A stretch of DNA of 64,000 nucleotides from Kordia sp. TARA_039_SRF (lineage in GTDB: Bacteria > Bacteroidota > Bacteroidia > Flavobacteriales > Flavobacteriaceae): assembly GCA_006383075.2 (NCBI GenBank), contig SMNH02000002.1:197127-261126 (forward strand). The letters are read 5' to 3'. The notes below the pieces were generated by a model. The model worked only from the letters and a program-made list of their open reading frames with translations, ran no database searches and was not told where the DNA came from. Shown here one piece after another: positions 1 to 64,000 of this stretch. The position numbers and the translations under genes are program-made. Position 1 is the stretch's first letter. Every line of letters starts with the position of its first letter.

Positions 1-465
1 GGTGATACCAACGGAGAAGATGTAAATAATATTTGGTACGTTGCCAAACCAGATTACTCGCTAATGTACGCTAAAGCTCAATTGGTAGGACATGATGGTA
101 ATAATTACACAAGTAGTTACACAGTTGGCGATGAAGAAACAAGTTATATTGTAGATATAGAAGGTAAAACATTATACACCTTCATGAACGATACTAACAA
201 CACCAATAATTTTACAAATCCTGACTTTTCAAATAATGGTGTGTGGCCAATTGCCGAAATTACCTTAGACCAAATACCAAGCATTTTAAATAATGGTGAT
301 TTTGGAACAATCGATGTATATGGCAGAACTCAATTAACCTACAAAGGATGGCCACTATATTACTTTGGTCAAGATGCAACTCGTGGCGACAATAAAGGTA
401 TTAGTTTCCCTGCGCCAGGTGTTTGGCCAATTGCAAATGCGAATACAACTACAGCCCCAAATTAG
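1..465 (+). CDS. Secreted repeat protein (Lipoprotein_15/COG4315-like), 3' part only
   Basis: The reading frame is open from the first base of the window and ends at 465, so the start lies upstream. The visible part holds two copies of the secreted-repeat pattern (Lipoprotein_15, COG4315): LYTFMND followed by a GVWPI tail, and LYYFGQD followed by a second GVWPI. In known members such repeats are exported and occur in tandem in envelope proteins of unknown function. No T9SS sorting domain is present at the C-terminus, which ends in a Thr/Asn-rich tail. The next gene starts about 70 bases downstream on the same strand and encodes a haem protein, so a shared redox role is possible but not shown. 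Confidence 0.75.
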   Translation, partial: GDTNGEDVNNIWYVAKPDYSLMYAKAQLVGHDGNNYTSSYTVGDEETSYIVDIEGKTLYTFMNDTNNTNNFTNPDFSNNGVWPIAEITLDQIPSILNNGDFGTIDVYGRTQLTYKGWPLYYFGQDATRGDNKGISFPAPGVWPIANANTTTAPN

Positions 466-533
466 ATTAAAAACGGTTTCATTTTGAGTGACATCTATAA
501 AAACATTTAATACATACAATGCAATTTATAAAT

Positions 534-1484
534 ATGAAGAAATTATTGACCGGTATAATATTGATTGTTACAATCATCATAATTGGATATCAATTTATAG
601 AAGTGGTTCCTAACCCTGAGGTGACTTCTGATTTTACGGAAGCTACAACTGAAGTAAGGAAAATTTTAAGGACTTCATGTTATGATTGTCACTCGAATGA
701 AACCAAAATATCTTTCTATAATAAATTTCCTTTTGTAGCTGAAATGGTAAGGAAGGATGTAACAAAAGCAAGAGCAAAACTAAATTTTTCTGAATGGGAT
801 AAATATTCTGAAAAAGAAAAAAAGACTATTCTTTATAATGTTTTAACTAAAATTAAAAAGAATATAATGCCGCCTAAAAGCTATTCATTTATACATCGTG
901 AAGCTGAAATTGATAAAAAAGAATTAGCAATTCTAGAAACATACATTAAAGGTCTAGATGACGATTTAGGGATAAAAATCTTAGAATCAGACGAATTAGA
1001 TTTTGAAGGCGATTATAATAATTGGATAGATAATCAAGGAAAAAAGAAAACAGTCAAAAATGCGCCAAACGGTATTGAATTCCCTTATGACTACAGAAAT
1101 TGGCAAGTTGTAAGTAGCTCTTTCCGAAAAGACCATAATTCTTTACGTGTAATTTTGGGCAATGATATTGCAATAAATGCAATTAAAGAAAATAAGATAA
1201 ATCCGTGGCCCGATGGCGCTATTTTAGGAAAAGTTGTTTGGAACCAAAGATCAGATGAAAATTGGGAAGCTGCTATTGTACCCTCAACTTTTATTCATGC
1301 GGAGTTTATGTTTAAAGATTCAAATAAATATAAAACTACCAAAGGCTGGGGCTGGGCAAGATGGGTTGATCAGGAATTGAAACCTTTTGGTAAAGATGCA
1401 AACTTCTCTCAAAGCTGCATCCAATGTCATACTCCAGTAAAAGACAGGGATTACATATTTACCACACCTTCCATTTTTCCTTAA
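534..1484 (+). CDS. Haem-binding domain plus cytochrome P460-like protein
   Basis: The product of about 316 residues starts with one hydrophobic anchor (MKKLLTGIILIVT) and is probably exported to the periplasm. An N-terminal c-haem motif CYDCH lies near residues 49-53 in a region resembling the Bacteroidota haem-binding domain (PF14376). The C-terminal half resembles cytochrome P460 (aromatic-rich, GWGWARW) and carries a second motif, CIQCH, near residues 295-299. ATG 534 is preferred because it places a Lys-rich start before the anchor; ATG 519 is also in frame. It heads a run of genes reaching 3784 with a second haem protein, YceI and a DUF5777 barrel. An oxidoreductase role is inferred; the substrate is unknown. 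Confidence 0.75.
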   Translation: MKKLLTGIILIVTIIIIGYQFIEVVPNPEVTSDFTEATTEVRKILRTSCYDCHSNETKISFYNKFPFVAEMVRKDVTKARAKLNFSEWDKYSEKEKKTILYNVLTKIKKNIMPPKSYSFIHREAEIDKKELAILETYIKGLDDDLGIKILESDELDFEGDYNNWIDNQGKKKTVKNAPNGIEFPYDYRNWQVVSSSFRKDHNSLRVILGNDIAINAIKENKINPWPDGAILGKVVWNQRSDENWEAAIVPSTFIHAEFMFKDSNKYKTTKGWGWARWVDQELKPFGKDANFSQSCIQCHTPVKDRDYIFTTPSIFP

Positions 1485-1574
1485 CAAAAGATGTTTATTT
1501 GATTTAGTAGTTTGTTAATTGTTAACAGGAGGGTATTAACGATTATATCTTCCTGTTATATTAATTCAAGAAAT

Positions 1575-1919
1575 ATGAAAAATGAAAATTATTTAAAAAG
1601 TTTACTATTAATAATAGTATGTGTTATGGTCTCTTCGTGTGAAAATTATGTTGAAGATGAATTTCAAGCATTAGTTGAAGACTGCGACCCAAACACATCG
1701 TTTATTAACCAAGTCAATCCAATAATAGAAAACAATTGTGTGAGCTGTCATAACGGAAATCAATTTCCAGATTTAAGAACATACAATGGAGTAAGCACTA
1801 ATTCAGAAATAGTGATGCAACAAATTGTGAATAGAACAATGCCAATTGGCGGTTCTTTAACAAATGAAGAAATTAATTTAATAACATGTTGGATTGAGAA
1901 CGGTTCTCCAAATAATTAA
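1575..1919 (+). CDS. Small c-type cytochrome-like lipoprotein
   Basis: The product is about 114 residues. It begins MKNENYLK, has a hydrophobic segment and a lipobox ending VSSC, so it should be lipid-anchored in the envelope. One CVSCH motif gives a single covalent haem site, followed by a Met-containing segment (NRTMPIGG) that could supply the axial ligand, and the end ITCWIENGSP is typical of Bacteroidota haem lipoproteins. The frame extends upstream to 1512, but those residues contain no signal and the Lys-rich ATG at 1575 fits the lipoprotein signal. The following gene starts 4 bases after the stop. It is a probable electron carrier for its neighbours. Confidence 0.7.
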   Translation: MKNENYLKSLLLIIVCVMVSSCENYVEDEFQALVEDCDPNTSFINQVNPIIENNCVSCHNGNQFPDLRTYNGVSTNSEIVMQQIVNRTMPIGGSLTNEEINLITCWIENGSPNN

Positions 1920-1923
1920 TTGC

Positions 1924-2358
1924 ATGAAGCTATCTAAACGAAAAAAAATAGGGTTTGCACTTCTATTCATAGGCGGAGTGGTAATATCCATAGCGCTTAG
2001 TCAGTACTATAAACCTCATATTGATGTTTATAATACGAATCCGGATATTATCACAAATGCTACTAATTTATTGTATGAATTTGAAAATGATGAAGAAGTG
2101 GCTAATAAAAAGTTTTTAGATAAGATTATTCAAGTAAATGGACAGATATCAAAAGTAGAAGCTTCAGAGAATAACGATATCATATTAACTCTAAAAAATC
2201 AAAAAGAGGGTTTAGCCACAGTTATTTGTAATCTATCAACAAAAGAAAATAAGAAATTAATAAATCTTAAAGAAGGCCAAATTGTCAGTGTTAAAGGTAT
2301 CTGCACAGGATATTTAATGGATGTCATTTTGGTCAGATGTAACGTTGTAAATAATTAA
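1924..2358 (+). CDS. OB-fold (tRNA_anti-like) membrane-anchored protein
   Basis: The product is 144 residues with one N-terminal transmembrane segment (GFALLFIGGVVISIALS) and a soluble domain of about 110 residues. The pattern KIIQVNGQISKVEAS followed by ILTL, ATVICNL and EGQIVSVKGICTGYL resembles the OB-fold family called tRNA_anti-like (PF12869) in Bacteroidota. ATG 1924 is chosen because an upstream in-frame TTG at 1894 would overlap the previous gene. It sits between the small cytochrome and YceI with gaps of only a few bases, which suggests co-transcription. Function is unknown; despite the family name there is no reason to link it to tRNA. Confidence 0.6.
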   Translation: MKLSKRKKIGFALLFIGGVVISIALSQYYKPHIDVYNTNPDIITNATNLLYEFENDEEVANKKFLDKIIQVNGQISKVEASENNDIILTLKNQKEGLATVICNLSTKENKKLINLKEGQIVSVKGICTGYLMDVILVRCNVVNN

Positions 2359-2363
2359 ATAAA

Positions 2364-2903
2364 ATGAAATATATTTTATCACTATTGGTATGTTTTTTAC
2401 TACTAACCAATTTAAAAGCTCAAGATAGATATCTAACAAAACAAGGTACCATATCATTCTTTTCTCGTTCACCTATAGAAGATATTGAGGCTATAAACAA
2501 TCAAGTATTAAGTATTGTTGACTTAGAAACAGGTGATGTCGCAATTTCTGTATTAATGAAATCTTTTATGTTTGAAAAGGCCTTAATGCAAGAGCACTTC
2601 AATGAAAACTATGTAGAATCAGATACGTTTCCCAAAGCTAAATTCAGAGGAAAAATTCTTGATGCTAAAAATTTAGAAAACAAAAGTAAAGTTTCAATTC
2701 AAGGAGATTTAACAATACATGGCATAACTAAACAAGTTAAAGTTGAGGCAAATATTGAAGTTAATAAAGATAATGTAATCTTACATGGAGAATTTACTGT
2801 TTTGGTTGCCGATTATGAAATTAAAATTCCTTCCATAGTTAAAAACAATATAGCTAAAACCATTAAAATCACATTCACACTGAACCATAAAAAATATAAC
2901 TAA
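2364..2903 (+). CDS. YceI family periplasmic protein
   Basis: The product is 179 residues with a signal peptide ending near LKAQD. The rest matches the YceI lipocalin-like barrel: GTISFFS at the start, the region around FPKAKFRGKI, and GDLTIHGITKQVKVEA near the centre, a hallmark stretch of the family. Family members bind polyisoprenoid or other amphiphilic ligands in the periplasm. It lies 5 bases after the OB-fold gene and 2 bases before the DUF5777 gene. In Bacteroidota YceI proteins are often encoded beside cytochromes and DUF5777 barrels, as here, but the ligand cannot be inferred. Confidence 0.85.
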   Translation: MKYILSLLVCFLLLTNLKAQDRYLTKQGTISFFSRSPIEDIEAINNQVLSIVDLETGDVAISVLMKSFMFEKALMQEHFNENYVESDTFPKAKFRGKILDAKNLENKSKVSIQGDLTIHGITKQVKVEANIEVNKDNVILHGEFTVLVADYEIKIPSIVKNNIAKTIKITFTLNHKKYN

Positions 2904-2905
2904 TT

Positions 2906-3784
2906 ATGAAAAATACCTTACTAATAGTTTTTTCATTGTTTTCATTTAATGGTCTTTTTTCTCAAGATCTTTTAGAGGTGCTAGAAAATGAAAGCCCTAA
3001 ACATAAAGAATTTGTCTCTTCTACATTTAAGGGAACCCGAATATTAAACGGGCATTCAATAGAAAACAGAAAAAAAGGAACATTAGAATTTCTAATTTCT
3101 CATAGATTTGGCAGAATTAATCAAGGTGTTGATGAATTATTTGGATTAGATCAATCTAATATCCGATTTGCATTTGAATATGGTTTATCCGATAGATTAA
3201 TGTTGGGATTGGGCAGGAGTTCTTTTAAAAAAACCTATGATGGATTTTTTAAATACCAATTAGTGAGACAAACTAGAGGAGATAATGCTTTTCCTTTAAG
3301 TATTTCTTTATTTGGTAGTGCTGTCTATAAAACCCTTAAAGACTACGATCCTGAAAACAAACCAGATTTTAGTAGAAAACTTGCATACACTTCACAGATA
3401 TTAATTGCAAGCAAAATAAACAATTCTTTATCACTACAAATTACACCGACTTATATACATAATAATTCGGTCAGATCTGGCGAAGATCCGCATGACATTT
3501 TTGCTATTGGGTTTGGAAATCGTATAAAGCTTAGCAATCGAGTGACTTTAAACGCTGAGTATTTTTATACTATTAATCCTTTAAAATCAATAAATACAAA
3601 AAATGCATTGGCTATTGGAGTAGATATAGAAACGGGTGGGCATGTATTCCAACTTATTTTATCTAATTCAATTACAATGATTGAAAGAGATTTTATTACG
3701 GAAACTTCAAATGATTTTTTTAAAGGAGGAATTCATTTTGGTTTTAATATTTCAAGAGCATTTCAGATAGGAGGAAAAAAATAG
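2906..3784 (+). CDS. DUF5777 family outer-membrane beta-barrel protein
   Basis: The product is 292 residues with a signal peptide ending near GLFSQD. The segments TFKGTRILNGHSIEN, LEFLISHRFG and NIRFAFEYGLSDRLMLGLG are typical of the DUF5777 family (PF19089), which is predicted to form an outer-membrane barrel. The C-terminus (HFGFNISRAFQIGG) alternates hydrophobic and polar residues like a last beta-strand. It is the last gene of the envelope redox run and is followed by a clear terminator. A pore or receptor role for the cluster is inference only. Confidence 0.75.
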   Translation: MKNTLLIVFSLFSFNGLFSQDLLEVLENESPKHKEFVSSTFKGTRILNGHSIENRKKGTLEFLISHRFGRINQGVDELFGLDQSNIRFAFEYGLSDRLMLGLGRSSFKKTYDGFFKYQLVRQTRGDNAFPLSISLFGSAVYKTLKDYDPENKPDFSRKLAYTSQILIASKINNSLSLQITPTYIHNNSVRSGEDPHDIFAIGFGNRIKLSNRVTLNAEYFYTINPLKSINTKNALAIGVDIETGGHVFQLILSNSITMIERDFITETSNDFFKGGIHFGFNISRAFQIGGKK

Positions 3785-3804
3785 TCTACAGAAATGCAAT
3801 TACT

Positions 3805-3852
3805 AACTGGGTATTATTTAAAGTTTTTAAGCTTTTAAAATACCCAGTTTTA
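3805..3852 (+). terminator. Terminator of the haem/YceI/DUF5777 operon
   Basis: An 11-base perfect stem, AACTGGGTATT at 3805-3815 pairing with AATACCCAGTT at 3839-3849, encloses a 23-base AT-rich loop and is followed by a T-rich run. It lies 21 bases after the DUF5777 stop and probably closes that operon. Confidence 0.75.
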
Positions 3853-3863
3853 TTCATAAAATT

Positions 3864-4244
3864 ATGAAAATTATGTATTACAAATCATTTAAGGTTAATG
3901 GGCAAGAAGATATTGATGATTTTATGTTGATGACAGATGCAACTTATCATAAGTATTCAGATATAACTAGAAAAGATTTTTTTGCAAAAAACTACAAAAA
4001 CAACAAAAACATATTCAAAACTAAAAATTCTGACAGGCTCGAATTTGAGATTATACATCAATCACTAAACAAAATCAAAAACTTATACTTTACAAACTTA
4101 TTTAAAGTAGATACTCAAATTTTAGATATCGATTTTGTTTTGTCGGTAATTAAAGTAAATCACAATTTTTTCAATCAAAGAGGAGAGCTATGTGCAATTT
4201 TAAATTGTAATATACATTGGCATGTAAGAATCATCTCATATTGA
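3864..4244 (+). CDS. Hypothetical protein, AT-rich
   Basis: This 126-residue product has no signal peptide, no transmembrane segment and no motif I recognise. It is rich in Asn, Lys, Asp and Phe, and its gene is more AT-rich than most neighbours. It begins just after the upstream terminator, so it would need its own promoter in or near that hairpin. The C-terminus has two Cys and HWHV. It converges with the minus-strand bS21 gene, 80 bases away. It may be a genuine lineage-specific gene or an acquired fragment. Confidence 0.4.
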   Translation: MKIMYYKSFKVNGQEDIDDFMLMTDATYHKYSDITRKDFFAKNYKNNKNIFKTKNSDRLEFEIIHQSLNKIKNLYFTNLFKVDTQILDIDFVLSVIKVNHNFFNQRGELCAILNCNIHWHVRIISY

Positions 4245-4324
4245 AAAATACAGTATTTTGGATACTACCTACCAAAAACATATTGCAAAACAATATAAAT
4301 CTTAGTTGAGTTAAATTTTACCCA

Positions 4325-4522
4325 TTATTTATTTTCTTCCTCAGTTCTTAATTTTTGGATATAAGCTGCTTTTTGAACTTCTTCTCTTCTTCTCACTGAT
4401 TTCTTTTTGAAATGCTTTCGCTCTCTTACTTCTTGAGCTCTTTTTACGTTTCTATGCTTACGCTTATAACGTTTGAGTGCTCTTTCTATACTTTCTCCTT
4501 CTTTTACTATAATTTTTAACAT
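4325..4522 (-). CDS. rpsU: Ribosomal protein bS21, divergent paralogue
   Basis: The 65-residue product begins MLKIIVKEGESIERALKRYK, which matches the conserved bS21 N-terminus, and continues with a strongly basic helix and the C-terminal AAYIQKLR. Tyr54, in the AAYIQ segment, is kept; in flavobacterial ribosomes this region of bS21 helps hold the anti-Shine-Dalgarno tail of 16S rRNA. The central part (HRNVKRAQEVRERKHF) is unlike the usual flavobacterial bS21, so this is probably a second copy. No SD-like purine run precedes the start; the bases before ATG are TATAAAAACAAGCAT. It lies 10 bases after the sigma factor gene and is almost certainly co-transcribed with it. Confidence 0.88.
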   Translation of the reverse strand: MLKIIVKEGESIERALKRYKRKHRNVKRAQEVRERKHFKKKSVRRREEVQKAAYIQKLRTEEENK

Positions 4523-4532
4523 ATGCTTGTTT

Positions 4533-5393
4533 TTATAAATATTCTTTTAAAATTTTATTTTTAGACCCTTTTCGCATTCTTCTAAGGGCTCGTTCTTTGA
4601 TTTGACGAACTCTCTCTCTTGTCAAATCAAAACATTGTCCTATTTCTACCAGACTCATAGAGTGTTCAATCCCAATCCCAAAATATAATCGAATGACATC
4701 AGCCTCTTTGGGCGATAGTGTATCTAACACTCTGTTTATCTCAAGGGTTAGAGATTCTTTAAGTAATTCCCTTTGTGGGTTTGGAGATTCTCCTGATTTT
4801 ACAACATCATAAAGTGTAGAAGTTTCTCCTTGCTTCAACGGAGCATCCATAGAGATATGTCTCCCTGAATTTTTCATAGATAATTTTACTTCTGCTACCG
4901 TTATATCAAGGTATTTTGCTATTTCTTTTGCTGTTGGAGGACGATTCAACTCTTGTTCTAAAATAGAAAATGCCTTGTTTATTTTATTGATACTCCCTAT
5001 CTTATTTAATGGAAGTCTTACGATTCTCGATTGTTCTGCTAATGCTTGTAATATTGATTGGCGAATCCACCAAACTGCGTAAGAGATAAACTTGAATCCT
5101 CTTGTTTCGTCAAAACGACGCGCTGCTTTTACTAAACCTATATTTCCCTCATTAATCAAATCTGTGAGTTTCAATCCTTGATTTTGATATTGTTTAGCAA
5201 CTGAAACTACAAAACGTAAATTTGCATTTACAAGTTTGTTTAAGGCATTTTCGTCTCCCGATTTTATTTTTTGGGCGAGTTCAACCTCTTCTTCGGCTGT
5301 AATCATTTCAAGTTTACTAATTTCTTGCAAATATTTATCCAAAGATTTGGAATCTCTATTTGTAACTTGACGACTTATCTTTAATTGTCTCAT
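4533..5393 (-). CDS. RpoD/SigA-like sigma-70 factor, probable accessory paralogue
   Basis: The 286-residue product has the compact layout of the Bacteroidota primary sigma factor: region 1.2 (LDKYLQEIS), region 2 ([33 protein letters not shown]), region 3 and region 4.2 ([19 protein letters not shown]). The -10 recognition helix is near-identical to the housekeeping factor as I remember it, whereas the linker and region 4 differ ([33 protein letters not shown]), suggesting a paralogue with similar promoter choice rather than the main RpoD. It lies 14 bases after a GNAT gene and 10 before bS21. It could be the primary factor if no second copy exists in the genome. Confidence 0.85.
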
Positions 5394-5407
5394 TTTTTTT
5401 CTAAACT

Positions 5408-5845
5408 TTATCGCTTTAAGCGCATTTCTAAATACGGATTAGTATAACCCAGTTTTTCAAACAGGAATCTAGCTGGGTTGTCTTTTTCTACATGCAATGC
5501 GATGTCTCCTTTGCAATTGTCAATAGTATATTGCATCAGTTTTTTTCCTATTCCTTTCCCTCTATAATCTTTATGAGTAGCTATATAAACAAGTATATTT
5601 TCGGGAATATATTCATCCATTCCTGTTTTGTTTATAACTACAGCTCCAACTATATCATTATTATCTTCTATAGTAAAAATATATCCTCCCAAGCCTGTAC
5701 GTTCTTTTGCCGCATAATTGATTGCTTTTCGTATGGCACTTTTAGAATCTCCATATTGTTCTAAGTGGGTAAATAAGAAATTAGTAACTCTTTCTATAGT
5801 AAATGGAGTAATTCTATTAAAAGCATCAAATGTTGTTAATTTCAT
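5408..5845 (-). CDS. GNAT family N-acetyltransferase
   Basis: The 145-residue product fits the GNAT fold. The acetyl-CoA loop is [14 protein letters not shown], and motif B ([13 protein letters not shown]) is near the C-terminus. GNAT enzymes transfer acetyl groups to amines of small molecules or proteins; the acceptor is not evident. It is the first gene of the GNAT-sigma-bS21 unit. That context permits the idea that it acetylates a ribosomal or transcription protein, as the Rim enzymes do, but nothing in its sequence demonstrates this. Confidence 0.8.
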
Positions 5846-6379
5846 ATATTGACTTATATAAGTTTGATGAGATTAATTTTTTATTCAATAATTAATCCTT
5901 GAATTGTGATATACAAAACATTTCTATTTCTAACTATTTTATAGTAGAAATAAAAGCGTTTGAAAATTGAATACAAATGATAGATTACAGTGTAGGAGGT
6001 ATAAATTTATCCGACTGATTTCGGAAAACTAGAAAATTAAAGCTAAAAATTCGTTTGTTTTTTTTATTCCTGAGTTTTATTACCATATCCTGCAAAAATA
6101 GTTCTTTTAATATAGAACGCAAAGTTTTCCCATAATAAGTAACTTGAAAATACTATTTTTTCATTTTCCTTGAAATTAAAACCTATTTCTATGTTCTTAA
6201 GCTAAGGATATTTTGGTTTTAGTAGATTACTTCACTATCTAGACTTAATATACTATGAATCAAAATTTTAGGCAATTTTTAAGTGAAAATTCAATCTAAA
6301 TAACATGAGTTCGTATACTTAAAAAACACTACTTCACGTAGTTTCCCCACATTTTCAATACCGAAGAAAATAGTAAGCA
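5846..6379. other. Long intergenic region, no gene recognised
   Basis: About 530 bases upstream of the GNAT operon and downstream of tRNA-His. It is AT-rich with no frame longer than a few dozen codons that looks coding. The GNAT operon promoter must lie at its left end, but no good TAnnTTTG box with a TTG 19-21 bases upstream was found. It may hold decayed sequence. Confidence 0.4.
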
Positions 6380-6406
6380 CAAAAAAACCTCTCGAAATGA
6401 GAGGTT
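6380..6406 (-). terminator. Terminator after tRNA-His
   Basis: On the minus strand AACCTCTC pairs with GAGAGGTT around a 5-base loop (arms 6386-6393 and 6399-6406), followed by a run of T. It starts 9 bases after the tRNA 3' end, a good intrinsic terminator for a single-gene tRNA transcript. Confidence 0.85.
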
Positions 6407-6414
6407 TGATTTTG

Positions 6415-6489
6415 GGTGAAAGACCGGGTTCGAACCGGCGACCTCTGGAACCACAATCCAGCGCTCTAACCAGCTGAGCTACAATCACC
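6415..6489 (-). tRNA. tRNA-His (anticodon GTG)
   Basis: The minus strand folds as a tRNA: D-arm GCTC/GAGC, anticodon stem CTGGA/TCCAG with loop TTGTGGT (anticodon GTG, His), and a T-arm with TTCGAAC loop. An extra 5' G (6489) opposite C73 gives the G-1:C73 pair that identifies tRNA-His. CCA is not encoded. The acceptor stem is odd: GTGATTG against CTTTCAC leaves two adjacent T-T mismatches (positions 5:68 and 6:67). An intrinsic terminator follows. An overlapping 66-codon frame on this strand is not a gene. Confidence 0.93.
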
Positions 6490-6597
6490 ATTTGTTTTGC
6501 GGATGCAAATATAAACTATTTCACATTCCATACAAAGTATTTTTTTGATTTATTTTCCGAAGCTTTTTAGTTGATTGATGCCTAAAGAGTTAACCTG

Positions 6598-7314
6598 CTA
6601 TATTAAATCATCCAACGAATTTACCGCTACGAAACGCTCTACGGTAAAACCCTCTGCGTATTCAGTTCCTATCAATCTTCCCAAGTCACGAGCACGATAG
6701 TGAATACTGTCAATAAAGTTTTTACTCGTAATGGGTGTTTCTGCTTCGTCGCTGTCTGGATTGTAAAATTGTGAACTGTATGCCATGACAGCTTCGTGCT
6801 TTTTATCAATAAATCCTGTGACGTCTACGACAAAATCGGGCTCTATATTTTTCCACTGAATATAATGATACACATGCTTCGGACGCCACTTTTCTTGTGA
6901 TTTTCCATCCAATTCTGTTTCAATCTTCAACAAACCACTCAAAAAGCAAGCGTCGCTCACCAATTTACTACCTTTTCCATGATCAATATGCCGATCGTCA
7001 ATGGCATTGCACAATACAATCTCTGGCTGATACTTACGCAGTATTTTAATGACTTCTAATTGATGCTGTTTATCATTCATAAAGAAACCATCCGAAAACG
7101 CTAGATTTTCACGCACCGAAACACCTAAAATCGTCGCAGCATTTGCAGCTTCTTTATCACGTAATTCGGCAGAACCACGTGTTCCTAATTCTCCACGTGT
7201 TAAATCGAGAATGCCTACTTTTTTTCCTTTGGATATTTCTTTAGCAATCGTAGCGCCACAACCCAATTCTACATCATCTGGATGCGCACCAATCGCCAAT
7301 ATGTCTAATTTCAT
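6598..7314 (-). CDS. bshB1: Bacillithiol biosynthesis deacetylase BshB1
   Basis: The 238-residue product belongs to the LmbE/PIG-L zinc deacetylases. AHPDDVELGCG at residues 10-20 gives the zinc ligands His11 and Asp14, and the third ligand is in DDRHIDHGKG. The GELGTRGS region, overall length and C-terminus (GTEYAEGF) fit BshB1, which deacetylates N-acetylglucosaminyl malate to the glucosamine-malate precursor of bacillithiol in the cytoplasm. It starts 2 bases after the stop of the trans-sulfuration gene, so the two are probably one transcript. The next bacillithiol step needs cysteine, so the pairing makes metabolic sense. Confidence 0.92.
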   Translation of the reverse strand: MKLDILAIGAHPDDVELGCGATIAKEISKGKKVGILDLTRGELGTRGSAELRDKEAANAATILGVSVRENLAFSDGFFMNDKQHQLEVIKILRKYQPEIVLCNAIDDRHIDHGKGSKLVSDACFLSGLLKIETELDGKSQEKWRPKHVYHYIQWKNIEPDFVVDVTGFIDKKHEAVMAYSSQFYNPDSDEAETPITSKNFIDSIHYRARDLGRLIGTEYAEGFTVERFVAVNSLDDLI

Positions 7315-7315
7315 A

Positions 7316-8479
7316 CTAATTTTTATTTCTTTTTGCCTTTTTAATCGCCTGATTCAAATCGGCAATAATGTCTTTTCTATCTTCAATTCCTACAGAGAAA
7401 CGAATGAGTCCGTCTGCAATGCCTTGCCGTTTTCGCTCTTCGGGAGTTAATAAGGCATGCGAAGTTTGTGTCGGACTTAACACAGTACTTTCCACACCTG
7501 CCAAACTCATGGAAGGTTTGATTAATTTCAATGACTTGAAAAATTTTGATACATTATAATCATCTTTTAATTCAAATGATAGCATACCGCCAAAACCAGA
7601 CATTTGCGATTTTGCTAATTCGTAATCTTCATGAGATTTCAATCCAGGATAATATACTTTAGAAACCGCTTCGTGTTTTTCCAAATAATTTGCCAATTTC
7701 AAGGCATTTTTGTTTTGTTCTTTCACGCGAATTCCCAACGTTTTCATACTTCGTTCCAACATCCAAACGGTAAAGTCACTTAAACTTCCACCTAAGTTTT
7801 TTGCTAATTGAAAAATTTGATTGGTATGTTCTGCGGAAGCGGCAACAGCACCTGCCAAAATATCGCTATGTCCACCGAAATACTTCGTGGCGCTGTGAAT
7901 TACAATGTCAATTCCTAAGGTTGCTGGCAACTGATTTACGGGACTTGCAAAGGTATTGTCAATCATGGTGATGAGTTTGTGTTTCTTAGCAAGTTTGGCA
8001 ACTTTTCGAATGTCTGTCACTTTCAACAACGGATTCGACGGCGTTTCAATATAAATGACCTTTGTATTTTTTCGTATTTCTTTTTTGAAATCTTTAATAT
8101 CTAAACTTTTCGTGAATGAATATTCGATTCCATATTTTTCAAATTCTTCCAACACCAAATTCATCGTGCCGCCATACAAAGCATTTTGCAATACAATATG
8201 ATCGCCTTTGTGAAGAAACGCCAATAAACTGGTACTAATCGCCGCCATTCCACTACCAAAAATCAACGCGTCTTCCGTGTGTTCTAACGTAGCAACCTTT
8301 TTACATAAAGCTTGTTGATTAGGCGTATTAAAATAGCGCGGATAGCGTTTTTCATCGATATCTTCAAATGCATACGAACTGCTGAGATATATAGGCGAAA
8401 CGGCACCTTTAAATTGCGTGTCTTTTACTTCTCCCGTATGGGTACAAACGGTATTGAGTCCTAGATTCTTTTTTTTCAT
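7316..8479 (-). CDS. PLP-dependent trans-sulfuration enzyme (cystathionine gamma-synthase/lyase family)
   Basis: The 387-residue product is a Cys/Met-metabolism PLP enzyme. SATKYFGGHSD contains the Schiff-base lysine (Lys199); Asp174 in MIDNTFASP binds the PLP nitrogen; SGMAA and ALYGGT are cofactor loops; the C-terminus has SLAGVESTVLSPTQTSH and IRFSVGIED. Members act as cystathionine gamma-synthase, gamma- or beta-lyase, or homocysteine synthase, and sequence alone does not separate them safely. It directly precedes bshB1, which suggests a role in supplying or recycling cysteine. No SAM or other riboswitch could be recognised upstream. Confidence 0.85.
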   Translation of the reverse strand: MKKKNLGLNTVCTHTGEVKDTQFKGAVSPIYLSSSYAFEDIDEKRYPRYFNTPNQQALCKKVATLEHTEDALIFGSGMAAISTSLLAFLHKGDHIVLQNALYGGTMNLVLEEFEKYGIEYSFTKSLDIKDFKKEIRKNTKVIYIETPSNPLLKVTDIRKVAKLAKKHKLITMIDNTFASPVNQLPATLGIDIVIHSATKYFGGHSDILAGAVAASAEHTNQIFQLAKNLGGSLSDFTVWMLERSMKTLGIRVKEQNKNALKLANYLEKHEAVSKVYYPGLKSHEDYELAKSQMSGFGGMLSFELKDDYNVSKFFKSLKLIKPSMSLAGVESTVLSPTQTSHALLTPEERKRQGIADGLIRFSVGIEDRKDIIADLNQAIKKAKRNKN

Positions 8480-8605
8480 TCTAAATTTTTGAGGGCAACT
8501 AAATTACGAAACTGCTGTTGATAAACCTATTTCAGTAATAAGTTTAATTCATACTAAAAACTTCACCTCAAAAAAGAATTTACTTTTTAATTGGTAATTG
8601 AGCTC

Positions 8606-8886
8606 CCTATTTTCGTTTTCTTTGTTCGCCCAAAGAAAAGAAACAAAAGAAAGGGCGCTTTTAGTTCGTGAGTTTTCCATTTTCTAAGAAAGAACTCATG
8701 AATCTTTGATTTCCAGAGGTGTTTTTAGTTTTTCTTTAAAGGAAAAACTAAAACCGTAATGATTTTTCGAAATTCTAAATTTATTATGCGCTATTTTGAG
8801 TTGTAAACTTATGTATTAATCCTTTTAAAAACTTTAATATAGTTTTACGAAAAATCATTACTACACTGCGGAAAAGAGAAAACTAC
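8606..8886 (-). repeat. Dispersed structured repeat, family A, copy 1
   Basis: Read on the minus strand this shares blocks with 11965-12180 and 53187-53378: CTTTTCCGCAGTGTAG, a hairpin with long arms (GTAATGATTTTTCG at 8862-8849 and its complement at 8769-8756), a second hairpin (TTTTAGTTTTTC with its complement), AACACCTCTGGAAA, and a third C/T-rich hairpin (GCGCCC to GGGC). Its first loop is much longer than in the other copies. The copy fills most of the 435-base gap between the MATE gene stop (8915) and the trans-sulfuration gene start, and lies just downstream of MATE in the same orientation. Confidence 0.8.
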
Positions 8887-8914
8887 TCTTGTCTTTTTTA
8901 TGAAGCTTAAAAAA

Positions 8915-10324
8915 CTAAACTTTCATGGCTTTCCACTTTCCTTTTTTAAAGATGATGATGCCAATTATTGCTATTAGAATTTCTGCCGCTGTAACTGCCC
9001 AAAACACACCTTTTGGACCAAAATCGAACTGAATTGCAACTAAATACGCAAAAGGTAATTGAAACACCCAAAAACAGAAAAAGTTGATAATCGTAGGAGT
9101 TTGTGTATCGCCTGCGCCATTGAACGATTGTATGACAACCATTGCATAGCCATAAAAAACATAGCCTGCCGCAATGATTTGCAAACACAACGCACCATTT
9201 TCAACAACTACTACATTGTCTGAAAATAATTGAATGATTTCTTTAGCGTACAACAAGTAAGCAATCGAAACAATGCCCATAAACCATGCGTTGTATTTGC
9301 CCGTTTTCCACACAGAAGTTTCAGCACGTTCTGGTTGATTGGCGCCTAAATTTTGTCCGACAAGTGTTGCCGCCGCATTGCTCATTCCCCAACAAGGCAA
9401 TAACGTAAACATCACTACGCGAATGGCAATAGTGTATCCTGCCAAGACATCGCTTCCGAATTCAGACATGATGCGCATAAGAAAAATCCAACTTGAGGTT
9501 CCAATGATGAATTGTCCAATCCCGCCAAGGGAAATTTTTATCAGATTGCCCATAATCGCAGCTCTAAATACCAAATCTTTAAGCTTAATTTTAATAACGC
9601 TTCCGCCGTAAAATAAAATTGCCAATTGAAATAGTACAGCACTTCCACGACCAATAGTTGTAGCAATAGCAGCACCTTCCACGCCAAAAGCAGGAATTGG
9701 TCCGAAACCGAAAATAAACAACGGATCCAAGATAATATTGAGCAAATTGGAAATAATCAAGGCTTTCATGGCAACGGATGCATTTCCTGCGCCTCTAAAA
9801 ATCGCGTTGATTAAAAAGAGCAACATAATGGTCATGTTTCCTCCAAGAAGAATTTGTGTATAGCCGTACCCTTCTTCAATCAAATCGATTTCGCCGCCCA
9901 TCATTCCTAGAATTTCTTTTGGGAACAAGATTCCGATAACGCTAATAATACTCGCCACAAGAACACCTAAAAAGATGGCTTGAACCGCAACTTTGGAAGC
10001 ACCGTCAGGATCCTTCTCTCCTATTCTACGCGCGACTAACGCCGTAGCTGCCATACTGACGCCAATGGCAACCGCATAGACTAAGGTAACGACAGATTCT
10101 GTAAGTCCAATCGTCGCAACAGCATTGGTACTGACTCTGGAAACGAACGCGATATCTACGATAGCGAAAATGGATTCCATCAACATTTCTAGAATCATCG
10201 GAATGGACAGCATAAAAATAGCTTTCCGAATGCTTCCTGTGGTGAAATCGTTTTGTTTGCCTTGTAAGGCTTCTTTAAAATATGAAAGGATTTTTTTAAC
10301 AGATGATATATGATACTGTGTCAT
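8915..10324 (-). CDS. MATE family efflux transporter
   Basis: The 469-residue product has about 12 hydrophobic segments in the two-lobed arrangement of MATE (multi-antimicrobial extrusion) carriers. Typical stretches are the N-terminal PMILEMLMESIFAIVDIAFVS, SNLLNIILDPLFIFGFGPIP and GAGDTQTP in the second half. Such proteins export cationic drugs or metabolites using Na+ or H+ gradients across the inner membrane. It stands alone: 435 bases separate it from the downstream gene, with repeat copy A1 directly after the stop, and about 230 bases with a terminator lie upstream. The substrate is unknown. Confidence 0.9.
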   Translation of the reverse strand: MTQYHISSVKKILSYFKEALQGKQNDFTTGSIRKAIFMLSIPMILEMLMESIFAIVDIAFVSRVSTNAVATIGLTESVVTLVYAVAIGVSMAATALVARRIGEKDPDGASKVAVQAIFLGVLVASIISVIGILFPKEILGMMGGEIDLIEEGYGYTQILLGGNMTIMLLFLINAIFRGAGNASVAMKALIISNLLNIILDPLFIFGFGPIPAFGVEGAAIATTIGRGSAVLFQLAILFYGGSVIKIKLKDLVFRAAIMGNLIKISLGGIGQFIIGTSSWIFLMRIMSEFGSDVLAGYTIAIRVVMFTLLPCWGMSNAAATLVGQNLGANQPERAETSVWKTGKYNAWFMGIVSIAYLLYAKEIIQLFSDNVVVVENGALCLQIIAAGYVFYGYAMVVIQSFNGAGDTQTPTIINFFCFWVFQLPFAYLVAIQFDFGPKGVFWAVTAAEILIAIIGIIIFKKGKWKAMKV

Positions 10325-10484
10325 GAGGTAATTTTATAAATGAAAAATATGTAGGCACGCGAAGAGTGTGCTACAAAGACGTGTCGAATGCAATCGACGG
10401 TTTCCGAGAAAAAATTACTTACAGTTCCATAATGGTACAAATATCGTTCTTTTTTTGATTTTTACAAATCTTAAAAAACGATTC

Positions 10485-10534
10485 CATAAAAAAACACAGT
10501 CAAAAAGTATGAAACATACTATGTGACTGTGTTT
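10485..10534 (-). terminator. Terminator of the glutathione peroxidase gene
   Basis: AAACACAGTCA (10492-10502) pairs with TGACTGTGTTT (10524-10534), and an inner AGTATG/CATACT stem extends the hairpin. On the minus strand it is followed by seven T residues. It lies 24 bases after the stop at 10558. Confidence 0.9.
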
Positions 10535-10557
10535 CTATTTTATGATTTTGAATTGAA

Positions 10558-11166
10558 TTATTCTTCAATCCAAGACACTATCGTTTCGTCGTTTGGCAAT
10601 GTTGTTGGCGGAATTACTTTTTCCAATTCGCCTTTTTCATTGATGAGATATTTCTGAAAATTCCAAGCAACTTCCGAGTCTTCCAAACCGTTTTGTGATT
10701 TTTGCGTAAGGAATTGATACACTTCATGCATGTCATCTCCTTTTACAGAGATTTTACTCATCATTGGAAATGTAACGCCGTAATTGGCTTTACAGAATTT
10801 GGCAATCTGTTGGTCGCTGCCTGGTTCTTGTCCGCCAAAATTGTTTGCAGGGAAACCAATAATCGTAAAGTTTTTGTCTTTAAAGGTTTCGTACACATCT
10901 TGTAATTGCTCGTATTGCGGTGTTAATCCGCACTCAGAAGCAGTATTGACAATCATGACTTTTTTACCTTTCAAATCAGCCAACTTAAAATCGTTTCCAG
11001 CAATATCTTTTACCGTAAATTGATGAATCGCTCCTTTTCCCATAGTTTTTTGGGTTGTGGTTTTTTGGGTGTTTTCTACTGTTACAGCAGTTTTCTTTTC
11101 TTTTTCTTTAGGATTGGATGTACAACTTACGGCACAAACAATCAACAATAACATACATAGTCGCAT
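10558..11166 (-). CDS. Glutathione peroxidase-family lipoprotein
   Basis: The 202-residue product starts with a lipoprotein signal (lipobox ending AVSC, Cys15), a Lys/Thr-rich linker, then a glutathione peroxidase domain. Catalytic signatures are NTASECGLT (peroxidatic Cys79), GFPANNFGGQEPG and WNFQKYLI. Bacterial members with Cys instead of selenocysteine usually reduce lipid or H2O2 peroxides with thioredoxin or another thiol. Lipidation places it in the envelope, unlike the usual cytoplasmic enzyme. It is monocistronic with its own terminator. The thiol partner is not visible here. Confidence 0.9.
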   Translation of the reverse strand: MRLCMLLLIVCAVSCTSNPKEKEKKTAVTVENTQKTTTQKTMGKGAIHQFTVKDIAGNDFKLADLKGKKVMIVNTASECGLTPQYEQLQDVYETFKDKNFTIIGFPANNFGGQEPGSDQQIAKFCKANYGVTFPMMSKISVKGDDMHEVYQFLTQKSQNGLEDSEVAWNFQKYLINEKGELEKVIPPTTLPNDETIVSWIEE

Positions 11167-11226
11167 TGATATTCTTTTTTTGTAAAAATACGAAAGAATT
11201 TGCTTTTGGTGAGGAATGATTACTAT

Positions 11227-11259
11227 TAAAAAAAGCTGTCTTAACTTTAAAGACAGCTT
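11227..11259 (-). terminator. Terminator after the GG-leader peptide gene
   Basis: AAGCTGTCTT (11233-11242) pairs with AAGACAGCTT (11250-11259) around a 7-base loop; on the minus strand a T run follows. It closes the peptide gene ending at 11275. Confidence 0.88.
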
Positions 11260-11274
11260 CTCATATAGTTCTTA

Positions 11275-11484
11275 TTACGCTTGATACGGAACAATATCGT
11301 CACAAACTAACTTGTACGTAGGACATGGTTTTGTTGGAACTGTCACATAGTGACATCCTTCTGGCGGAGCCGCTAATAATACGATTGGACATTCAAATGG
11401 TAGCGCAATTACAGCTCCTCCATTAATAGTTCTTTGTTCTTCTTTGCTTAGCACTTTCCCAATGTTTGAAATTTGTTTTTTCAT
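11275..11484 (-). CDS. GG-leader ribosomal peptide precursor, paralogue 1
   Basis: The 69-residue product has a leader MKKQISNIGKVLSKEEQRTI ending in the double-glycine signal NGG, typical of peptides cut by the protease domain of ABC exporters. The core holds AAPPEGCHYV and four Cys in all (ECP, GCH, PCP, VCD), ending DIVPYQA. It is a paralogue of the gene at 11606-11806, sharing the LSKxEQRTIxGG leader and the PPEGC core motif. No modification enzyme or exporter lies nearby, so it must depend on genes elsewhere. The mature product and its activity are unknown. Confidence 0.75.
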   Translation of the reverse strand: MKKQISNIGKVLSKEEQRTINGGAVIALPFECPIVLLAAPPEGCHYVTVPTKPCPTYKLVCDDIVPYQA

Positions 11485-11605
11485 GATTTAATAATTTAAA
11501 GGTTGATAATTTTTGGTATTGAAGTGGTTTAGAAAGTAATTTGGCAAATTACCTCTTATAATCTACGCAAATCACTTTCTGAAATAGCTTTTTCTTTTGT
11601 TCAAT

Positions 11606-11806
11606 TTAGTATGGAGTGATTTGTAAACATATTAATCGGTACCTACATGGTCCAATCTTTATATAGCGACATCCTTCTGGTGGTGGAGCTAATACAGGTT
11701 CCTCACATGGAGAATCAATTGGCTCTGGTGTTGCGATTCCTCCACTAATGGTTCTTTGCTCATTTTTGCTTAGTGCTCTTCCGATACTCAAAATTTGTTT
11801 TTTCAT
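11606..11806 (-). CDS. GG-leader ribosomal peptide precursor, paralogue 2
   Basis: The 66-residue product starts MKKQILSIGRALSKNEQRTI and reaches a double-glycine site (SGG). The core contains CEEPVLAPPPEGCRYIKIG and ends PCRYRLICLQITPY, with four Cys. It matches its neighbour in leader, in PPEGC[RH]Y and in the last C-x-[YV]-x-L-[IV]-C segment. ATG 11806 is chosen because the leader starts there; an upstream frame extension lacks leader character. Spacing of about 120 bases from paralogue 1 suggests either one operon or a tandem duplication with separate promoters. Confidence 0.72.
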   Translation of the reverse strand: MKKQILSIGRALSKNEQRTISGGIATPEPIDSPCEEPVLAPPPEGCRYIKIGPCRYRLICLQITPY

Positions 11807-11964
11807 GATTACTGATTTAATGATTCGTAATTTTTGGTCATACAATGTACAGTTTACAGAATACTTTTACAATTTATACACTAAAGTTTATGAAAGTAGC
11901 GTAAAATTATCTGACAATTCTGCCGTTTTTAATTAAGGAAGGTGAGTTCGACATAAAAATCGAT

Positions 11965-12180
11965 AGTAGTTTCTTCTTTTCCGCAGTGTAGCAGGGATTT
12001 TTCGTTAAAAATTTCTGAAGCCTTGGAAGAAATTTAGAAAAATTCCTGCGGTTTTGTTTTTTCTCCTAAAAGAAAAAGCAAAAACACCTCTGGAAAAGCG
12101 CCCTTTCTTTTGTTGATGCCTGTGCTGAACTTGATTCAGTATTCTTTGGGCAAGCAAAGAACAAGAAAGTAAATAACTGA
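11965..12180 (+). repeat. Dispersed structured repeat, family A, copy 2
   Basis: This copy contains the conserved blocks CTTTTCCGCAGTGTAG, hairpin 1 (GCAGGGATTTTTC at 11991-12003 with GAAAAATTCCTGC at 12037-12049), hairpin 2 (about 12051-12085), ACACCTCTGGAAAA, and the C/T-rich hairpin 3. Hairpin 3 is interrupted by about 23 bases containing TGCTGAACTTGATTCAGTA (12123-12141), itself a small palindrome absent from the other copies. The copy lies in a gene-free stretch of about 490 bases between the peptide genes and the LAS peptidase candidate, antisense to both. Confidence 0.82.
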
Positions 12181-12299
12181 ATTTCAGTTTTTTTTAAAAT
12201 TACTTCATCGAGAAGAAACAACTTTACTTGAATAAAACTTATACAGAATTGACCTTAAAGAAATATTTTAAAATTACCGAAGCTATTAAAACAAAAAAA

Positions 12300-13118
12300 C
12301 TATAATTGCACATGAATATGATCGTCATGACGAACGGCGTGACAACCGTGAAAACGTATTTTTGAACTCGTCAGCTGCATGCGCTTTTGTAAATGTGGCT
12401 CAATAAATAGTTTTTTAATTTGGGAAGATGCTGTCAATTTTTCTATCAAACTTTTGGTCCGTTCGCTGTCAAACACATACGCTTCTTTGTGGCGTTGCGA
12501 GACTATTTTTTCTAAGAAACTGTATTGAAAATAACCGTTTTCAGCACAAAATTCAGGCATATTCTCCTCTCCTTTTCTAGGCGATTCGCAAACGCCGTAA
12601 CCCAACCACGACGGACTTCCATTTTTGTATTTCTTTGTTGTAGCATCTGTGTAATAAAACACCAAATCAACTTTACGTCCGTCGTTATGACTCCAATGTG
12701 GCAATAAAGGAAATTTCGCGCCAAGCGGAAAACAAGCATCTAAATAATACGTCACCGTTTCCGGGAATTCTTCTTGCATTGCTTCCGCTTCTTGCAGTAA
12801 AATGGCATACAATTCTTCATCGACATAATGTCTGTTGAGTAAATAAGTAAACGCTCGCAACGGTTGCAAAGCGGAATGTGAAATCGGCAAAGCTTTTCTA
12901 TGATATATACTAGAAGCCAATACAGGCAATACAACAAACGATAGCACACTGTAAATCGCCAAAAAGAATCCAATATTAACGACTTTTCGCTTCCAGCCCA
13001 ACAGCGGATTGTGACGTTTCAACCATAAAACGAACACATACACTACGCCACCAATTTGAGTAACTATCGTTAGAAAAACAACAATAATGATATGTATTAC
13101 AATATAAAAATATTTCAT
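12300..13118 (-). CDS. Membrane-anchored LAS-type (M15-like) zinc metallopeptidase candidate
   Basis: The 272-residue product has two N-terminal transmembrane segments (about residues 5-32 and 46-70) and a soluble C-terminal domain. That domain carries SHNDGRKVDL (His144, Gly147, Asp151) and RHDDHIHVQL at the extreme C-terminus (His267, His269). H-x6-D plus H-x-H is the zinc-ligand pattern of LAS peptidases such as VanY, DacY and MepA, which cut peptidoglycan peptides. I do not recognise the exact family and the rest of the domain is unfamiliar. It stands alone between a repeat and a divergent barrel gene. A cell-wall role is inference. Confidence 0.6.
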   Translation of the reverse strand: MKYFYIVIHIIIVVFLTIVTQIGGVVYVFVLWLKRHNPLLGWKRKVVNIGFFLAIYSVLSFVVLPVLASSIYHRKALPISHSALQPLRAFTYLLNRHYVDEELYAILLQEAEAMQEEFPETVTYYLDACFPLGAKFPLLPHWSHNDGRKVDLVFYYTDATTKKYKNGSPSWLGYGVCESPRKGEENMPEFCAENGYFQYSFLEKIVSQRHKEAYVFDSERTKSLIEKLTASSQIKKLFIEPHLQKRMQLTSSKIRFHGCHAVRHDDHIHVQL

Positions 13119-13368
13119 TTTTTAAATAGCTAAAAGTGTTGAAAACACAGTAAAATCAATCGATTCAAGCTTTTCTTTACACAGTATTCATTTTCTCATT
13201 TCTGCGTGATTGCAAAATAGTTTTCTATCATTCCACATAAAAATTCAACCTAAAAAATTCCACATTCACCTTTTTTTTATCCCAATTCGGCAGATTCTCC
13301 TTTTGTATAAATGGATTCTGAAACATATTTGTGCATCAAAAAAAACGAACAGATTAAAACGAACAGTT

Positions 13369-15738
13369 ATGTTAAAAACTTTACTACCTTTTATTTTATT
13401 GCTTGCAAACTACAGTTTATTTGCACAAAGTACAATTTCGGGAAAAGTAACCGACACATCCAAACAACCGATGTCATTTTCAAACGTAGTATTATACGAT
13501 AATACCACAGAAACTGCGTTACAAGCTGTGATTGTTGAAGAAAACGGAACCTACACATTTACCAATGTAAAAAACGGAACTTATGTTGTAGAAGCGTCTT
13601 TGTTTGGTTATAAAACAGAACGTTCTATCGTATTGAACATCAATACAACTAAAAAAGTGACCTTCGATTTTATATTACGAGAAGATATTCCTGAAAATTT
13701 AGATGAAGTCGTAATTGTAGCCAAAAAACCCATCATCACACAAAATGCTGAAAAATTAGTAGTGAATTTGGAAAAATCTGAAATGGTGAATTCCAATGTA
13801 CGCGATATTGTCAAAAAAATTCCTGGTGTTTTAGTTACGGGAAACAATTTGAGTTATGCGGGACAAAGCAATATCCGAATTCTTATTAACGGAAAACAAA
13901 CAAATTATATGGACATGCAAACGCTGTTGCGCGAAATGCCTGCCGATAATATTGCCAAAATTGAATTGATACAACAACCTGGCGCAGAATACGATGCAGA
14001 CGGTTCAGGCGCTTTGATTAATATTATTTTAAAGAAAAATGTAAAATTGGGCACCTACGGAAGCTTGAAAAGTATGGTGGGTTATGTAGATGATTTTACG
14101 TTTAGAAAAAGCGCTTCGATTGCAAGTTTTAAAGGGAAAATCAATTGGCAAGCTGGTGCGAGTTATTCGCGCGGTTCTTGGCGAGAAGATTTGCAAATTA
14201 TTCGCCGTGTGGGTGATGATGTGTACGATCAGTTTTCGCGTTCGCCGTTTGATCCGAATACGTTGCGATTGAATGCCGGATTGGATTATTACATCAATGA
14301 CAAACACACGACTGGAATTAGCGTGCAACGTACAGAAACTTCGTCAAATCGTGTGACGGATAACGTCACAAATATTACCAGCAACGGCACGTTAGACATG
14401 CTAGAAACCGACAACCGTTTTGAGCGCGATTGGAAATTGTATGTTATCAATCCGTATTACGAATACGATGATGATGTTAACAAAATAGCGTTGGATTTTA
14501 ATTATGTAGACTACAAATCGACCAACGAAAACAATCTGTTTCAAACGGGACAAAGTATGGTTGATTATGACAATCAACGCTATTTTCAGGATGCCGATTA
14601 CAATATTTACACCTATCAAGCAGATTACAAACGTACGTTGAATGATAACATTTCGCTTCACGCTGGATTGAAATATGCGAATGTAGATTCGGACAGCGAT
14701 TTGCAATCGTTGGTACAAACAGATTCGGGTGAATTTGTAAACAATCCGAACCAAACCAATCGTTTTTTGATTGACGAAGATATCATGGCGGCGTATGCAA
14801 AAGTGAACGTGAAGTTAGATAAATGGTCATTTTCGGGCGGATTGCGTTGGGAACAAAGTGAAACTGTCGGAACATCACAAAACTTAAATACTTCTTTAAA
14901 CAGAACGATTGCAAAATTTTTCCCAAGTTTGAGCATCACGCGAAATATTACAGACGAAATTGCTGCCAATGTAGCGTACAGTTATCGCATTCAGCGTCCG
15001 TCGTACGAAACGTTAAATCCGTTTGTATATTATTACGATCCGTTTACGTTTGAGCAAGGAAATCCGACGTTGCGTCCAGCATTGACGAATAGTTTTCGCT
15101 TCAACTTAACCTATGAAAATCAACCATTTTTCAGCGTAAGCTATAACAAAACTGACGACACCTTATTTCAATTGATTTCACAAAACGATGCTACTTCTGA
15201 AACATCGCGTTCGGTAATCAACTTGTCAAAAAATGAAAACTGGAGCTTTAGTTTGTTTGCGCCATTGAATTTTGTAAAAGGCTTGGACGGTTACACAGGC
15301 GTGATTGTGAATTACAACCGATTCATGTCGGAAGACTTAAATCCTGTTTTGGACAATAAAAAGTGGAACATGACTTGGTTTACAAGTGCTGAATACAAAT
15401 TGCCGTGGGGAATTCAGTCAGAAGTTTCAGGGTATTATACCTCTGGCGGATTTGAAGGACAAATAGAATTCGACTGGATTGCTGGATTGGACATCGCGTT
15501 TAGCAAAAAATTCATGAACGACCAATTGAAAGTCAGCGTGGAATTGGAAGAAATTTTAGACCGAAAATTTAACGGTACGATTAATTATGACAATGTAAAT
15601 GCGAATATCATCAGTGATTTTCCGCGTAGAAATGTATTTTTACAATTAAGTTATAGTTTTGGAAAGAAATACAACAAAAAGAAAAATAGAAAAAACAGCG
15701 CAGGTGACGAAGTTGATAGAATTAATACGAAGCAGTAG
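13369..15738 (+). CDS. Outer-membrane beta-barrel protein (OMP_b-brl_3, TonB-receptor-like)
   Basis: The product is about 789 residues. A signal peptide (MLKTLLPFILLLANYSLFAQ) leads into a carboxypeptidase-regulatory-like domain (STISGKVTDTSKQPMSF), a plug-like region (VRDIVKKIPGVLV, GQSNIRILINGKQ, IAKIELIQQPGAEYDADGSGAL) and a long barrel of the OMP_b-brl_3 type with RPSYETLNPF and GNPTLRP. ATG 13369 is preferred over a frame extension to 13210 because the signal peptide begins there. The C-terminus is Lys-rich rather than ending in an aromatic residue. The ligand is unknown. A LytS/LytTR pair follows, separated by a repeat. Confidence 0.88.
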   Translation: MLKTLLPFILLLANYSLFAQSTISGKVTDTSKQPMSFSNVVLYDNTTETALQAVIVEENGTYTFTNVKNGTYVVEASLFGYKTERSIVLNINTTKKVTFDFILREDIPENLDEVVIVAKKPIITQNAEKLVVNLEKSEMVNSNVRDIVKKIPGVLVTGNNLSYAGQSNIRILINGKQTNYMDMQTLLREMPADNIAKIELIQQPGAEYDADGSGALINIILKKNVKLGTYGSLKSMVGYVDDFTFRKSASIASFKGKINWQAGASYSRGSWREDLQIIRRVGDDVYDQFSRSPFDPNTLRLNAGLDYYINDKHTTGISVQRTETSSNRVTDNVTNITSNGTLDMLETDNRFERDWKLYVINPYYEYDDDVNKIALDFNYVDYKSTNENNLFQTGQSMVDYDNQRYFQDADYNIYTYQADYKRTLNDNISLHAGLKYANVDSDSDLQSLVQTDSGEFVNNPNQTNRFLIDEDIMAAYAKVNVKLDKWSFSGGLRWEQSETVGTSQNLNTSLNRTIAKFFPSLSITRNITDEIAANVAYSYRIQRPSYETLNPFVYYYDPFTFEQGNPTLRPALTNSFRFNLTYENQPFFSVSYNKTDDTLFQLISQNDATSETSRSVINLSKNENWSFSLFAPLNFVKGLDGYTGVIVNYNRFMSEDLNPVLDNKKWNMTWFTSAEYKLPWGIQSEVSGYYTSGGFEGQIEFDWIAGLDIAFSKKFMNDQLKVSVELEEILDRKFNGTINYDNVNANIISDFPRRNVFLQLSYSFGKKYNKKKNRKNSAGDEVDRINTKQ

Positions 15739-15773
15739 TGTTGGTTGCTGGTTGTTAGAAAAGTGAACAAATT

Positions 15774-15847
15774 GTCGCTTCGAGTGAATTTGTTGCGCAT
15801 TGAGCTTGTCGAAATGCAACAAATTTGTATCGAGAAGTACTTTGAAA
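15774..15847 (+). repeat. Palindromic repeat, family B, copy 1
   Basis: The core runs from GTCGCTTCGAGTGAA to GTATCGAGAAGTACTTTG. This copy contains an extra internal hairpin, AATTTGTTGC with GCAACAAATT. A G/T-rich stretch (GTGTTGGTTGCTGGTTGTTAG, just after the barrel stop) lies left of it and an almost G-free A/C-rich tail runs to the kinase start at 15947. The same layout recurs at 17795-17905 and, inverted, at 26621-26712. Confidence 0.75.
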
Positions 15848-15946
15848 ACCATATAACCTAAGAACCAAACAAAAAACGAATAACAAAACACAAACAACAA
15901 AAAAGACCTAAAACCCAACATCAAAAACCCAAAACCTAATAAAAAA

Positions 15947-16960
15947 ATGAACGTCAAACTCAACAAATCCGATTATGCATTGCTCGCCATTTATTATGGA
16001 GTTTCGGTACTCATGACTATTTATGAATACACGAATCAAAATGAAGATTTGATTGAATATTTGTTAGATATTCCATCGTTTGTCATTGTAGATATTTCTG
16101 TGATTTGCATGTTTTTATATTGGTTGCTTCCCGATTATGTACTGAATAACAAAAAATACTTTCAATTTACGTTTTGGGCATTATTGGTTTTGATTTTGGC
16201 AGGTTTTTGGGAAGATGCTGTTGGATTTTACAGCGGCGGCGGCGATTGGAACAAATTTCCGTGGGGATATCAGCAAGTGATTAATTATATTTCAAATACC
16301 GCACAAAGTATTGGCTTGCCTTTTGGATTATTACTAGCGAAAAAATACTACGAAAATCAAATTATGTTTAGCACCATTAAAGAAAAACAAAAGGAAAACG
16401 AATTGAAACTCCTGCGTTCGCAAATCAGTCCGCACTTTTTGTTTAACAATTTAAATACACTAGATGCGCTGATTGACAGTGACACGACGAAAGCAAAAGA
16501 ATATATTAACAGATTGTCGTTAATTTATCGTTACCTGATTCAAACCAAAGATTCCGAAGTCATGGAATTGACCGAAGAACTGAATTTGGCAGAGAATTAT
16601 ATCTTTCTAATCAAAACGCGTTTCGGAAACGATTATGACTTTATCATTACAAAAAACGTTTCGTTAGATGATAAATTTGTTCCCACAGGCGCCATTCAAA
16701 CTTTGTTAGAAAATGTTGCCAAACACAATCGTGCGCAACACGGAAAAGTCGTCAAAGCAACTTTGACGATTGATGAAGATTGGCTTACCATTACAAACAC
16801 GAAAAGCACCATCAAACACAATAAAAATTCGCTCGGAACTGGATTAAAAAATTTGGAATATCGTTACCAATTACTTTCGGATAAAAAACCTGAAATTATG
16901 GACACACTAGAAGGTTTTACCGTAAAAATTCCTATCATCAAACTGAGTGAAGAATCGTAA
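15947..16960 (+). CDS. LytS-type sensor histidine kinase
   Basis: The 337-residue product has about four N-terminal transmembrane segments with no large extracellular domain, then a His_kinase (PF06580) domain. The phosphoacceptor His163 is in QISPHFLFNNLNTLDALI, and GAIQTLLENVAKHN is the N-box of the ATPase domain, with GTGLKNLEYR as the glycine-rich part. The partner regulator follows 11 bases downstream. In Bacteroidota such LytS/LytTR pairs often sense envelope or metabolite cues. The barrel protein upstream is a plausible but unproven target. Confidence 0.9.
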   Translation: MNVKLNKSDYALLAIYYGVSVLMTIYEYTNQNEDLIEYLLDIPSFVIVDISVICMFLYWLLPDYVLNNKKYFQFTFWALLVLILAGFWEDAVGFYSGGGDWNKFPWGYQQVINYISNTAQSIGLPFGLLLAKKYYENQIMFSTIKEKQKENELKLLRSQISPHFLFNNLNTLDALIDSDTTKAKEYINRLSLIYRYLIQTKDSEVMELTEELNLAENYIFLIKTRFGNDYDFIITKNVSLDDKFVPTGAIQTLLENVAKHNRAQHGKVVKATLTIDEDWLTITNTKSTIKHNKNSLGTGLKNLEYRYQLLSDKKPEIMDTLEGFTVKIPIIKLSEES

Positions 16961-16971
16961 ATACAAACCTT

Positions 16972-17736
16972 ATGCGCATATTAATTTTAGAAGATGAAAT
17001 TCCCGCTTACGAAAAGCTTTTAAGCAATTTGGAAAGTTATTTTCCAGAAACTTTCTCGCATGATTGGGCGCGTTCTAACGAAAAAGCACGAACGTTATTA
17101 GCACAAGAAAATTACGATTTTATTCTGTCCGATATTCAACTGTTGGACGGAATTTCGTTTGATGTTTTCAATACGGTAAAAATTGATTGTCCTATCATTT
17201 TCTGTTCGGCGCATGATGAATATTTGTTTGAAGCGTTTCGCACCAACGGAATCGCGTATATTTTGAAACCGTATACAAAAGAAGATATCCGTCAAGCACT
17301 TGACAAATTTCAATCCTTTTTTAAAACAGAAAGCTATCAACCCATTCACAACGATACAATTAACTTACTTAAATCGGCGTTAAAGCAGGAAGAAAGACAT
17401 TATAAAAAACGATTTGTCATCAAAAAATCAAAAGGAATTCAGTTGCTCAATGTGAGTGATATTAGTTTGATAGAAGCTTCGGGCGATTTCTGCTTGGCGA
17501 TGGATTTTAAAGGCAAAAAATATCCAATTTCTGACACTTTAGGAAACATTCAGCAACTACTCAACCCTTTGAAGTTTTTCCGCATCAATCGCAGTCAAAT
17601 CACACATATCGATTATATAGAAAATATTGAAAGTCACTTCAAAAACCGTTTACTAATTCAGCTAACAGGCATCAAAGAAAAAGTCATGACTAGTTCGTCC
17701 ACAACTTCGGATTTTCGTAAATGGCTTGAACAGTAG
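16972..17736 (+). CDS. LytTR family response regulator
   Basis: The 254-residue product combines a receiver domain (acidic LEDE at residues 6-9, phosphoacceptor Asp54 in ILSDIQLLDG, KPYTKEDI loop) with a C-terminal LytTR DNA-binding domain (KSKGIQLLNVSDISLIEA and FFRINRSQITHIDYI). It is translated from the same message as the kinase and should bind direct-repeat sites upstream of its targets when phosphorylated. No candidate LytTR direct repeat was recognised in the window. It is followed by family B repeat copy 2 and converges with ccsBA. Confidence 0.92.
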   Translation: MRILILEDEIPAYEKLLSNLESYFPETFSHDWARSNEKARTLLAQENYDFILSDIQLLDGISFDVFNTVKIDCPIIFCSAHDEYLFEAFRTNGIAYILKPYTKEDIRQALDKFQSFFKTESYQPIHNDTINLLKSALKQEERHYKKRFVIKKSKGIQLLNVSDISLIEASGDFCLAMDFKGKKYPISDTLGNIQQLLNPLKFFRINRSQITHIDYIENIESHFKNRLLIQLTGIKEKVMTSSSTTSDFRKWLEQ

Positions 17737-17794
17737 GAATGTTGGATGTTGAATTGCTTCGCTTTTAGAAACCTTTAGTCTTTAAACCAAAAAC

Positions 17795-17905
17795 CGTCAC
17801 TTCGAGTGAAATTCTGAAAGAATTTTGTATCGAGAAGTGCTTTGAAACGAATGATACTAATGTTAAATCTAACACCTAACACCCAAAACCTAATACCTAA
17901 CAAAA
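17795..17905 (+). repeat. Palindromic repeat, family B, copy 2, with A/C-rich tail
   Basis: The core (17795-17847) can fold on itself: CACTTCGAGTGAAATTC pairs imperfectly with the strand reading GAATTTTGTATCGAGAAGTG. It continues into an A/C-rich tail with CTAACACCTAACACCCAAAA and CCTAATACCTAAC to 17901. A G/T-rich stretch (ATGTTGGATGTTGAATTG) flanks it on the left. It lies between the convergent LytTR and ccsBA genes, where the hairpin could also act as a terminator. Confidence 0.75.
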
Positions 17906-17907
17906 AC

Positions 17908-20900
17908 TTACTCCAAAGTCTTTCGTTTCTTATAATGTACTTTATAACGCCAATAACTCACCGCTCCGTACGCTAACCATGTAACCGTTGCAATGACCAC
18001 AAATTTTGGACCTAATACGGCATCTCCTGTAGCATACGAGTGCAATCCGCTCAAGACAAAGTTTACACCGAAATAAGTAAATAATATCGAACCAAACGCT
18101 GCAATTGCCATCCAGTTGAAGAACCAACGCCCGCGTAAGCCTGGCACTAAACGCATGTGTAATACAAACGCATACACCATGATACTAATCAGCGCCCACG
18201 TTTCTTTTGGATCCCAGCCCCAATAACGTCCCCAACTTTCATTTGCCCACATACCACCAAGGAAGTTTCCAATGGTTAGCATGACCAAACCAACCGTAAT
18301 CGCCATTTCATTGATGATGGTGATTTCTTTGAGGTTGAGTTCCATGCGTTTTTTATTTTCTTTATTCGTCAAAATAATCAATAATAAAGACACAACTCCC
18401 AGAATCATAGCAAGGGCAAACGGTCCGTAACTTGCTACAATTACCGCAACGTGAATTAACAACCAATAACTGTCTAATACAGGCTGTAAATTGGCAATAT
18501 CAGGATCGAGCCAGTTCATGTGTGCGCCCCACAATACCATCGCAACGACAAACGTTGTTGCAGAAATGGTTAAATCAGATTTTCTTCCGAACAGCAATCC
18601 AAACAACATGGTTGCCCAAGCGACGTAAATCATCGATTCGTAAGCATCACTCCACGGCGCGTGTCCAGAAAGATACCATCGTACTACGAGTCCCGCTGTA
18701 TGTAAGACAAACAATCCGACCACAAGCCATTTTGATACGTTGATAGCAACGCGAATTCCTTTTCTATTTTTAAAAATCTGCCAAATAATGAAGACAAACA
18801 TCACAAATCCAACCAGCAAATAATACATCATCAAACGCTCAAAAAGATTGATTTTGTTGTAGATGATTTCAGTTTCTATTTTGGTATCTGACGGCAACAC
18901 GGCACTTCCAAATTCTTTTTGACGCTTGCGTAAACTCTCTACCATTTTGTCCGCTTCGGTATAATCGCCTGTTCTATTCGCTTCATTTAGCAAAATAGCG
19001 TACACCTTCATGGCATTTTTCACATATTTTTCATACAGTGAATCTTTTGGTTGAAAACCTGCGCCTGGATTGTCATTATAGTTTTTATCGGAAATCCATT
19101 TGTTGTTTTCGTGATTTGGAAGTGGAAATATTTTGATGATGTCTCCTCGAATCGCTCTACTGAGCAAGCCAAGTTTTAAATCGTATTCTTTAATCGCTTT
19201 TTGATACTGATTTGGCTTATTGGTAGCATACGCATCTTGCGTATACGGATTGAGCTTGTATTCGTTTCTTGGTGTAAAGAAATCGAGCATGTTGGCGTAT
19301 TTGTCACTTTTTTCAATCCCTATAATGTTTCGCAAACTATCGTGTTTTTTACTTTTTACACTGATGATGTTTGCGTTGTACCACATTTGCGGGTATTGAA
19401 TCATAGAAATCAATACTTGCTCGGCAGATAATTCGTCATTTTCACCGTATCTATTCTTTTTGCTCAATTTACGAAGCAACTCACGCGCATACGTGTGTGC
19501 AGGCTTCATACGTCCGTCATCATCTTGAATGACCAAACGTGCAAATTTATCAGCATGTTCTTGCGGAACTGCATTGGCGATGATGATAGAATCTATCTGT
19601 GCATCTGTAAGCTTCTGTTGTACAACCTCATGATCGTGCTCACCTGGCGCGTGATTGTGCCCTTCATGTCCTTCTTCAACTTGTTCTGTTGTTTTTGTTT
19701 GGGTAGAATCTACTTGCTGCGTCGTTTCTTGTGCAAAACTTCCCAAACTGAATAGCAATACAATTGCCGTTAAAAATTTCGCCTTTTTGTTTTTAATTTT
19801 TTCTAGTTGTTTCTTCAAATCGCCAAAACGTGTGTTCTTATCAAATAAAATAACCATCAATGCCAAATAGAGTAAGAAATAGCCCAAATAGGTAATGTTT
19901 GTTCCCCAATAATCGTGACTTACCGATAGAATGGTTCCTTTTTCATCACGGTCAAATTGTGCTTGGAAGAAACGATATCCACCATGATCCATGATGTGAT
20001 TCATATAAATATCGTAGTCATATTTTGGTTCGGAGTTTTCAATCAGTGTTACTTTACTCATAAACGACTTGTAACCCGCTTGTCCAACAGTTCCAGGATA
20101 GCGTTCGGCAATAAAATCGTTGAGTTTGATGCTGAACGGAAGCTTTAATTTATCTGCTCCGTACGCCAGTTGAAATTCGAGTCCGCCAACCGTAACTCTG
20201 GTCGGCGCCATTTCATAGCCTTTTCCGCCCATCACACGAACTTCTTCGGTTTCTCCATTGCTGGAGACTTCTAAAATGACTGCATTTGCTTGATCAGCTA
20301 ATTTTTCAGAAGTTTCTACGACGCCAATTTTTCCTTTTACAGCAGGTTCTGGAATTACGAATTGTAATCCTGCTAAATTGTATAAGGAACGAATTTGAAA
20401 ACGCTGCAAACTGTCTTTGTAGACTTTGTTAGTTTGACGCGTTTGCATAATCATGTTTTCACCTTCGAACGGACTTTTTATGGTGTAATTTCCATATTCG
20501 TCGCTCATAATGTTGATAGCACCGTCTACAGGATTGTTGAAAGTCATTAAAATATTGTGAACACTTTGCGGTTTTGATCCTGCTTGTAAAAAGTGATTGT
20601 GACGATTTCCACCTCCAGATTCTACTATTTTTAAATATTCAACACCGTTTTCATCAGGAACAATTCCTTCCTCAGCACCTTGAATATATCCTTTATAATC
20701 AATGGTGAATTCTTGTCCGTTAAAATCTTTTTCCCACGGGAAATTTTGCTGAATCCAAGTGGTTGGTGCAATGCCTTCTGGGGAAATGAGATAGTCGCCT
20801 TTTAGCACGCGTCTTCTTGGTTGCCCGTTGATTTCTCCATCCACAAAGGCTTGAATGTATGTTTTTTCGGAAAGAAATGTGTTTTCGGTAGCACCTTCAC

Positions 20901-21225
20901 GAATTGGCATCACACCTTCATAACTGATATAGCGCGTAATAAATGCTCCCAAAATGATGAAGATAAACGACAAGTGAATGAGCAATGTCGCCCACTTTTC
21001 TTTTCGCAATAAGCGATAACGGAAGATGTTTCCAAAGAAGTTTACCAAAAATAACAGATGGATGAGTTCAAACCACCATGCGTTGTAAATGTATATTTTA
21101 GCTGTTGTTGTACTGTATTCACTTTCGACAAAAGTTCCGACTGCCATGGCTACTGCGTAAGCAATAAAAAGGAGCGCCATTAATCGTGTAGAGAAGAGAA
21201 TATTCTTGATGAAATTACCTATCAT
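17908..21225 (-). CDS. ccsBA: Fused ResB/CcsA cytochrome c maturation protein (system II)
   Basis: The 1105-residue product joins an N-terminal ResB/CcsB-like part (several membrane segments and a large periplasmic region ending near residue 480) to a C-terminal CcsA/CcmC-like part. The tryptophan-rich haem-handling motif WGRYWGWDPKETWALI lies near residue 1000. System II proteins move haem across the inner membrane and attach it to CXXCH apocytochromes, which would serve the haem proteins at 0.5-1.9 kb. A His-rich segment (EEGHEGHNHAPGEHDHE) lies near residue 520, between the halves. It appears to stand alone, about 120 bases from the haemoglobin gene. Confidence 0.93.
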   Translation of the reverse strand: MIGNFIKNILFSTRLMALLFIAYAVAMAVGTFVESEYSTTTAKIYIYNAWWFELIHLLFLVNFFGNIFRYRLLRKEKWATLLIHLSFIFIILGAFITRYISYEGVMPIREGATENTFLSEKTYIQAFVDGEINGQPRRRVLKGDYLISPEGIAPTTWIQQNFPWEKDFNGQEFTIDYKGYIQGAEEGIVPDENGVEYLKIVESGGGNRHNHFLQAGSKPQSVHNILMTFNNPVDGAINIMSDEYGNYTIKSPFEGENMIMQTRQTNKVYKDSLQRFQIRSLYNLAGLQFVIPEPAVKGKIGVVETSEKLADQANAVILEVSSNGETEEVRVMGGKGYEMAPTRVTVGGLEFQLAYGADKLKLPFSIKLNDFIAERYPGTVGQAGYKSFMSKVTLIENSEPKYDYDIYMNHIMDHGGYRFFQAQFDRDEKGTILSVSHDYWGTNITYLGYFLLYLALMVILFDKNTRFGDLKKQLEKIKNKKAKFLTAIVLLFSLGSFAQETTQQVDSTQTKTTEQVEEGHEGHNHAPGEHDHEVVQQKLTDAQIDSIIIANAVPQEHADKFARLVIQDDDGRMKPAHTYARELLRKLSKKNRYGENDELSAEQVLISMIQYPQMWYNANIISVKSKKHDSLRNIIGIEKSDKYANMLDFFTPRNEYKLNPYTQDAYATNKPNQYQKAIKEYDLKLGLLSRAIRGDIIKIFPLPNHENNKWISDKNYNDNPGAGFQPKDSLYEKYVKNAMKVYAILLNEANRTGDYTEADKMVESLRKRQKEFGSAVLPSDTKIETEIIYNKINLFERLMMYYLLVGFVMFVFIIWQIFKNRKGIRVAINVSKWLVVGLFVLHTAGLVVRWYLSGHAPWSDAYESMIYVAWATMLFGLLFGRKSDLTISATTFVVAMVLWGAHMNWLDPDIANLQPVLDSYWLLIHVAVIVASYGPFALAMILGVVSLLLIILTNKENKKRMELNLKEITIINEMAITVGLVMLTIGNFLGGMWANESWGRYWGWDPKETWALISIMVYAFVLHMRLVPGLRGRWFFNWMAIAAFGSILFTYFGVNFVLSGLHSYATGDAVLGPKFVVIATVTWLAYGAVSYWRYKVHYKKRKTLE

Positions 21226-21344
21226 GTAGCGTTTTCTTTTTGAATCAAAATTTCAGTATGCAAAAGTACGGCATTTTACACAATTTACAGGCTATTTAAC
21301 AATCTATTTAGGCTTCTTTAAGAATATTCTGAAATAGTTGATTT

Positions 21345-21734
21345 TTAAGTGTTTTTTCGAGCTTCAAATACTGAAATGTAGATAAAGGTGCCCATTTTTC
21401 GCGCTCTGTTTTTGGCAATGTTGGCTTTTTCTCCTTGGTATAATTCGTCTAGTGTTTCAATCCAGTAGTTAATCCATCTTCCAAAATGTTTTTCTGTAAT
21501 CGTGTGTTCAACTGCTGCATCCACTTCGATATGCTTTTCTAATGGATTGCCTTTGTAGGAGTTGACAAAAAACAAACTACTTTCCCAAAAATTTGTTATG
21601 TGTTCCAAATGTGTATCCCAATCGGTAATTTGCGCATTAAAAATCGTTCCTAGTACAGCATCCTTGCGTATTTTTTTATAGAATGTATCTACCAGCACAA
21701 ACACATCTGCTCTATTTTGAATATCTTTTTTCAT
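21345..21734 (-). CDS. Group III truncated haemoglobin
   Basis: The 129-residue product matches group III (P-type) truncated haemoglobins. It begins with RADVFVLVDTFYKKIRKDAVLG, carries HLEHITNFWESSLFF in the E-helix region and ends with WIETLDELYQGEKA and ARKMGTFIY. These haem proteins bind O2, NO or sulfide; a detoxification or redox role is usual but not proven here. It is cytoplasmic, with no signal. It lies upstream of ccsBA on the same strand, with about 120 bases between, so they may share a promoter or be independent. Confidence 0.9.
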   Translation of the reverse strand: MKKDIQNRADVFVLVDTFYKKIRKDAVLGTIFNAQITDWDTHLEHITNFWESSLFFVNSYKGNPLEKHIEVDAAVEHTITEKHFGRWINYWIETLDELYQGEKANIAKNRARKMGTFIYISVFEARKNT

Positions 21735-21847
21735 TTAAAAGTTGGAGAAAAAGGTACGGATTAAATCGTTTTATACATCGTAAAAGCAACTACTTCAACG
21801 CAAGCGCCGGAGCATTTTTAATCTCTATTATCGAGTAAAATTAGTAT

Positions 21848-21886
21848 AAAAAAACCAAACTCAATCCGCTATATAATTGAGTTTGG
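21848..21886 (-). terminator. Terminator of the small membrane protein gene
   Basis: CCAAACTCAAT (21855-21865) pairs with ATTGAGTTTGG (21876-21886) around a 10-base loop; seven T residues follow on the minus strand. It lies about 50 bases after the stop at 21938. Confidence 0.9.
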
Positions 21887-21937
21887 CATTACACCCTAGT
21901 AATAAATTAACTAAGAAAATGAAAGTGTTATTAAAAA

Positions 21938-22222
21938 CTATAAGGAATTTGATATGATAAAAGCGATATTTAGTAGCAAACTTAGCAGTAGTGTATTAAA
22001 TACCCATTTTTCGCGCAGTTGTGCTAAAATAGCCGCATTGTAAAACGATGTAATGATGACACATAAAAATAGTTGTACCAAACCAGCAATAGTATCTAGT
22101 CCATTCATTAAAATATACATGGCTGCAATTCCTCCAATACAACTTTGTAAGATAATTGTTAATGGAATATACATCGTGTATTTTTCTTCAAACTCTTTGT
22201 AGTACTGTGCATATAGTGTCAT
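21938..22222 (-). CDS. Small conserved membrane protein
   Basis: The product is 94 residues with three predicted transmembrane segments: MYIPLTIILQSCIGGIAAMYI, AGLVQLFLCVIITSFYNAAIL and FNTLLLSLLLNIAFIIS. It starts MTLYAQYYKEFEEKY; ATG 22222 is preferred because an upstream in-frame ATG (22294) adds a stretch that looks non-coding and AT-rich. No family is recognised beyond a vague memory of similar flavobacterial hypotheticals. It has its own terminator and is probably monocistronic. Confidence 0.6.
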   Translation of the reverse strand: MTLYAQYYKEFEEKYTMYIPLTIILQSCIGGIAAMYILMNGLDTIAGLVQLFLCVIITSFYNAAILAQLREKWVFNTLLLSLLLNIAFIISNSL

Positions 22223-22445
22223 GATGTAATTTTTTGGTGTTTGTATGCTACAAATATCCTTTACCAAAAGGTTTAAAAATATGATATTGGTCATGTTTTG
22301 TTTTTTCGATTACGGAAATCCGCAATTTTTTTCCACATATACTTAGTACTATTGCTTTCTAAAAAATAGAAAAAAACTTACAAAATACAGTTTACCGAAT
22401 ACTTAAAAGGACTATTCATCCATATGAAAAGAAGATAGTTGCTGA

Positions 22446-22475
22446 TAAAAAAAAGAATCCATCTATTGGATTCTT
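22446..22475 (-). terminator. Terminator-like hairpin without an upstream gene
   Basis: AAGAATCCA (22453-22461) pairs with TGGATTCTT (22467-22475) around a 5-base loop, and on the minus strand it is followed by eight T residues. No minus-strand gene lies to its right, only the plus-strand lipoprotein starting 25 bases away. It could be a relic, or a 5' leader hairpin of that gene. Confidence 0.55.
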
Positions 22476-22499
22476 ACATCAATTTTAAAAATAAATTTC

Positions 22500-23177
22500 A
22501 TGAAACATCTTACAAAAATACTAATTTTAACCTTTTTATCAACATATTTAATATCCTGTGATTCTGAAGAAATATCAACAAATAATGCTATTAAAAGTTT
22601 TGATTACAGTCTTTTTAATTCATTTAAAGAGAAAAGCATTTGGATAGAGTTTCCAAGTGAAATAAATAAAATGAATACGATTTTAGAAAAAAATAGAGCT
22701 ATAACAAAACATATTGATAACGAATTGGGTACAAGTTTGAATTTAACCAGTGAAGCTGTTGAAGATGCAAGATATACTTCTCAAGAAATCATACAAATAG
22801 GTTTAAATGAAGGATTTTTTCAAAATCATGATGAATACCTTATAACGAACCTCGAAAACGACTTTCAAAATTTAGACTTCGAGACTGGTATTTCTAATTA
22901 TGAAAGAAATGTATTATATTTAAATTTAGATAATACTACATTTGAAAAGTATAATGTATGGGCAAATGTCTTAAAAATTATAAATTCAGAAGACTCAAGC
23001 ATATTTGGCGCCAAGTCTCAAAAAGGGTGTTTTACATCTATTCTCGCATATTCTGGAGCAACTGTTGCGGTTGGTCTAGCTTGTACTCCAAATCCAACCA
23101 CGCCTGCTTCATGCCCTTTAGCTATAAGCTTGAAAGCGTTAGCTTATTACAATATGATAGATGCTTTCAAAGACTAA
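22500..23177 (+). CDS. Lipoprotein of unknown function with hydrophobic Cys-rich C-terminus
   Basis: The 225-residue product has a lipoprotein signal (MKHLTKILILTFLSTYLISC). The central 150 residues are acidic and Asn-rich and resemble many AT-rich flavobacterial lipoproteins with no known function. The last 50 residues differ: KGCFTSILAYSGATVAVGLA followed by CTPNPTTPASCPLAISLKAL, a hydrophobic, Ala/Ser/Thr-rich stretch with three Cys. The gene is very AT-rich. The membrane protein gene that follows starts 12 bases after the stop. A secreted-peptide-plus-immunity pair is one speculative reading. Confidence 0.55.
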   Translation: MKHLTKILILTFLSTYLISCDSEEISTNNAIKSFDYSLFNSFKEKSIWIEFPSEINKMNTILEKNRAITKHIDNELGTSLNLTSEAVEDARYTSQEIIQIGLNEGFFQNHDEYLITNLENDFQNLDFETGISNYERNVLYLNLDNTTFEKYNVWANVLKIINSEDSSIFGAKSQKGCFTSILAYSGATVAVGLACTPNPTTPASCPLAISLKALAYYNMIDAFKD

Positions 23178-23189
23178 AAAACAAATCTT

Positions 23190-23606
23190 ATGTTTAAAAA
23201 ATATCTTATCAACTTTTATTTAATAGTTAATTACTGTTTAGTTGGCTATTATATTGTAGAAAGTATATATGCATATAAAAAAGATGGACACCTTTTATAC
23301 AATAACACAACAATGATTTTTGTTTGTTTAGGTTTGAGTATTCTTTTTTTGTCATTTTATATTCACAATGAAATAAAAAATAAAAAACAATATACTCCTG
23401 AAAAAGATAAACGCATGAAATATTTCTCCCTTTCGTTATTTTGGGTGAATCTTATCTGTACTATTAATTACATTTGGTTGCTTACCAACAGTGGTTTTGC
23501 TACTGGAAAAAAATTATTTTGGCAACTTTCTTCGTTAATATTAGGACTTTTTATTTTAGCCCTATACATACATCTTTTTAACCGAAAAAAAACGTATTAT
23601 TTGTAG
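23190..23606 (+). CDS. Four-helix membrane protein of unknown function
   Basis: The 138-residue product has four hydrophobic segments (about residues 5-28, 42-60, 77-100 and 108-130) separated by short Lys-rich loops. No family is recognised. It follows the lipoprotein gene by 12 bases and a strong terminator follows it, so the two form a bicistronic unit. Small multi-helix membrane proteins beside a peptide-bearing gene are sometimes immunity proteins, but no direct evidence supports that here. Confidence 0.5.
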   Translation: MFKKYLINFYLIVNYCLVGYYIVESIYAYKKDGHLLYNNTTMIFVCLGLSILFLSFYIHNEIKNKKQYTPEKDKRMKYFSLSLFWVNLICTINYIWLLTNSGFATGKKLFWQLSSLILGLFILALYIHLFNRKKTYYL

Positions 23607-23618
23607 CTTTTAAGTGAA

Positions 23619-23652
23619 CAATCTCTTCAATCCATGAAGAGATTGTTTGATT
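23619..23652 (+). terminator. Terminator of the lipoprotein/membrane-protein pair
   Basis: CAATCTCTTCA (23619-23629) pairs with TGAAGAGATTG (23635-23645) around a 5-base loop, followed by a T-rich run. It lies 13 bases after the stop. Confidence 0.9.
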
Positions 23653-23726
23653 TTATTTTTATTATTTAGTTCAAAAAGTATTTCGTATAAGTTTCAAAAA
23701 CCACAAAGTGTTGTTATTTTTACCGC

Positions 23727-24491
23727 ATGATACAAGTGGTCATTTTAGGTGCTGGAAATATTGCGCAACATTTATATACTGTTTTTACCAATGCAGAAGC
23801 AGTACAAGTGGTGCAAGTATACAATCGTTCCCAAAAAGCGTTACAATATTTTAAGGACGTTGCTACAACGACAAATTTAAAAGAGTTGCAGGATGCGGAT
23901 GTGTATATTATCGCTGTGGCGGATGATGCCATTGCGAGTATTGCTAACAAATTGCCATTTACCAATCGTTTGGTCGTACATACTTCTGGAAGTGCAAGCA
24001 TGCATGTTTTACACAAAAAGAATCGTCGTGGTGTGTTTTATCCGTTGCAAACATTTACGAAAGGAAAAGCGGTTGATTTTTCACAAATTCCACTGTGTTT
24101 GGAAGCACGCGAAAAATCCGATTTCAAATTGCTACAACAACTCGCAGATACTATAGGAAGTCCGTCGTATAAAATTAGTTCTGAACAGCGTCGAGCCTTG
24201 CATGTTTCTGCCGTGTTTGTAAACAATTTTAGCAATCATTTGTACCGAATTGCGCATGAAATCTGTGAAGCGAATAACGTTCCGTTTCAAATTTTACATC
24301 CGTTGATTCAAGAAACGGCGCAAAAAATTACAACACTAACGCCGTATATGGCACAAACGGGACCTGCAAAACGCGGGGATGAAAAAACCATCAATGACCA
24401 TTTAGAAAAACTCGACAAAGATATTCACAAAGAAATTTATACATTGCTCACGCAATCAATTGCAAAAACCTATGGAAGAGAAAAGCTATAA
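23727..24491 (+). CDS. Rossmann-like/DUF2520 protein
   Basis: The 254-residue product has an N-terminal Rossmann fold (VVILGAGNIAQHLYTVF) and a C-terminal helical DUF2520 domain (RRALHVSAVFVNNFSNHLYRIA, then TGPAKRGDEKTI). The architecture resembles ketopantoate reductase and 6-phosphogluconate dehydrogenase-like oxidoreductases, so an NAD(P)-dependent reaction is expected, but the substrate is unknown. It overlaps the start of the KdsC-like gene and heads the KdsC-UbiA-Maf block, an order I associate with Flavobacteriia. Confidence 0.8.
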   Translation: MIQVVILGAGNIAQHLYTVFTNAEAVQVVQVYNRSQKALQYFKDVATTTNLKELQDADVYIIAVADDAIASIANKLPFTNRLVVHTSGSASMHVLHKKNRRGVFYPLQTFTKGKAVDFSQIPLCLEAREKSDFKLLQQLADTIGSPSYKISSEQRRALHVSAVFVNNFSNHLYRIAHEICEANNVPFQILHPLIQETAQKITTLTPYMAQTGPAKRGDEKTINDHLEKLDKDIHKEIYTLLTQSIAKTYGREKL

Positions 24492-25002
24492 AGAATATTT
24501 AAACCACATTACAACCTTTATTTTTGATGTAGATGGCGTCCTCACTGACGGAACGGTTACAGTAACAACTTCAGGCGAAATGTTGCGTCGCATGAGTATC
24601 AAAGACGGTTACGCACTGAAAGTTGCAGTTCAAAAAGGGTATAATGTGTGTATCATTTCTGGCGGAACCAATGAAGGAGTTCGCAAGCGTTTACAAGGCT
24701 TGGGAATTACAGATATTTACTTAGGCGCGCATCAAAAAGTGGTGCAATTGGAAGAATATGTAACCAACAAAAAAATTCAGTTGGAAAACGTGTTATACAT
24801 GGGCGATGACATTCCTGATATTCCTGTGCTACAACAAGTTGGTTTATCGAGTTGTCCGCAAGATGCTGCTTATGAAGTGTTGGAAATTTGCAAATACATT
24901 TCACATGTAGATGGCGGAAAAGGTGCTGCTCGCGACGTTATTCGTCAAGTGATGAAAGTACAAGGCACTTGGGACGAGAATTTTGATGCAAAATACGATT
25001 AA
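24472..25002 (+). CDS. KdsC-like HAD phosphatase (Kdo-8-phosphate phosphatase)
   Basis: The 176-residue product is a small capless HAD hydrolase. FDVDGVLTDG holds the nucleophile and acid/base Asp residues, ISGGTNEGV is motif II, and GDDIPDIPVL is motif IV with its acidic pair. Size and motifs fit KdsC, which forms tetramers and converts Kdo-8-phosphate to Kdo for lipid A synthesis. ATG 24472 is used; a TTG at 24460 is in frame but less likely. It overlaps the end of the DUF2520 gene by 20 bases, showing tight coupling. Confidence 0.85.
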   Translation: MEEKSYKEYLNHITTFIFDVDGVLTDGTVTVTTSGEMLRRMSIKDGYALKVAVQKGYNVCIISGGTNEGVRKRLQGLGITDIYLGAHQKVVQLEEYVTNKKIQLENVLYMGDDIPDIPVLQQVGLSSCPQDAAYEVLEICKYISHVDGGKGAARDVIRQVMKVQGTWDENFDAKYD

Positions 25003-25013
25003 TCAACCGTTTC

Positions 25014-25955
25014 ATGGCAAGGTTTCTACAACTCATACGTTTCCCAAACTTAGTCATGATGGCATTGACGCAATTCCTCTTTTATTTTTATTGGATTCAG
25101 CCGTTTACACAACATTACATTGAATTTGGACAATTCATTATGATTGTCCTTACTACGGTTTTTATTGCCGCAGGCGGAAACATCATCAACGATATTTTTG
25201 ATGTAGCAACCGATCGTATTAACAAACCACACAAACTATTTATCGGCACTCACATTTCTAAAAAGCACGCGTATTTCTATTATTTTTTGTTCACTTTCGT
25301 GGGAATTGGTCTCGGAAGCTATGTTGGTTTTGCGATAGGGAAAAGCTGGATTTCGTTCGTTTTCATCAGCATTGCTGTGTTACTTTTCTTATATAGTTCA
25401 CATTTGAAAGGAATTCCTGTGTTGGGAAATGTGGTAGTTTCCTTGCTCGTTTCAAGCAGTTTGCTGATTTTACTCCTTTTTACCTCAACATCAGAATCTG
25501 CGAATGCGCATGTACTTCTTCTCGAAAAAATTTCCCTGATTGCCATTGGCATTTACGCAAGTTTTGCATTTTTAATGAATTTAATGCGCGAAATGGTCAA
25601 AGATATTGAAGATATTAATGGCGATTACAACGCCAATATCACGACGTTGCCAATTGTTTTAGGAAGAAATCGAGTCAACAAAATTGTGGCGGTTTTGGCA
25701 GGAATCACGATACTTTTTACGTTGTACTGTATCAGCGAATATTTGCAAGGACAAACCATCATTACTATTTACATTTTAGTAACCATTTTACTGCCACTAC
25801 TCTACTTCATCGTGAAAATATGGCAAGCCGATACCAAACGTGAATATCGAATGCTATCGCTACTTTTAAAGCTCATCATGCTATTTGGAATTCTCTCAAC
25901 AGTCGTATATTATTATTCGGTAGAATTAGCGCCTTTTGTATATATTTTATTTTGA
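25014..25955 (+). CDS. UbiA-family prenyltransferase
   Basis: The 313-residue product has about eight transmembrane segments. The Asp-rich prenyl-diphosphate site is NDIFDVATDRINKP (residues 59-71), and a second acidic region is MVKDIEDINGDYNANITTLP. Flavobacterial members are usually annotated as geranylgeranylglycerol-phosphate geranylgeranyltransferase, an archaeal-type label that should not be taken literally; menaquinone or other prenylated products are also possible. It lies 11 bases after kdsC and runs to the Maf gene. Confidence 0.82.
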   Translation: MARFLQLIRFPNLVMMALTQFLFYFYWIQPFTQHYIEFGQFIMIVLTTVFIAAGGNIINDIFDVATDRINKPHKLFIGTHISKKHAYFYYFLFTFVGIGLGSYVGFAIGKSWISFVFISIAVLLFLYSSHLKGIPVLGNVVVSLLVSSSLLILLLFTSTSESANAHVLLLEKISLIAIGIYASFAFLMNLMREMVKDIEDINGDYNANITTLPIVLGRNRVNKIVAVLAGITILFTLYCISEYLQGQTIITIYILVTILLPLLYFIVKIWQADTKREYRMLSLLLKLIMLFGILSTVVYYYSVELAPFVYILF

Positions 25956-25966
25956 TTAAAAAACTT

Positions 25967-26560
25967 ATGCTACATACACTTTCTTCCACATACAACATCA
26001 TTTTAGCGTCAGGTTCGCCGCGACGACAACAGTTTTTTAAAGATTTGGGATTGAACTTTAAAGTTCGTTTAAAATCGGTAGAAGAAGTCTATCCGGAACA
26101 TTTACAACATCACGAAATTTCTGATTATTTGGCGGAATTGAAAGCTTCGGCCTTTACCAATGAATTGAAAGCGAATGATATTTTAGTAACCTCAGATACA
26201 GTTGTTTGGCATGAAGGTATATCACTTGCCAAACCTCGAAATGCACAAGAAGCGTTTGACATGATTGCTGCCATAAGCGGAAAAACACACGATGTAATAA
26301 CCTCGGTTTGCTTTACGACAGCGACTTCTCAAAAAACGGTTCACGAAGTCACGAAAGTCACGTTTGAAACCATTTCAGAAGACGAAATTTGGTATTACGT
26401 CAACAATTTCAAACCTTTTGACAAAGCAGGCGCGTACGGCATTCAAGAATGGATTGGCTATACAAAAGTCGCGCGTATTGAAGGTTCATACACCAATGTC
26501 GTAGGATTGCCAACACATTTGGTGTATCAAGTTTTTTCTGAGATTGAGGAGTTGTTTTAA
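25967..26560 (+). CDS. maf: Maf-like nucleotide pyrophosphatase
   Basis: The 197-residue product contains ILASGSPRRQQFFKDLG, the family signature at the N-terminus, TSDTVVWHEG with the catalytic Asp, and PFDKAGAYGIQEW with GSYTNVVGLP near the end. Maf proteins hydrolyse non-canonical or methylated nucleoside triphosphates (dTTP/UTP class) and were linked to septum control in Bacillus. ATG 25967 is used; an in-frame TTG at 25952 overlaps the UbiA gene. A pair of inverted family B repeats follows the stop. Confidence 0.93.
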   Translation: MLHTLSSTYNIILASGSPRRQQFFKDLGLNFKVRLKSVEEVYPEHLQHHEISDYLAELKASAFTNELKANDILVTSDTVVWHEGISLAKPRNAQEAFDMIAAISGKTHDVITSVCFTTATSQKTVHEVTKVTFETISEDEIWYYVNNFKPFDKAGAYGIQEWIGYTKVARIEGSYTNVVGLPTHLVYQVFSEIEELF

Positions 26561-26570
26561 TTATTAAAAA

Positions 26571-26712
26571 CGTCCTCTCGAGTGGTTTTCGGAAGGAAAT
26601 GTAGCAAATTTGTATCGAGAACTTTTTAGTTTATGAGTTTATAAGTTTAGGAGTTTAAGTTTCAAAGTACTTCTCGATACAAAATTCTTTCAGAATTTCA
26701 CTCGAAGTGACG
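26571..26712. repeat. Two inverted family B repeats around a G/T-rich spacer
   Basis: A plus-strand partial copy (26571-26621, GTCCTCTCGAGTGG to GTATCGAGAAC) faces a minus-strand full copy (26660-26712, whose minus strand reads CGTCACTTCGAGTG onward to GTATCGAGAAGTACTTTG). Between them lies TTTATGAGTTTATAAGTTTA and more, which on the minus strand is the A/C-rich tail of the full copy. The block can form a larger stem and may close the Maf operon. Confidence 0.7.
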
Positions 26713-26827
26713 TAATTGGTAGTTTTAAAATTAGCTAACCCAAAAACTCCATTGTACGTTGCGATTGCCTTTTTGAAATCCAAGAAATAATAATACCTTT
26801 AGTTTTCACAAAAGTGAATCAAAAAAC

Positions 26828-27592
26828 ATGGCGCGTTTCTTTAGAAAATTCAGATTAAATTCCGTTTCAAAAAGTAAAATAGGAAAGTATATTGTGTATG
26901 CTATCGGCGAAATTGTGCTGGTCGTTATCGGAATTTTAATTGCGGTTGGCATCAACAATAGCAGAGAACGCAGCATTTTAGAAGCCAAAGAACAAACTTA
27001 TTTAAAAGGACTGAAAGAAGAGTTTGAAACCAGCAAACGCAAGTTGATTGAACTTATGGAAGTGAATCAACAAAACTACGAAGGTGCTAAAACGATTCTC
27101 AACTACACAAACAATCCGAACGACAGCCTTTCAGAAAAAGAATTTTCAGAGTTGTTATCGCGGTCATTTTCTTTTGATGTGTATTTTAACGCTAATAATT
27201 CTTTGCTGAATGAGATGATTAATTCAGGAAGTTTAAAGGACATTTCTAATAACAAATTGCGCAAATTACTCACGAATTGGGAAGCCATTTTGAATGATAT
27301 TGCAAAGCAAGAAGGCGAACTTGGAGAGCAACGCAGCAGCGTATTGGATATGTTTAGAACAAATACGAACAGCATCAAAACTATTTTTCAACTGTCCACG
27401 CCTACTCCCGAAACTCAGTTTTTACAAAAGGAAAACTACATCAGCAATTTGAATCTTTTGGAGTCACTCGAATTTGAAAATAATATTTTAATGTTTTACT
27501 TGGTGAGTTATTCTACTTCGGAAGCGCATTACAAACCTTTGTTGAAAGAATTGAATTCGATTCTTGATTTAATTAACAAGGAAATCCAGTGA
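26828..27592 (+). CDS. DUF6090 family membrane protein
   Basis: The 254-residue product starts MARFFRKFRLNSVSKSKIGK, then a single transmembrane segment (EIVLVVIGILIAVGIN) and a long helical, Glu/Lys-rich soluble part. The N-terminal pattern is the hallmark of DUF6090 (PF19578), very common and often multi-copy in flavobacteria. Function is unknown; one helix anchors a coiled-coil-like region. It stands alone between the family B repeats and the convergent anti-sigma gene, whose stop is 4 bases away. Confidence 0.8.
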   Translation: MARFFRKFRLNSVSKSKIGKYIVYAIGEIVLVVIGILIAVGINNSRERSILEAKEQTYLKGLKEEFETSKRKLIELMEVNQQNYEGAKTILNYTNNPNDSLSEKEFSELLSRSFSFDVYFNANNSLLNEMINSGSLKDISNNKLRKLLTNWEAILNDIAKQEGELGEQRSSVLDMFRTNTNSIKTIFQLSTPTPETQFLQKENYISNLNLLESLEFENNILMFYLVSYSTSEAHYKPLLKELNSILDLINKEIQ

Positions 27593-27596
27593 TTTT

Positions 27597-28337
27597 TCAC
27601 AATTTCTGTTTCAAAATTTCACGCTCTTTCGACTTGAATGTTGTTTGAATTTCGTCCATATATTCCAACGCTTTCAACGCTTTTTCATTTTCTTTAAATT
27701 TGATATGAATTAGTGCACCATACCAATAAATTTGTGGTGTAAAACGTGTTTTGCTGTGCTTGATTTCTCTGAGAATATTCAATGCTTCCGTTTCTTGTTG
27801 TAAATTCAACAAACACATCGCTTGGTAAAATAATACATCAGTTTCAGGATTTTCTTGACCTTTGGTAATGTCAGAAATCAAGTCAAACGCTTCTTGATGC
27901 TTTCCGTCTTCGTACAATCGCATCGCTTTTGGAAGTGCTTCTGTGGGAGTTTCTTGTGTACGCGTTACTGGTGCCAACGCATTTGGATACGGTTCAAAGT
28001 AGGTTGCATACAAGGTTTCGTTTAGTGTGGCTTGCTGCATAAAGTAATTTCCAATCAGTCCAAGAACCAATAAAATCGCTACTGCAATTGCCAAACGAAT
28101 GGTCTTTTTGACAGTTTTTTTGGCAGGAACTTCGTCATTTTGTGTCGCTTCCAACTGTTGTAAATGTGACTTTAGCTGTGCTTTCTCATTTGCTTTGATA
28201 GCGGCGTGCACGTTTTCAAATTCTGCTACTTTTAGCGCGAAATCGGCATCACTTTCCACTAACGCTTCAAACTGTGCTTTTTCGGCTTCGTTGAGCGAAT
28301 CTTGTATATATTTTTGAATCAATGCTTCGTGTTCCAT
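27597..28337 (-). CDS. Putative anti-sigma factor with TPR-like C-terminus
   Basis: The product is about 246 residues. A cytoplasmic N-terminus (MEHEALIQKYIQDSLNEAEK, then AQFEALVESDADFALKVAEF) resembles anti-sigma domains without zinc ligands. A single transmembrane segment (IRLAIAVAILLVLGLIGNYF) follows near residue 95, then a periplasmic part with tetratricopeptide-like helices. The start codon overlaps the sigma stop (TGATG), so synthesis is coupled. The frame extends upstream to 28376, but that adds only sequence inside the sigma gene. It probably holds the sigma factor at the membrane until a signal arrives. Confidence 0.72.
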   Translation of the reverse strand: MEHEALIQKYIQDSLNEAEKAQFEALVESDADFALKVAEFENVHAAIKANEKAQLKSHLQQLEATQNDEVPAKKTVKKTIRLAIAVAILLVLGLIGNYFMQQATLNETLYATYFEPYPNALAPVTRTQETPTEALPKAMRLYEDGKHQEAFDLISDITKGQENPETDVLFYQAMCLLNLQQETEALNILREIKHSKTRFTPQIYWYGALIHIKFKENEKALKALEYMDEIQTTFKSKEREILKQKL

Positions 28338-28876
28338 CAATCTTTTTTTATCAATGCGATTAATTTTTTTAAACACCGCGATTTGTGACTTTTCACGGTA
28401 TTTTCATCTTTGTATTGGGTTTGCTGTACAATTTCTTTGATACTCAAACTGCGGTAATAAAATAGTTTCAATATGTGCTGACAACTTTCGCCCAAATGTG
28501 TAAAATATTGTCGCAACAACTGTTGTTCTTTGGTCAATGCGTTTTCCTCCAAATTCACTTCTTCATAATCATCTTCCACAACAACAGTGCCCACAAACTG
28601 TTTGCGCTCTTTTAAACAATCGTAAATTTTATGTTTTCCGATACTGAATAGATACGTTTTTAAGGAACTATTGTCAAGCTGTGTTTTTTTCGTGACGAAA
28701 TTTTGATACATGGCGATGACACTGTCTTGGTACACATCAATCAAATCTTCTCTATCCAAATTAAATCGCAATCCATAATTCACAAACGCTTCTTTATACA
28801 TTACATACACTTCTTCCAATGCTTTTTTATCATCATTCCGAAGTCGCGATTGTACATCTAATTGTTGTTTTTCCAT
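28337..28876 (-). CDS. ECF-type RNA polymerase sigma factor
   Basis: The 179-residue product has sigma region 2 (ALEEVYVMYKEAFVNYGLRF, DLIDVYQDSVIAMYQNF) and region 4 (CQHILKLFYYRSLSIKEIVQ, then NTVKSHKSRCLKKLI) without regions 1 or 3, as in group IV factors. It overlaps the following anti-sigma gene by one base. The divergent five-gene operon at 29034-35374 is a natural candidate target, as both sides carry the motif GTTAACCTTT. Confidence 0.85.
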   Translation of the reverse strand: MEKQQLDVQSRLRNDDKKALEEVYVMYKEAFVNYGLRFNLDREDLIDVYQDSVIAMYQNFVTKKTQLDNSSLKTYLFSIGKHKIYDCLKERKQFVGTVVVEDDYEEVNLEENALTKEQQLLRQYFTHLGESCQHILKLFYYRSLSIKEIVQQTQYKDENTVKSHKSRCLKKLIALIKKD

Positions 28877-28895
28877 TCAGTCTAAAATCAAGTCA

Positions 28896-28992
28896 AAAGG
28901 TTAACTAAAAAAATAAAAAAAGTTGAAGTTTCTAGTTTTTATAGTGTTTTACATAGCTTTTAAAAAATAATTTTCATGCGATGTTAACCTTT
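28896..28992. promoter_or_regulatory. Inverted GTTAACCTTT motifs between divergent operons
   Basis: On the minus strand GTTAACCTTTTGACTTG begins at 28905, and on the plus strand GTTAACCTTTCTTCTTG begins at 28983. Eleven bases match before divergence and CTTG recurs at the same offset. Facing the two diverging transcripts, they look like shared control sites. On the plus side the spacing to ATG 29034 suits an ECF -35 element; on the minus side the site is only about 23 bases from the annotated start, so a repressor or wrong-start explanation is equally possible. Confidence 0.4.
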
Positions 28993-29033
28993 CTTCTTGT
29001 AAATATATAAAGAGGAAACGAAACGTAATAATC

Positions 29034-29804
29034 ATGAAAACAATTTTTAAACTCAGTCTTTGTGTAAGCTTTCTCTTGGCTTCGCAAATGATGCAGGCAC
29101 AATTGCTGAAACGAATTCAAAACAGAGTTGAAGAAAAAGCAACGCAAAAAGTAGAGCAAAAAGCGATGGAAGAAGCGGAAAAAGCCGCTGACAAAATGCT
29201 TGATAAAGTATTAAATCCTGCCAAAGCAAACAACAAAACTACGAGTGATTCATACACCTTCAACCAAATGATGACACTCGAAATGCAAACCGAAGGCAAC
29301 GAAAAAGCACAACTCGATTTTCTGTTCGACAGTAAAAATGCAGATGTCATTTGTATGAAATTGGATAATATGGGCGATGATAGCGGCGGAAAAGTGTATG
29401 CAGTTATTACGCCAACGTCGAGCACCATGTTTATGGACATGCCAGGCATGAAAATTAAGAAGAAAGTATCTCGCGAAGAACTCGGACAACTTGCCTATTC
29501 AGACCATATTCCACAACACAACGATTTGGAAAAAACAGGCAATACCAAAACCATTCTTGGTTATACCTGTGAGGAATATCTATATAAAAATGAAGGCGGA
29601 ACTGTGCATGCGTGGGTTGCCAAAAACTTCCCAATCAAACAAAAGTTTGTACCTATTCTCGGAATGAAAAAAGACGGTCCGCTTGAAGGTTTTGTGTTAG
29701 AACTCAATTACAAAGCAGCCAATGACAGCGGTTCTGTAAAAGTCATTAAAATCGACACGAATGCTAGCGTAAAAATCAACGCGAACGAATATACTTCCAT
29801 GTAA
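29034..29804 (+). CDS. DUF4412 domain-containing secreted protein
   Basis: The 256-residue product has a signal peptide ending at QMMQAQ and an early charged, coiled-coil-like stretch rich in Glu, Lys and Ala (KRIQNRVEEKATQKVEQK). The main domain includes NTKTILGYTCEEYLYKNEGG and VHAWVAKNFPI, matching DUF4412, a secreted or periplasmic family of unknown function. It heads five closely spaced genes (gaps 6-18 bases) reaching 35374 and is divergent from the ECF sigma gene. Confidence 0.8.
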   Translation: MKTIFKLSLCVSFLLASQMMQAQLLKRIQNRVEEKATQKVEQKAMEEAEKAADKMLDKVLNPAKANNKTTSDSYTFNQMMTLEMQTEGNEKAQLDFLFDSKNADVICMKLDNMGDDSGGKVYAVITPTSSTMFMDMPGMKIKKKVSREELGQLAYSDHIPQHNDLEKTGNTKTILGYTCEEYLYKNEGGTVHAWVAKNFPIKQKFVPILGMKKDGPLEGFVLELNYKAANDSGSVKVIKIDTNASVKINANEYTSM

Positions 29805-29815
29805 AAAATAATACG

Positions 29816-30367
29816 ATGAAACAATTACTAATTCTAGTGTTTTTATGTGGAACGACGGTATTTTCACAAAGTAAAAAACACTTTATCAAAATTACATTCA
29901 ACGACGGACCGCTACAAGGGACGCATATTTTCTACCCTGAAAAGGGAAACTACATGAGTCAAGCAAACTTGGAACTTTTTGAAGGTGCTAGCAATGTCAA
30001 TGCTTCCAAATTGATGACTGCAGATGGTTTTCAAATTCACTACATCAATCGTCACTTTTTAGGCGAAGCAAGTGTAGGAACACACGATACTAAAAAATTC
30101 ACTTCGGGTTGTGGAAGCTTGAATTTTATTGATGGCAACAACAGTCAATCGTACAAAAAAATTGATGGCGATTTTACAGGTTGTTCGCCAACAACCATTA
30201 CAAAAGTCTCAGCGTGGAAAGACGGAATTGTCAAAAAGCGTAGAACCGTTTCTGGGCATTTTGAAGATACGCTACGTATGAAAATCCGCAACGATGATGG
30301 ATCTGAAAAAACGGTAGAAACCACCGTGAAAGTTGAATTTACCGTTAACGAATCTCGAAGAAAATAA
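29816..30367 (+). CDS. Secreted protein of unknown function
   Basis: The 183-residue product has a signal peptide (MKQLLILVFLCGTTVFSQ) and a mature domain rich in beta-strand-like alternation (KHFIKITFNDGPLQGTHIFY, and KVEFTVNES near the end). Two Cys (CGSLNF, GCSPTT) could pair in the periplasm. No known family is recognised and there is no T9SS sorting tail. It follows the DUF4412 gene by 11 bases and precedes the ELWxxDGT gene by 18, so it is probably co-transcribed. Confidence 0.6.
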   Translation: MKQLLILVFLCGTTVFSQSKKHFIKITFNDGPLQGTHIFYPEKGNYMSQANLELFEGASNVNASKLMTADGFQIHYINRHFLGEASVGTHDTKKFTSGCGSLNFIDGNNSQSYKKIDGDFTGCSPTTITKVSAWKDGIVKKRRTVSGHFEDTLRMKIRNDDGSEKTVETTVKVEFTVNESRRK

Positions 30368-30385
30368 TAGTACAAAAACAAACAC

Positions 30386-32047
30386 ATGAAAAAAATACTA
30401 CTCGGAATCCTATTCCTTTTTGCAATACAACTCAACGCTCAATACACGTTTGAACAAATTGATGTTTGGTCAGGAAGCAATGGAGGTTCTCCAAAATATA
30501 TCACAGAATTTAATGGCGAATTGTATTTTCAAGCCATTGACATTACGCCATCATTTAGAAAATTATACAAAAGTGATGGAACGCTCGCAGGAACACAACT
30601 TGTCGCTGGCAATTTGAATGGTGGCGCAGGTTACTCTCCAGAATCATTATATGTAATGAATGGCGAATTGTACTTTACCGCTTTTGTTTCAGGTATCGGA
30701 ACCGAATTGTACAAAACTGACGGAACAGACGCAGGAACCATGTTACTTAAAGATGTACGCGCAGGCTCTTCCAATGGATTGGATAGTAATTTTAATGAAG
30801 ACAAAGACATCTTTATAGAGTACAATGGCGAATTGTATTTTAGAGGAAGCACGAGTACTTCTATTGAACTTTGGAAAACCGATGGAACTCCTAGCGGAAC
30901 GGTTTCTGTAAAAAACTTTGAAGATACCAATATTGGCGCGCCAACATACATTACCAAAGGCAATAAAAGTATTCTAGGAGCTGTGTACAACGGTTTATTA
31001 TATTTTTATGTGAATAGAAATGGTGTTGGAGAATTGTGGAAAACGGATGGTACCACAGCCAATACTGAAATGGTAAGAAGCGGCTTAAAAAACATTGCCG
31101 AGATGACCGTTTTTAATAACGAATTGTACTTTGTTGCAGGAGATGATAGCAGTCCAGAAGGCAGAGAATTGTGGGTTACTGACGGAACGCTAGCTGGCAC
31201 TGTACTCAAACACGATATTTTTCCAAACAACTTAAATCCTGCGTTTGGTTTTGGAAGCAACCCGAGTTATTTAACAATCTACAATAACGAACTCTTTTTC
31301 AAAGCCAGAAGCTACAGTGGAACTTCTGGACAAATTATAGGTTCCGAACTTTGGAAAACCGATGGAACGCTCTCTAGTTTGGTGAAAGATATTGACACAG
31401 ACAATCTTGCGAGCGGATTAAATATGCCAAACTTTACCATTTTTAACAACGAACTGTACTTTACAGCTTCCGACAATACAACTTCAGATTTTGAACTTTG
31501 GAAAACCGATGGAACGGAAAGCGGCACTATAAAAGTTGTAACTGCAACAGACACAGGAGAATCTATCGACTTTACAAAAGCAATTCTCTACGCAAGCAAA
31601 CTCTTTTATTTTGACTCACAACAATTATGGACGACAGACGGAACGCCATCAGGCACAGCAGCGTTGACAGGAAACTCAGAACCTATCATCCTTGCATCAA
31701 GTAGCAGTCCTTTAATTTTTCAAAATAAACTTTGGTTTTCTGGCACATCAACGACCAATGGAAATGAATTGACGAGTCTTACAGATGCTAGCGTATTAAG
31801 TGTGAGCGATTTTGATACACAAAATAGTACGATGTATCCAAATCCTGCTTCAAACACTATTCATTTTACCAATATTCAAGAAGGCGGAAACTATCAAATA
31901 TACAACGCTCTCGGTAGTATTGTTAAAGATGGCAAACTACAAAATTACGATGCGTCCATAGATATTTCTACACTTTCCTCAGGATGGTATATCGTAAAAA
32001 CAACTATCAATTCCGCATCAAAAACATTTAGACTACTCAAAAACTAA
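30386..32047 (+). CDS. ELWxxDGT repeat protein with T9SS sorting domain
   Basis: The 553-residue product has a signal peptide ending near LNAQ and many repeats of about 50 residues built on ELWKTDGTxxGT, with strands such as NELYFTA and NGELYFRG between them. This is the ELWxxDGT repeat, likely a beta-propeller. The C-terminal 75 residues are a type A T9SS sorting domain (STMYPNPASNTIHF, WYIVKTTINSASKTFRLLKN), so it is exported through the outer membrane and attached to or released from the surface. Ligand and role are unknown. Confidence 0.85.
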   Translation: MKKILLGILFLFAIQLNAQYTFEQIDVWSGSNGGSPKYITEFNGELYFQAIDITPSFRKLYKSDGTLAGTQLVAGNLNGGAGYSPESLYVMNGELYFTAFVSGIGTELYKTDGTDAGTMLLKDVRAGSSNGLDSNFNEDKDIFIEYNGELYFRGSTSTSIELWKTDGTPSGTVSVKNFEDTNIGAPTYITKGNKSILGAVYNGLLYFYVNRNGVGELWKTDGTTANTEMVRSGLKNIAEMTVFNNELYFVAGDDSSPEGRELWVTDGTLAGTVLKHDIFPNNLNPAFGFGSNPSYLTIYNNELFFKARSYSGTSGQIIGSELWKTDGTLSSLVKDIDTDNLASGLNMPNFTIFNNELYFTASDNTTSDFELWKTDGTESGTIKVVTATDTGESIDFTKAILYASKLFYFDSQQLWTTDGTPSGTAALTGNSEPIILASSSSPLIFQNKLWFSGTSTTNGNELTSLTDASVLSVSDFDTQNSTMYPNPASNTIHFTNIQEGGNYQIYNALGSIVKDGKLQNYDASIDISTLSSGWYIVKTTINSASKTFRLLKN

Positions 32048-32053
32048 CCCATT

Positions 32054-34399
32054 ATGAAAACACGGTATCTACTATTATTACTGTCTATTTTCTACGTAGG
32101 AATACATCATGCGCAAACACGTGGTATCAATTACAAAGCGTTAATTTCAAACAACACTGGCGCACCTTTGGCTAATCAGAATGTCACAGTGCAGTTTACG
32201 ATTTTAGAAGGCGATATGATGACAACGGAAGTCTACAAAGAATCACACACCACAACTACGGACGACAACGGCATCATCATTGTCAATATTGGAGAAGGAA
32301 GTAGTATTTCTGGAAGCTTTACAACAATTTCTTGGGGAATGGACACACATTTTATCAAAACTGAAATTGACTCAGGAAGTGGTTTTGTCGATTTTGGCAC
32401 TACCGAATTTAAAACTGTTCCGTATGCCTTATATGCAGAAAGCGCAGGCGTTTCGAGTCCGTTTTCTGAATCGGCACCAAATCGTATTACGGCTGCCAAT
32501 ACCAATGCTAATTTTGTGGTGGGAAGTGCAAGTACGGAAGATCAAAACAGTGTCAACTTTGACAGCCGAATGTTTTATGACAAATCGAAAGTGGCTTTTA
32601 GAGCTGGTTCGGTTGATGGAACTCAGTGGGACAACGCCAACCGCGGATTGTACTCGTTTGCAGGCGGAAGAAACAACACCGCTGATGGCATTTCTACAAC
32701 CGTTTTTGGCGAAAACAACCAAGCTTCTGGCTACGCTGCTACCGTTTTAGGGCGACAAAATACCGCCAATGGTTCCAACTCGTTAGTGGCTGGCTTTGGA
32801 AACATTTCGAGCAATCAAATCAATGCGCAAACTGTCTTAGGAAAGTGGAACGAAGAAGAAACTGATGCACTACTCATTATCGGAAACGGCGCAGATGACA
32901 TCACCCGAAAAAATGTGTTAAGTGTAAAATCGGACGGAAATATTATTGCGAGCGATTTAACTCTTGCCGAAATCACGCAAAGCAATGCGTTAGTCACCAA
33001 AGCTTATGTAGATGCAAACACAAGTGCACCAAGTACAGGCTTGGAACAACTCAACGAAGGCAACGGAAACGGTTGGCGATTGATTGGACAAGATGCCAAT
33101 AATTTTGGTAACATTGGTCAAAACGCTGTAGACCTTTCTACAACAACATTTCCAAGTACAACCTATGGAGCTACTGGAAACTCTTCATTTGCTGCAGGAA
33201 TTGTGACGACGGCATCAGGATTTGGCGCTACAGCTCTTGGAAATGGAAGTTCTGCACAAGGTGAGAATGCGTTTGCAGCTGGTGGCGCAAGTACAGCTTC
33301 TGGAGAAGGCAGTTCAGCGTTGGGAAAAAATACCGTAGCTAGTGGTGATTTTAGTTTTGCGGTTGGTGAAGGTTCAGAAGCTTCTGGTAATCATTCATTT
33401 GCATTCGGAAGTCAAACAGATGCAATAGGTTTGTACAGTTTTGCAGGAGGTAATTCTTCTTCAACTTCTGAACAATATAGCTTTGCCATGGGAAATAATG
33501 CTAGAGCGACACAAAGTTTTGCCTTTGCTTTTGGACGTTTAAGCGATGCTAATGGACAATATTCAGCATCTTTTGGAGAAAACGTGGAAGTCAATGCCAA
33601 TCATAGTTTCGTGGCGGGTTCAAGTAACATCATAAATAACTCTCATTCTGTGGTTTTCGGAGGTGGTAATACAGCAAACTCTACATTCACAGCTGTGTTT
33701 GGGTTAGGCAATACCGTAAATGCACAAGGAGGAATGGCAACAGGCTTGTACAACACGTATGATCCGAACGCTATTTTTCAAGTTGGTAATGGAACTTCCG
33801 GAAGTACCAATACCGCTTTTAAAGTCTCTAATTCAGGAGTTGTAAACATTGATAATTTAGCCGGAACAGGTACACGAAACGTGAGCGTAGATGGCACAGG
33901 AAACTTAATAGCCAACGCTACACCTAACAGTGATATTGTAGTTATTTCAGCATTTGATTTTGTAAAAAAAAATAATGATAATGGAATTGGTATGACGAGA
34001 GATCCTTTTTTTGGCTCTTTTATAAATGTTCCTGGAGATATCTCAGAAATATATGCGCCTGTACAATTACCGCAAAACGCTACCATTGAAAAAGTTGAAT
34101 ATGTGTATTATGACAGTGATACGCAAGCAAACAGGAACTTAGAGTTTAGCATTGGCTATCATCAAATAAATTCCTCAACAAATGCTAATGGAAATTTTGT
34201 TGTTACTAATACCGTTTTAAATACAAATAGCTATCCTTCAACTAACAAAATTGCTACGGTAAATAATGTCAATTTTCAAGTAGCTCCTAATACTGATATT
34301 TGGAGAGCTTTTTATGTAATTGTAAAACCTGGCTCAGGCGGATGGACAGGTAACGGACTCATGGCAATTCAGCAAGTACGAATTCATTACACCTACTAA
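32054..34399 (+). CDS. Secreted protein with YadA-head-like repeats
   Basis: The 781-residue product has a signal peptide (MKTRYLLLLLSIFYVGIHHAQ), an N-terminal beta domain (GINYKALISNNTGAPLANQN) seen in Bacteroidota surface proteins, then a long stretch of 14-residue repeats such as ASGFGATALGNGSSAQGEN and EASGNHSFAFGSQTDAIG. These match trimeric autotransporter head (Hep_Hag) repeats that form a left-handed beta-roll. No YadA anchor is present; the C-terminal 140 residues form another beta domain ending RIHYTY, and there is no obvious T9SS tail. It may trimerise and bind surfaces. Confidence 0.7.
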   Translation: MKTRYLLLLLSIFYVGIHHAQTRGINYKALISNNTGAPLANQNVTVQFTILEGDMMTTEVYKESHTTTTDDNGIIIVNIGEGSSISGSFTTISWGMDTHFIKTEIDSGSGFVDFGTTEFKTVPYALYAESAGVSSPFSESAPNRITAANTNANFVVGSASTEDQNSVNFDSRMFYDKSKVAFRAGSVDGTQWDNANRGLYSFAGGRNNTADGISTTVFGENNQASGYAATVLGRQNTANGSNSLVAGFGNISSNQINAQTVLGKWNEEETDALLIIGNGADDITRKNVLSVKSDGNIIASDLTLAEITQSNALVTKAYVDANTSAPSTGLEQLNEGNGNGWRLIGQDANNFGNIGQNAVDLSTTTFPSTTYGATGNSSFAAGIVTTASGFGATALGNGSSAQGENAFAAGGASTASGEGSSALGKNTVASGDFSFAVGEGSEASGNHSFAFGSQTDAIGLYSFAGGNSSSTSEQYSFAMGNNARATQSFAFAFGRLSDANGQYSASFGENVEVNANHSFVAGSSNIINNSHSVVFGGGNTANSTFTAVFGLGNTVNAQGGMATGLYNTYDPNAIFQVGNGTSGSTNTAFKVSNSGVVNIDNLAGTGTRNVSVDGTGNLIANATPNSDIVVISAFDFVKKNNDNGIGMTRDPFFGSFINVPGDISEIYAPVQLPQNATIEKVEYVYYDSDTQANRNLEFSIGYHQINSSTNANGNFVVTNTVLNTNSYPSTNKIATVNNVNFQVAPNTDIWRAFYVIVKPGSGGWTGNGLMAIQQVRIHYTY

Positions 34400-34411
34400 A
34401 AAACCAACACT

Positions 34412-35374
34412 ATGAATTGTATAAAAATATTCCTGTTGCTGTGTGTGAGTAGCTGTTTTGGACAACAAATTGTAATTTCTTCTGTGGATGCTGGCGGCGC
34501 AACTACATTCGCGAATAACGTACGTTTAGTGTATAGTATTGGCGAGAATACCAATCGAGAAGTCTCTAATGGTTTTCATATTTCGGAAGGTTTTATCTCG
34601 GCTCGATTTAAAATTACCCTCAATCCGATTGTTTTTTTGCAAGGTTCACTAGTAAATCCTGAAACGCCAGGTTTAATGAATGATGCCTTACGTTTCAATA
34701 ATTACATACCAACCACAAGTCCGTATCCAGATAATGCGACAGTAAATGCTTCTGTATTTTCTGTTACGGGAAACAATGCCATTGTCGATTGGGTTTGGGT
34801 AGAATTACGACAAGAAAATGACAACACCAATATAATTGCAGCTACTTCCGCTTTATTGCAACGCGATGGTGATATAGTTGCGCTAGATGGAAGTTCAGCA
34901 TTGCAATTAAATGCGCCGCCAGGCAATCATTATGTGGTGATTAAACATCGGAATCATTTAGGTGTGATGTCCTCAAATCCGATTGCATTATCAAGAAACG
35001 CCACCACTATTGTCAATTTTACCGATAGTGGTTTTTCAACCTTTGGTACCAATGCGCAGATACAACTTCCGAGCACGGCTACAGCACTTTGGGCAGGAAA
35101 TGTAAATGGAGATACTGTGGTACAATATTCAGGAACCAATCCTGATTTGCCTAATATTTTAGCAGCAGTATTAAATGATTCGGGGAATTTCCTCAACTTT
35201 CCAACCTATACCATTAACGGATACAATATTCACGATGTCAATATGGATGGAAAAACACAATATACAGGCACTGAACCCGATTCGCCGTTGATACTTCAAA
35301 ACGTATTGACGCATCCTGGAAATTTCTTGAATTTTAGTACGTATCAAATTCAAGAACAACTGCCAGAGAATTAA
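34412..35374 (+). CDS. Secreted protein with dockerin-like calcium-binding repeats
   Basis: The 320-residue product has a signal peptide ending at SSCFGQQ and the N-terminal pattern VYSIGENTNREVSNGFHISE that is common in flavobacterial surface proteins. Near the C-terminus two related stretches, GNVNGDTVVQYSGTNPD and HDVNMDGKTQYTGTEPD, each followed by a helix and a GNFLNFxTY tail, resemble dockerin/EF-hand-like calcium loops. No T9SS sorting domain is visible. It is the last of five genes in a run beginning at 29034. A calcium-dependent surface role is inferred. Confidence 0.6.
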   Translation: MNCIKIFLLLCVSSCFGQQIVISSVDAGGATTFANNVRLVYSIGENTNREVSNGFHISEGFISARFKITLNPIVFLQGSLVNPETPGLMNDALRFNNYIPTTSPYPDNATVNASVFSVTGNNAIVDWVWVELRQENDNTNIIAATSALLQRDGDIVALDGSSALQLNAPPGNHYVVIKHRNHLGVMSSNPIALSRNATTIVNFTDSGFSTFGTNAQIQLPSTATALWAGNVNGDTVVQYSGTNPDLPNILAAVLNDSGNFLNFPTYTINGYNIHDVNMDGKTQYTGTEPDSPLILQNVLTHPGNFLNFSTYQIQEQLPEN

Positions 35375-35599
35375 AAATGATACAATTACTTAGTATATCA
35401 AAACCTAACAATGTCGGATTTTTACGTTTCGGATTGTTACTTATATGGACGGTTGTGGATTGAACTCGTTTTGATTCATTTACCGTTCATATAAAATTTG
35501 ACGCCATTCACACATCAAAACCAGAATCTTACAAATAAATTGAATCTCTTTAATGAATAAATCACTAATTTAGAGAAGATTCCCTAAAATAACCAACAC

Positions 35600-38386
35600 G
35601 TGAACCCAATTTTACGTTGTATATTCATCATGTTTTTATGTTCTTCGCTGCATTCAATGTACGCGCAAGAATCAGCGCGAGCATTGTTTGATACGACGGA
35701 AAAATTATATGCTAAAGGCGATTATGCCGCTTCGTTCGCTTCCGCAGAAAAAACTCTTGGTGCTTTACAAACCAACACGTTGCAACTAGACAGTCTACAA
35801 CGAGCACAACTGTATTTTTATAAAGGTGCATCTGAATATTATCTAAAACGTTTTGACCATTCCATAACTTCGTATAACAAAGCCATTTCGGTATGTCCAA
35901 CCTCAGATGCAGGATTGAATTACAAAGCCGAATTATACTACGAACGCGCTTTTTCAGAATATGAATTGGGAGAGTATCCATCATCGTATAACAGTTCTAA
36001 AAAAGCAGCCTTATTGATGGAGCAAGTGCAACAACCTAATTATGATTATTTAATCTCTATTTATGCAGATATAGCCGGAACAGCCGCAAGTTTAGGGTTT
36101 ATGGACGATGCTAAAAATCATCTCGCGAAAGCGGAATCCATCTATAAAACACATCAAAAAACGATTATTCAAGACCCAAAAGAAGTTTCAAAACCAGTAC
36201 TTTTTGCGTACAAAGCTGTTGAAATTATCGATCAAAAAACAGTTATTTCCCCAAAAGATATTGTGTTAGCTACTGAGAAAATTCAAGCATTACAAAAACA
36301 ACAACCATTCAACGCTCCTGAAAAACGGATGTACGCTGTTGCACTAAACATGTTGGGCGATATGTATTTGCGTAAAGTTGCTGTTTCGCTTTCAGATTGT
36401 AAATCCGCACATACCTATTTAGACAAAGCCTTACAAAACCTCAATAAAGAGCAGTATGCTTCACACGTATATCAATTTCAATTTAATAAAGTAAAGGCGT
36501 TTTCTTTTGAAAAGAAACATACGGAAGCTTTGATGTTGATCAATTCTTTATTGAAAAATTTGCCTAAAAATGATGCACGTCGCTCCTATTTTGAAGCTAA
36601 AAAAGCGGGGATTTTGCTAGCTTTAAACGACAAACAAAAAGTGATTCAATCCTTAGAAAAATCGGTAACAGCCATTCACAAAGGAAAAGCCATTTTGAAA
36701 AAAGATTTTTCCAACTTTGTTCCAAGCTATGATTTGAATGAAACTGGTTTGTTGGTAGAAATGGCGGACACCATTGTAACACATTATCCAAAAGACCCTA
36801 CGGTACTTTCGCTTGCTGCAAAAATGTATAAATTAGGCTTGATGCAGTTTGAAAATTGTTATCGCGAAGAAATATTCAATAAAAAGCTAACACGCTATTA
36901 TCAAACGGCTGTTGGCGGCATGCTGAAACTTAAAAAATTAGGCTACGGACATCACGGATTTAAGCTCAACGAATTACTGAATCGGATGGAAATGATTGAA
37001 AATCGTTTGGCGTGGAATCAATTTCGTCAGAGTCGTTCCTTGAATACTTCAGCAGTTTCAGATGCTATTTTACAAGAAGAACAAAATCTTCGCAAAGCCT
37101 TAGTGGCTGCAAAACGAAGAAAAGATACCGCTGCTATTTTTGAATATAACAAACAATTGAAATTTCAATTCGCAAAACTCAAAGAAGCGTTTCCTGGGAT
37201 TGCTACATTTGCCTTTGAAGACTTTGATATTGAAACCATTCAAAAAGCAATGCCAGCTTCAAAAATTATTGTAAAGTATAAAAAAATTGGCACACAACTC
37301 TATGCATTTACCATCACACAAAATACGGTTGATTTTTACGAATTAGAAGCTTCTGAGACCATTTTACAAACGGTTGAAAATTATTATGAAGCTATCAGCA
37401 AACAACAAGAAAATACAAAAACAGCGCAGGATTTATTTGTTAGCCTGTTCCCTTTTGACACAAGCTTATTTTCCGAAATCACCATCATTCCTGATGATGT
37501 GTTGCATTATTTGCCATTTGAAGTACTTAAAACGACACAAAATATGTATTTGATTGAGGAAACAATGGTGAATTACGCCACACATTTGGTATTTGTCAAT
37601 CAAGCTACGTTTGCGAATCAGCCTGTAAAAAATGAGGAGATTGTGGTTTTTACACCAAGTTATAATGACGCGCTGGCAAACTCTCAAGAATTGACCATGC
37701 GCAATACCAACACACGATTGGTAGGCGCAGAAAACGAATCAAAATCGTTAGCAGCAATTTTTCCATCGACACTTTTTGAATCGTTTTTGGCTACCAAAGA
37801 CAATTTTATCAAACATTCGCGCAAAGCAAAAATTATTCATTTAGCTATGCACGCGAACATTGACAACGAAACTCCAGAATTGAGTCACTTGGTTTTTAAC
37901 GACAACGGAACTGACACCAAAATGTACGTGGAAGAGTTGTACGGTTTACATCTAAATGCCGATTTGGCGGTTTTAAGCGCATGCAACACCGGAAAAGGCA
38001 AACTGAATGCTTCTACAGGAATGGTTTCTATGAATAGAGCTTTTACGCTTGCAGGCGTTCCGTCAACCTTGTCAAGTTTGTGGGAAGTGCCAGATAAAGT
38101 CACGCAAACAATTATGATTGACTTTTATACATTTTTAAAGAATGGCGAAAGTAAAACGAATGCGTTGCGCAAAGCAAAACTCAACTACCTTAAAAATACA
38201 GACGATGCCAATTTTAAAAAACCTTTTTATTGGGCAGGATTTGTATTGCATGGCGACACAGCTCCAATTATATTGCAAGCAGAACCTTCTACCAGTTTCA
38301 TCTGTGTGATTGCCGCAATTTTGACGCTTTTTATCATCATCATCGTGAGTTTCCGAATTCGAAAAAATACTTTGAAATTATTTTAA
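35600..38386 (+). CDS. Exported TPR-CHAT domain protein
   Basis: The 928-residue product begins with GTG and a signal peptide (MNPILRCIFIMFLCSSLHSM), then about 500 residues of TPR-like helices, then a CHAT (caspase HetF-associated) peptidase domain. The catalytic pair is His751 (IIHLAMHA) and Cys795 (VLSACNTGKG), followed by GVPSTLSSLWEVPD. A transmembrane helix near the C-terminus (IAAILTLFIIIIVSF) ends in Arg/Lys, so TPR and CHAT probably face the periplasm while anchored. No gasdermin or other known CHAT partner is adjacent. The substrate is unknown. Confidence 0.88.
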   Translation: MNPILRCIFIMFLCSSLHSMYAQESARALFDTTEKLYAKGDYAASFASAEKTLGALQTNTLQLDSLQRAQLYFYKGASEYYLKRFDHSITSYNKAISVCPTSDAGLNYKAELYYERAFSEYELGEYPSSYNSSKKAALLMEQVQQPNYDYLISIYADIAGTAASLGFMDDAKNHLAKAESIYKTHQKTIIQDPKEVSKPVLFAYKAVEIIDQKTVISPKDIVLATEKIQALQKQQPFNAPEKRMYAVALNMLGDMYLRKVAVSLSDCKSAHTYLDKALQNLNKEQYASHVYQFQFNKVKAFSFEKKHTEALMLINSLLKNLPKNDARRSYFEAKKAGILLALNDKQKVIQSLEKSVTAIHKGKAILKKDFSNFVPSYDLNETGLLVEMADTIVTHYPKDPTVLSLAAKMYKLGLMQFENCYREEIFNKKLTRYYQTAVGGMLKLKKLGYGHHGFKLNELLNRMEMIENRLAWNQFRQSRSLNTSAVSDAILQEEQNLRKALVAAKRRKDTAAIFEYNKQLKFQFAKLKEAFPGIATFAFEDFDIETIQKAMPASKIIVKYKKIGTQLYAFTITQNTVDFYELEASETILQTVENYYEAISKQQENTKTAQDLFVSLFPFDTSLFSEITIIPDDVLHYLPFEVLKTTQNMYLIEETMVNYATHLVFVNQATFANQPVKNEEIVVFTPSYNDALANSQELTMRNTNTRLVGAENESKSLAAIFPSTLFESFLATKDNFIKHSRKAKIIHLAMHANIDNETPELSHLVFNDNGTDTKMYVEELYGLHLNADLAVLSACNTGKGKLNASTGMVSMNRAFTLAGVPSTLSSLWEVPDKVTQTIMIDFYTFLKNGESKTNALRKAKLNYLKNTDDANFKKPFYWAGFVLHGDTAPIILQAEPSTSFICVIAAILTLFIIIIVSFRIRKNTLKLF

Positions 38387-38442
38387 CAGTTTGTTAAACC
38401 ATTGGCAACACCATTGTTTTTAAGTATCTTTATGGAAAAACG

Positions 38443-39372
38443 ATGAAATCCATTTCCCGACATCTTATTTTGGCAGGACTTACCGTTGTTGGAACAATTA
38501 TCGCCTGTTCTAACGTAAAAAGCGAAACCTCAACCGTTACTTCCAAGTCTACAAAACAAACGCCGACACAAAAAGCGCAACCAACTTCTAAAGCCTTTAA
38601 TGATTATTGGTATGCTGGCAACGCTGAATTGACTTCGTTTGAATTGGAACAAGCACGCTATGGCGAAATTCACAAAGGAAAAGCCGTGTTGGTGTATGTT
38701 ACCGAAGATTTTAATCCTGTAAAGCAAGTAAAAGCCGATCAACAACGCGCTAATAACGTTCCGATTTTAAAGTTAAACGCTACAAAAAAGTTTTATACAG
38801 GAATTTATCCGTATAGCGTGATGACAAGTACTTTTTATCCTGTGGCGAACAATCAACACGCGATGAAGGTGAGTTTTTCTATGCAGGAATGGTGCGGACA
38901 TGTGTTTATGCAATTGAACAACCGAGAACAGTTTCAATTAGATTCCTATTCGTATTTTGAACGTGAGTCCGATCAGCAATTTACGCTGGATAAAACAATT
39001 GTAGAAGATGAATTGTGGACAAAACTCAGAATAAATCCGTCGCAATTGCCAGTAGGAACGCATCAAATCATACCATCTTTTGAGCTCATTCGTATGCGAC
39101 ATATTTCTGCAAAAGCATATTCGGCAACGACAACATTGGAAGCTTCTGGTGAAATTTCAAGCTATACAATTACCTATCCAGATTTGAATAGAACGCTCGA
39201 AATTCAGTTTAAAACGAGTTTTCCACACGATGTGTTAGGTTGGACAGAAACTATAGGAAGTTCTTCAAGAAAATTAACGACCAAAGCTAAAAGAATCAAT
39301 CAGTTAAAAACGGCATATTGGTCTAAAAACAGTGTAAAAGATAGTATTCTTCGTAAAGAATTAGGGCTTTAA
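38443..39372 (+). CDS. Conserved lipoprotein of unknown function
   Basis: The 309-residue product has a lipoprotein signal (lipobox ending IIAC), a Thr/Ser/Lys-rich linker and a domain of about 260 residues. Recognisable conserved parts include FNDYWYAGNAELTSFELEQA and EWCGHVFMQLN with a CGH motif. Similar proteins have been labelled as Maf-like in some genomes, which does not fit the sequence; a real Maf lies at 25967. It starts 56 bases after the CHAT gene and may be co-transcribed. Confidence 0.6.
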   Translation: MKSISRHLILAGLTVVGTIIACSNVKSETSTVTSKSTKQTPTQKAQPTSKAFNDYWYAGNAELTSFELEQARYGEIHKGKAVLVYVTEDFNPVKQVKADQQRANNVPILKLNATKKFYTGIYPYSVMTSTFYPVANNQHAMKVSFSMQEWCGHVFMQLNNREQFQLDSYSYFERESDQQFTLDKTIVEDELWTKLRINPSQLPVGTHQIIPSFELIRMRHISAKAYSATTTLEASGEISSYTITYPDLNRTLEIQFKTSFPHDVLGWTETIGSSSRKLTTKAKRINQLKTAYWSKNSVKDSILRKELGL

Positions 39373-39548
39373 TCCTACAAAGCGACTAATGACACAACTG
39401 CATTCATGTAGCGGTTATATGGTAAAACCGTAACTAAAAGTTTCAGAATTTCACGATATTTATAATAATAATCTGATAAATTATTTACTAGTATATTTAA
39501 GTCATAATTCCACGCTTAACCTGCTGGCTTAGATATCATCTCATTAAG

Positions 39549-39586
39549 AAAAGGATATATTGTGCCCTCAATATATCCTTTTTCTT
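39549..39586. terminator. Bidirectional terminator between convergent genes
   Basis: A 14-base stem, AAAAGGATATATTG (39549-39562) with CAATATATCCTTTT (39569-39582), is followed by T residues on the plus strand and by an A/T run on the minus strand. It lies between the lipoprotein (stop 39372) and the M1 aminopeptidase (stop 39672) in a gene-free gap of about 300 bases that otherwise shows only a short TTCTCGACTGCGCTCGAACT repeat-like stretch near 39597. Confidence 0.8.
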
Positions 39587-39671
39587 TTTATGTGTTCTCG
39601 ACTGCGCTCGAACTGACAATTAGTTTTAATAGATGAACCTATTGGTCTGTATTAAAATTATTTAATACAAA

Positions 39672-41534
39672 TTAATACGAAACACCTAACATGTCATCAA
39701 TAGTATTTACCGTAACCGCGTGGTAATTTGGACGTGCTTTTTCGTAAATACGCTTGGCTTCATCCAAACGATTGTTACGCTTGAGCGCTTTGTAAATGGT
39801 AGATACATACCAACGGCGACCAACATTTAGTAAGAAGTCTTCCATTCGCTGATCGACATTGTTTCCGTGATAATCATGATTAATCGCTTGTTCAAACCAA
39901 ACCATAGCGATGTATGAATTGCTCGCAGAAGAGAAATTGCAAGCTTGGTCTATTTTTTCAAACAATCCGTCGTACAATTTTTGCGGAATGTTTCGAATAA
40001 AGTGTATTTGCTGCTGAATGTTCCAATCTTGTTGACACACGACTTCAGCTTCGATGGTTTTATATTGCCAATCGGACAATACTTTGTCTACTTCTTTGAA
40101 TTTATCTGATTTGATTTTAACTGCATTTCCTGGAATTCCCGCTTTGTAAATCCAAGTATCTACATTAAAATCTACATTATTTTTAGCTAAAAGCTGCGTG
40201 TTTAGATATTCCACAAACTTTTCTGTGGTCATAGTGGAAAACGCGTGTTTTTTAAAATATTCTTTTAAAAAACCGTCCATTTCATCGCGTCCAACTGTTT
40301 CTTCTAAAGTTCGTAAAAATAAATACCCTTTATCATACGCAATGCTATTCATGCCATCATCAGGGTTTTTCCCTTGTAAATCTAGCTTCAAACGTGTTGC
40401 TTCAGGATGATTGCGTAAGTTTTTAATTTCATCCGATAAATCTTGTCGACTGATAGACGCAAGCATGTTTGCATATTCTTTTCCGTACAACGCTTCCATA
40501 ATGCGCATTTCAAAATACACCGTAAAACCTTCATTGAGCCAGAAATCGTTCCACGTAGCATTTGTCACTAAATTTCCTGACCATGAATGCGCCAATTCGT
40601 GTGCGATTAACGTCGTTAAGCTTCTATCGCCAGCAATGACGGTTGGCGTTGCAAAGGTCAATCGTGGATTTTCCATGCCACCAAACGGAAAACTTGGTGG
40701 CAACACCACTACATCAAACTGTTCCCATGCATAACGTCCGTATAAATTTTCGGCAGCTTCTACCATTTTTTCCATGTCGGCAAATTCATAATGCACTTTT
40801 TCAATCATAGATTTTTCTGCATATACGCCAGTTCTAGGACTTATTTCTTTATATATCAAATCGCCAACCGCTAACGCAATTAGATATGGCGAAATCGGTT
40901 GATTCATCTCAAAACTATACTGACCAGTTTCGTTTTTTTCTTTCGGATTTTCCGCACTCATAATTGCCATCAGTTCTTTTGGCACTTTAACTTTGGCTGA
41001 ATACGTTAAGCGCACTTGCGGACTGTCTTGAATTGGAATCCAAGTTCGCGTTAAAATAGCTTGTCCTTGCGTAAGTAAAAACGGGTGTTCTTTATCGGCG
41101 GTTTGCTGCGGATTTAAAAACTGTAGTGCTTCTGTTTTGTCGGTAGTTTCATAACTGATTGAAACTGTTTTGGCATCACTATCAATAGGTATCGTCAGCG
41201 ATTGTCCCAAAATAGGGTCGTTTTCACCTAGTTTAAAAGTGACTTCTTTTCCATCTACAAAAACTTGATGAATCTGTAAATATTTAGCATCAAATACAAT
41301 TTCGGAAGCCTTAAAACTTTCAATGGTATACGTGGCAGTTCCTGAGATGATTTCTTTTTCAAAATTAACATCAATATCTAACAACAAATGTTTCGCAACT
41401 GCTTCATTTGGTTTTGCATACGAATGCGTATCATTAGCGTAAGAGCTCATTTTTTTAGTTTCTTTTTCGGAAGTAGTACAGCTTATGAAGCAGGCAAGCA
41501 GCAACAAAAAAGCAGTTTTTTTGAGAATTTTCAT
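39672..41534 (-). CDS. M1 family aminopeptidase (leukotriene A4 hydrolase-like), lipoprotein
   Basis: The 620-residue product has a lipoprotein signal (lipobox FISC), an N-terminal beta domain, the GGMENPRLTFATPT exopeptidase motif and the zinc motif HELAHSW (His312, Glu313, His316) with Glu335 in WLNEGF. The C-terminal helical domain (YHGNNVDQRMEDF region) is that of the leukotriene A4 hydrolase group, common in Bacteroidota. It trims N-terminal residues from peptides in the envelope. ATG 41534 is chosen over 41576 because it places the lipobox correctly. It is monocistronic. Confidence 0.9.
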   Translation of the reverse strand: MKILKKTAFLLLLACFISCTTSEKETKKMSSYANDTHSYAKPNEAVAKHLLLDIDVNFEKEIISGTATYTIESFKASEIVFDAKYLQIHQVFVDGKEVTFKLGENDPILGQSLTIPIDSDAKTVSISYETTDKTEALQFLNPQQTADKEHPFLLTQGQAILTRTWIPIQDSPQVRLTYSAKVKVPKELMAIMSAENPKEKNETGQYSFEMNQPISPYLIALAVGDLIYKEISPRTGVYAEKSMIEKVHYEFADMEKMVEAAENLYGRYAWEQFDVVVLPPSFPFGGMENPRLTFATPTVIAGDRSLTTLIAHELAHSWSGNLVTNATWNDFWLNEGFTVYFEMRIMEALYGKEYANMLASISRQDLSDEIKNLRNHPEATRLKLDLQGKNPDDGMNSIAYDKGYLFLRTLEETVGRDEMDGFLKEYFKKHAFSTMTTEKFVEYLNTQLLAKNNVDFNVDTWIYKAGIPGNAVKIKSDKFKEVDKVLSDWQYKTIEAEVVCQQDWNIQQQIHFIRNIPQKLYDGLFEKIDQACNFSSASNSYIAMVWFEQAINHDYHGNNVDQRMEDFLLNVGRRWYVSTIYKALKRNNRLDEAKRIYEKARPNYHAVTVNTIDDMLGVSY

Positions 41535-41699
41535 GAATTTTTTGGTACTAAATAGTGTTTTAATCGATTTTTTCAAAGCTACGGATTTTATTCAGAAAAT
41601 ACACAAAACGAATTTAACCCAATGTTAAGTAAGGTGTTTCCGTACCAATATTTACTACATTTTTTATAATTTTTCATCATTAACCAAAAAATTACGATT

Positions 41700-41894
41700 A
41701 TGTTAAAAAACATTTCAAATTTAAAAGGAGCTAAAACATTGAATAAGCAATCGCAAAAAGTTATTGGTGGTAGACCGCGCCCAAGCAGAGGTCCGTGTGG
41801 AGAAACTGGCGGAATGCCTATCAGCTGGTCACAAGACCGTTGTTTTGGTTATGGAATTGTGTGGTATAATGGACAATGTTATGCCTGTTATTAA
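41700..41894 (+). CDS. GG-leader peptide precursor, GRPRPS type
   Basis: The 64-residue product has leader MLKNISNLKGAKTLNKQSQK ending in VIGG, a double-glycine site. The core is GRPRPSRGPCGETGG, then a Trp- and Cys-containing tail (ISWSQDRCFGYGIVWYNGQC and YACY) with four Cys. It differs from the three following precursors in leader and core, resembling a separate flavobacterial family of short bacteriocin-like peptides. It is the first of four precursors packed within 900 bases, 12 bases before the next. Confidence 0.7.
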   Translation: MLKNISNLKGAKTLNKQSQKVIGGRPRPSRGPCGETGGMPISWSQDRCFGYGIVWYNGQCYACY

Positions 41895-41906
41895 AATTGT
41901 GGAGCA

Positions 41907-42095
41907 ATGAAAAAAAGACATCTTAAAACTTTACAACTCAATAAAGAGCGTATTTCAAACTTAAAGCTTACCACATTAAAAGGCGGAAGAAATACTGCGG
42001 ATATTGAAATTTGTGGAACTGATATAAATTCATGTTATTGGTTGGTTTGTCCTTTTTCGCAAGGAGCTACAGAATGCATTCCTGATGAACAATAA
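41907..42095 (+). CDS. Class I lanthipeptide-like precursor with CYWxxC core
   Basis: The 62-residue product has the leader MKKRHLKTLQLNKERISNLK then LTTLKGG, typical of the Bacteroidota class I lanthipeptide-like precursors (L-x-L-N-K-x-x-I-S-N-L). The core holds ICGTDINSCYWLVCPFSQGA and ends CIPDEQ. CYWLVC matches the C-[YF]-W-x(2,3)-C motif also in the next two genes. No LanB/LanC or exporter is in the window. The leader start is well supported by shared leader sequence. Confidence 0.75.
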   Translation: MKKRHLKTLQLNKERISNLKLTTLKGGRNTADIEICGTDINSCYWLVCPFSQGATECIPDEQ

Positions 42096-42121
42096 TAGAA
42101 TTCAATCTTAACTTACATAGC

Positions 42122-42382
42122 ATGAAAAAAAGAAAACTTAAAAATTTACAACTCAATAAAAAATCTATTTCAAACCTAGAAATGCATACTGCAAAAGGCG
42201 GTTATGAATCTAACAATGGCTCCTGTTTTTGGCAAGATTGTCCATCTTCTGAGCCAGAACCTTATGCGAGCGACTGTTATTGTCCTTACAATGGAAACGG
42301 TGGCGGAAATACGAATAACTGTCAAACACAAGTAAATTGTGGTTCTACAGGTTCTTGTTATTGGGAAGATTGTGAAGGATAG
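42122..42382 (+). CDS. Class I lanthipeptide-like precursor with duplicated CYWxxC core
   Basis: The 86-residue product has the leader MKKRKLKNLQLNKKSISNLE and a KGG site, then two core units: GSCFWQDCPSS and GSCYWEDCEG, separated by a Cys-, Asn- and Gly-rich spacer (SDCYCPYNGNGGGN). Two S-C-[FY]-W-x-D-C repeats in one precursor are striking and suggest either two products or a bicyclic one. It lies 26 bases after the previous precursor and 32 before the next. Confidence 0.75.
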   Translation: MKKRKLKNLQLNKKSISNLEMHTAKGGYESNNGSCFWQDCPSSEPEPYASDCYCPYNGNGGGNTNNCQTQVNCGSTGSCYWEDCEG

Positions 42383-42414
42383 ACTAATAATTATAATCAT
42401 AAAAATTAAAAATC

Positions 42415-42594
42415 ATGAAAAAAAGAGAACTTAAAAACTTAAAACTCAACAAAAAATCTATTTCTAACATGGAAACCAGTTCGCCAATCGGTGGACGTGA
42501 CTCCAATAATAGACAGTGTTATTCTGAGCAAAATATTACTGCTTGTTACTGGGAACCAGGTTGCGAAAGTATTCGTCCAAGACTTTGTTCTTAA
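42415..42594 (+). CDS. Short lanthipeptide-like precursor, 59 residues
   Basis: This frame is easily missed because it has only 59 codons. The leader MKKRELKNLKLNKKSISNME is nearly identical to the two upstream genes, followed by a GG site (IGG) and the core RDSNNRQCYSEQNITACYWE then PGCESIRPRLCS. ACYWEPGC fits C-[YF]-W-x(2,3)-C with one extra residue. It is the fourth of the tandem set and is followed 26 bases later by a strong terminator, so the four probably form one message. Confidence 0.8.
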   Translation: MKKRELKNLKLNKKSISNMETSSPIGGRDSNNRQCYSEQNITACYWEPGCESIRPRLCS

Positions 42595-42620
42595 AACAAT
42601 TGTACATCAGCATTTACTAC

Positions 42621-42648
42621 AAAGCGAACCGAAGTTCGCTTTTTTTTA
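42621..42648 (+). terminator. Terminator of the precursor cluster
   Basis: AAAGCGAAC (42621-42629) pairs with GTTCGCTTT (42634-42642) around a CGAA loop, followed by a T run. The same stem recurs at 46819 and 47190 with a TTCG loop. Confidence 0.92.
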
Positions 42649-42778
42649 TAGAGATAAGTGTTTTTTATGAATTGCTCCATAATTTTATGTGTTCTCCTTA
42701 CTTTTTCAAAGGTGAAATATTGAAAAACTAAAAATTTAATCTGTATTCTGTATTGTATTAATTATAAAACCATCGCTT

Positions 42779-44836
42779 ATGCAGAAAAAAATTATTTTGT
42801 ATTTGTTTTTTGTAGTTTACATGTTAAGTAGCAGTTACATACATGCACAGAAAACATATTATGTAAAAACCGTTAACGAAGCCGCTGCTCCAGAGTTTGA
42901 AAAACAGGGAAATTACATGGAGTACATAGGAACAGACACGGATGAAGAAAATTTATTCTCAAAGTATACTATTGATGAATTTTATCAAGCCTATCCAACT
43001 TCAAATAGAGCTACATTGCGAAATGCTTTCATCATGGTAACCACTTCTACAGAAATTGTCGATGATATGTTGACTACCTTTCCAGGAATTTACACGTCTA
43101 TCACTGATATTACGAATGATTTACCAGAACTAAGTTACACACCTCATTATCCTGATGATTATATAACGAGTTCTGTTAGAATTCCCTTTGATACTACTAC
43201 TTACGATCGTAAAGATTTAGAGTATATAGATGCACCAAAAGCTTGGGGAATTACAGATACTATCAATAAAGTTATTACTATTGGAATTTCAGATGCTAAA
43301 GTAGATGATCAGATTTCGGAATTATCTGGAAAAGTTTCCTATATAAATCCTTATGCAGCATCGGAGCCTGTAAATTGTACTAATGGATACAGAACTCATG
43401 GTACTGGTGTAAGTGTAATTGCTGCTGCCAAAGGAGACAATAATGAAGGGACTACTGGTGTATGTTATGATTGTGATATTACAGCAACTTCACTAAATAA
43501 TTATGATTATTACAACTTATTATTACTGGCGCAAGATGGAGTAAAAGTTATCAACATAAGTTGGGGAAATCATAGTAATATGGCTCCCGCAGCTTATATA
43601 GCTTCTAATCCTAATCACGCAGATCAACAAGAATGTATCAATGAAATTGTGGAAGACTATGATGTCGTTGTGGTCGCTGCAGCAGGAAATGATACTTCTT
43701 TTGATAGTAATGGCGCAAATTTAGTTTATGATTACCCTGCTTCTTATGATAATGTGATATCTGTATCTGGTGTAAATCATTGGTATACTATCGATAATTA
43801 CCCAAATAATGAACCTATATTTAATGCACCTAATGGTGAAAACTATATGAGGTTTATAGAAAATTCTGTAGCTCGTTATGTGGATGTTGATTTAACCGAC
43901 CCCAACAACCCATCTAATCCAGTTGGTGTTTATTCACAATATTGGCTACCTAATAATACTTACATGCATACATTGAATGAAAAAGTTGACATAGTATCTC
44001 CTGGCTATCAAATACCTTCATATAAATATTTAGGTTACAACTGTACTATGGATACCGATACACTATATGGAGGGAAATATGTCTCAGGAACTTCACTAGC
44101 AGCACCAATCGTTACAGGAACTGTCGCTTTGATGTTTAAAGTAAACGAATGTTTACTTCCTGATGAAGTAGAAAGTATTCTAAAACTCACTACAAAAGAT
44201 ATAGAAGTACTACCTATGAATGCTTTTGCTGAAGGCTATATTGGTGCTGGAAAACTTGAAACAGGAAATGCTGTTGAGTTTGTTCACGAAATGCAGAAAA
44301 GTGACGGAAATGCCGTTATTAAAGACCATGTTTTTTATCGTTATGAGTTCGATTTAGAAAAATTTAATCACGATGTATCTATTGAAAATGTGACCTTTAA
44401 AGATGACGTAGTTGTGAATTTTGTAGCAAATAACAGTATCAGTTTAAAAGAAGGGACACATTTAGTTCCTAATGCCAACGGCTCTATTACGCTAAAAGCA
44501 GATAATACAATCAATGATGTTTGTGTACCAAGTAGTAGGCAAGCAAATGCAAGTAATATCCCTGAAATTACAAAAGAAACGATTGAAAATACTTCACTGA
44601 ATATTTTTCCAAATCCTTCATCAAATTTTATTTCTTTACAGCTTTCGAATAGTTCAGACCTTATTGTAAGTGTTGAAATATATACCATTCAAGGAAATCT
44701 ATTGTCTGTAATTAACAATGAGAAATCGAAGAAAACAATTTCAGTAGATATAAACAATTGGAGAAGTGGAATCTACATCTCTAAAGTAATTACGAAACGA
44801 AATGAAACTTTTACAGGGAAAATTGTAAAACAATAA
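42779..44836 (+). CDS. T9SS-secreted subtilisin-like serine peptidase (S8)
   Basis: The 685-residue product has a signal peptide (MQKKIILYLF to near HAQ), a propeptide-like N-terminal part, and an S8 peptidase domain with Asp172 (ITIGISDAKVDD), His207 (YRTHGTGVSV) and Ser439 (VSGTSLAAPIV); the first motif is degenerate. The C-terminus is a type A T9SS sorting domain (NIFPNPSSNFISL, then GNLLSVINNEKS). It is exported to the surface. It starts 185 bases after the precursor cluster terminator; processing of precursors outside the cell is only a possibility. Confidence 0.85.
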   Translation: MQKKIILYLFFVVYMLSSSYIHAQKTYYVKTVNEAAAPEFEKQGNYMEYIGTDTDEENLFSKYTIDEFYQAYPTSNRATLRNAFIMVTTSTEIVDDMLTTFPGIYTSITDITNDLPELSYTPHYPDDYITSSVRIPFDTTTYDRKDLEYIDAPKAWGITDTINKVITIGISDAKVDDQISELSGKVSYINPYAASEPVNCTNGYRTHGTGVSVIAAAKGDNNEGTTGVCYDCDITATSLNNYDYYNLLLLAQDGVKVINISWGNHSNMAPAAYIASNPNHADQQECINEIVEDYDVVVVAAAGNDTSFDSNGANLVYDYPASYDNVISVSGVNHWYTIDNYPNNEPIFNAPNGENYMRFIENSVARYVDVDLTDPNNPSNPVGVYSQYWLPNNTYMHTLNEKVDIVSPGYQIPSYKYLGYNCTMDTDTLYGGKYVSGTSLAAPIVTGTVALMFKVNECLLPDEVESILKLTTKDIEVLPMNAFAEGYIGAGKLETGNAVEFVHEMQKSDGNAVIKDHVFYRYEFDLEKFNHDVSIENVTFKDDVVVNFVANNSISLKEGTHLVPNANGSITLKADNTINDVCVPSSRQANASNIPEITKETIENTSLNIFPNPSSNFISLQLSNSSDLIVSVEIYTIQGNLLSVINNEKSKKTISVDINNWRSGIYISKVITKRNETFTGKIVKQ

Positions 44837-44896
44837 TTAAATTAATGATTTAATTTGCATAACGATACTGTCGCTATAATTCTTTAAAAATTAAAC

Positions 44897-45877
44897 ATGA
44901 TAAGATTCAAAAAAGTTGCAAAACTAATTGTTATTAATCTATTGGTTTTTATTTTAATCCTTTTGGTTTTGGAGGGACTTACAAGATTGTTTAGCAATAC
45001 GATTCGTACTCAAGGTACTGACGATGTATTACTACAAAAATCTATCTATCATACATCATTAGGCTTAAAAAAATCGTATACAGGATATGCATTTGATAGA
45101 GAAGTTAACACTGACGTATACCATTTTAGAAAAAATGGTACCACTTTTAATGATTCTTTACAAACAACTCTCTTACTTGGTGACTCTGTCACTATGGGCG
45201 TAGGAGTAAATGATTTGGAAACTTTCAGTGCACTAATCCAAGAAAAAACTCCAAATATAAATATCGCAAATCCTTCCGTAATTGGTTTTGATACTTACGA
45301 CTACGTAAATGTATATGAATCGTTAGCACAGAATGATAAACTCAATATTAAAAAAGTAATCGTTTTTTTCTGCTTAAATGATATCTATGTGAGAGAGAAT
45401 AATGATACCGCACCTATGTTGAGCGGGAAACCTTTCATTGGAAAAATATTTGATTTTTTAAAGACAAATAGTTATTTCTATATATGGTTAAAAGGAACTT
45501 TTTTTGACAGATCTAAAGTCTTTTTTGAAAATGACTATTCGCTTTATAAAGATAAAAATGTTGAAAAAGTAGCTAAAAATCTTAAAAAAATAGCTGAAAG
45601 TTGTAATGCAAACCAAATCGAATTTAATGTGGTTTTACTACCGTATGAATATCAATTAAGAAATCATGAAAATGATACAATTTATCACCCACAAAAAGCC
45701 CTTTCCGAAAAGTTAATACAATTAGGAATCAATGTATTCGATTGTAAAAACTATGTAAAAAATAACATAAATAATAATGTCCAAGAAGCTTTTCTATTTG
45801 CTGACGGAATTCATTTTTCCGAAAAAGGACACCAAATAATAGCGGATTACACGCTACATAAAATTATCAAACCTTAA
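44897..45877 (+). CDS. Membrane-anchored SGNH/GDSL hydrolase
   Basis: The 326-residue product has one N-terminal membrane helix (LIVINLLVFILILLVLEGL) and an SGNH hydrolase domain: LLLGDSVTMGVG with the nucleophilic Ser, FFCLNDIY with the Asn block, and DGIHFSEKGHQI with the catalytic Asp/His. Members are lipases, esterases or O-acetyl transferases/esterases of polysaccharides. It lies 60 bases after the S8 gene and 11 before the coiled-coil protein. Confidence 0.82.
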   Translation: MIRFKKVAKLIVINLLVFILILLVLEGLTRLFSNTIRTQGTDDVLLQKSIYHTSLGLKKSYTGYAFDREVNTDVYHFRKNGTTFNDSLQTTLLLGDSVTMGVGVNDLETFSALIQEKTPNINIANPSVIGFDTYDYVNVYESLAQNDKLNIKKVIVFFCLNDIYVRENNDTAPMLSGKPFIGKIFDFLKTNSYFYIWLKGTFFDRSKVFFENDYSLYKDKNVEKVAKNLKKIAESCNANQIEFNVVLLPYEYQLRNHENDTIYHPQKALSEKLIQLGINVFDCKNYVKNNINNNVQEAFLFADGIHFSEKGHQIIADYTLHKIIKP

Positions 45878-45888
45878 TAAAACAAAAC

Positions 45889-46794
45889 ATGAAAAAAAAT
45901 ATAACCACCATATTACTATTTTCATTCTATAGTATATTATCACAAACCAACACATTTCCTAGTACAGGAAATGCAGGCGTAGGAACAACTACTCCAACTG
46001 AAGAACTAGAAGTAGTAGGAACAATTCAGTCTGAAAAAGCTGTTTTTACAAATAATACAAATCCCGGATTTACGCTACAACTAGGAAGTGAATTTCAACC
46101 AGGAAGAAGAAACTTTGACTTCTATGTTAATAACACTCCTCCAACCAATGCAAGTGCGCAATTACAATTTCTCATGACAGATGAAAATGCTGAATGGAGA
46201 TATGGATTATCTTTTAGTGAAACATATTCTAATATGGCATTTAACGACCATAACGGTTCTGAAATATTTAAAGTTAATCAAGGGGATTTAGGTTTGAATA
46301 AAGTATATGTTCACATGCCTAAAGCTGATTCTCGAATTGTAATCGGAGGATATGGAACTTATGAACAAACACATAAATTTGTAGTAAAAGATGGTAGTGC
46401 GTTGATAGAAGGTAATATTTTTACAGATAGCAATATCGGGATTGGAACTACGGATGTTGGCGGAACTGAAAATTGGAAACTTGCCGTAAACGGAAAAGTT
46501 CGCGCCAAAGAAGTAAAAGTTGAAACGGGTTGGTCTGACTTTGTGTTTGAAAGTGATTACGCCCTTCCTTCATTAGAGGAAGTGGAGCAACACATCAATG
46601 AAAAAGGTCACTTAAAAGACATTCCGTCTGCCAAAGAAGTCGCAGAAAATGGGATTCTTCTAGGGGAAATGGATTCTAAATTACTCCAAAAAATTGAAGA
46701 ACTAACCTTGTATATGATTGAAATGAACAAAGAAATCAAAACACTAAAAGAAGAAAATAAAATTCTCAAACAAAAACTAGACGCTAAAAACTAA
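45889..46794 (+). CDS. Secreted protein with C-terminal coiled coil (tail-fibre-like)
   Basis: The 301-residue product has a short signal-like start (MKKNITTILLFSFYSILSQ), a region GNAGVGTTTPTEELEVVGTI typical of flavobacterial surface proteins sharing a head with phage-tail-fibre-like proteins, and a C-terminal segment (NWKLAVNGKVRAKEVKVETG, then LEEVEQHINEKGHLKDIPS) followed by a coiled coil (LQKIEELTLYMIEMNKEIKT). No T9SS domain is visible. It may oligomerise at the surface. A terminator follows 24 bases after the stop. Confidence 0.72.
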   Translation: MKKNITTILLFSFYSILSQTNTFPSTGNAGVGTTTPTEELEVVGTIQSEKAVFTNNTNPGFTLQLGSEFQPGRRNFDFYVNNTPPTNASAQLQFLMTDENAEWRYGLSFSETYSNMAFNDHNGSEIFKVNQGDLGLNKVYVHMPKADSRIVIGGYGTYEQTHKFVVKDGSALIEGNIFTDSNIGIGTTDVGGTENWKLAVNGKVRAKEVKVETGWSDFVFESDYALPSLEEVEQHINEKGHLKDIPSAKEVAENGILLGEMDSKLLQKIEELTLYMIEMNKEIKTLKEENKILKQKLDAKN

Positions 46795-46818
46795 AAATAT
46801 AATACTAACCATTTTCAG

Positions 46819-46843
46819 AGCGAACTTCGGTTCGCTTTTTTTA
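46819..46843 (+). terminator. Terminator with UUCG loop
   Basis: AGCGAAC and GTTCGCT (46819-46825 and 46830-46836) form a 7-base stem around TTCG, followed by a T run. It is the same hairpin as at 47190. Confidence 0.92.
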
Positions 46844-46949
46844 TCCCCAAAAATCAAGTGTTTTTCCAAAAAGAAACCCGTGTTTATCCCCTCATATTTT
46901 TTTGTAACGATTCCGTTCTTTGAACTTGAAACATAAAAATAGAGTTACA

Positions 46950-47168
46950 ATGAAAAAAAGAACGATTAAAAACCTTTCATTAGGTAAGAACACCATTTCT
47001 ACATTGGAAAACAACTTAGTTGGTGGCGCGCCAACAACAAACCAATCACAGTATTGTCCGCAAGATCCACTTCCATGGTCTTTTGCATGTCCGCATTCAC
47101 TGGATGAAATAGTGTGTTCAACACGATCAGCTAATTCTCAATGCTATTCTAGATGTCAAGGGTGTTAG
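46950..47168 (+). CDS. GG-leader peptide precursor, Cys-rich core
   Basis: The 72-residue product has the leader MKKRTIKNLSLGKNTISTLE and the cleavage site LVGG, resembling the lanthipeptide-like leaders at 41907-42594. The core APTTNQSQYCPQDPLPWSFA is followed by CPHSLDEIVC and QCYSRCQGC; there are six Cys and no CYWxxC motif. ATG 46950 is preferred over 46920 because the leader begins there. It has its own promoter region and a terminator 22 bases after the stop. Confidence 0.75.
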   Translation: MKKRTIKNLSLGKNTISTLENNLVGGAPTTNQSQYCPQDPLPWSFACPHSLDEIVCSTRSANSQCYSRCQGC

Positions 47169-47189
47169 TAATTACAAATTAATCAACTT

Positions 47190-47212
47190 AGCGAACTTCG
47201 GTTCGCTTTTTT
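47190..47212 (+). terminator. Terminator with UUCG loop
   Basis: AGCGAAC and GTTCGCT (47190-47196 and 47201-47207) form a stem around TTCG, followed by seven T residues. It is identical in stem to the terminator at 46819. Confidence 0.92.
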
Positions 47213-47269
47213 TGTGCTTTTATGAAAGTTAAAGAACGTTAAAAATAGATACGAATTGATGAACTTTTC

Positions 47270-47277
47270 TATTTTTG
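47270..47277 (+). promoter_or_regulatory. Possible -7 promoter box for the PIG-L gene
   Basis: TATTTTTG fits the Bacteroidota -7 consensus TAnnTTTG and lies 28 bases before ATG 47305, a plausible position for a short leader. No TTG at the proper -33 distance was found, so this is weakly supported. Confidence 0.3.
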
Positions 47278-47304
47278 AGAGTTATCCTAACCAAATCATT
47301 TGTA

Positions 47305-49836
47305 ATGAGAAAATTAGTACTGTTTATTCTAGTAAATTGCCTGTTTCTATCTACGATTTCAGCACAAAAACCAGATAAACTTTCCTCCAACCAAATCTAC
47401 GAGAAACTACAAAAACTCAATTTTTTAGGTTCTGCTTTATATGTAGCCGCACATCCTGATGATGAAAATACACGACTCATCTCCTATTTGTCCAATGAAG
47501 TGAAAGCGCGAACAGCGTATTTATCGTTGACGCGTGGTGATGGTGGACAAAATTTAATCGGACCTGAAATTCGTGAACAATTAGGCGTCATTCGTACACA
47601 AGAACTTCTTGCGGCACGTCGCGTAGATGGCGGAGAACAACTATTTACACGCGCCAATGATTTTGGCTATTCCAAACATCCGGATGAAACGTTGGACATT
47701 TGGAACAAAGATGAAGTATTGAGCGATGTGGTTTGGGCAATTCGAAAGTTTAAACCCGATGTTATCATCAACCGTTTTGACCATAGAACGCCTGGAAGAA
47801 CACACGGACACCACACTACGTCTGCCATGTTGAGCATGGAAGCGTTCGATTTGGCTGGCGACAATACAAAATACACGTCACAACTAAAAACATACGATGC
47901 TTGGCAACCAAAACGCTTATTTTTTAACACTTCTTGGTGGTTTTACGGAAGCCGCGAAAAATTTGAACAAGCTGATAAAAGTAAAATGCTCAATTTTGAT
48001 ATTGGTGTGTATTATCCGTTAAAAGGTTTGTCGAATAACGAATTGGCTTCTATGGCGAGCAGTCAGCATTTATGTCAAGGATTTGGACGATTGACCACGC
48101 GCGGAACACAAGAAGAATACATCGAATTTTTAAAAGGTGACTTTCCAGAAGATAAAAGCAATATTTTTTCAGGAATTGATACGTCTTGGAATCGTGTCAA
48201 AGGCGGAAAAGCGATTGGAAATATTTTATATGCGATTGAAAACAATTTCAACTTTGTAAATCCTGCGGCACATTTACCGCAATTGATGAAAGCCTATAAA
48301 CTGATTCAACAACTAGAAGATGCGCATTGGAAAACCATCAAATTAGGAGAAATTGAAGCTATCATTCAAGCGTGTGCGGGATTATATTTAGAAGCATCTG
48401 CAGCAGCGCCAAGTGCCACGCCGAGAAGCTCTTCAAATATTGCCATAGAAGCGTTGAACCGAAGCAATGCAAACATCAAATTAATATCAACAACGTCTAC
48501 GATTGACAACAAAACAGACAAAAAAGACCTTGCATTGCAACCAAATTCTAGAGAAAACTTTACGTTAAATATCAACATTGCAACAGACGACTATTCTGCG
48601 CCATATTGGTTATTTGAAAAAGGTACATTGGGCATGTACAAAGTTCCAAACCAACAGTTGCGTGGATTGCCAGAAACACCGCGACCAGCAACAATAAAAT
48701 TCAACCTAGAAATTGAAGGAACACCAATTACAATAACAAAACCTGTAGTATATCGCTATTCAAAACCTGACAAAGGTGAGCTGTACCAACCGTTTGAAAT
48801 ATTACCAGAAGTCACCGCAGATTTTGCCGATAAAGTCATCATTTTTTCTGACGATGCTACCAAAGAAATTCCTGTGACTGTGAAGGCAGGAAAAGACAAT
48901 ATTGACGGTTATGTTTCTATCAAACATCCGTACAGCTGGAAAGTCTATCCTGAAAAGCAAAAACTTACCATTGATCAAAAAGGAGACGAAGTTACGCTAA
49001 TGTTTACGGTAGTGCCGCCGTCTACGCAAAGTGAAGGTGTGTTGACTCCAGAAGTGTTTATTGGTGATGAAAAATATACAAAAGCTTTAAGCGAAATTGA
49101 ATACGACCATATTCCAAAACAATCAGTATTGTTACCTTCGGAAACCAAAGTCGTTCGTTTGAATATTCAGAAAAGCGGGCAATATATTGGCTACATTCAA
49201 GGTGCTGGTGACGCCATTCCTGAGAGTTTGCGTCAAATTGGCTACGACGTAGAAATCATTGATCCGTCAACAATCAATGCAGAGTTGCTTCAAAAGTACG
49301 ATGCGGTAGTTGTGGGAATTCGTGCGTACAATACGGTTGACGAATTAAAATTCAAGCAAAAATACATTCTAGACTATGTAAAAAATGGTGGAAACGTAAT
49401 TGTGCAATACAACACGAATCGCCGTCTTAAAGTAAATCCGAGCGAATTAGCGCCGTACAACTTACAACTATCGCGCGACCGTGTCACAGACGAAAATGCT
49501 ACCGTAGAAATCATCGCGAAAGAACATTCCTTAGTAAACTTTCCAAACAAAATAGAAGCCAAAGATTTTGAAGGTTGGGTACAAGAACGCGGATTATATT
49601 TTCCAAACTCTTGGGGAAGCGAATTTACGCCGATTCTTTCCATGAACGATACAGGCGAAACTGCCAAAAAAGGAAGTCTACTCATCGCCAAATACGGCAA
49701 AGGAAACTATATCTACACAGGATTAAGTTTTTTCCGTGAATTGCCTGCGGGCGTTCCTGGTGCGTACAAATTATTTACCAACATGATTTCGGTAGGCAAA
49801 GCACAAATCGTAAAGCAATCATCATTAAAAAACTAA
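47305..49836 (+). CDS. PIG-L family deacetylase, multidomain secreted
   Basis: The 843-residue product has a signal peptide (MRKLVLFILVNCLFLSTISA), then a PIG-L/LmbE zinc deacetylase domain (AAHPDDENTRLISYLSNEVK with metal ligands, HTTSAM with a further His), and long beta-rich C-terminal regions that look like carbohydrate- or envelope-binding domains. A final Rossmann-like domain (VGIRAYNTVDELKFKQKYIL) is found in similar flavobacterial proteins. ATG 47305 is preferred because an upstream TTG (47275) precedes non-signal sequence. A small peptide and a symporter follow 3 and about 120 bases downstream. Confidence 0.82.
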   Translation: MRKLVLFILVNCLFLSTISAQKPDKLSSNQIYEKLQKLNFLGSALYVAAHPDDENTRLISYLSNEVKARTAYLSLTRGDGGQNLIGPEIREQLGVIRTQELLAARRVDGGEQLFTRANDFGYSKHPDETLDIWNKDEVLSDVVWAIRKFKPDVIINRFDHRTPGRTHGHHTTSAMLSMEAFDLAGDNTKYTSQLKTYDAWQPKRLFFNTSWWFYGSREKFEQADKSKMLNFDIGVYYPLKGLSNNELASMASSQHLCQGFGRLTTRGTQEEYIEFLKGDFPEDKSNIFSGIDTSWNRVKGGKAIGNILYAIENNFNFVNPAAHLPQLMKAYKLIQQLEDAHWKTIKLGEIEAIIQACAGLYLEASAAAPSATPRSSSNIAIEALNRSNANIKLISTTSTIDNKTDKKDLALQPNSRENFTLNINIATDDYSAPYWLFEKGTLGMYKVPNQQLRGLPETPRPATIKFNLEIEGTPITITKPVVYRYSKPDKGELYQPFEILPEVTADFADKVIIFSDDATKEIPVTVKAGKDNIDGYVSIKHPYSWKVYPEKQKLTIDQKGDEVTLMFTVVPPSTQSEGVLTPEVFIGDEKYTKALSEIEYDHIPKQSVLLPSETKVVRLNIQKSGQYIGYIQGAGDAIPESLRQIGYDVEIIDPSTINAELLQKYDAVVVGIRAYNTVDELKFKQKYILDYVKNGGNVIVQYNTNRRLKVNPSELAPYNLQLSRDRVTDENATVEIIAKEHSLVNFPNKIEAKDFEGWVQERGLYFPNSWGSEFTPILSMNDTGETAKKGSLLIAKYGKGNYIYTGLSFFRELPAGVPGAYKLFTNMISVGKAQIVKQSSLKN

Positions 49837-49839
49837 CGT

Positions 49840-49947
49840 ATGAGTGACGCAAAAAAATTCGTTTGGAAAAAAATGTACACGGTCATTTTAGTGGCAAATT
49901 TGGCGTACATACTTTTATTTTACTTCATCATGAACATGTTCTCTTAA
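49840..49947 (+). CDS. 35-residue single-helix membrane protein
   Basis: This short frame starts 3 bases after the PIG-L stop and ends 10 bases before the symporter start. The product MSDAKKFVWKKMYTVILVAN continues LAYILLFYFIMNMFS, giving a charged N-terminus and one hydrophobic helix. Its tight placement inside the PIG-L/symporter operon, its plausible start and its Lys/Trp-then-helix layout support a real gene, probably an accessory subunit of the symporter. It has too few residues for any confident family call. Confidence 0.6.
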   Translation: MSDAKKFVWKKMYTVILVANLAYILLFYFIMNMFS

Positions 49948-49957
49948 TTCGTATCGC

Positions 49958-51769
49958 ATGCAAGCATTAGACTGGATTGTTTTAATTGGAACACTTACCG
50001 CCATTGTAGGGTACGGAACTTGGAAAACACGCGGAAGCAAAAGCTCAGAAGATTATATTCGAGGCGGAAGCTCCACAAAATGGTGGACGATTGGCTTGTC
50101 GGTAATGGCAACACAAGCAAGTGCCATCACCTTTTTATCAACAACGGGACAAGCATTTAGTGACGGAATGGGATTTGTGCAATTTTACTTCGGATTGCCT
50201 ATCGCAATGGTCATTATTTGTATGGTGTTTATTCCATTATATCACAAACTAAAAGTTTATACAGCATACGAATTTTTGGAAAATCGTTTTGACTTAAAAA
50301 CTAGAACTTTAACGGCGATTTTATTTCTCATTCAACGCGGATTGGCAGCAGGAATCACCATTTTTGCGCCTGCGATTATTTTGTCTATTGTATTGGGATG
50401 GAACTTAATCACGCTCAATATTATTATTGGAATTTTAGTAATTATCTATACCGTTTCTGGCGGAACCAAAGCAGTAAGCGTAACGCAAAAACAACAAATG
50501 TTTGTCATTTTTGCGGGAATGTTTGCGGCGTTTTTTATCACCTTAAATTTAATTCCAGAAGATGTCGGTTTTGTGCAAGCATTAGATATTGCTGGCGCGA
50601 GCGGAAAAATGGAAGTCTTGGATTTTTCGTTCGATTTGGACAACAGATACACCATTTGGACGGGAATTATTGGTGGAACATTTTTAATGCTCTCCTACTT
50701 CGGAACCGATCAAAGTCAAGTACAACGCTATCTTTCTGGGAAATCTGTTAAGGAAATGCGTTGGGGAATGATGTTCAACGGATTGCTCAAAGTTCCGATG
50801 CAGTTTTTCATTTTATTAGTTGGTGTGATGGTTTTTGTATTTTATCAATTCAATCCTGCACCACTCAACTTTATTGATGCTTCTACCGAAAAAGTATTAG
50901 CTTCTGAATATAGCGATGAATACAAAGCCTTGCAAAAGAAGCAAGTATCACTATTCGAAAAGAAAAAAGCAGTAAGTTTGCAATTGGCTAACTCGTACAA
51001 TACAGCCGACAAACAACAATTATTACGCTTAGACAGTATTGAAAAATCCTATCGCGCCGAATCAAAATATCTAATCAAACGTGCTATTGATGCAGAATAT
51101 GCTTCGGAATACGACGAATTGAAAAATGAAGTAGCTTCTTTAGAAAAAAATCCTGAAAGTGACACTTACAAAGAAAAGCAAGCAGAGCTCAAAACTTTGT
51201 ACGAATACGCAGCAAAAGACAGCGAAACCAATGACCGCGATTATATGTTTATCTCGTTCATTTTAAAATACTTACCAACGGGTTTGATTGGATTATTACT
51301 AGCGGTTATTCTGTCCGCAGCTATGTCGTCTACAGCTTCTGAAATTAACGCGTTGGCTACGATTACGTCTATCGATTTGTACAAACGAAATCGAAAAGGT
51401 GTGCCTTCTGTAGATCCGAATGCGGATGATGAACATTATGTAAAAGCCACCAAATGGTTTACACTCGGTTGGGGAATTTTAGCCATTATTATTGCGTGTT
51501 TTGCAAGTTTGGCAGAGAACTTAATTCAGTTAGTAAACATTATTGGTTCTATATTTTATGGCAATGTGTTGGGAATCTTCTTATTAGCATTCTTCTTTAA
51601 AAAAGTAAAAGGAAATGCTGTATTTACAGGCGCATTAATAACGCAAGTCATTGTTATCGCTATTTGGTATATGGAAATTATGCCGTTTTTATGGTTGAAT
51701 TTGGTAGGTTGTGTCGTTGTAATTATACTGGCAACTGTTTTACAAATGACCACTAAAAAAGTCTCTTAG
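49958..51769 (+). CDS. Sodium:solute symporter family protein
   Basis: The 603-residue product has about 13 to 14 transmembrane segments in the SSS/LeuT arrangement. Signatures include WWTIGLSVMATQASAITFLS, GTDQSQVQRYLSGKS and LSAAMSSTASEINALATITS. Between helices there is a hydrophilic insertion of about 110 residues (about residues 305-420, with KKQVSLFEKKKAVSLQ and DELKNEVASLEKNPES) that is rich in Glu, Lys and Tyr and predicted helical. The substrate is not evident; pairing with a PIG-L deacetylase suggests a sugar-derived compound, but this is inference. Confidence 0.88.
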   Translation: MQALDWIVLIGTLTAIVGYGTWKTRGSKSSEDYIRGGSSTKWWTIGLSVMATQASAITFLSTTGQAFSDGMGFVQFYFGLPIAMVIICMVFIPLYHKLKVYTAYEFLENRFDLKTRTLTAILFLIQRGLAAGITIFAPAIILSIVLGWNLITLNIIIGILVIIYTVSGGTKAVSVTQKQQMFVIFAGMFAAFFITLNLIPEDVGFVQALDIAGASGKMEVLDFSFDLDNRYTIWTGIIGGTFLMLSYFGTDQSQVQRYLSGKSVKEMRWGMMFNGLLKVPMQFFILLVGVMVFVFYQFNPAPLNFIDASTEKVLASEYSDEYKALQKKQVSLFEKKKAVSLQLANSYNTADKQQLLRLDSIEKSYRAESKYLIKRAIDAEYASEYDELKNEVASLEKNPESDTYKEKQAELKTLYEYAAKDSETNDRDYMFISFILKYLPTGLIGLLLAVILSAAMSSTASEINALATITSIDLYKRNRKGVPSVDPNADDEHYVKATKWFTLGWGILAIIIACFASLAENLIQLVNIIGSIFYGNVLGIFLLAFFFKKVKGNAVFTGALITQVIVIAIWYMEIMPFLWLNLVGCVVVIILATVLQMTTKKVS

Positions 51770-51899
51770 TTTTTTTTATGCAATGTGGCAATTTTAGATA
51801 CGAACAGTCATAAATTTCAAATCCCAAGAAGCTATTTATAAGATGAAGAATTTATAGCTGGAAACTTTTGCACAAGAGTTTTTCTGGAATTATAGAAGA

Positions 51900-52284
51900 A
51901 CGCGCTAAAATTCACTAACTAATTTTGAGAGTTTAACACAAATATTTGATTTAAACATCAATAATCATGATGCGCTTATTACATTCAAAGAATTCTAATT
52001 TTTCCAATAATGAAACTTACAAAACCTGAATAAATTTTACAATTCAACCTCTTTTGCTCCGAGTATTTTTAATACTGTAAATACTTTGAACGATAAAATG
52101 ATAACATAATTATACTGACTATATTGACAGACCTAATCCTAATTTGACAGATTTATGTGCCATACAATCCCTTATAAACGCATATCAATGGAATATTAAT
52201 GGAAATTCACAATGTGCCGTTATAATAAATAATGTTTACAATCCAACAGTACAAGACTTTGCCGATGGTAATTGCAGTCAGTAA
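51900..52284 (+). pseudogene. Decayed leucine-rich-repeat-like gene remnant
   Basis: In a 610-base stretch without an intact gene, fragments of a protein can be read in changing frames. IFDLNINNHDALITFKEF (about 51940-52000) is LRR-like, and an open segment ending at 52284 reads NYTDYIDRPNPNLTDLCAIQ then NPTVQDFADGNCSQ, like the PNLTxLC tail of flavobacterial LRR surface proteins. Stops (TGA, TAA) and no start interrupt it. The rest of the gap (51770-51900) shows nothing recognisable. It is probably a frameshifted, truncated relic. Confidence 0.5.
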
Positions 52285-52309
52285 TACGATATAAAAACAA
52301 GAAATCATA

Positions 52310-52340
52310 AAAATCCTTTCCGCAACGAAAGGATTTTTTT
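52310..52340 (+). terminator. Terminator after the LRR relic
   Basis: AATCCTTTC (52312-52320) pairs with GAAAGGATT (52327-52335) around a 6-base loop, followed by a T run. It probably ended the former LRR gene or the symporter message. Confidence 0.88.
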
Positions 52341-52379
52341 AGTACTTTTCTGAATGATTTTTGAAAAGTAACACCAATC

Positions 52380-53144
52380 ATGACCAACTTTACTGTGATT
52401 TTATACATTTCGGATGTATTAAAATATTTTGCCGTTCCTGCGGCTGCTTTTGAATTTTTAAGCGATGAAAAAAAGGCGCAACTCGAACAATGGATTCTTA
52501 AAAAACTTCCCTCCTTTTTACTCTATGCTGTAGGATTCTTTTTCGGAATTTCTCTTGTGATGACACTTCTAGCTTACGGAAGTATCTTTTTAGTTGCAGG
52601 TTTGATTGTGATTGCAATAGTGGGTTCTATGTTTTCAGAAACCATTTCCGATTACCGATTTGGAGTCTTGCTTGCGGCACTATTTTTTGCGGCTATTCAA
52701 CAGTGGATTCTCCCGGAGTCATGGACACTCGCATTGGCGTACCCACTAGAATTTATTTGTGATATTTTTCAAAAAGTGCCTGTCATCAATAGTTTTTTAC
52801 CCGATTACGATGCGGAACAATTTGTAACCAGCTATCAAAACTTCTTTGAAAAATTTGAGCTAGACTTTATCGGTTGGCTATACATTGTCAAAATCTACGC
52901 GTTTGCCACCAAAGGTCTGTTGTTGATGATTATTTTATTGCTGGATATCTTGGCGATTCTCTTTGTTTGTCTTATTGTATTTTTGGTTTTATTAATCCCC
53001 ATAAATGCAGTAGTCAAACTTTCTGATTTCCTCAAAAAAATCTTTAAAATCAACGAAAAAGCCGTTCCAATTGGTGCTTTTATCATCTGGTCGTTAGGTG
53101 AAACCATTGCGATTATCGTCAATACATATCTCCTTTTTGAGTAA
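52380..53144 (+). CDS. Polytopic membrane protein of unknown function
   Basis: The 254-residue product has about six hydrophobic segments. The first soluble stretch (FEFLSDEKKAQLEQWILKKL) is followed by helices near residues 50-70, 75-95 and 100-120, a hydrophilic middle (PDYDAEQFVTSYQNFFEKFE), then three helices and a short end. No family is recognised. It is transcribed alone, with repeat family A copy 3 about 40 bases after the stop. Confidence 0.55.
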   Translation: MTNFTVILYISDVLKYFAVPAAAFEFLSDEKKAQLEQWILKKLPSFLLYAVGFFFGISLVMTLLAYGSIFLVAGLIVIAIVGSMFSETISDYRFGVLLAALFFAAIQQWILPESWTLALAYPLEFICDIFQKVPVINSFLPDYDAEQFVTSYQNFFEKFELDFIGWLYIVKIYAFATKGLLLMIILLLDILAILFVCLIVFLVLLIPINAVVKLSDFLKKIFKINEKAVPIGAFIIWSLGETIAIIVNTYLLFE

Positions 53145-53186
53145 AGTGAGATTGTTTGTTAATATAAATTGGTTATAAAAATAACG

Positions 53187-53378
53187 GTAGTCTTTTCTTT
53201 TCCGCAGTGTAGCAGGAATTTTTCGTTAAAAATTTCTGAAGCCTTGGAAGAAATTTAGAAAAATTCATGCGGTTTTGTTTTTCTCCCTAAAGAGAAAAAC
53301 AAAAACACCTCTGGAAAAGTGCCCTTTCTTTTATTTCTTTTCTTTGGGCAAGCAAAGAATAAGAAAATAGATAACTAA
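53187..53378 (+). repeat. Dispersed structured repeat, family A, copy 3
   Basis: This is the most compact copy. It has CTTTTCCGCAGTGTAG, hairpin 1 (GCAGGAATTTTTC at about 53211-53223 with GAAAAATTCATGC), hairpin 2 (GTTTTGTTTTTCTCCC to GAGAAAAACAAAAAC), ACACCTCTGGAAAA, and hairpin 3 (TGCCC to GGGCA), then AAGCAAAGAATAAGAAAA. It lies between the convergent membrane-protein and haloperoxidase genes. Hairpin 1 has one mismatch from the G-to-T change in its right arm. Confidence 0.82.
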
Positions 53379-53464
53379 TTTTTAGTTTTTTACGCTTGTA
53401 TTTTCTTTAGAAGAATTAGCTATTGTTCAAAAAAACTTAACTCAAACTGACGTTTATTACTTTT

Positions 53465-54841
53465 TTATTGCGTTAAATCAAAATTATTAACAGCATCTGA
53501 AATTTCATATCCTAAACGCAAACCTTCAGAACAATCAATTCGCAAATGTACGCCAAGCGGCAAGCGAGAAAAAGCATTTTCTTCTGCCATTGCTGAAAAT
53601 GTACTATAGGTTCTTGGATTGCCTAAAAACTCAGTTCTTCCTTCGTGTGAACGATCAGTAAAATTAGTAGCATCGCCAAAATGATGTATAAAAACGCCCG
53701 CCGCTGCTGAAGCAAATGTAGAATGCCCAGATGGATAACTCGGAAACGTCGGATTTGGCCATGAAATAAACGGAAACAAATTCGTTTGAAAATCTGCATC
53801 AATAAAGTTTTGAATATACACACTTGGACGCATCACCATATATTCATACTTATCTGCCCATGTAGACACCGCCGCATCGTTCAACGAGAAACCTAATTTT
53901 AAGAGTAAAATCAACGCTTCTTCATGGTCAACATTGTATTGTCGTATCAATTGATTGGCGATAGAAATTTGTCTTCCAGGCGGACTCATCATCAAACCTT
54001 CTACATCATTTGACCAAAACTCTGCAATCCATAAACCTTCTGTATCCGTAGTTCTGGCTGCTTCGCTCGTGGTATATACTTCTTCCATCGCGGCATAATA
54101 TGCGCTTGTAGCATCTTCACTATACGTTAACGATGGTGGAATGCTTGAAGTTTCTTCAGAAGAAATCACAAATGTACGCACTGATGACCAATATGGAAAA
54201 AGGCCGCGTTCTGCTTCATCACTGTATGTCCAATATCCTGCGCCAACTGGTGGCTCATACGACGTTGGTTGCGGACTTAAAATTTGAGTTTCGGCTTCTA
54301 CATCGGTTTGACTGAACGCAATAATTTGTTGTGCGACATAATTTCCCCAGTCTTGTGAATTTTGTACAACAGCATCACTCAATCCAACACTCAAACTAGC
54401 TTCTTTCTGTTGACGTAACACTGCAATTTGACTATCCACCGAAGTCGAAACATTGTACATAAAATGGTCAATAGCTGTTGCATAACACGCATTTAAAGCA
54501 AGAGCAATGTCAATATCTGGTTGACGTTGTGAAAAATCAATTTCTAAATCAGGATAACGGTCTTTATTTGAAGTATAACTTACCATATCTTCAACACACA
54601 CTTCAAAAGCCGCTAAGTGAATGTATGCCAACGCACGCGTCGTAGCATTTGGTCGCATGCCTGTTGCATGTCTATCCAACACACACCAAAGTTGATTCCA
54701 ATCGAGAATCACTTGGGTAATATCGTTTGTTGCTATTGGTGTTGTTGGCTGTATAGCTTCATCTAGTTGTTCATTAGAGCATGAAACTGTTAATATCATT
54801 ATAAACAGTGACAAACATAGCGCTCGTAAAGAAAAATTCAT
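53465..54841 (-). CDS. Vanadium-dependent haloperoxidase-type PAP2 lipoprotein
   Basis: The 458-residue product has a lipoprotein signal (lipobox LTVSC), then an alpha-helical vanadium haloperoxidase/PAP2 domain. YPSGHSTFASAAAGVF carries the central motif with His; GVHLRIDCSEGLRLGYE is the third motif with Arg. Members are vanadium bromo- or chloroperoxidases or related phosphatases; in flavobacteria many have unknown activity. The start at 54841 is preferred because it yields the lipobox, whereas an upstream extension to 54895 does not. It stands alone. Confidence 0.85.
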   Translation of the reverse strand: MNFSLRALCLSLFIMILTVSCSNEQLDEAIQPTTPIATNDITQVILDWNQLWCVLDRHATGMRPNATTRALAYIHLAAFEVCVEDMVSYTSNKDRYPDLEIDFSQRQPDIDIALALNACYATAIDHFMYNVSTSVDSQIAVLRQQKEASLSVGLSDAVVQNSQDWGNYVAQQIIAFSQTDVEAETQILSPQPTSYEPPVGAGYWTYSDEAERGLFPYWSSVRTFVISSEETSSIPPSLTYSEDATSAYYAAMEEVYTTSEAARTTDTEGLWIAEFWSNDVEGLMMSPPGRQISIANQLIRQYNVDHEEALILLLKLGFSLNDAAVSTWADKYEYMVMRPSVYIQNFIDADFQTNLFPFISWPNPTFPSYPSGHSTFASAAAGVFIHHFGDATNFTDRSHEGRTEFLGNPRTYSTFSAMAEENAFSRLPLGVHLRIDCSEGLRLGYEISDAVNNFDLTQ

Positions 54842-54934
54842 GTTGTTGGTTGTTTTTAAGAGGTTAAACTTAGGTTTTTTTTGAATATATCGCACAAAAA
54901 AACACTAAGAATTCTATCAAAAAAACGACACGCA

Positions 54935-54967
54935 TAAAAAAAGCCTTTCTGGTTTTCAGAAAGGCTT
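54935..54967 (-). terminator. Terminator of the DUF2911 gene
   Basis: AAGCCTTTCT (54941-54950) pairs with AGAAAGGCTT (54958-54967) around a 7-base loop; a T run follows on the minus strand. It lies 22 bases after the stop at 54990. Confidence 0.9.
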
Positions 54968-54989
54968 TCCTATTTTTATAAAATTTAGC

Positions 54990-55832
54990 TTACTTAGACC
55001 ATTCTTTGATAGAATCTCTGTTCATCTTTACATAATCTTTATTTCCAGCTTTTTCAGCCAACGCTAAAGACTCTTTTGCGATTTTAATAGCTTCTGCTTT
55101 TTTACCCATTTTTGCGTAAATTAAAGACTGCTGTCTTAAATACCAAAAGCGTGGATTATCGCTTGTCATGTCAATTGCTTTGTCAACCCACATTTTAGCT
55201 TTGTCCATGTCTTTTCCTTCCTCGAAGTAATATCTTGCTGCTGAAAAATAGTCACCTGCTTGTGGCCCTGCCATTACTTTTTCAATACTTGCCGTCGCTT
55301 TCTTATCTGTTGGAACTGCAAAAGGAACAACTACCAATGTCTTTTCCCAAGAAAATTCTAAATCAGCTTTGTTGCTAGATAAATTGTTGATTCCAATTGT
55401 AAACGATTCTGTTTTGTATGGCATTTTATTTACAGGCGCTACTGCGGTTGCTACTACTTTTGATTCGTCCCAAGCTCTTGGTGTTCCCCAATTAGACGTA
55501 TCGTTGTATAAAATTACTTCCCAAGTATCTTTTCCTGGTTTTGTGAAAATAGCGTATTTCCCTGCTTTTACTGCTGATTCACCAATGGTAACATCATCAC
55601 TAAATTCAATAGTAGTGTTTGCGTTGGCTCCTGTTCTCCATAATTGATCATAAGGAACTAAATCACCAAAAATTGTTCTTCCGCGCATTGCTGGTCGCGA
55701 ATATTCAACCGTTACTTCTGTCAATCCGACAGTTTGCATTATTTTTGCGCTAGGACTTGGTTGCGGCGTTTCTATCTGCGCTTGCACACTGATTCCTGCT
55801 GCTAAGAAACATGCCAAAAGTAGTTTTTTCAT
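54990..55832 (-). CDS. DUF2911 domain protein
   Basis: The 280-residue product has a signal peptide (MKKLLLACFLAAGISVQAQ) and then a DUF2911 domain: PSPSAKIMQTVGLTEVTVEY, GRTIFGDLVPYDQLWRTGAN and ATAVAPVNKMPYKTESFTI. The C-terminal 90 residues (DKAKMWVDKAIDMTSDNPRF onward) are TPR-like. Function is unknown; the protein is exported. It is monocistronic with its own terminator. Confidence 0.88.
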   Translation of the reverse strand: MKKLLLACFLAAGISVQAQIETPQPSPSAKIMQTVGLTEVTVEYSRPAMRGRTIFGDLVPYDQLWRTGANANTTIEFSDDVTIGESAVKAGKYAIFTKPGKDTWEVILYNDTSNWGTPRAWDESKVVATAVAPVNKMPYKTESFTIGINNLSSNKADLEFSWEKTLVVVPFAVPTDKKATASIEKVMAGPQAGDYFSAARYYFEEGKDMDKAKMWVDKAIDMTSDNPRFWYLRQQSLIYAKMGKKAEAIKIAKESLALAEKAGNKDYVKMNRDSIKEWSK

Positions 55833-55950
55833 CTTATATTGTTATTTAGAGTTTTTTAATGTGACGAATTTACGCAGAAACCTTACGTACAAATGTTAAC
55901 AAATACTTAAAATAAGAAATAGTACTTTTAGTGCGTCCAAAAAATAACAC

Positions 55951-56610
55951 ATGAAAAATTATATTTCAGAATTTATAGGAACTTTTTCCATGGTTTTCTG
56001 CGGAACCGCTGCCATGGTTGTGAATGATATTACGGGTGAAATAACACATCCAGGAGTTGCCATTACGTGGGGATTGATTGTGATGGGAATGATTTACGCG
56101 TTTGGAGAAATTTCAGGAGCACATTTCAATCCCGCTGTGACCATTGCTTTTTCGTATACTAAAAAATTTCCTGTAAAAGAAGTTCCAAAATACATAATTT
56201 CACAGTGTTTAGGCGCTATTTGCGCAAGTTTACTCGTATACATGTTTTGGCCAGAGAGCGAAACGCTTGGAGCTACGATTCCAAGTATAGTGCCGTGGAA
56301 AGCGTTGATTTTGGAATTTCTACTTACCTTTTTCTTAATGGTTACCATTATTAATGTTTCAACGGGAAGTAAGGAAATCGGCACGATGGCAGGAATAGCT
56401 ATTGGCGGCATTGTACTTTTGGAAGCAATGTTTGCTGGCCCGATGACCAAAGCGTCTATGAATCCTGCGCGTTCGTTAGGTCCTGCATTGGTTTCTGGAC
56501 AATTGACACATTTATGGTTATACATTGTCGCTCCCATTTTAGGTGCGCTCGTTGCTGTGGTTAGTTGTAAATTGGTAAAAGCCGAAAACTGCTGCGACAC
56601 AAAGTGTTAG
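55951..56610 (+). CDS. Aquaporin/glycerol facilitator (MIP family)
   Basis: The 219-residue product has six transmembrane segments and the two NPA boxes: HFNPAVTIAFSYTKK in the first half and MNPARSLGPALVSG in the second. The spacing is typical of MIP family water or small-solute channels. The length is slightly shorter than average but complete. It stands alone, 149 bases upstream of the TetR gene. Confidence 0.9.
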   Translation: MKNYISEFIGTFSMVFCGTAAMVVNDITGEITHPGVAITWGLIVMGMIYAFGEISGAHFNPAVTIAFSYTKKFPVKEVPKYIISQCLGAICASLLVYMFWPESETLGATIPSIVPWKALILEFLLTFFLMVTIINVSTGSKEIGTMAGIAIGGIVLLEAMFAGPMTKASMNPARSLGPALVSGQLTHLWLYIVAPILGALVAVVSCKLVKAENCCDTKC

Positions 56611-56694
56611 ACTAAAAACACAACACTTCTATCCTATTTTTTATCGCTTTTTTGTTCTAAAGAGCAAAAATTATTCGTGTCTGTTAAAAACTTT

Positions 56695-56724
56695 TGTTTA
56701 ATTTTAACTAAAAAAAGTTAAACA
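56695..56724 (+). promoter_or_regulatory. Palindrome TGTTTAA-N16-TTAAACA upstream of tetR
   Basis: TGTTTAA (56695-56701) and TTAAACA (56718-56724) form a perfect 7-base inverted repeat with a 16-base spacer TTTTAACTAAAAAAAG. The same palindrome with identical spacing is found upstream of folE at 63039-63068. It sits 34 bases before the TetR ATG, near the expected promoter, so it is a good candidate operator for TetR autoregulation and co-control of folE. Confidence 0.6.
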
Positions 56725-56758
56725 TTTTGTATCTTTACCTAGTTTTAAAAAGTACACC

Positions 56759-57412
56759 ATGGCAAAGAAAAAAAACATAACAGCACTCTCTATCATTACC
56801 GCATATATGGATTATGTATTGGAGCATGGAGAGCAACCTAAAAACGTTTATGCATTCGCAAAAGACAATAATTTTGACGAAGCAAAATTTTATGAGTTTT
56901 TCAGTTCTTTCAAAACATTAGAAGAAAACATATTTACCACATTTGGCACCAATACATTGGAAGTGTTGGCCAATAGTGAAGAATTTGAAACGTTTGATGC
57001 ACGCAATAAATTATTAAGCTTTTACTACACGTTTTTTGAGCAAGTTACAGCTAACAGAAGTTACGTTGTATACAGCTTAACGCATGATAAAAGTAAAATG
57101 CAATCGCTCAAACTATTGAAAGGATTAAAAACAGTTTTCACAGATTTTATTGAAAGTTTAGACTTAAAAACGTTGGACTTAAACCAAGAACGCATAGAAA
57201 AATTACAAAACAAAGCTATCACTGAAACGGCTTGGATTCAATTTGTAATGACAATGAAATTTTGGTTGGAAGATACATCACCAAGTTTTGACAAAACCGA
57301 TCAATACATTGAAAAATCTGTCAATGCAAGTTTTGATCTTATCGACAATACGCCTTTAAAAAGTATTGTAGATTTCGGGAAGTTCCTATTTAAAGAAAAA
57401 ATTAGACAGTAA
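56759..57412 (+). CDS. TetR-family transcriptional regulator
   Basis: The 217-residue product has an N-terminal HTH-like region (TALSIITAYMDYVLEHGEQP with the following FAKDNNFDEAKFYEFFSS) and a C-terminal helical ligand domain with TANRSYVVYSLTHDKSKMQS. The DNA-binding helices are recognisably TetR-like but degenerate, so binding is probable rather than certain. It is the first gene of a run (6 bases to the AarF/UbiB-like gene) reaching at least 62970. It probably regulates its own operon and possibly folE. Confidence 0.78.
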   Translation: MAKKKNITALSIITAYMDYVLEHGEQPKNVYAFAKDNNFDEAKFYEFFSSFKTLEENIFTTFGTNTLEVLANSEEFETFDARNKLLSFYYTFFEQVTANRSYVVYSLTHDKSKMQSLKLLKGLKTVFTDFIESLDLKTLDLNQERIEKLQNKAITETAWIQFVMTMKFWLEDTSPSFDKTDQYIEKSVNASFDLIDNTPLKSIVDFGKFLFKEKIRQ

Positions 57413-57418
57413 TCGTGA

Positions 57419-58729
57419 ATGAAAACAATTGATAAAATTCCTATTGGTAAAATTCAACGTGCTACAAAACTTGTGACTACAGGTGCTAAAGTAGGCGTGA
57501 ATTATTTAAAATATTACGGTGATAAACTCATCAATTCTGAAGAAGACGCTAAAGAGCGTTTAAACGAATCAAATGCAGAAGATATTTATGACGGCTTAAA
57601 AAAATTGAAAGGAAGCGCATTAAAAGTCGCGCAAATGCTGAGTATGGAGAAAAATATTTTACCGCGTGCATACGTGGAAAAATTTTCACTATCACAATTC
57701 TCCGTACCGCCACTATCACCGCCGTTGGTAATTAAAACATTTAAAAAATACTTTGGAAAACCTCCAACTGAAATATTTGACAAATTCAATGCTACCTCTG
57801 TAAATGCTGCTAGTATAGGACAAGTGCATCTCGCTGAAAAAGATGGGAAAAAACTTGCTGTGAAAATTCAATATCCTGGAGTTGCGGAAAGCATCTCTAC
57901 CGATTTGGCACTTGTAAAACCTATTGCTATCCGAATGTTTAACATTACTGGAAAAGGTTCTGATAAATATTTTAAAGAAGTTGAAGAAAAACTGACGGAA
58001 GAAACGGATTATATTTTGGAAGTACAGCAAAGTAAAGACGTTTCGGAAGCATGCAAACATCTCCCAAACATTCGTTTTCCAAAGTATTACGAAGCATATT
58101 CGTCGGAGCGAATTATTACAATGGATTGGATGACTGGTGAACATTTATCAGAGTTTACCGCACACAATACCGACCAAGAAGTTGCCGATTTGCTCGGACA
58201 AACGCTTTGGGATTTTTACATGTTCCAAATTCACGAATATCGAAAAGTACATGCCGATCCGCATCCTGGAAACTTTTTGGTTTCCAAAGACAATGAATTG
58301 ATTGCGCTCGATTTTGGCTGTATGAAAGCGATTCCGGAAGAATTTTACATTCCGTATTTCGAATTGGCAAATAAGGAAACGTTGAACAATCCTGAGTTGT
58401 TTACAAAAAAATTATACGAATTAGAGATTTTGCGCGAAGACGACTCTAAAGAAGAATTGGTCTTTTTTACAGAAATGTTTCACGAATTGCTCAATTTGTT
58501 TACGATGCCATTCAACAATGAAGTGTTTGACTTTTCAGATGAAGAATTTTTCGGAAGAATTGCTGCTATCGGCGAACGCTATGCAAAAAATACCCAATTA
58601 CGCAGCATGAATGGTAACAGAGGTTCCAAGCATTTTATTTATATGAATAGAACGTTTTTTGGACTGTACAATTTGTTGCACGACTTGAAAGCGAAGAATG
58701 TAAAAATTAACAATTTTAAAAATCTCTAA
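57419..58729 (+). CDS. AarF/ABC1/UbiB family atypical kinase
   Basis: The 436-residue product matches the ABC1/UbiB kinase-like family: a KxGQ-type segment (LKGSALKVAQMLSMEKNILP), AASIGQVHLAEKDGKKLAVK as the nucleotide-binding loop with Lys, VHADPHPGNFLV as the catalytic loop and LIALDFGCMK with the metal-binding Asp. Such proteins support quinone or lipid metabolism; the exact substrate is unknown. Its stop overlaps the flavin reductase start by one base (TAATG). Confidence 0.88.
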   Translation: MKTIDKIPIGKIQRATKLVTTGAKVGVNYLKYYGDKLINSEEDAKERLNESNAEDIYDGLKKLKGSALKVAQMLSMEKNILPRAYVEKFSLSQFSVPPLSPPLVIKTFKKYFGKPPTEIFDKFNATSVNAASIGQVHLAEKDGKKLAVKIQYPGVAESISTDLALVKPIAIRMFNITGKGSDKYFKEVEEKLTEETDYILEVQQSKDVSEACKHLPNIRFPKYYEAYSSERIITMDWMTGEHLSEFTAHNTDQEVADLLGQTLWDFYMFQIHEYRKVHADPHPGNFLVSKDNELIALDFGCMKAIPEEFYIPYFELANKETLNNPELFTKKLYELEILREDDSKEELVFFTEMFHELLNLFTMPFNNEVFDFSDEEFFGRIAAIGERYAKNTQLRSMNGNRGSKHFIYMNRTFFGLYNLLHDLKAKNVKINNFKNL

Positions 58730-59343
58730 TGGCAACCATCACGCTTGCAGACATTGATGCAATGGAAAAATTGTATCGCATCAACTTAATCAACAGTTGT
58801 TCTGGGTATAAATCAGCAAATTTGATTGGTACGGAATCAAAAGACGGGTTTACCAACGTTGCTGTGTTCAGTTCTGTAACGCATTTAGGTTCCAATCCGC
58901 CATTATTAGGTTTTGTAACCAGACCTGCTTCTGTGCCGAGAAACACGTACGAAAACATTAAAGAAACTGGTATTTATACCATCAATCATATTCACCAACG
59001 CATTACAAAAGATGCGCATCATACGTCGGCAAAATATCCGAAAGAAGTATCTGAATTTGACCAAACTGAGTTGGAAACAGAATACAAAGACGATTTTAAA
59101 GCGCCGTATGTAAAAGGTTGTCATGTGCAAATCGGGATGCGCTATGTAAACGAATATCTGATTGAAGAAAACGACACTATTTTAATTGTCGGTAACATAG
59201 AACACTTACACATCACCGATGCGATATTAGAAACGGACGGTTTTATCAATCTAGCGAAAGCTGAAACCGCCACCATTAACGGACTCGACGGATATGCGAT
59301 ACCGCAACAACAAACGCGCTATCCCTATCAACGTCCCAAATAA
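58729..59343 (+). CDS. Flavin reductase-like FMN-binding protein
   Basis: The 204-residue product has the split-barrel flavin reductase fold: TNVAVFSSVTHLGSNPPLLG, FVTRPASVPRNTYENIKETG and IHQRITKDAHHTSAKYP. These enzymes bind FMN and reduce it or other flavins with NAD(P)H; some act as FMN-binding reductases. In this operon it may supply reduced flavin or a redox step related to the photolyase FAD. It overlaps the AarF gene by one base and precedes the SDR gene by 8 bases. Confidence 0.85.
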   Translation: MATITLADIDAMEKLYRINLINSCSGYKSANLIGTESKDGFTNVAVFSSVTHLGSNPPLLGFVTRPASVPRNTYENIKETGIYTINHIHQRITKDAHHTSAKYPKEVSEFDQTELETEYKDDFKAPYVKGCHVQIGMRYVNEYLIEENDTILIVGNIEHLHITDAILETDGFINLAKAETATINGLDGYAIPQQQTRYPYQRPK

Positions 59344-59351
59344 CAAACTTT

Positions 59352-60773
59352 ATGCGAATTCTACTTACAGGCGCTACAGGATATATTGGAAAACGACTGA
59401 TTCCAATTTTATTGGAAACAGACCATTCTTTAGTGTGTTGTGTGAGAGATAAGCAACGAGTTTCTGAAGAAGTAGCTACACACGAACGCATTGAACTTAT
59501 TGAGGTCGATTTTTTAAAAGAAGAAACGCTACATCGCATTCCAAAAGATATTGACATTGCGTACTATTTAATTCATTCGATGTCTTCTTCCATGAAATTT
59601 GAAGAATTGGAAGAAAAATGCGCTGTAAATTTTAAAAAACGCGTTGAAAAAACAAACGTACAACAAGTCATTTATTTAAGCGGAATTGTAAACGATCAAC
59701 AACTGTCAAAACATTTACAATCGCGAAAAAATGTAGAAAATACGCTGGCTTCAGAAGCGTACGGATTAACCACGTTTAGAGCAGGAATTATTGTGGGAAG
59801 CGGAAGTGCTTCGTTTGAAATCATTCGTGATTTAACAGAAAAATTGCCCATCATGATTGCGCCAAAGTGGATTAACACAAAATCACAACCCATTGGCATT
59901 CGGAATGTATTGGAGTATTTGACAAAAGCCATTACAAACGACAAAGTGTACAATCAATCGTATGACATTTTTGGCCCAGATACGTTGACATATAAACAAA
60001 TGATGCTGCAATTTGCCGAAGTTCGAAAGTTAAAACGAACCATCATTTCAGTCCCTGTGATGACGCCAAAACTCTCGTCGTATTGGTTGTATTTTATCAC
60101 GACGACATCGTACAAACTCGCCCAAAATTTGGTTGACAGTATGAAAGTAGAAGTCATTGGAAAACCTAGCAATATCAATGAAATTCTGGACATTCAGCCA
60201 ATGACCTACAAACAAGCAGTAAAAAAAGCGTTTATCAAAATTGAGCAAAACAGTGTGATTTCTAGCTGGAAAGATTCGCTTATCAGTGGCATCTTTCGCG
60301 AAAAAATATCACGCTACATCAAAGTGCCTGAATACGGTTGCTTTAAAGACATTAAAAAAAGAAAAATAACAGACGAAGCGTATACGCTTGATAAAATCTG
60401 GTCCATCGGCGGCACAAATGGTTGGTATTATGCAACGTTTTTGTGGAAAATTCGCGGGTATATGGACAAACTTGTCGGCGGTATCGGATTGCGTCGCGGG
60501 CGTAGAGACCAAACCACACTCAATGCAGGCGATCCACTCGATTTTTGGCGAGTATTGTATGCTGACAAAGAAGAAAAACGCTTGTTATTATTTGCCGAAA
60601 TGCGTCTACCTGGCGAAGCTTGGTTAGAATTTAAAATAGAAAAAAATCAATTATTCCAACGTGCCACATTTAGACCGAAAGGAATATGGGGACGTATCTA
60701 TTGGTATGCCGTTTTGCCGTTTCACGGTTTTATCTTTAACGGAATGATTAACAAACTGGTTAAAAAGAAATAA
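59352..60773 (+). CDS. NAD(P)-binding SDR-like protein with DUF2867 C-terminus
   Basis: The 473-residue product has an N-terminal SDR-like Rossmann domain (RILLTGATGYIGKRLIPILL with the glycine motif, then YLIHSMSS and the YLSGIVND region) and a C-terminal DUF2867 domain (DKIWSIGGTNGWYYATFLWK, then GRRDQTTLNAGDPLDFWRVL). The combination is common in flavobacteria and near photolyases. The exact reaction is unknown. It lies 6 bases upstream of the photolyase gene. Confidence 0.85.
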   Translation: MRILLTGATGYIGKRLIPILLETDHSLVCCVRDKQRVSEEVATHERIELIEVDFLKEETLHRIPKDIDIAYYLIHSMSSSMKFEELEEKCAVNFKKRVEKTNVQQVIYLSGIVNDQQLSKHLQSRKNVENTLASEAYGLTTFRAGIIVGSGSASFEIIRDLTEKLPIMIAPKWINTKSQPIGIRNVLEYLTKAITNDKVYNQSYDIFGPDTLTYKQMMLQFAEVRKLKRTIISVPVMTPKLSSYWLYFITTTSYKLAQNLVDSMKVEVIGKPSNINEILDIQPMTYKQAVKKAFIKIEQNSVISSWKDSLISGIFREKISRYIKVPEYGCFKDIKKRKITDEAYTLDKIWSIGGTNGWYYATFLWKIRGYMDKLVGGIGLRRGRRDQTTLNAGDPLDFWRVLYADKEEKRLLLFAEMRLPGEAWLEFKIEKNQLFQRATFRPKGIWGRIYWYAVLPFHGFIFNGMINKLVKKK

Positions 60774-60779
60774 ACATCT

Positions 60780-62267
60780 ATGAATACCGAAAACAAAATA
60801 GAAATCAACGTCGTTCTATTCAAGCGCGATTTGCGACTTCAAGATAATGAAGCCATATATAACGCACTTTCTACAGGACGAAAAACGTTGTTGCTATATG
60901 TTTTTGAAGATATGCTCCTGAATGATCCGCACTACAGTGAACGACACTGGAACTTTATTAAAGAATCATTAATTGACTTAAATAATTCTTTGATTGCTTT
61001 TGATAGTGAGATATTAATTGTACGATCAAATCTTAATAGAACGTTGCAGATCATTCAGGAAACTTATAAAATTGCCTGTGTCTATTCGCATCAAGAAACA
61101 GGCATTAAAGTTACGTATGACCGCGATAAAATATTGAAGCGTTTTCTGCTCAACAATATGATTCAGTGGGAAGAAAATGTGAATAATGGCGTATTTAGAG
61201 GATTACAAGACCGTAATAATTGGGTGGAAATGTGGGAAGATTTTATGGATGAATCCTTACTTCCTTTTCGTCCGAAGTCTGGACAATTATTCACCCGAGA
61301 AGAAGTAGCGCATTTAGCTTCTTTCTTTCATTTACCTGATTTATCCACCGATTTGGATTCGCCATTTCAAAAAGGAGGAACTTCTACCGCATTAAAGTAC
61401 ATGCATACGTTTTTTAACGAGCGTAGTGTCAATTACAAAGCACATATTTCCAAACCTTTACTATCGCGACGTAGTTGTAGCAGATTATCTCCGTATTTAT
61501 CGTGGGGAAATTTATCGGTGCGACAAGTATGGCAAGAAGCAGCAAAGTGTATTGACCAAAATAAGCACAAAAAGCAAATGGAAGCCTTTCGTTCGCGTTT
61601 GCGTTGGCAAGCACATTTCATTCAAAAGTTTGAAATGGAAGACGAAATGGAGTTTGTAAGCCTAAATAAAGGCTATCGAAAACTTAAAAAACAAGTGTCT
61701 GAGCGTTATATTGAAGCATGGAAAAACGGCATGACAGGATATCCGTTGGTAGATGCGTGTATGCGCTGTTTGAAAGAAACTGGCTATTTGAATTTTAGAA
61801 TGCGTGCCATGGTGGTTTCGTTTTTTACACACAACTTGTGGCAACCGTGGCAAAAAGCGACGATTATTTTATCGCGGTACTTTTTAGATTTTGAACCTGG
61901 CATTCACTTTCCGCAAATTCAGATGCAAGCGGGCGAAACAGGTATTAATATGTTGCGCATGTACAATCCGACAAAAAACGGAATCGCGCATGATCCTGAT
62001 GGAATTTTTATTAAAAAGTGGGTTCCAGAATTGGCAGCGTTAGATGTTGCGTACATTCATGAGCCATCTCGCATGACTCCGATGGAGCAGCAAATGGCAA
62101 ATTTCTTCGTGGGGAAAAATTATCCGAAACCAATTGTCAATCTTCAAGAAACCCGAAAACACGCCAGTGATATTTTGTGGAACATGAAAGATGAAAACAC
62201 GGTGATTGAAGAAAACTTTAGAATTTTACAAAAACACACTTTAACAAACCGAAAAAGAAGCTCGTAA
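60780..62267 (+). CDS. Cryptochrome/DNA photolyase family protein
   Basis: The 495-residue product has an N-terminal antenna (photolyase alpha/beta) domain (NVVLFKRDLRLQDNEAIYNA) and a C-terminal FAD-binding helical domain with SRLSPYLSWGNLSVRQVWQE, FRSRLRWQAHFIQKFEMED and FRMRAMVVSFFTHNLWQPWQ. The length and motifs fit flavobacterial cryptochrome/photolyases that repair UV-induced dimers using light, possibly with a folate antenna. The next gene starts at its stop codon (TAATG overlap). FolE nearby could supply the pterin. Confidence 0.88.
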   Translation: MNTENKIEINVVLFKRDLRLQDNEAIYNALSTGRKTLLLYVFEDMLLNDPHYSERHWNFIKESLIDLNNSLIAFDSEILIVRSNLNRTLQIIQETYKIACVYSHQETGIKVTYDRDKILKRFLLNNMIQWEENVNNGVFRGLQDRNNWVEMWEDFMDESLLPFRPKSGQLFTREEVAHLASFFHLPDLSTDLDSPFQKGGTSTALKYMHTFFNERSVNYKAHISKPLLSRRSCSRLSPYLSWGNLSVRQVWQEAAKCIDQNKHKKQMEAFRSRLRWQAHFIQKFEMEDEMEFVSLNKGYRKLKKQVSERYIEAWKNGMTGYPLVDACMRCLKETGYLNFRMRAMVVSFFTHNLWQPWQKATIILSRYFLDFEPGIHFPQIQMQAGETGINMLRMYNPTKNGIAHDPDGIFIKKWVPELAALDVAYIHEPSRMTPMEQQMANFFVGKNYPKPIVNLQETRKHASDILWNMKDENTVIEENFRILQKHTLTNRKRSS

Positions 62268-62695
62268 TGATTATCAATACAACTTATACCGACAAAGAAG
62301 CAAAACGATTAATTGACACACATTTGGGCACGGTTTTTCCATTGATGAAACGCATCAAGCTGAGAGGAATTGGCTCTAAACGAATGATTATTCATGATGT
62401 AAGTCCCAACTTAAAACACTACATGAATACGGTAGACGATTTAAACTATGGAAGTATTGAGTTGCGTCCGAAAGGAATTTTAGTGCACATTCACAAAAAA
62501 CTCAATAGTTTTTCATGGATTATTCCGTATTATAAACTTCACATTTATACGTCTTCTTTTTTTAGCATTCACGCAGAAGGCAAATTTGTTCAATTCGAAA
62601 AAAACAAACTCTATAAAGAAAACAAAGCATTTATTGAGAAAATGATTGTACAAAAAAACTTAGCACTCAACACTACAGATTATTACGAAGGATGA
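62267..62695 (+). CDS. Conserved hypothetical protein
   Basis: The 142-residue product has no signal or membrane segment. Recognisable parts are LIDTHLGTVFPLMKRIKLRG, a Lys/Arg-rich region and a hydrophobic stretch (FSWIIPYYKLHIYTSSFFSI). It overlaps the photolyase stop by one base and the TIGR03643 gene start by four, so it belongs to the operon. Its function is unknown; position suggests a role in the light or DNA-repair pathway. Confidence 0.6.
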   Translation: MIINTTYTDKEAKRLIDTHLGTVFPLMKRIKLRGIGSKRMIIHDVSPNLKHYMNTVDDLNYGSIELRPKGILVHIHKKLNSFSWIIPYYKLHIYTSSFFSIHAEGKFVQFEKNKLYKENKAFIEKMIVQKNLALNTTDYYEG

Positions 62696-62970
62696 AACAC
62701 GATTTAAACCCAAGACAAGTAGACAGAATTATTGAAATGGCATGGGAAGACCGTACTACGTTTGATGCCATTGAATTTCAATTTGGACTTAAAGAGCAAG
62801 AAGTCATCGAATTGATGCGTAGCGAAATGAAGCCATCTAGTTTTAAGATGTGGCGCAAACGTGTGCAAGGTAGAAAAACCAAGCATGAAAAGAAGCGAAA
62901 CTTTGCTGAAGGTCGTTTCAAATGTTCGCGTCAACGCAATATCTCCAACAATAAAATCTCCAAAAGATAG
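62692..62970 (+). CDS. TIGR03643/DUF2805 family protein
   Basis: The 92-residue product matches the small TIGR03643 (DUF2805) family: QVDRIIEMAWEDRTTFDAIE, then FQFGLKEQEVIELMRSEMKP and the WRKRVQGRKTKHEKK basic C-terminus. Members are frequently encoded beside photolyases and cryptochromes in marine bacteria; the predicted helix-turn-helix-like N-terminus and basic tail suggest nucleic acid binding. Function is not established. Confidence 0.82.
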   Translation: MKHDLNPRQVDRIIEMAWEDRTTFDAIEFQFGLKEQEVIELMRSEMKPSSFKMWRKRVQGRKTKHEKKRNFAEGRFKCSRQRNISNNKISKR

Positions 62971-63038
62971 TATACACGTCACAATTGTTTAATATTTTGT
63001 TAAAAGCACTGAACAAAACTTTTTTCTTCGGGAAATTT

Positions 63039-63068
63039 TGTTTAATTTTATTCAAAATAAATTAAACA
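63039..63068 (+). promoter_or_regulatory. Palindrome TGTTTAA-N16-TTAAACA upstream of folE
   Basis: TGTTTAA (63039-63045) and TTAAACA (63062-63068) with a 16-base spacer TTTTATTCAAAATAAA, identical in arms and spacing to the site at 56695-56724. It lies 12 bases before the folE ATG. An extra half site TGTTTAA occurs at 62986-62992. It is probably bound by the operon's TetR protein and places folE under the same control. Confidence 0.6.
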
Positions 63069-63080
63069 TTTTAATTATAT

Positions 63081-63782
63081 ATGAAAACTGCTGACGTTTT
63101 AAACCAATTACATGAGAGTCCAATTTCTCTAAATGGATTTGATCATGATGAAATTGGGGATGAACACCTACTTACAGGTATGGAAACTCCTATGCGTGCA
63201 GATGCTTTCGAAATATCTGATGAAGATAAAAAACAAAAAATTGCTTATCATTTCACAGAAATTATGGAAACGTTAGGTTTGGACCTAACAGACGACTCAT
63301 TAAAAGGAACTCCTAAACGAGTTGCTAAAATGTACATAGAAGAAATTTTCTCAGGACTCGATCCTAAAAATAAACCCAAAGTAGCATTGTTTGATAATAA
63401 GTATCAATACAATCAAATGCTCATTGAAAAAAACATTCAATTTTACTCCAACTGCGAACACCATTTTGTACCTATTATGGGAAAAGCTCATGTGGCATAT
63501 GTTTCCTCAGGAAAAGTGATTGGGTTATCGAAACTTAACAGAATTGTACAATACTACGCAAAACGACCTCAGGTTCAAGAACGACTTACGAACCAAATTG
63601 CAACCGAATTGCGTGATATTTTGCAAACTGACGACATAGCTGTAATTATTGATGCCAAGCACTTATGTGTTTCATCAAGAGGCGTAAAAGACGACTCTTC
63701 AACCACAATTACATCTTACTATGGTGGCGTTTTTAACACACCAGAAAAAATCAATGAATTACAAAACTTTTTAAACAATTAA
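63081..63782 (+). CDS. folE: GTP cyclohydrolase I (FolE)
   Basis: The 233-residue product is a type I GTP cyclohydrolase: TPKRVAKMYIEEIFSGLDP, FYSNCEHHFVPIMGKAHVAY with zinc ligands Cys and His, LSKLNRIVQYYAKRPQVQER, and LCVSSRGVKDDSS with the third zinc Cys. It makes dihydroneopterin triphosphate from GTP for folate and possibly for photolyase antennae. It carries a short N-terminal extension, typical of the family. It is preceded by the TetR-type palindrome and followed 3 bases later by a small gene. Confidence 0.95.
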   Translation: MKTADVLNQLHESPISLNGFDHDEIGDEHLLTGMETPMRADAFEISDEDKKQKIAYHFTEIMETLGLDLTDDSLKGTPKRVAKMYIEEIFSGLDPKNKPKVALFDNKYQYNQMLIEKNIQFYSNCEHHFVPIMGKAHVAYVSSGKVIGLSKLNRIVQYYAKRPQVQERLTNQIATELRDILQTDDIAVIIDAKHLCVSSRGVKDDSSTTITSYYGGVFNTPEKINELQNFLNN

Positions 63783-63785
63783 ATT

Positions 63786-63992
63786 ATGGCAACAACTATT
63801 TTTTCAGAAGTATCTGATTTTGAAAACACTAAATTCAGATCAAGAAGTGATAAAATTACTGCTAGCCGCGAAGCTAAACGTTTAATTTTAGGTTTGAATG
63901 AAATTTACAAGCAGAAAAAAGACCCTGCAATTATGGAAATTATGAAACGTTTGACTGTACTCAAAAAGAAGTACGAAAAACGCTTAAAATAA
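63786..63992 (+). CDS. Small conserved hypothetical protein
   Basis: The 68-residue product begins MATTIFSEVSDFENTKFRSR and continues with charged helices (SREAKRLILGLNEIYKQKKD, MKRLTVLKKKYEKRLK). No known family is recognised, though similar small basic proteins follow folE in other flavobacteria as far as I recall. It lies 3 bases after folE and ends just before the window end. It is probably co-transcribed with folE. Confidence 0.6.
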   Translation: MATTIFSEVSDFENTKFRSRSDKITASREAKRLILGLNEIYKQKKDPAIMEIMKRLTVLKKKYEKRLK

Positions 63993-64000
63993 ACTCACCC

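What the first reader, a model, noticed from the sequence alone, without database searches (positions are those of the whole stretch)
41907..42594. Lanthipeptide-like precursors sharing a C-[YF]-W-x(2,3)-C core
Three tandem precursors have nearly identical leaders (LKxLxLNKxxIS) and cores with SCYWLVC, SCFWQDC plus SCYWEDC, and ACYWEPGC. The motif survives while the rest of the core changes, which points to a structural or chemical need, such as a Cys-Cys or Cys-Trp link. One precursor carries it twice. No modification genes are near, so maturation would act in trans. I do not know a described class with this motif.
Basis: partly seen in the sequence, partly recalled or inferred. Interest (0 to 1): 0.68.

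Follow-up and report, generated by a model that had tools for sequence, protein, structure and literature searches.

The report
Lanthipeptide precursors matured from afar
Three neighbouring genes of a marine Kordia bacterium encode small peptides that are probably bridged into sulphur rings by one enzyme set encoded elsewhere in the genome, a set that seems to serve about 140 such peptides.

Summary
Three tandem ORFs carry similar GG leaders and four C-[YF]-W-x(2,3)-C motifs. The genome is a Kordia. The array lies at the same place in 11 of 11 Kordia genomes held; over 22 orthologous peptides (32 motif copies) both Cys are kept in 32, Trp in 31, Tyr/Phe in 27, and a Ser/Thr stands 1-2 residues before the first Cys in 32.

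The trio belongs to something larger: at least 139 peptides with this leader, in 71 clusters on 17 contigs. Each Kordia genome has exactly one LanB (split in two genes), beside a LanC, HlyD and a C39 exporter. In the window's genome 602 of 647 core Cys can be paired one-to-one with a Ser/Thr 3-7 residues upstream (shuffles 420±10); downstream pairing is at chance. A second Kordia with one LanB and one LanC repeats this (174 of 189; shuffles 121±5); pieces of ordinary proteins do not.

Best reading: class I lanthipeptide precursors matured in trans, the motif marking two interlocked thioether rings rather than a disulfide or Cys-Trp link. Leader type and Kordia's RiPP richness are in print; I found no account of one class I synthetase serving so many dispersed precursors, nor of this core. 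No chemistry is shown.

The parts
41907..42095 (+). Precursor A, 62 aa; leader to GG (residues 1-27), core with SCYWLVC at 42030-42050. Proposed rings T30-C36, T38-C43, S42-C48, S51-C57.
   Evidence: orthologues in 4 of 11 Kordia genomes; 4 of 4 Cys have a Ser/Thr 3-7 upstream.
42122..42382 (+). Precursor B, 86 aa; motif twice, SCFWQDC at 42221-42241 and SCYWEDC at 42353-42373. 8 Cys and 8 of 10 core Ser/Thr columns invariant as classes.
   Evidence: orthologues in 10 of 11 Kordia genomes; 7 of 8 Cys paired within 3-7, 8 of 8 within 3-10.
42415..42594 (+). Precursor C, 59 aa; TACYWEPGC at 42538-42564. Proposed rings S30-C35, S37-C44, T42-C50, S52-C58.
   Evidence: orthologues in 8 of 11 Kordia genomes; 3 of 4 Cys paired within 3-7, 4 of 4 within 3-10.
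46950..47168 (+). Fourth leader peptide (72 aa) without the motif; in G005, G006, G010 and G004 a peptide of this kind lies in the array itself, and in G000 and G002 an insertion (subtilase and others) separates it from the trio.
   Evidence: NF038153 16.2 bits, cut-off 22.
42621..42642 (+). Terminator-like hairpin with T tail after precursor C.
   Evidence: Consensus scan only: 2 found, 0.7±0.9 in shuffles.
39672..41576 (-). Conserved left neighbour of the array (M1 aminopeptidase-like by recalled motifs, not searched); marks synteny, not thought to belong to the system.
47305..51769 (+). Conserved right neighbours of the array: PIG-L domain protein (47305-49836) and sodium:solute symporter (49958-51769); mark synteny only.

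Best explanation
A, B and C are precursors of class I lanthipeptides. Their leader is bound by the genome's single split dehydratase LanB_N/LanB_C, encoded on another contig (G000:C1:275299-278455). Core Ser/Thr are dehydrated by glutamylation and elimination, the adjacent LanC (278462-279679) adds each Cys to a dehydro residue on its N-terminal side, and the C39 exporter with HlyD (266281-269845) cuts after GG and exports the product. The same enzymes serve at least some 139 dispersed precursors. The motif, better written [ST]-x(0,1)-C-[YF]-W-x(2,3)-C, marks two interlocked rings: the Ser/Thr that opens ring 2 stands just before the Cys that closes ring 1, with the aromatic pair inside ring 2. 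Shown by sequence: genes, leader, conservation, Ser/Thr-to-Cys spacing. Inferred: the chemistry, the action in trans, the export route, the ring topology, any function.
For: One LanB_N and one LanB_C in each of 11 of 11 Kordia genomes, in a syntenic locus with LanC, precursors with a similar leader, HlyD and C39-ABC. LanB_N aligns to NisB (E 8e-24) with R-x3-R-x-T-P-F-G kept; LanC keeps WCYG and CHG. The 11 Kordia genomes have 45-88 NF038153 hits each at E<=0.1 (lower bounds, candidates capped), the other 49 relatives 0-5. 602 of 647 core Cys pair one-to-one with an upstream Ser/Thr at 3-7, shuffles 420±10; downstream 360, shuffles 355±10; one core per stretch 291 of 307 against 200±6. G004, with one LanB and one LanC: 174 of 189 against 121±5 upstream, 92 against 97±5 downstream. 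Ordinary protein pieces: 218 of 583 against 246±11. S/T 1-2 residues before the first Cys in 32 of 32 motif copies.
Against: No product, mass or expression data. The three precursors score below the NF038153 cut-off (18.3, 13.5, 9.9; cut-off 22). The 3-7 window was chosen after seeing the offset profile (G004 is the independent test). Two of the trio's 16 Cys need spacings of 8 and 10. Ser/Thr are also in excess at +2 after Cys (z 6.0), which the ring reading does not directly explain. The second motif copy of B keeps Tyr/Phe in only 5 of 10 and loses Trp once; one type A orthologue lacks the last Cys. G020 and G036 have a LanB and no such leader; G015, G043, G045 and G056 have one weak leader hit and no LanB. 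The window's genome also has a LanM, a class V-like set and a stand-alone LanC. Orthologues are not independent of one another.
Confidence: 0.8

Rival explanations
1. Secreted disulfide-bonded Cys-rich peptides that only share a GG leader; the motif holds a C-x4-C or C-x5-C disulfide.
For: Cys-rich cores, GG leaders and C39 exporters fit; A, B and C of the window have 4, 8 and 4 Cys.
Against: No even preference in 139 cores (72 even, 65 odd, 2 none) or in G004 (27 even, 21 odd); orthologues of A, B and C also occur with 3, 5 and 9 Cys. A disulfide role does not ask for one Ser/Thr upstream of each Cys.
Confidence: 0.08
2. Other LanC-type systems of the genome (LanM, class V-like set, stand-alone LanC) mature the trio, not the LanB/LanC pair.
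For: 5 LanC-like hits in the window's genome; L048 has a LanC with a leader-like peptide (E 0.71) and no LanB in that 10 kb stretch.
Against: G004 has one LanC-like hit only, the one beside LanB, yet has 49 leader peptides in the 22 stretches read, among them a type B CYW precursor. The small ORF beside the LanM has a different leader.
Confidence: 0.08
3. A radical SAM or other oxidase makes a Cys-Trp or other side-chain link in the motif, alone or on top of lanthionine rings.
For: Trp kept in 31 of 32 copies; weak TIGR04149 match of A (15.8 bits, cut-off 25).
Against: Four SPASM hits in the genome, none at a leader place; no conserved modification gene beside the array in 11 genomes. Only SPASM-type genes were searched, so an added link is not excluded.
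Confidence: 0.04

Closest known systems
Bacteroidetes class I lanthipeptide precursors with LxLxKx5L leader (PMC7268733); NCBIfam NF038153 lant_leader_L1a
   Same: Leader motif (A and B strictly, C with Met in the last place; 90 of 139 strict, 137 relaxed), GG end, C39 exporter and LanB/LanC in the genome.
   Different: Precursors lie far from LanB/LanC; A, B and C score under the NF038153 cut-off; that study looked within seven genes of LanC, so it could not see dispersed ones.
Prochlorosins and synechococsins (ProcM, SyncM)
   Same: One tolerant synthetase, many precursors scattered over the genome (PMC10783134, passages).
   Different: Those are class II LanM with Nif11 leaders, 29 and 79 precursors; here a class I LanB/LanC pair, another leader, at least 139 candidates, and the trio's cores are under purifying selection across the genus.
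Interlocked rings D/E of nisin (recalled)
   Same: The residue opening one ring stands before the Cys that closes the previous ring.
   Different: Larger proposed rings with a conserved aromatic pair; topology here is only predicted.
Kordia RiPP precursors of PMC11118758
   Same: That work names Kordia RiPP-rich, up to 176 precursors in one Bacteroidota genome, and supposes ProcM-like enzymes for orphan precursors in general.
   Different: The passages and the section I saw do not tie the set to a single LanB, do not give the pairing evidence, and do not describe the CYW peptides; its supplements were not seen.

Membership tests
Class I lanthipeptide | LanB dehydratase with glutamylation and elimination domains in the genome | tested here: met
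   One PF04738 and one PF14028 protein, full-length matches; NisB-like alignment.
Class I lanthipeptide | LanC cyclase with zinc ligands | tested here: met
   PF05147 E 1e-45; WCYG and CHG kept against 8byk; ligand role recalled.
Class I lanthipeptide | Leader of FxLD or LxLxKx5L type | tested here: met
   A and B strictly, C with Met last.
Class I lanthipeptide | Core Ser/Thr placed N-terminal to Cys at ring spacing | tested here: met
   602 of 647 and 174 of 189; trio 14 of 16 at 3-7.
Class I lanthipeptide | Precursor clustered with LanB/LanC (usual, not required) | tested here: not met
   Trio on C2, LanB/LanC on C1.
Class I lanthipeptide | (Methyl)lanthionine in the product | not testable with these tools
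   Needs mass spectrometry.
NCBIfam NF038153 lant_leader_L1a | Score of 22 bits or more | tested here: not met
   18.3, 13.5 and 9.9 bits; 26 other places of the genome pass.
TIGR04149 rSAM-modified RiPP | Score of 25 bits or more and a nearby SPASM radical SAM | tested here: not met
   15.8 bits for A only; SPASM genes elsewhere.
Prochlorosin | Class II LanM of the ProcM group with Nif11 leader | tested here: not met
   No Pfam or NCBIfam Nif11 match of the trio; G004 has no LanM-sized LanC-like hit.
Disulfide peptide | Even Cys number | tested here: not met
   72 even, 65 odd, 2 none of 139.

The most novel reading that the evidence does not exclude
Kordia runs a class I counterpart of the prochlorosin system: one LanB/LanC pair, kept in the whole genus, matures well over a hundred dispersed precursors per genome, more than the 79 reported for SyncM. 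Some products, such as the CYW peptides with two interlocked rings, are held by purifying selection across the genus and so have set jobs rather than being a drifting library.
Probability: 0.7. Interest if true: 0.75.

Novelty: new variant of a known kind. Interest (0 to 1): 0.6.

Why it matters
If true, substrate tolerance on the scale of ProcM is not special to class II enzymes or picocyanobacteria, and a glutamyl-tRNA-dependent dehydratase with over a hundred natural substrates is at hand for study and engineering. The upstream pairing test gives a ring prediction that mass spectrometry can check for each of the 139 cores, and G004, with one LanB and one LanC, is a clean place to test action in trans.

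Tried and rejected
The subtilase gene just downstream (42779-44836) was considered as a processing protease; of the 11 arrays read it lies beside the array only in the window's genome and G002, so it is not a conserved partner. Disulfide and radical SAM readings were tested and fell behind. The motif as a family-wide theme: 3 of 139 peptides only. Relatives of B outside the genus: of 397 genomes of the family, 5 outside Kordia have a match at E<=1e-4, best E 7.8e-7 to 7.2e-5, with at most 13 candidates scored per genome; the five loci fetched (L165-L169) hold 9 leader peptides, none with the motif; the other matches of those genomes were not read. The scan of named genomes with B gave 7 loci, all Kordia. 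pS is high (0.53-0.71, uncorrected), so pN/pS values are rough.

Counts and drops: one search gave 147 hits (146 distinct peptides) at E<=1; I kept the 139 with E<0.02. In G004 49 peptides, 1 dropped for lack of a cleavage site. The 139 come from 0.95 Mb of the 4.59 Mb genome, stretches picked around NF038153 hits and C39 genes, so the true number may be higher; weak members may be false. For G004 I fetched 20 stretches and added L144 and L148; of the G004 places listed one (near 2870234) was left out.

Literature: 8 searches of the open PMC library; subscription papers and supplements were not seen, so 'not found' means not found there. Seen: PMC11118758 (passages and section 7); passages only of PMC7268733, PMC3091789, PMC10734526, PMC7477175, PMC9576775, PMC9993889, PMC12328550 and PMC10783134. 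Recalled, from no call: make-up of class V sets, nisin ring layout, residue roles in NisB and NisC, the M1 label of the left neighbour, NHLP naming.

Full report
What is there. The three ORFs lie at the stated coordinates, 26 and 32 bases apart, and a terminator-like hairpin follows at 42621-42642. They share a leader of the form MKKR-LK-L-LNK--ISN...GG. The four motif copies are SCYWLVC, SCFWQDC, SCYWEDC and TACYWEPGC. In 139 leader-bearing peptides of the same genome the motif is found only here; 0.10 copies would be expected from shuffled cores.

Where it is. The window is C2:197127-261126 of a 4.59 Mb draft genome. The 7 named relatives of precursor B are all Kordia (K. periserrulae, K. 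jejudonensis, K. zhangzhouensis, K. algicida, K. aestuariivivens and two uncultured Kordia), so this is a Kordia.

Conservation. A search with the three precursors found an orthologous array in each of 11 of 11 Kordia genomes (best hit per genome E 7e-36 to 4e-22; places outside the arrays 7e-12 and weaker). The array lies between the same neighbours, the 39672-41576 gene on one side and the PIG-L protein and symporter on the other, in all 11; in G001 seven further ORFs (about 8.6 kb) separate it from the left neighbour, of which only the end is in the stretch. Type A is present in 4 of 11, B in 10 of 11, C in 8 of 11. Over these 22 peptides and 32 motif copies the first and second Cys are kept in 32, Trp in 31, Tyr/Phe in 27; a Ser or Thr stands one or two residues before the first Cys in 32; over the whole family Ser/Thr is found at -1 in 0.20 and at -2 in 0.18 of Cys. 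The weak spot is the second copy of B, where the aromatic residue is kept in 5 of 10 and Trp is lost once. The cores as wholes are constrained too: pN/pS is 0.21-0.30 in cores and 0.29-0.30 in leaders, pS being high.

The larger family. NF038153, NCBI's class I lanthipeptide leader model, has 117 places at E<=10 in the genome, 26 over its cut-off. A leader HMM built from 91 peptides and run on 0.95 Mb of fetched stretches gives 139 peptides at E<0.02, in 71 clusters on 17 contigs, 6 of them in the 35 kb around LanB. Among 60 relatives the 11 Kordia genomes have 45-88 NF038153 hits each at E<=0.1 (lower bounds, as candidates were capped), the other 49 genomes 0-5. A few related leader peptides exist in other genera of the family, none of the 9 read with the motif.

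The enzymes. Each of the 11 Kordia genomes has exactly one LanB N-terminal and one LanB C-terminal domain protein. They form a syntenic locus in 11 of 11: LanC, LanB_N, LanB_C, one or two TPR regulators, one or more leader peptides, HlyD and a C39-ABC exporter (Pfam on the window's genome). Other LanB-bearing relatives have few leader hits: G028 1 LanB and 1 leader, G038 1 and 1, G040 2 and 2, G053 2 and 5, G020 and G036 one LanB and none; G015, G043, G045 and G056 have one weak leader hit and no LanB. LanB_N aligns to NisB with the R-x3-R-x-T-P-F-G block kept; LanC keeps WCYG and CHG.

The ring test. If a class I pair acts on the cores, each Cys needs its own Ser/Thr on the N-terminal side. 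With Cys fixed and other residues shuffled within each core, 420±10 of 647 Cys can be paired one-to-one with a Ser/Thr 3-7 residues upstream; the real number is 602. Downstream it is 360 against 355±10. With one core per stretch (57 cores) it is 291 of 307 against 200±6 upstream and 180 against 170±6 downstream, so tandem copies do not drive it. The upstream rate exceeds the downstream rate in 45 stretches, the reverse in 9. The excess peaks at -5 (z 6.7) and -6 (z 3.4); an unexplained excess lies at +2 (z 6.0). I chose the 3-7 window after seeing that profile, so G004 is the independent test: 48 cores give 174 of 189 against 121±5 upstream and 92 against 97±5 downstream. As a control, 261 pieces of ordinary proteins give 218 of 583 against 246±11 upstream and 250 against 240±10 downstream. 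Peptides were picked by leader, not core. Cys counts show no even preference, against disulfides as the rule.

What the motif is. In A, T38 lies 5 before C43 and S42 6 before C48. In B, S30 lies 5 before C35 and S34 6 before C40, S75 4 before C79 and S78 6 before C84. In C, S37 lies 7 before C44 and T42 8 before C50. So the motif is best read as [ST]-x(0,1)-C-[YF]-W-x(2,3)-C, the residue that opens the second ring standing in front of the Cys that closes the first: two interlocked thioether rings with an aromatic pair in the second. In B the 8 Cys columns and 8 of 10 core Ser/Thr columns are invariant as classes across 10 genomes, against 8 of 21 columns of other residues, which fits up to eight rings. 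The topology is inference; two of the trio's 16 Cys need spacings of 8 and 10.

Action in trans. No conserved maturation gene is beside the array in the 11 genomes. In G004, a complete genome on one contig, the LanC beside LanB is the only LanC-like hit, yet a type B CYW precursor and 48 other leader peptides were found in 22 stretches, so this pair is the only lanthionine route that I know of there. In the window's genome a LanM, a class V-like set and a stand-alone LanC also exist and could act on some peptides.

What is known. The LxLxKx5L...GG leader of Bacteroidetes class I precursors and the C39 proteases are in print (PMC7268733, passages). One LanBC cluster of K. algicida was listed in 2010 (PMC3091789, passages). 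Kordia is named RiPP-rich, with up to 176 precursors in one Bacteroidota genome (PMC11118758, section 7), and ProcM-like enzymes are supposed there for orphan precursors in general. Prochlorosins and synechococsins, the type case of one enzyme for many precursors, are class II with 29 and 79 precursors (PMC10783134, passages). In 8 searches I found no description of one class I pair serving Kordia's set, of the pairing evidence, or of the CYW peptides.

Verdict. The trio are new members of a known kind; one class I synthetase with many dispersed precursors is a new variant. Product structure and function are unknown; purifying selection across the genus says only that they matter to the cell.

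Noticed in passing
L172 (G000:C3:470000-489900), 9663-14124 (-): LanC-like, HopA1 and APH-like genes in a row (class V-like by recalled make-up) beside a 290-aa Cys-rich ORF with GPTGTxGC repeats; a LanC-like frame of 426-427 aa occurs in 10 of 11 Kordia genomes.
   Followed up: partly
L173 (G000:C5:119000-138900), 7500-10641 (+): A class II LanM (DUF4135 plus LanC domain) just after a 64-aa peptide with another GG leader.
   Followed up: partly
L048 (G000:C1:440000-450000), 4590-6911 (+): Stand-alone LanC beside a transglutaminase-like gene and a leader-like peptide (5352-5594), no LanB in that stretch.
   Followed up: partly
L050 (G000:C1:565000-584900), 12739-15639: A 534-aa protein with a weak LanC-like match and a DUF6734 protein flank a leader peptide (14449-14718).
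   Followed up: no
L038 (G000:C2:307500-327400): Two ORFs that look like nitrile-hydratase-type leader precursors (recalled naming) around two ABC exporters and a HlyD-like gene, one exporter with a C39 domain.
   Followed up: no
window 41700-41894 (+): A 64-aa peptide with a different GG leader and 4 Cys ends 12 bases before precursor A; no Pfam or NCBIfam match.
   Followed up: no
window 42779-46794 (+): Subtilase with T9SS sorting tail and two further genes inserted between trio and fourth leader peptide; the subtilase and the 45889-46794 gene are at this place in G000 and G002 only.
   Followed up: partly
G001:C4:115165-115326 and L140 9956-10102: A leader hit with two in-frame stops and a short leader-like remnant in the arrays of two relatives, which suggests gain and loss of members.
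   Followed up: no
L078 (G000:C21:1-18500), 14150-14718 (-): Two leader peptides whose cores are mostly repeats of a C-P-x(2,3)-[LI/A]-x-type unit with many Cys.
   Followed up: no
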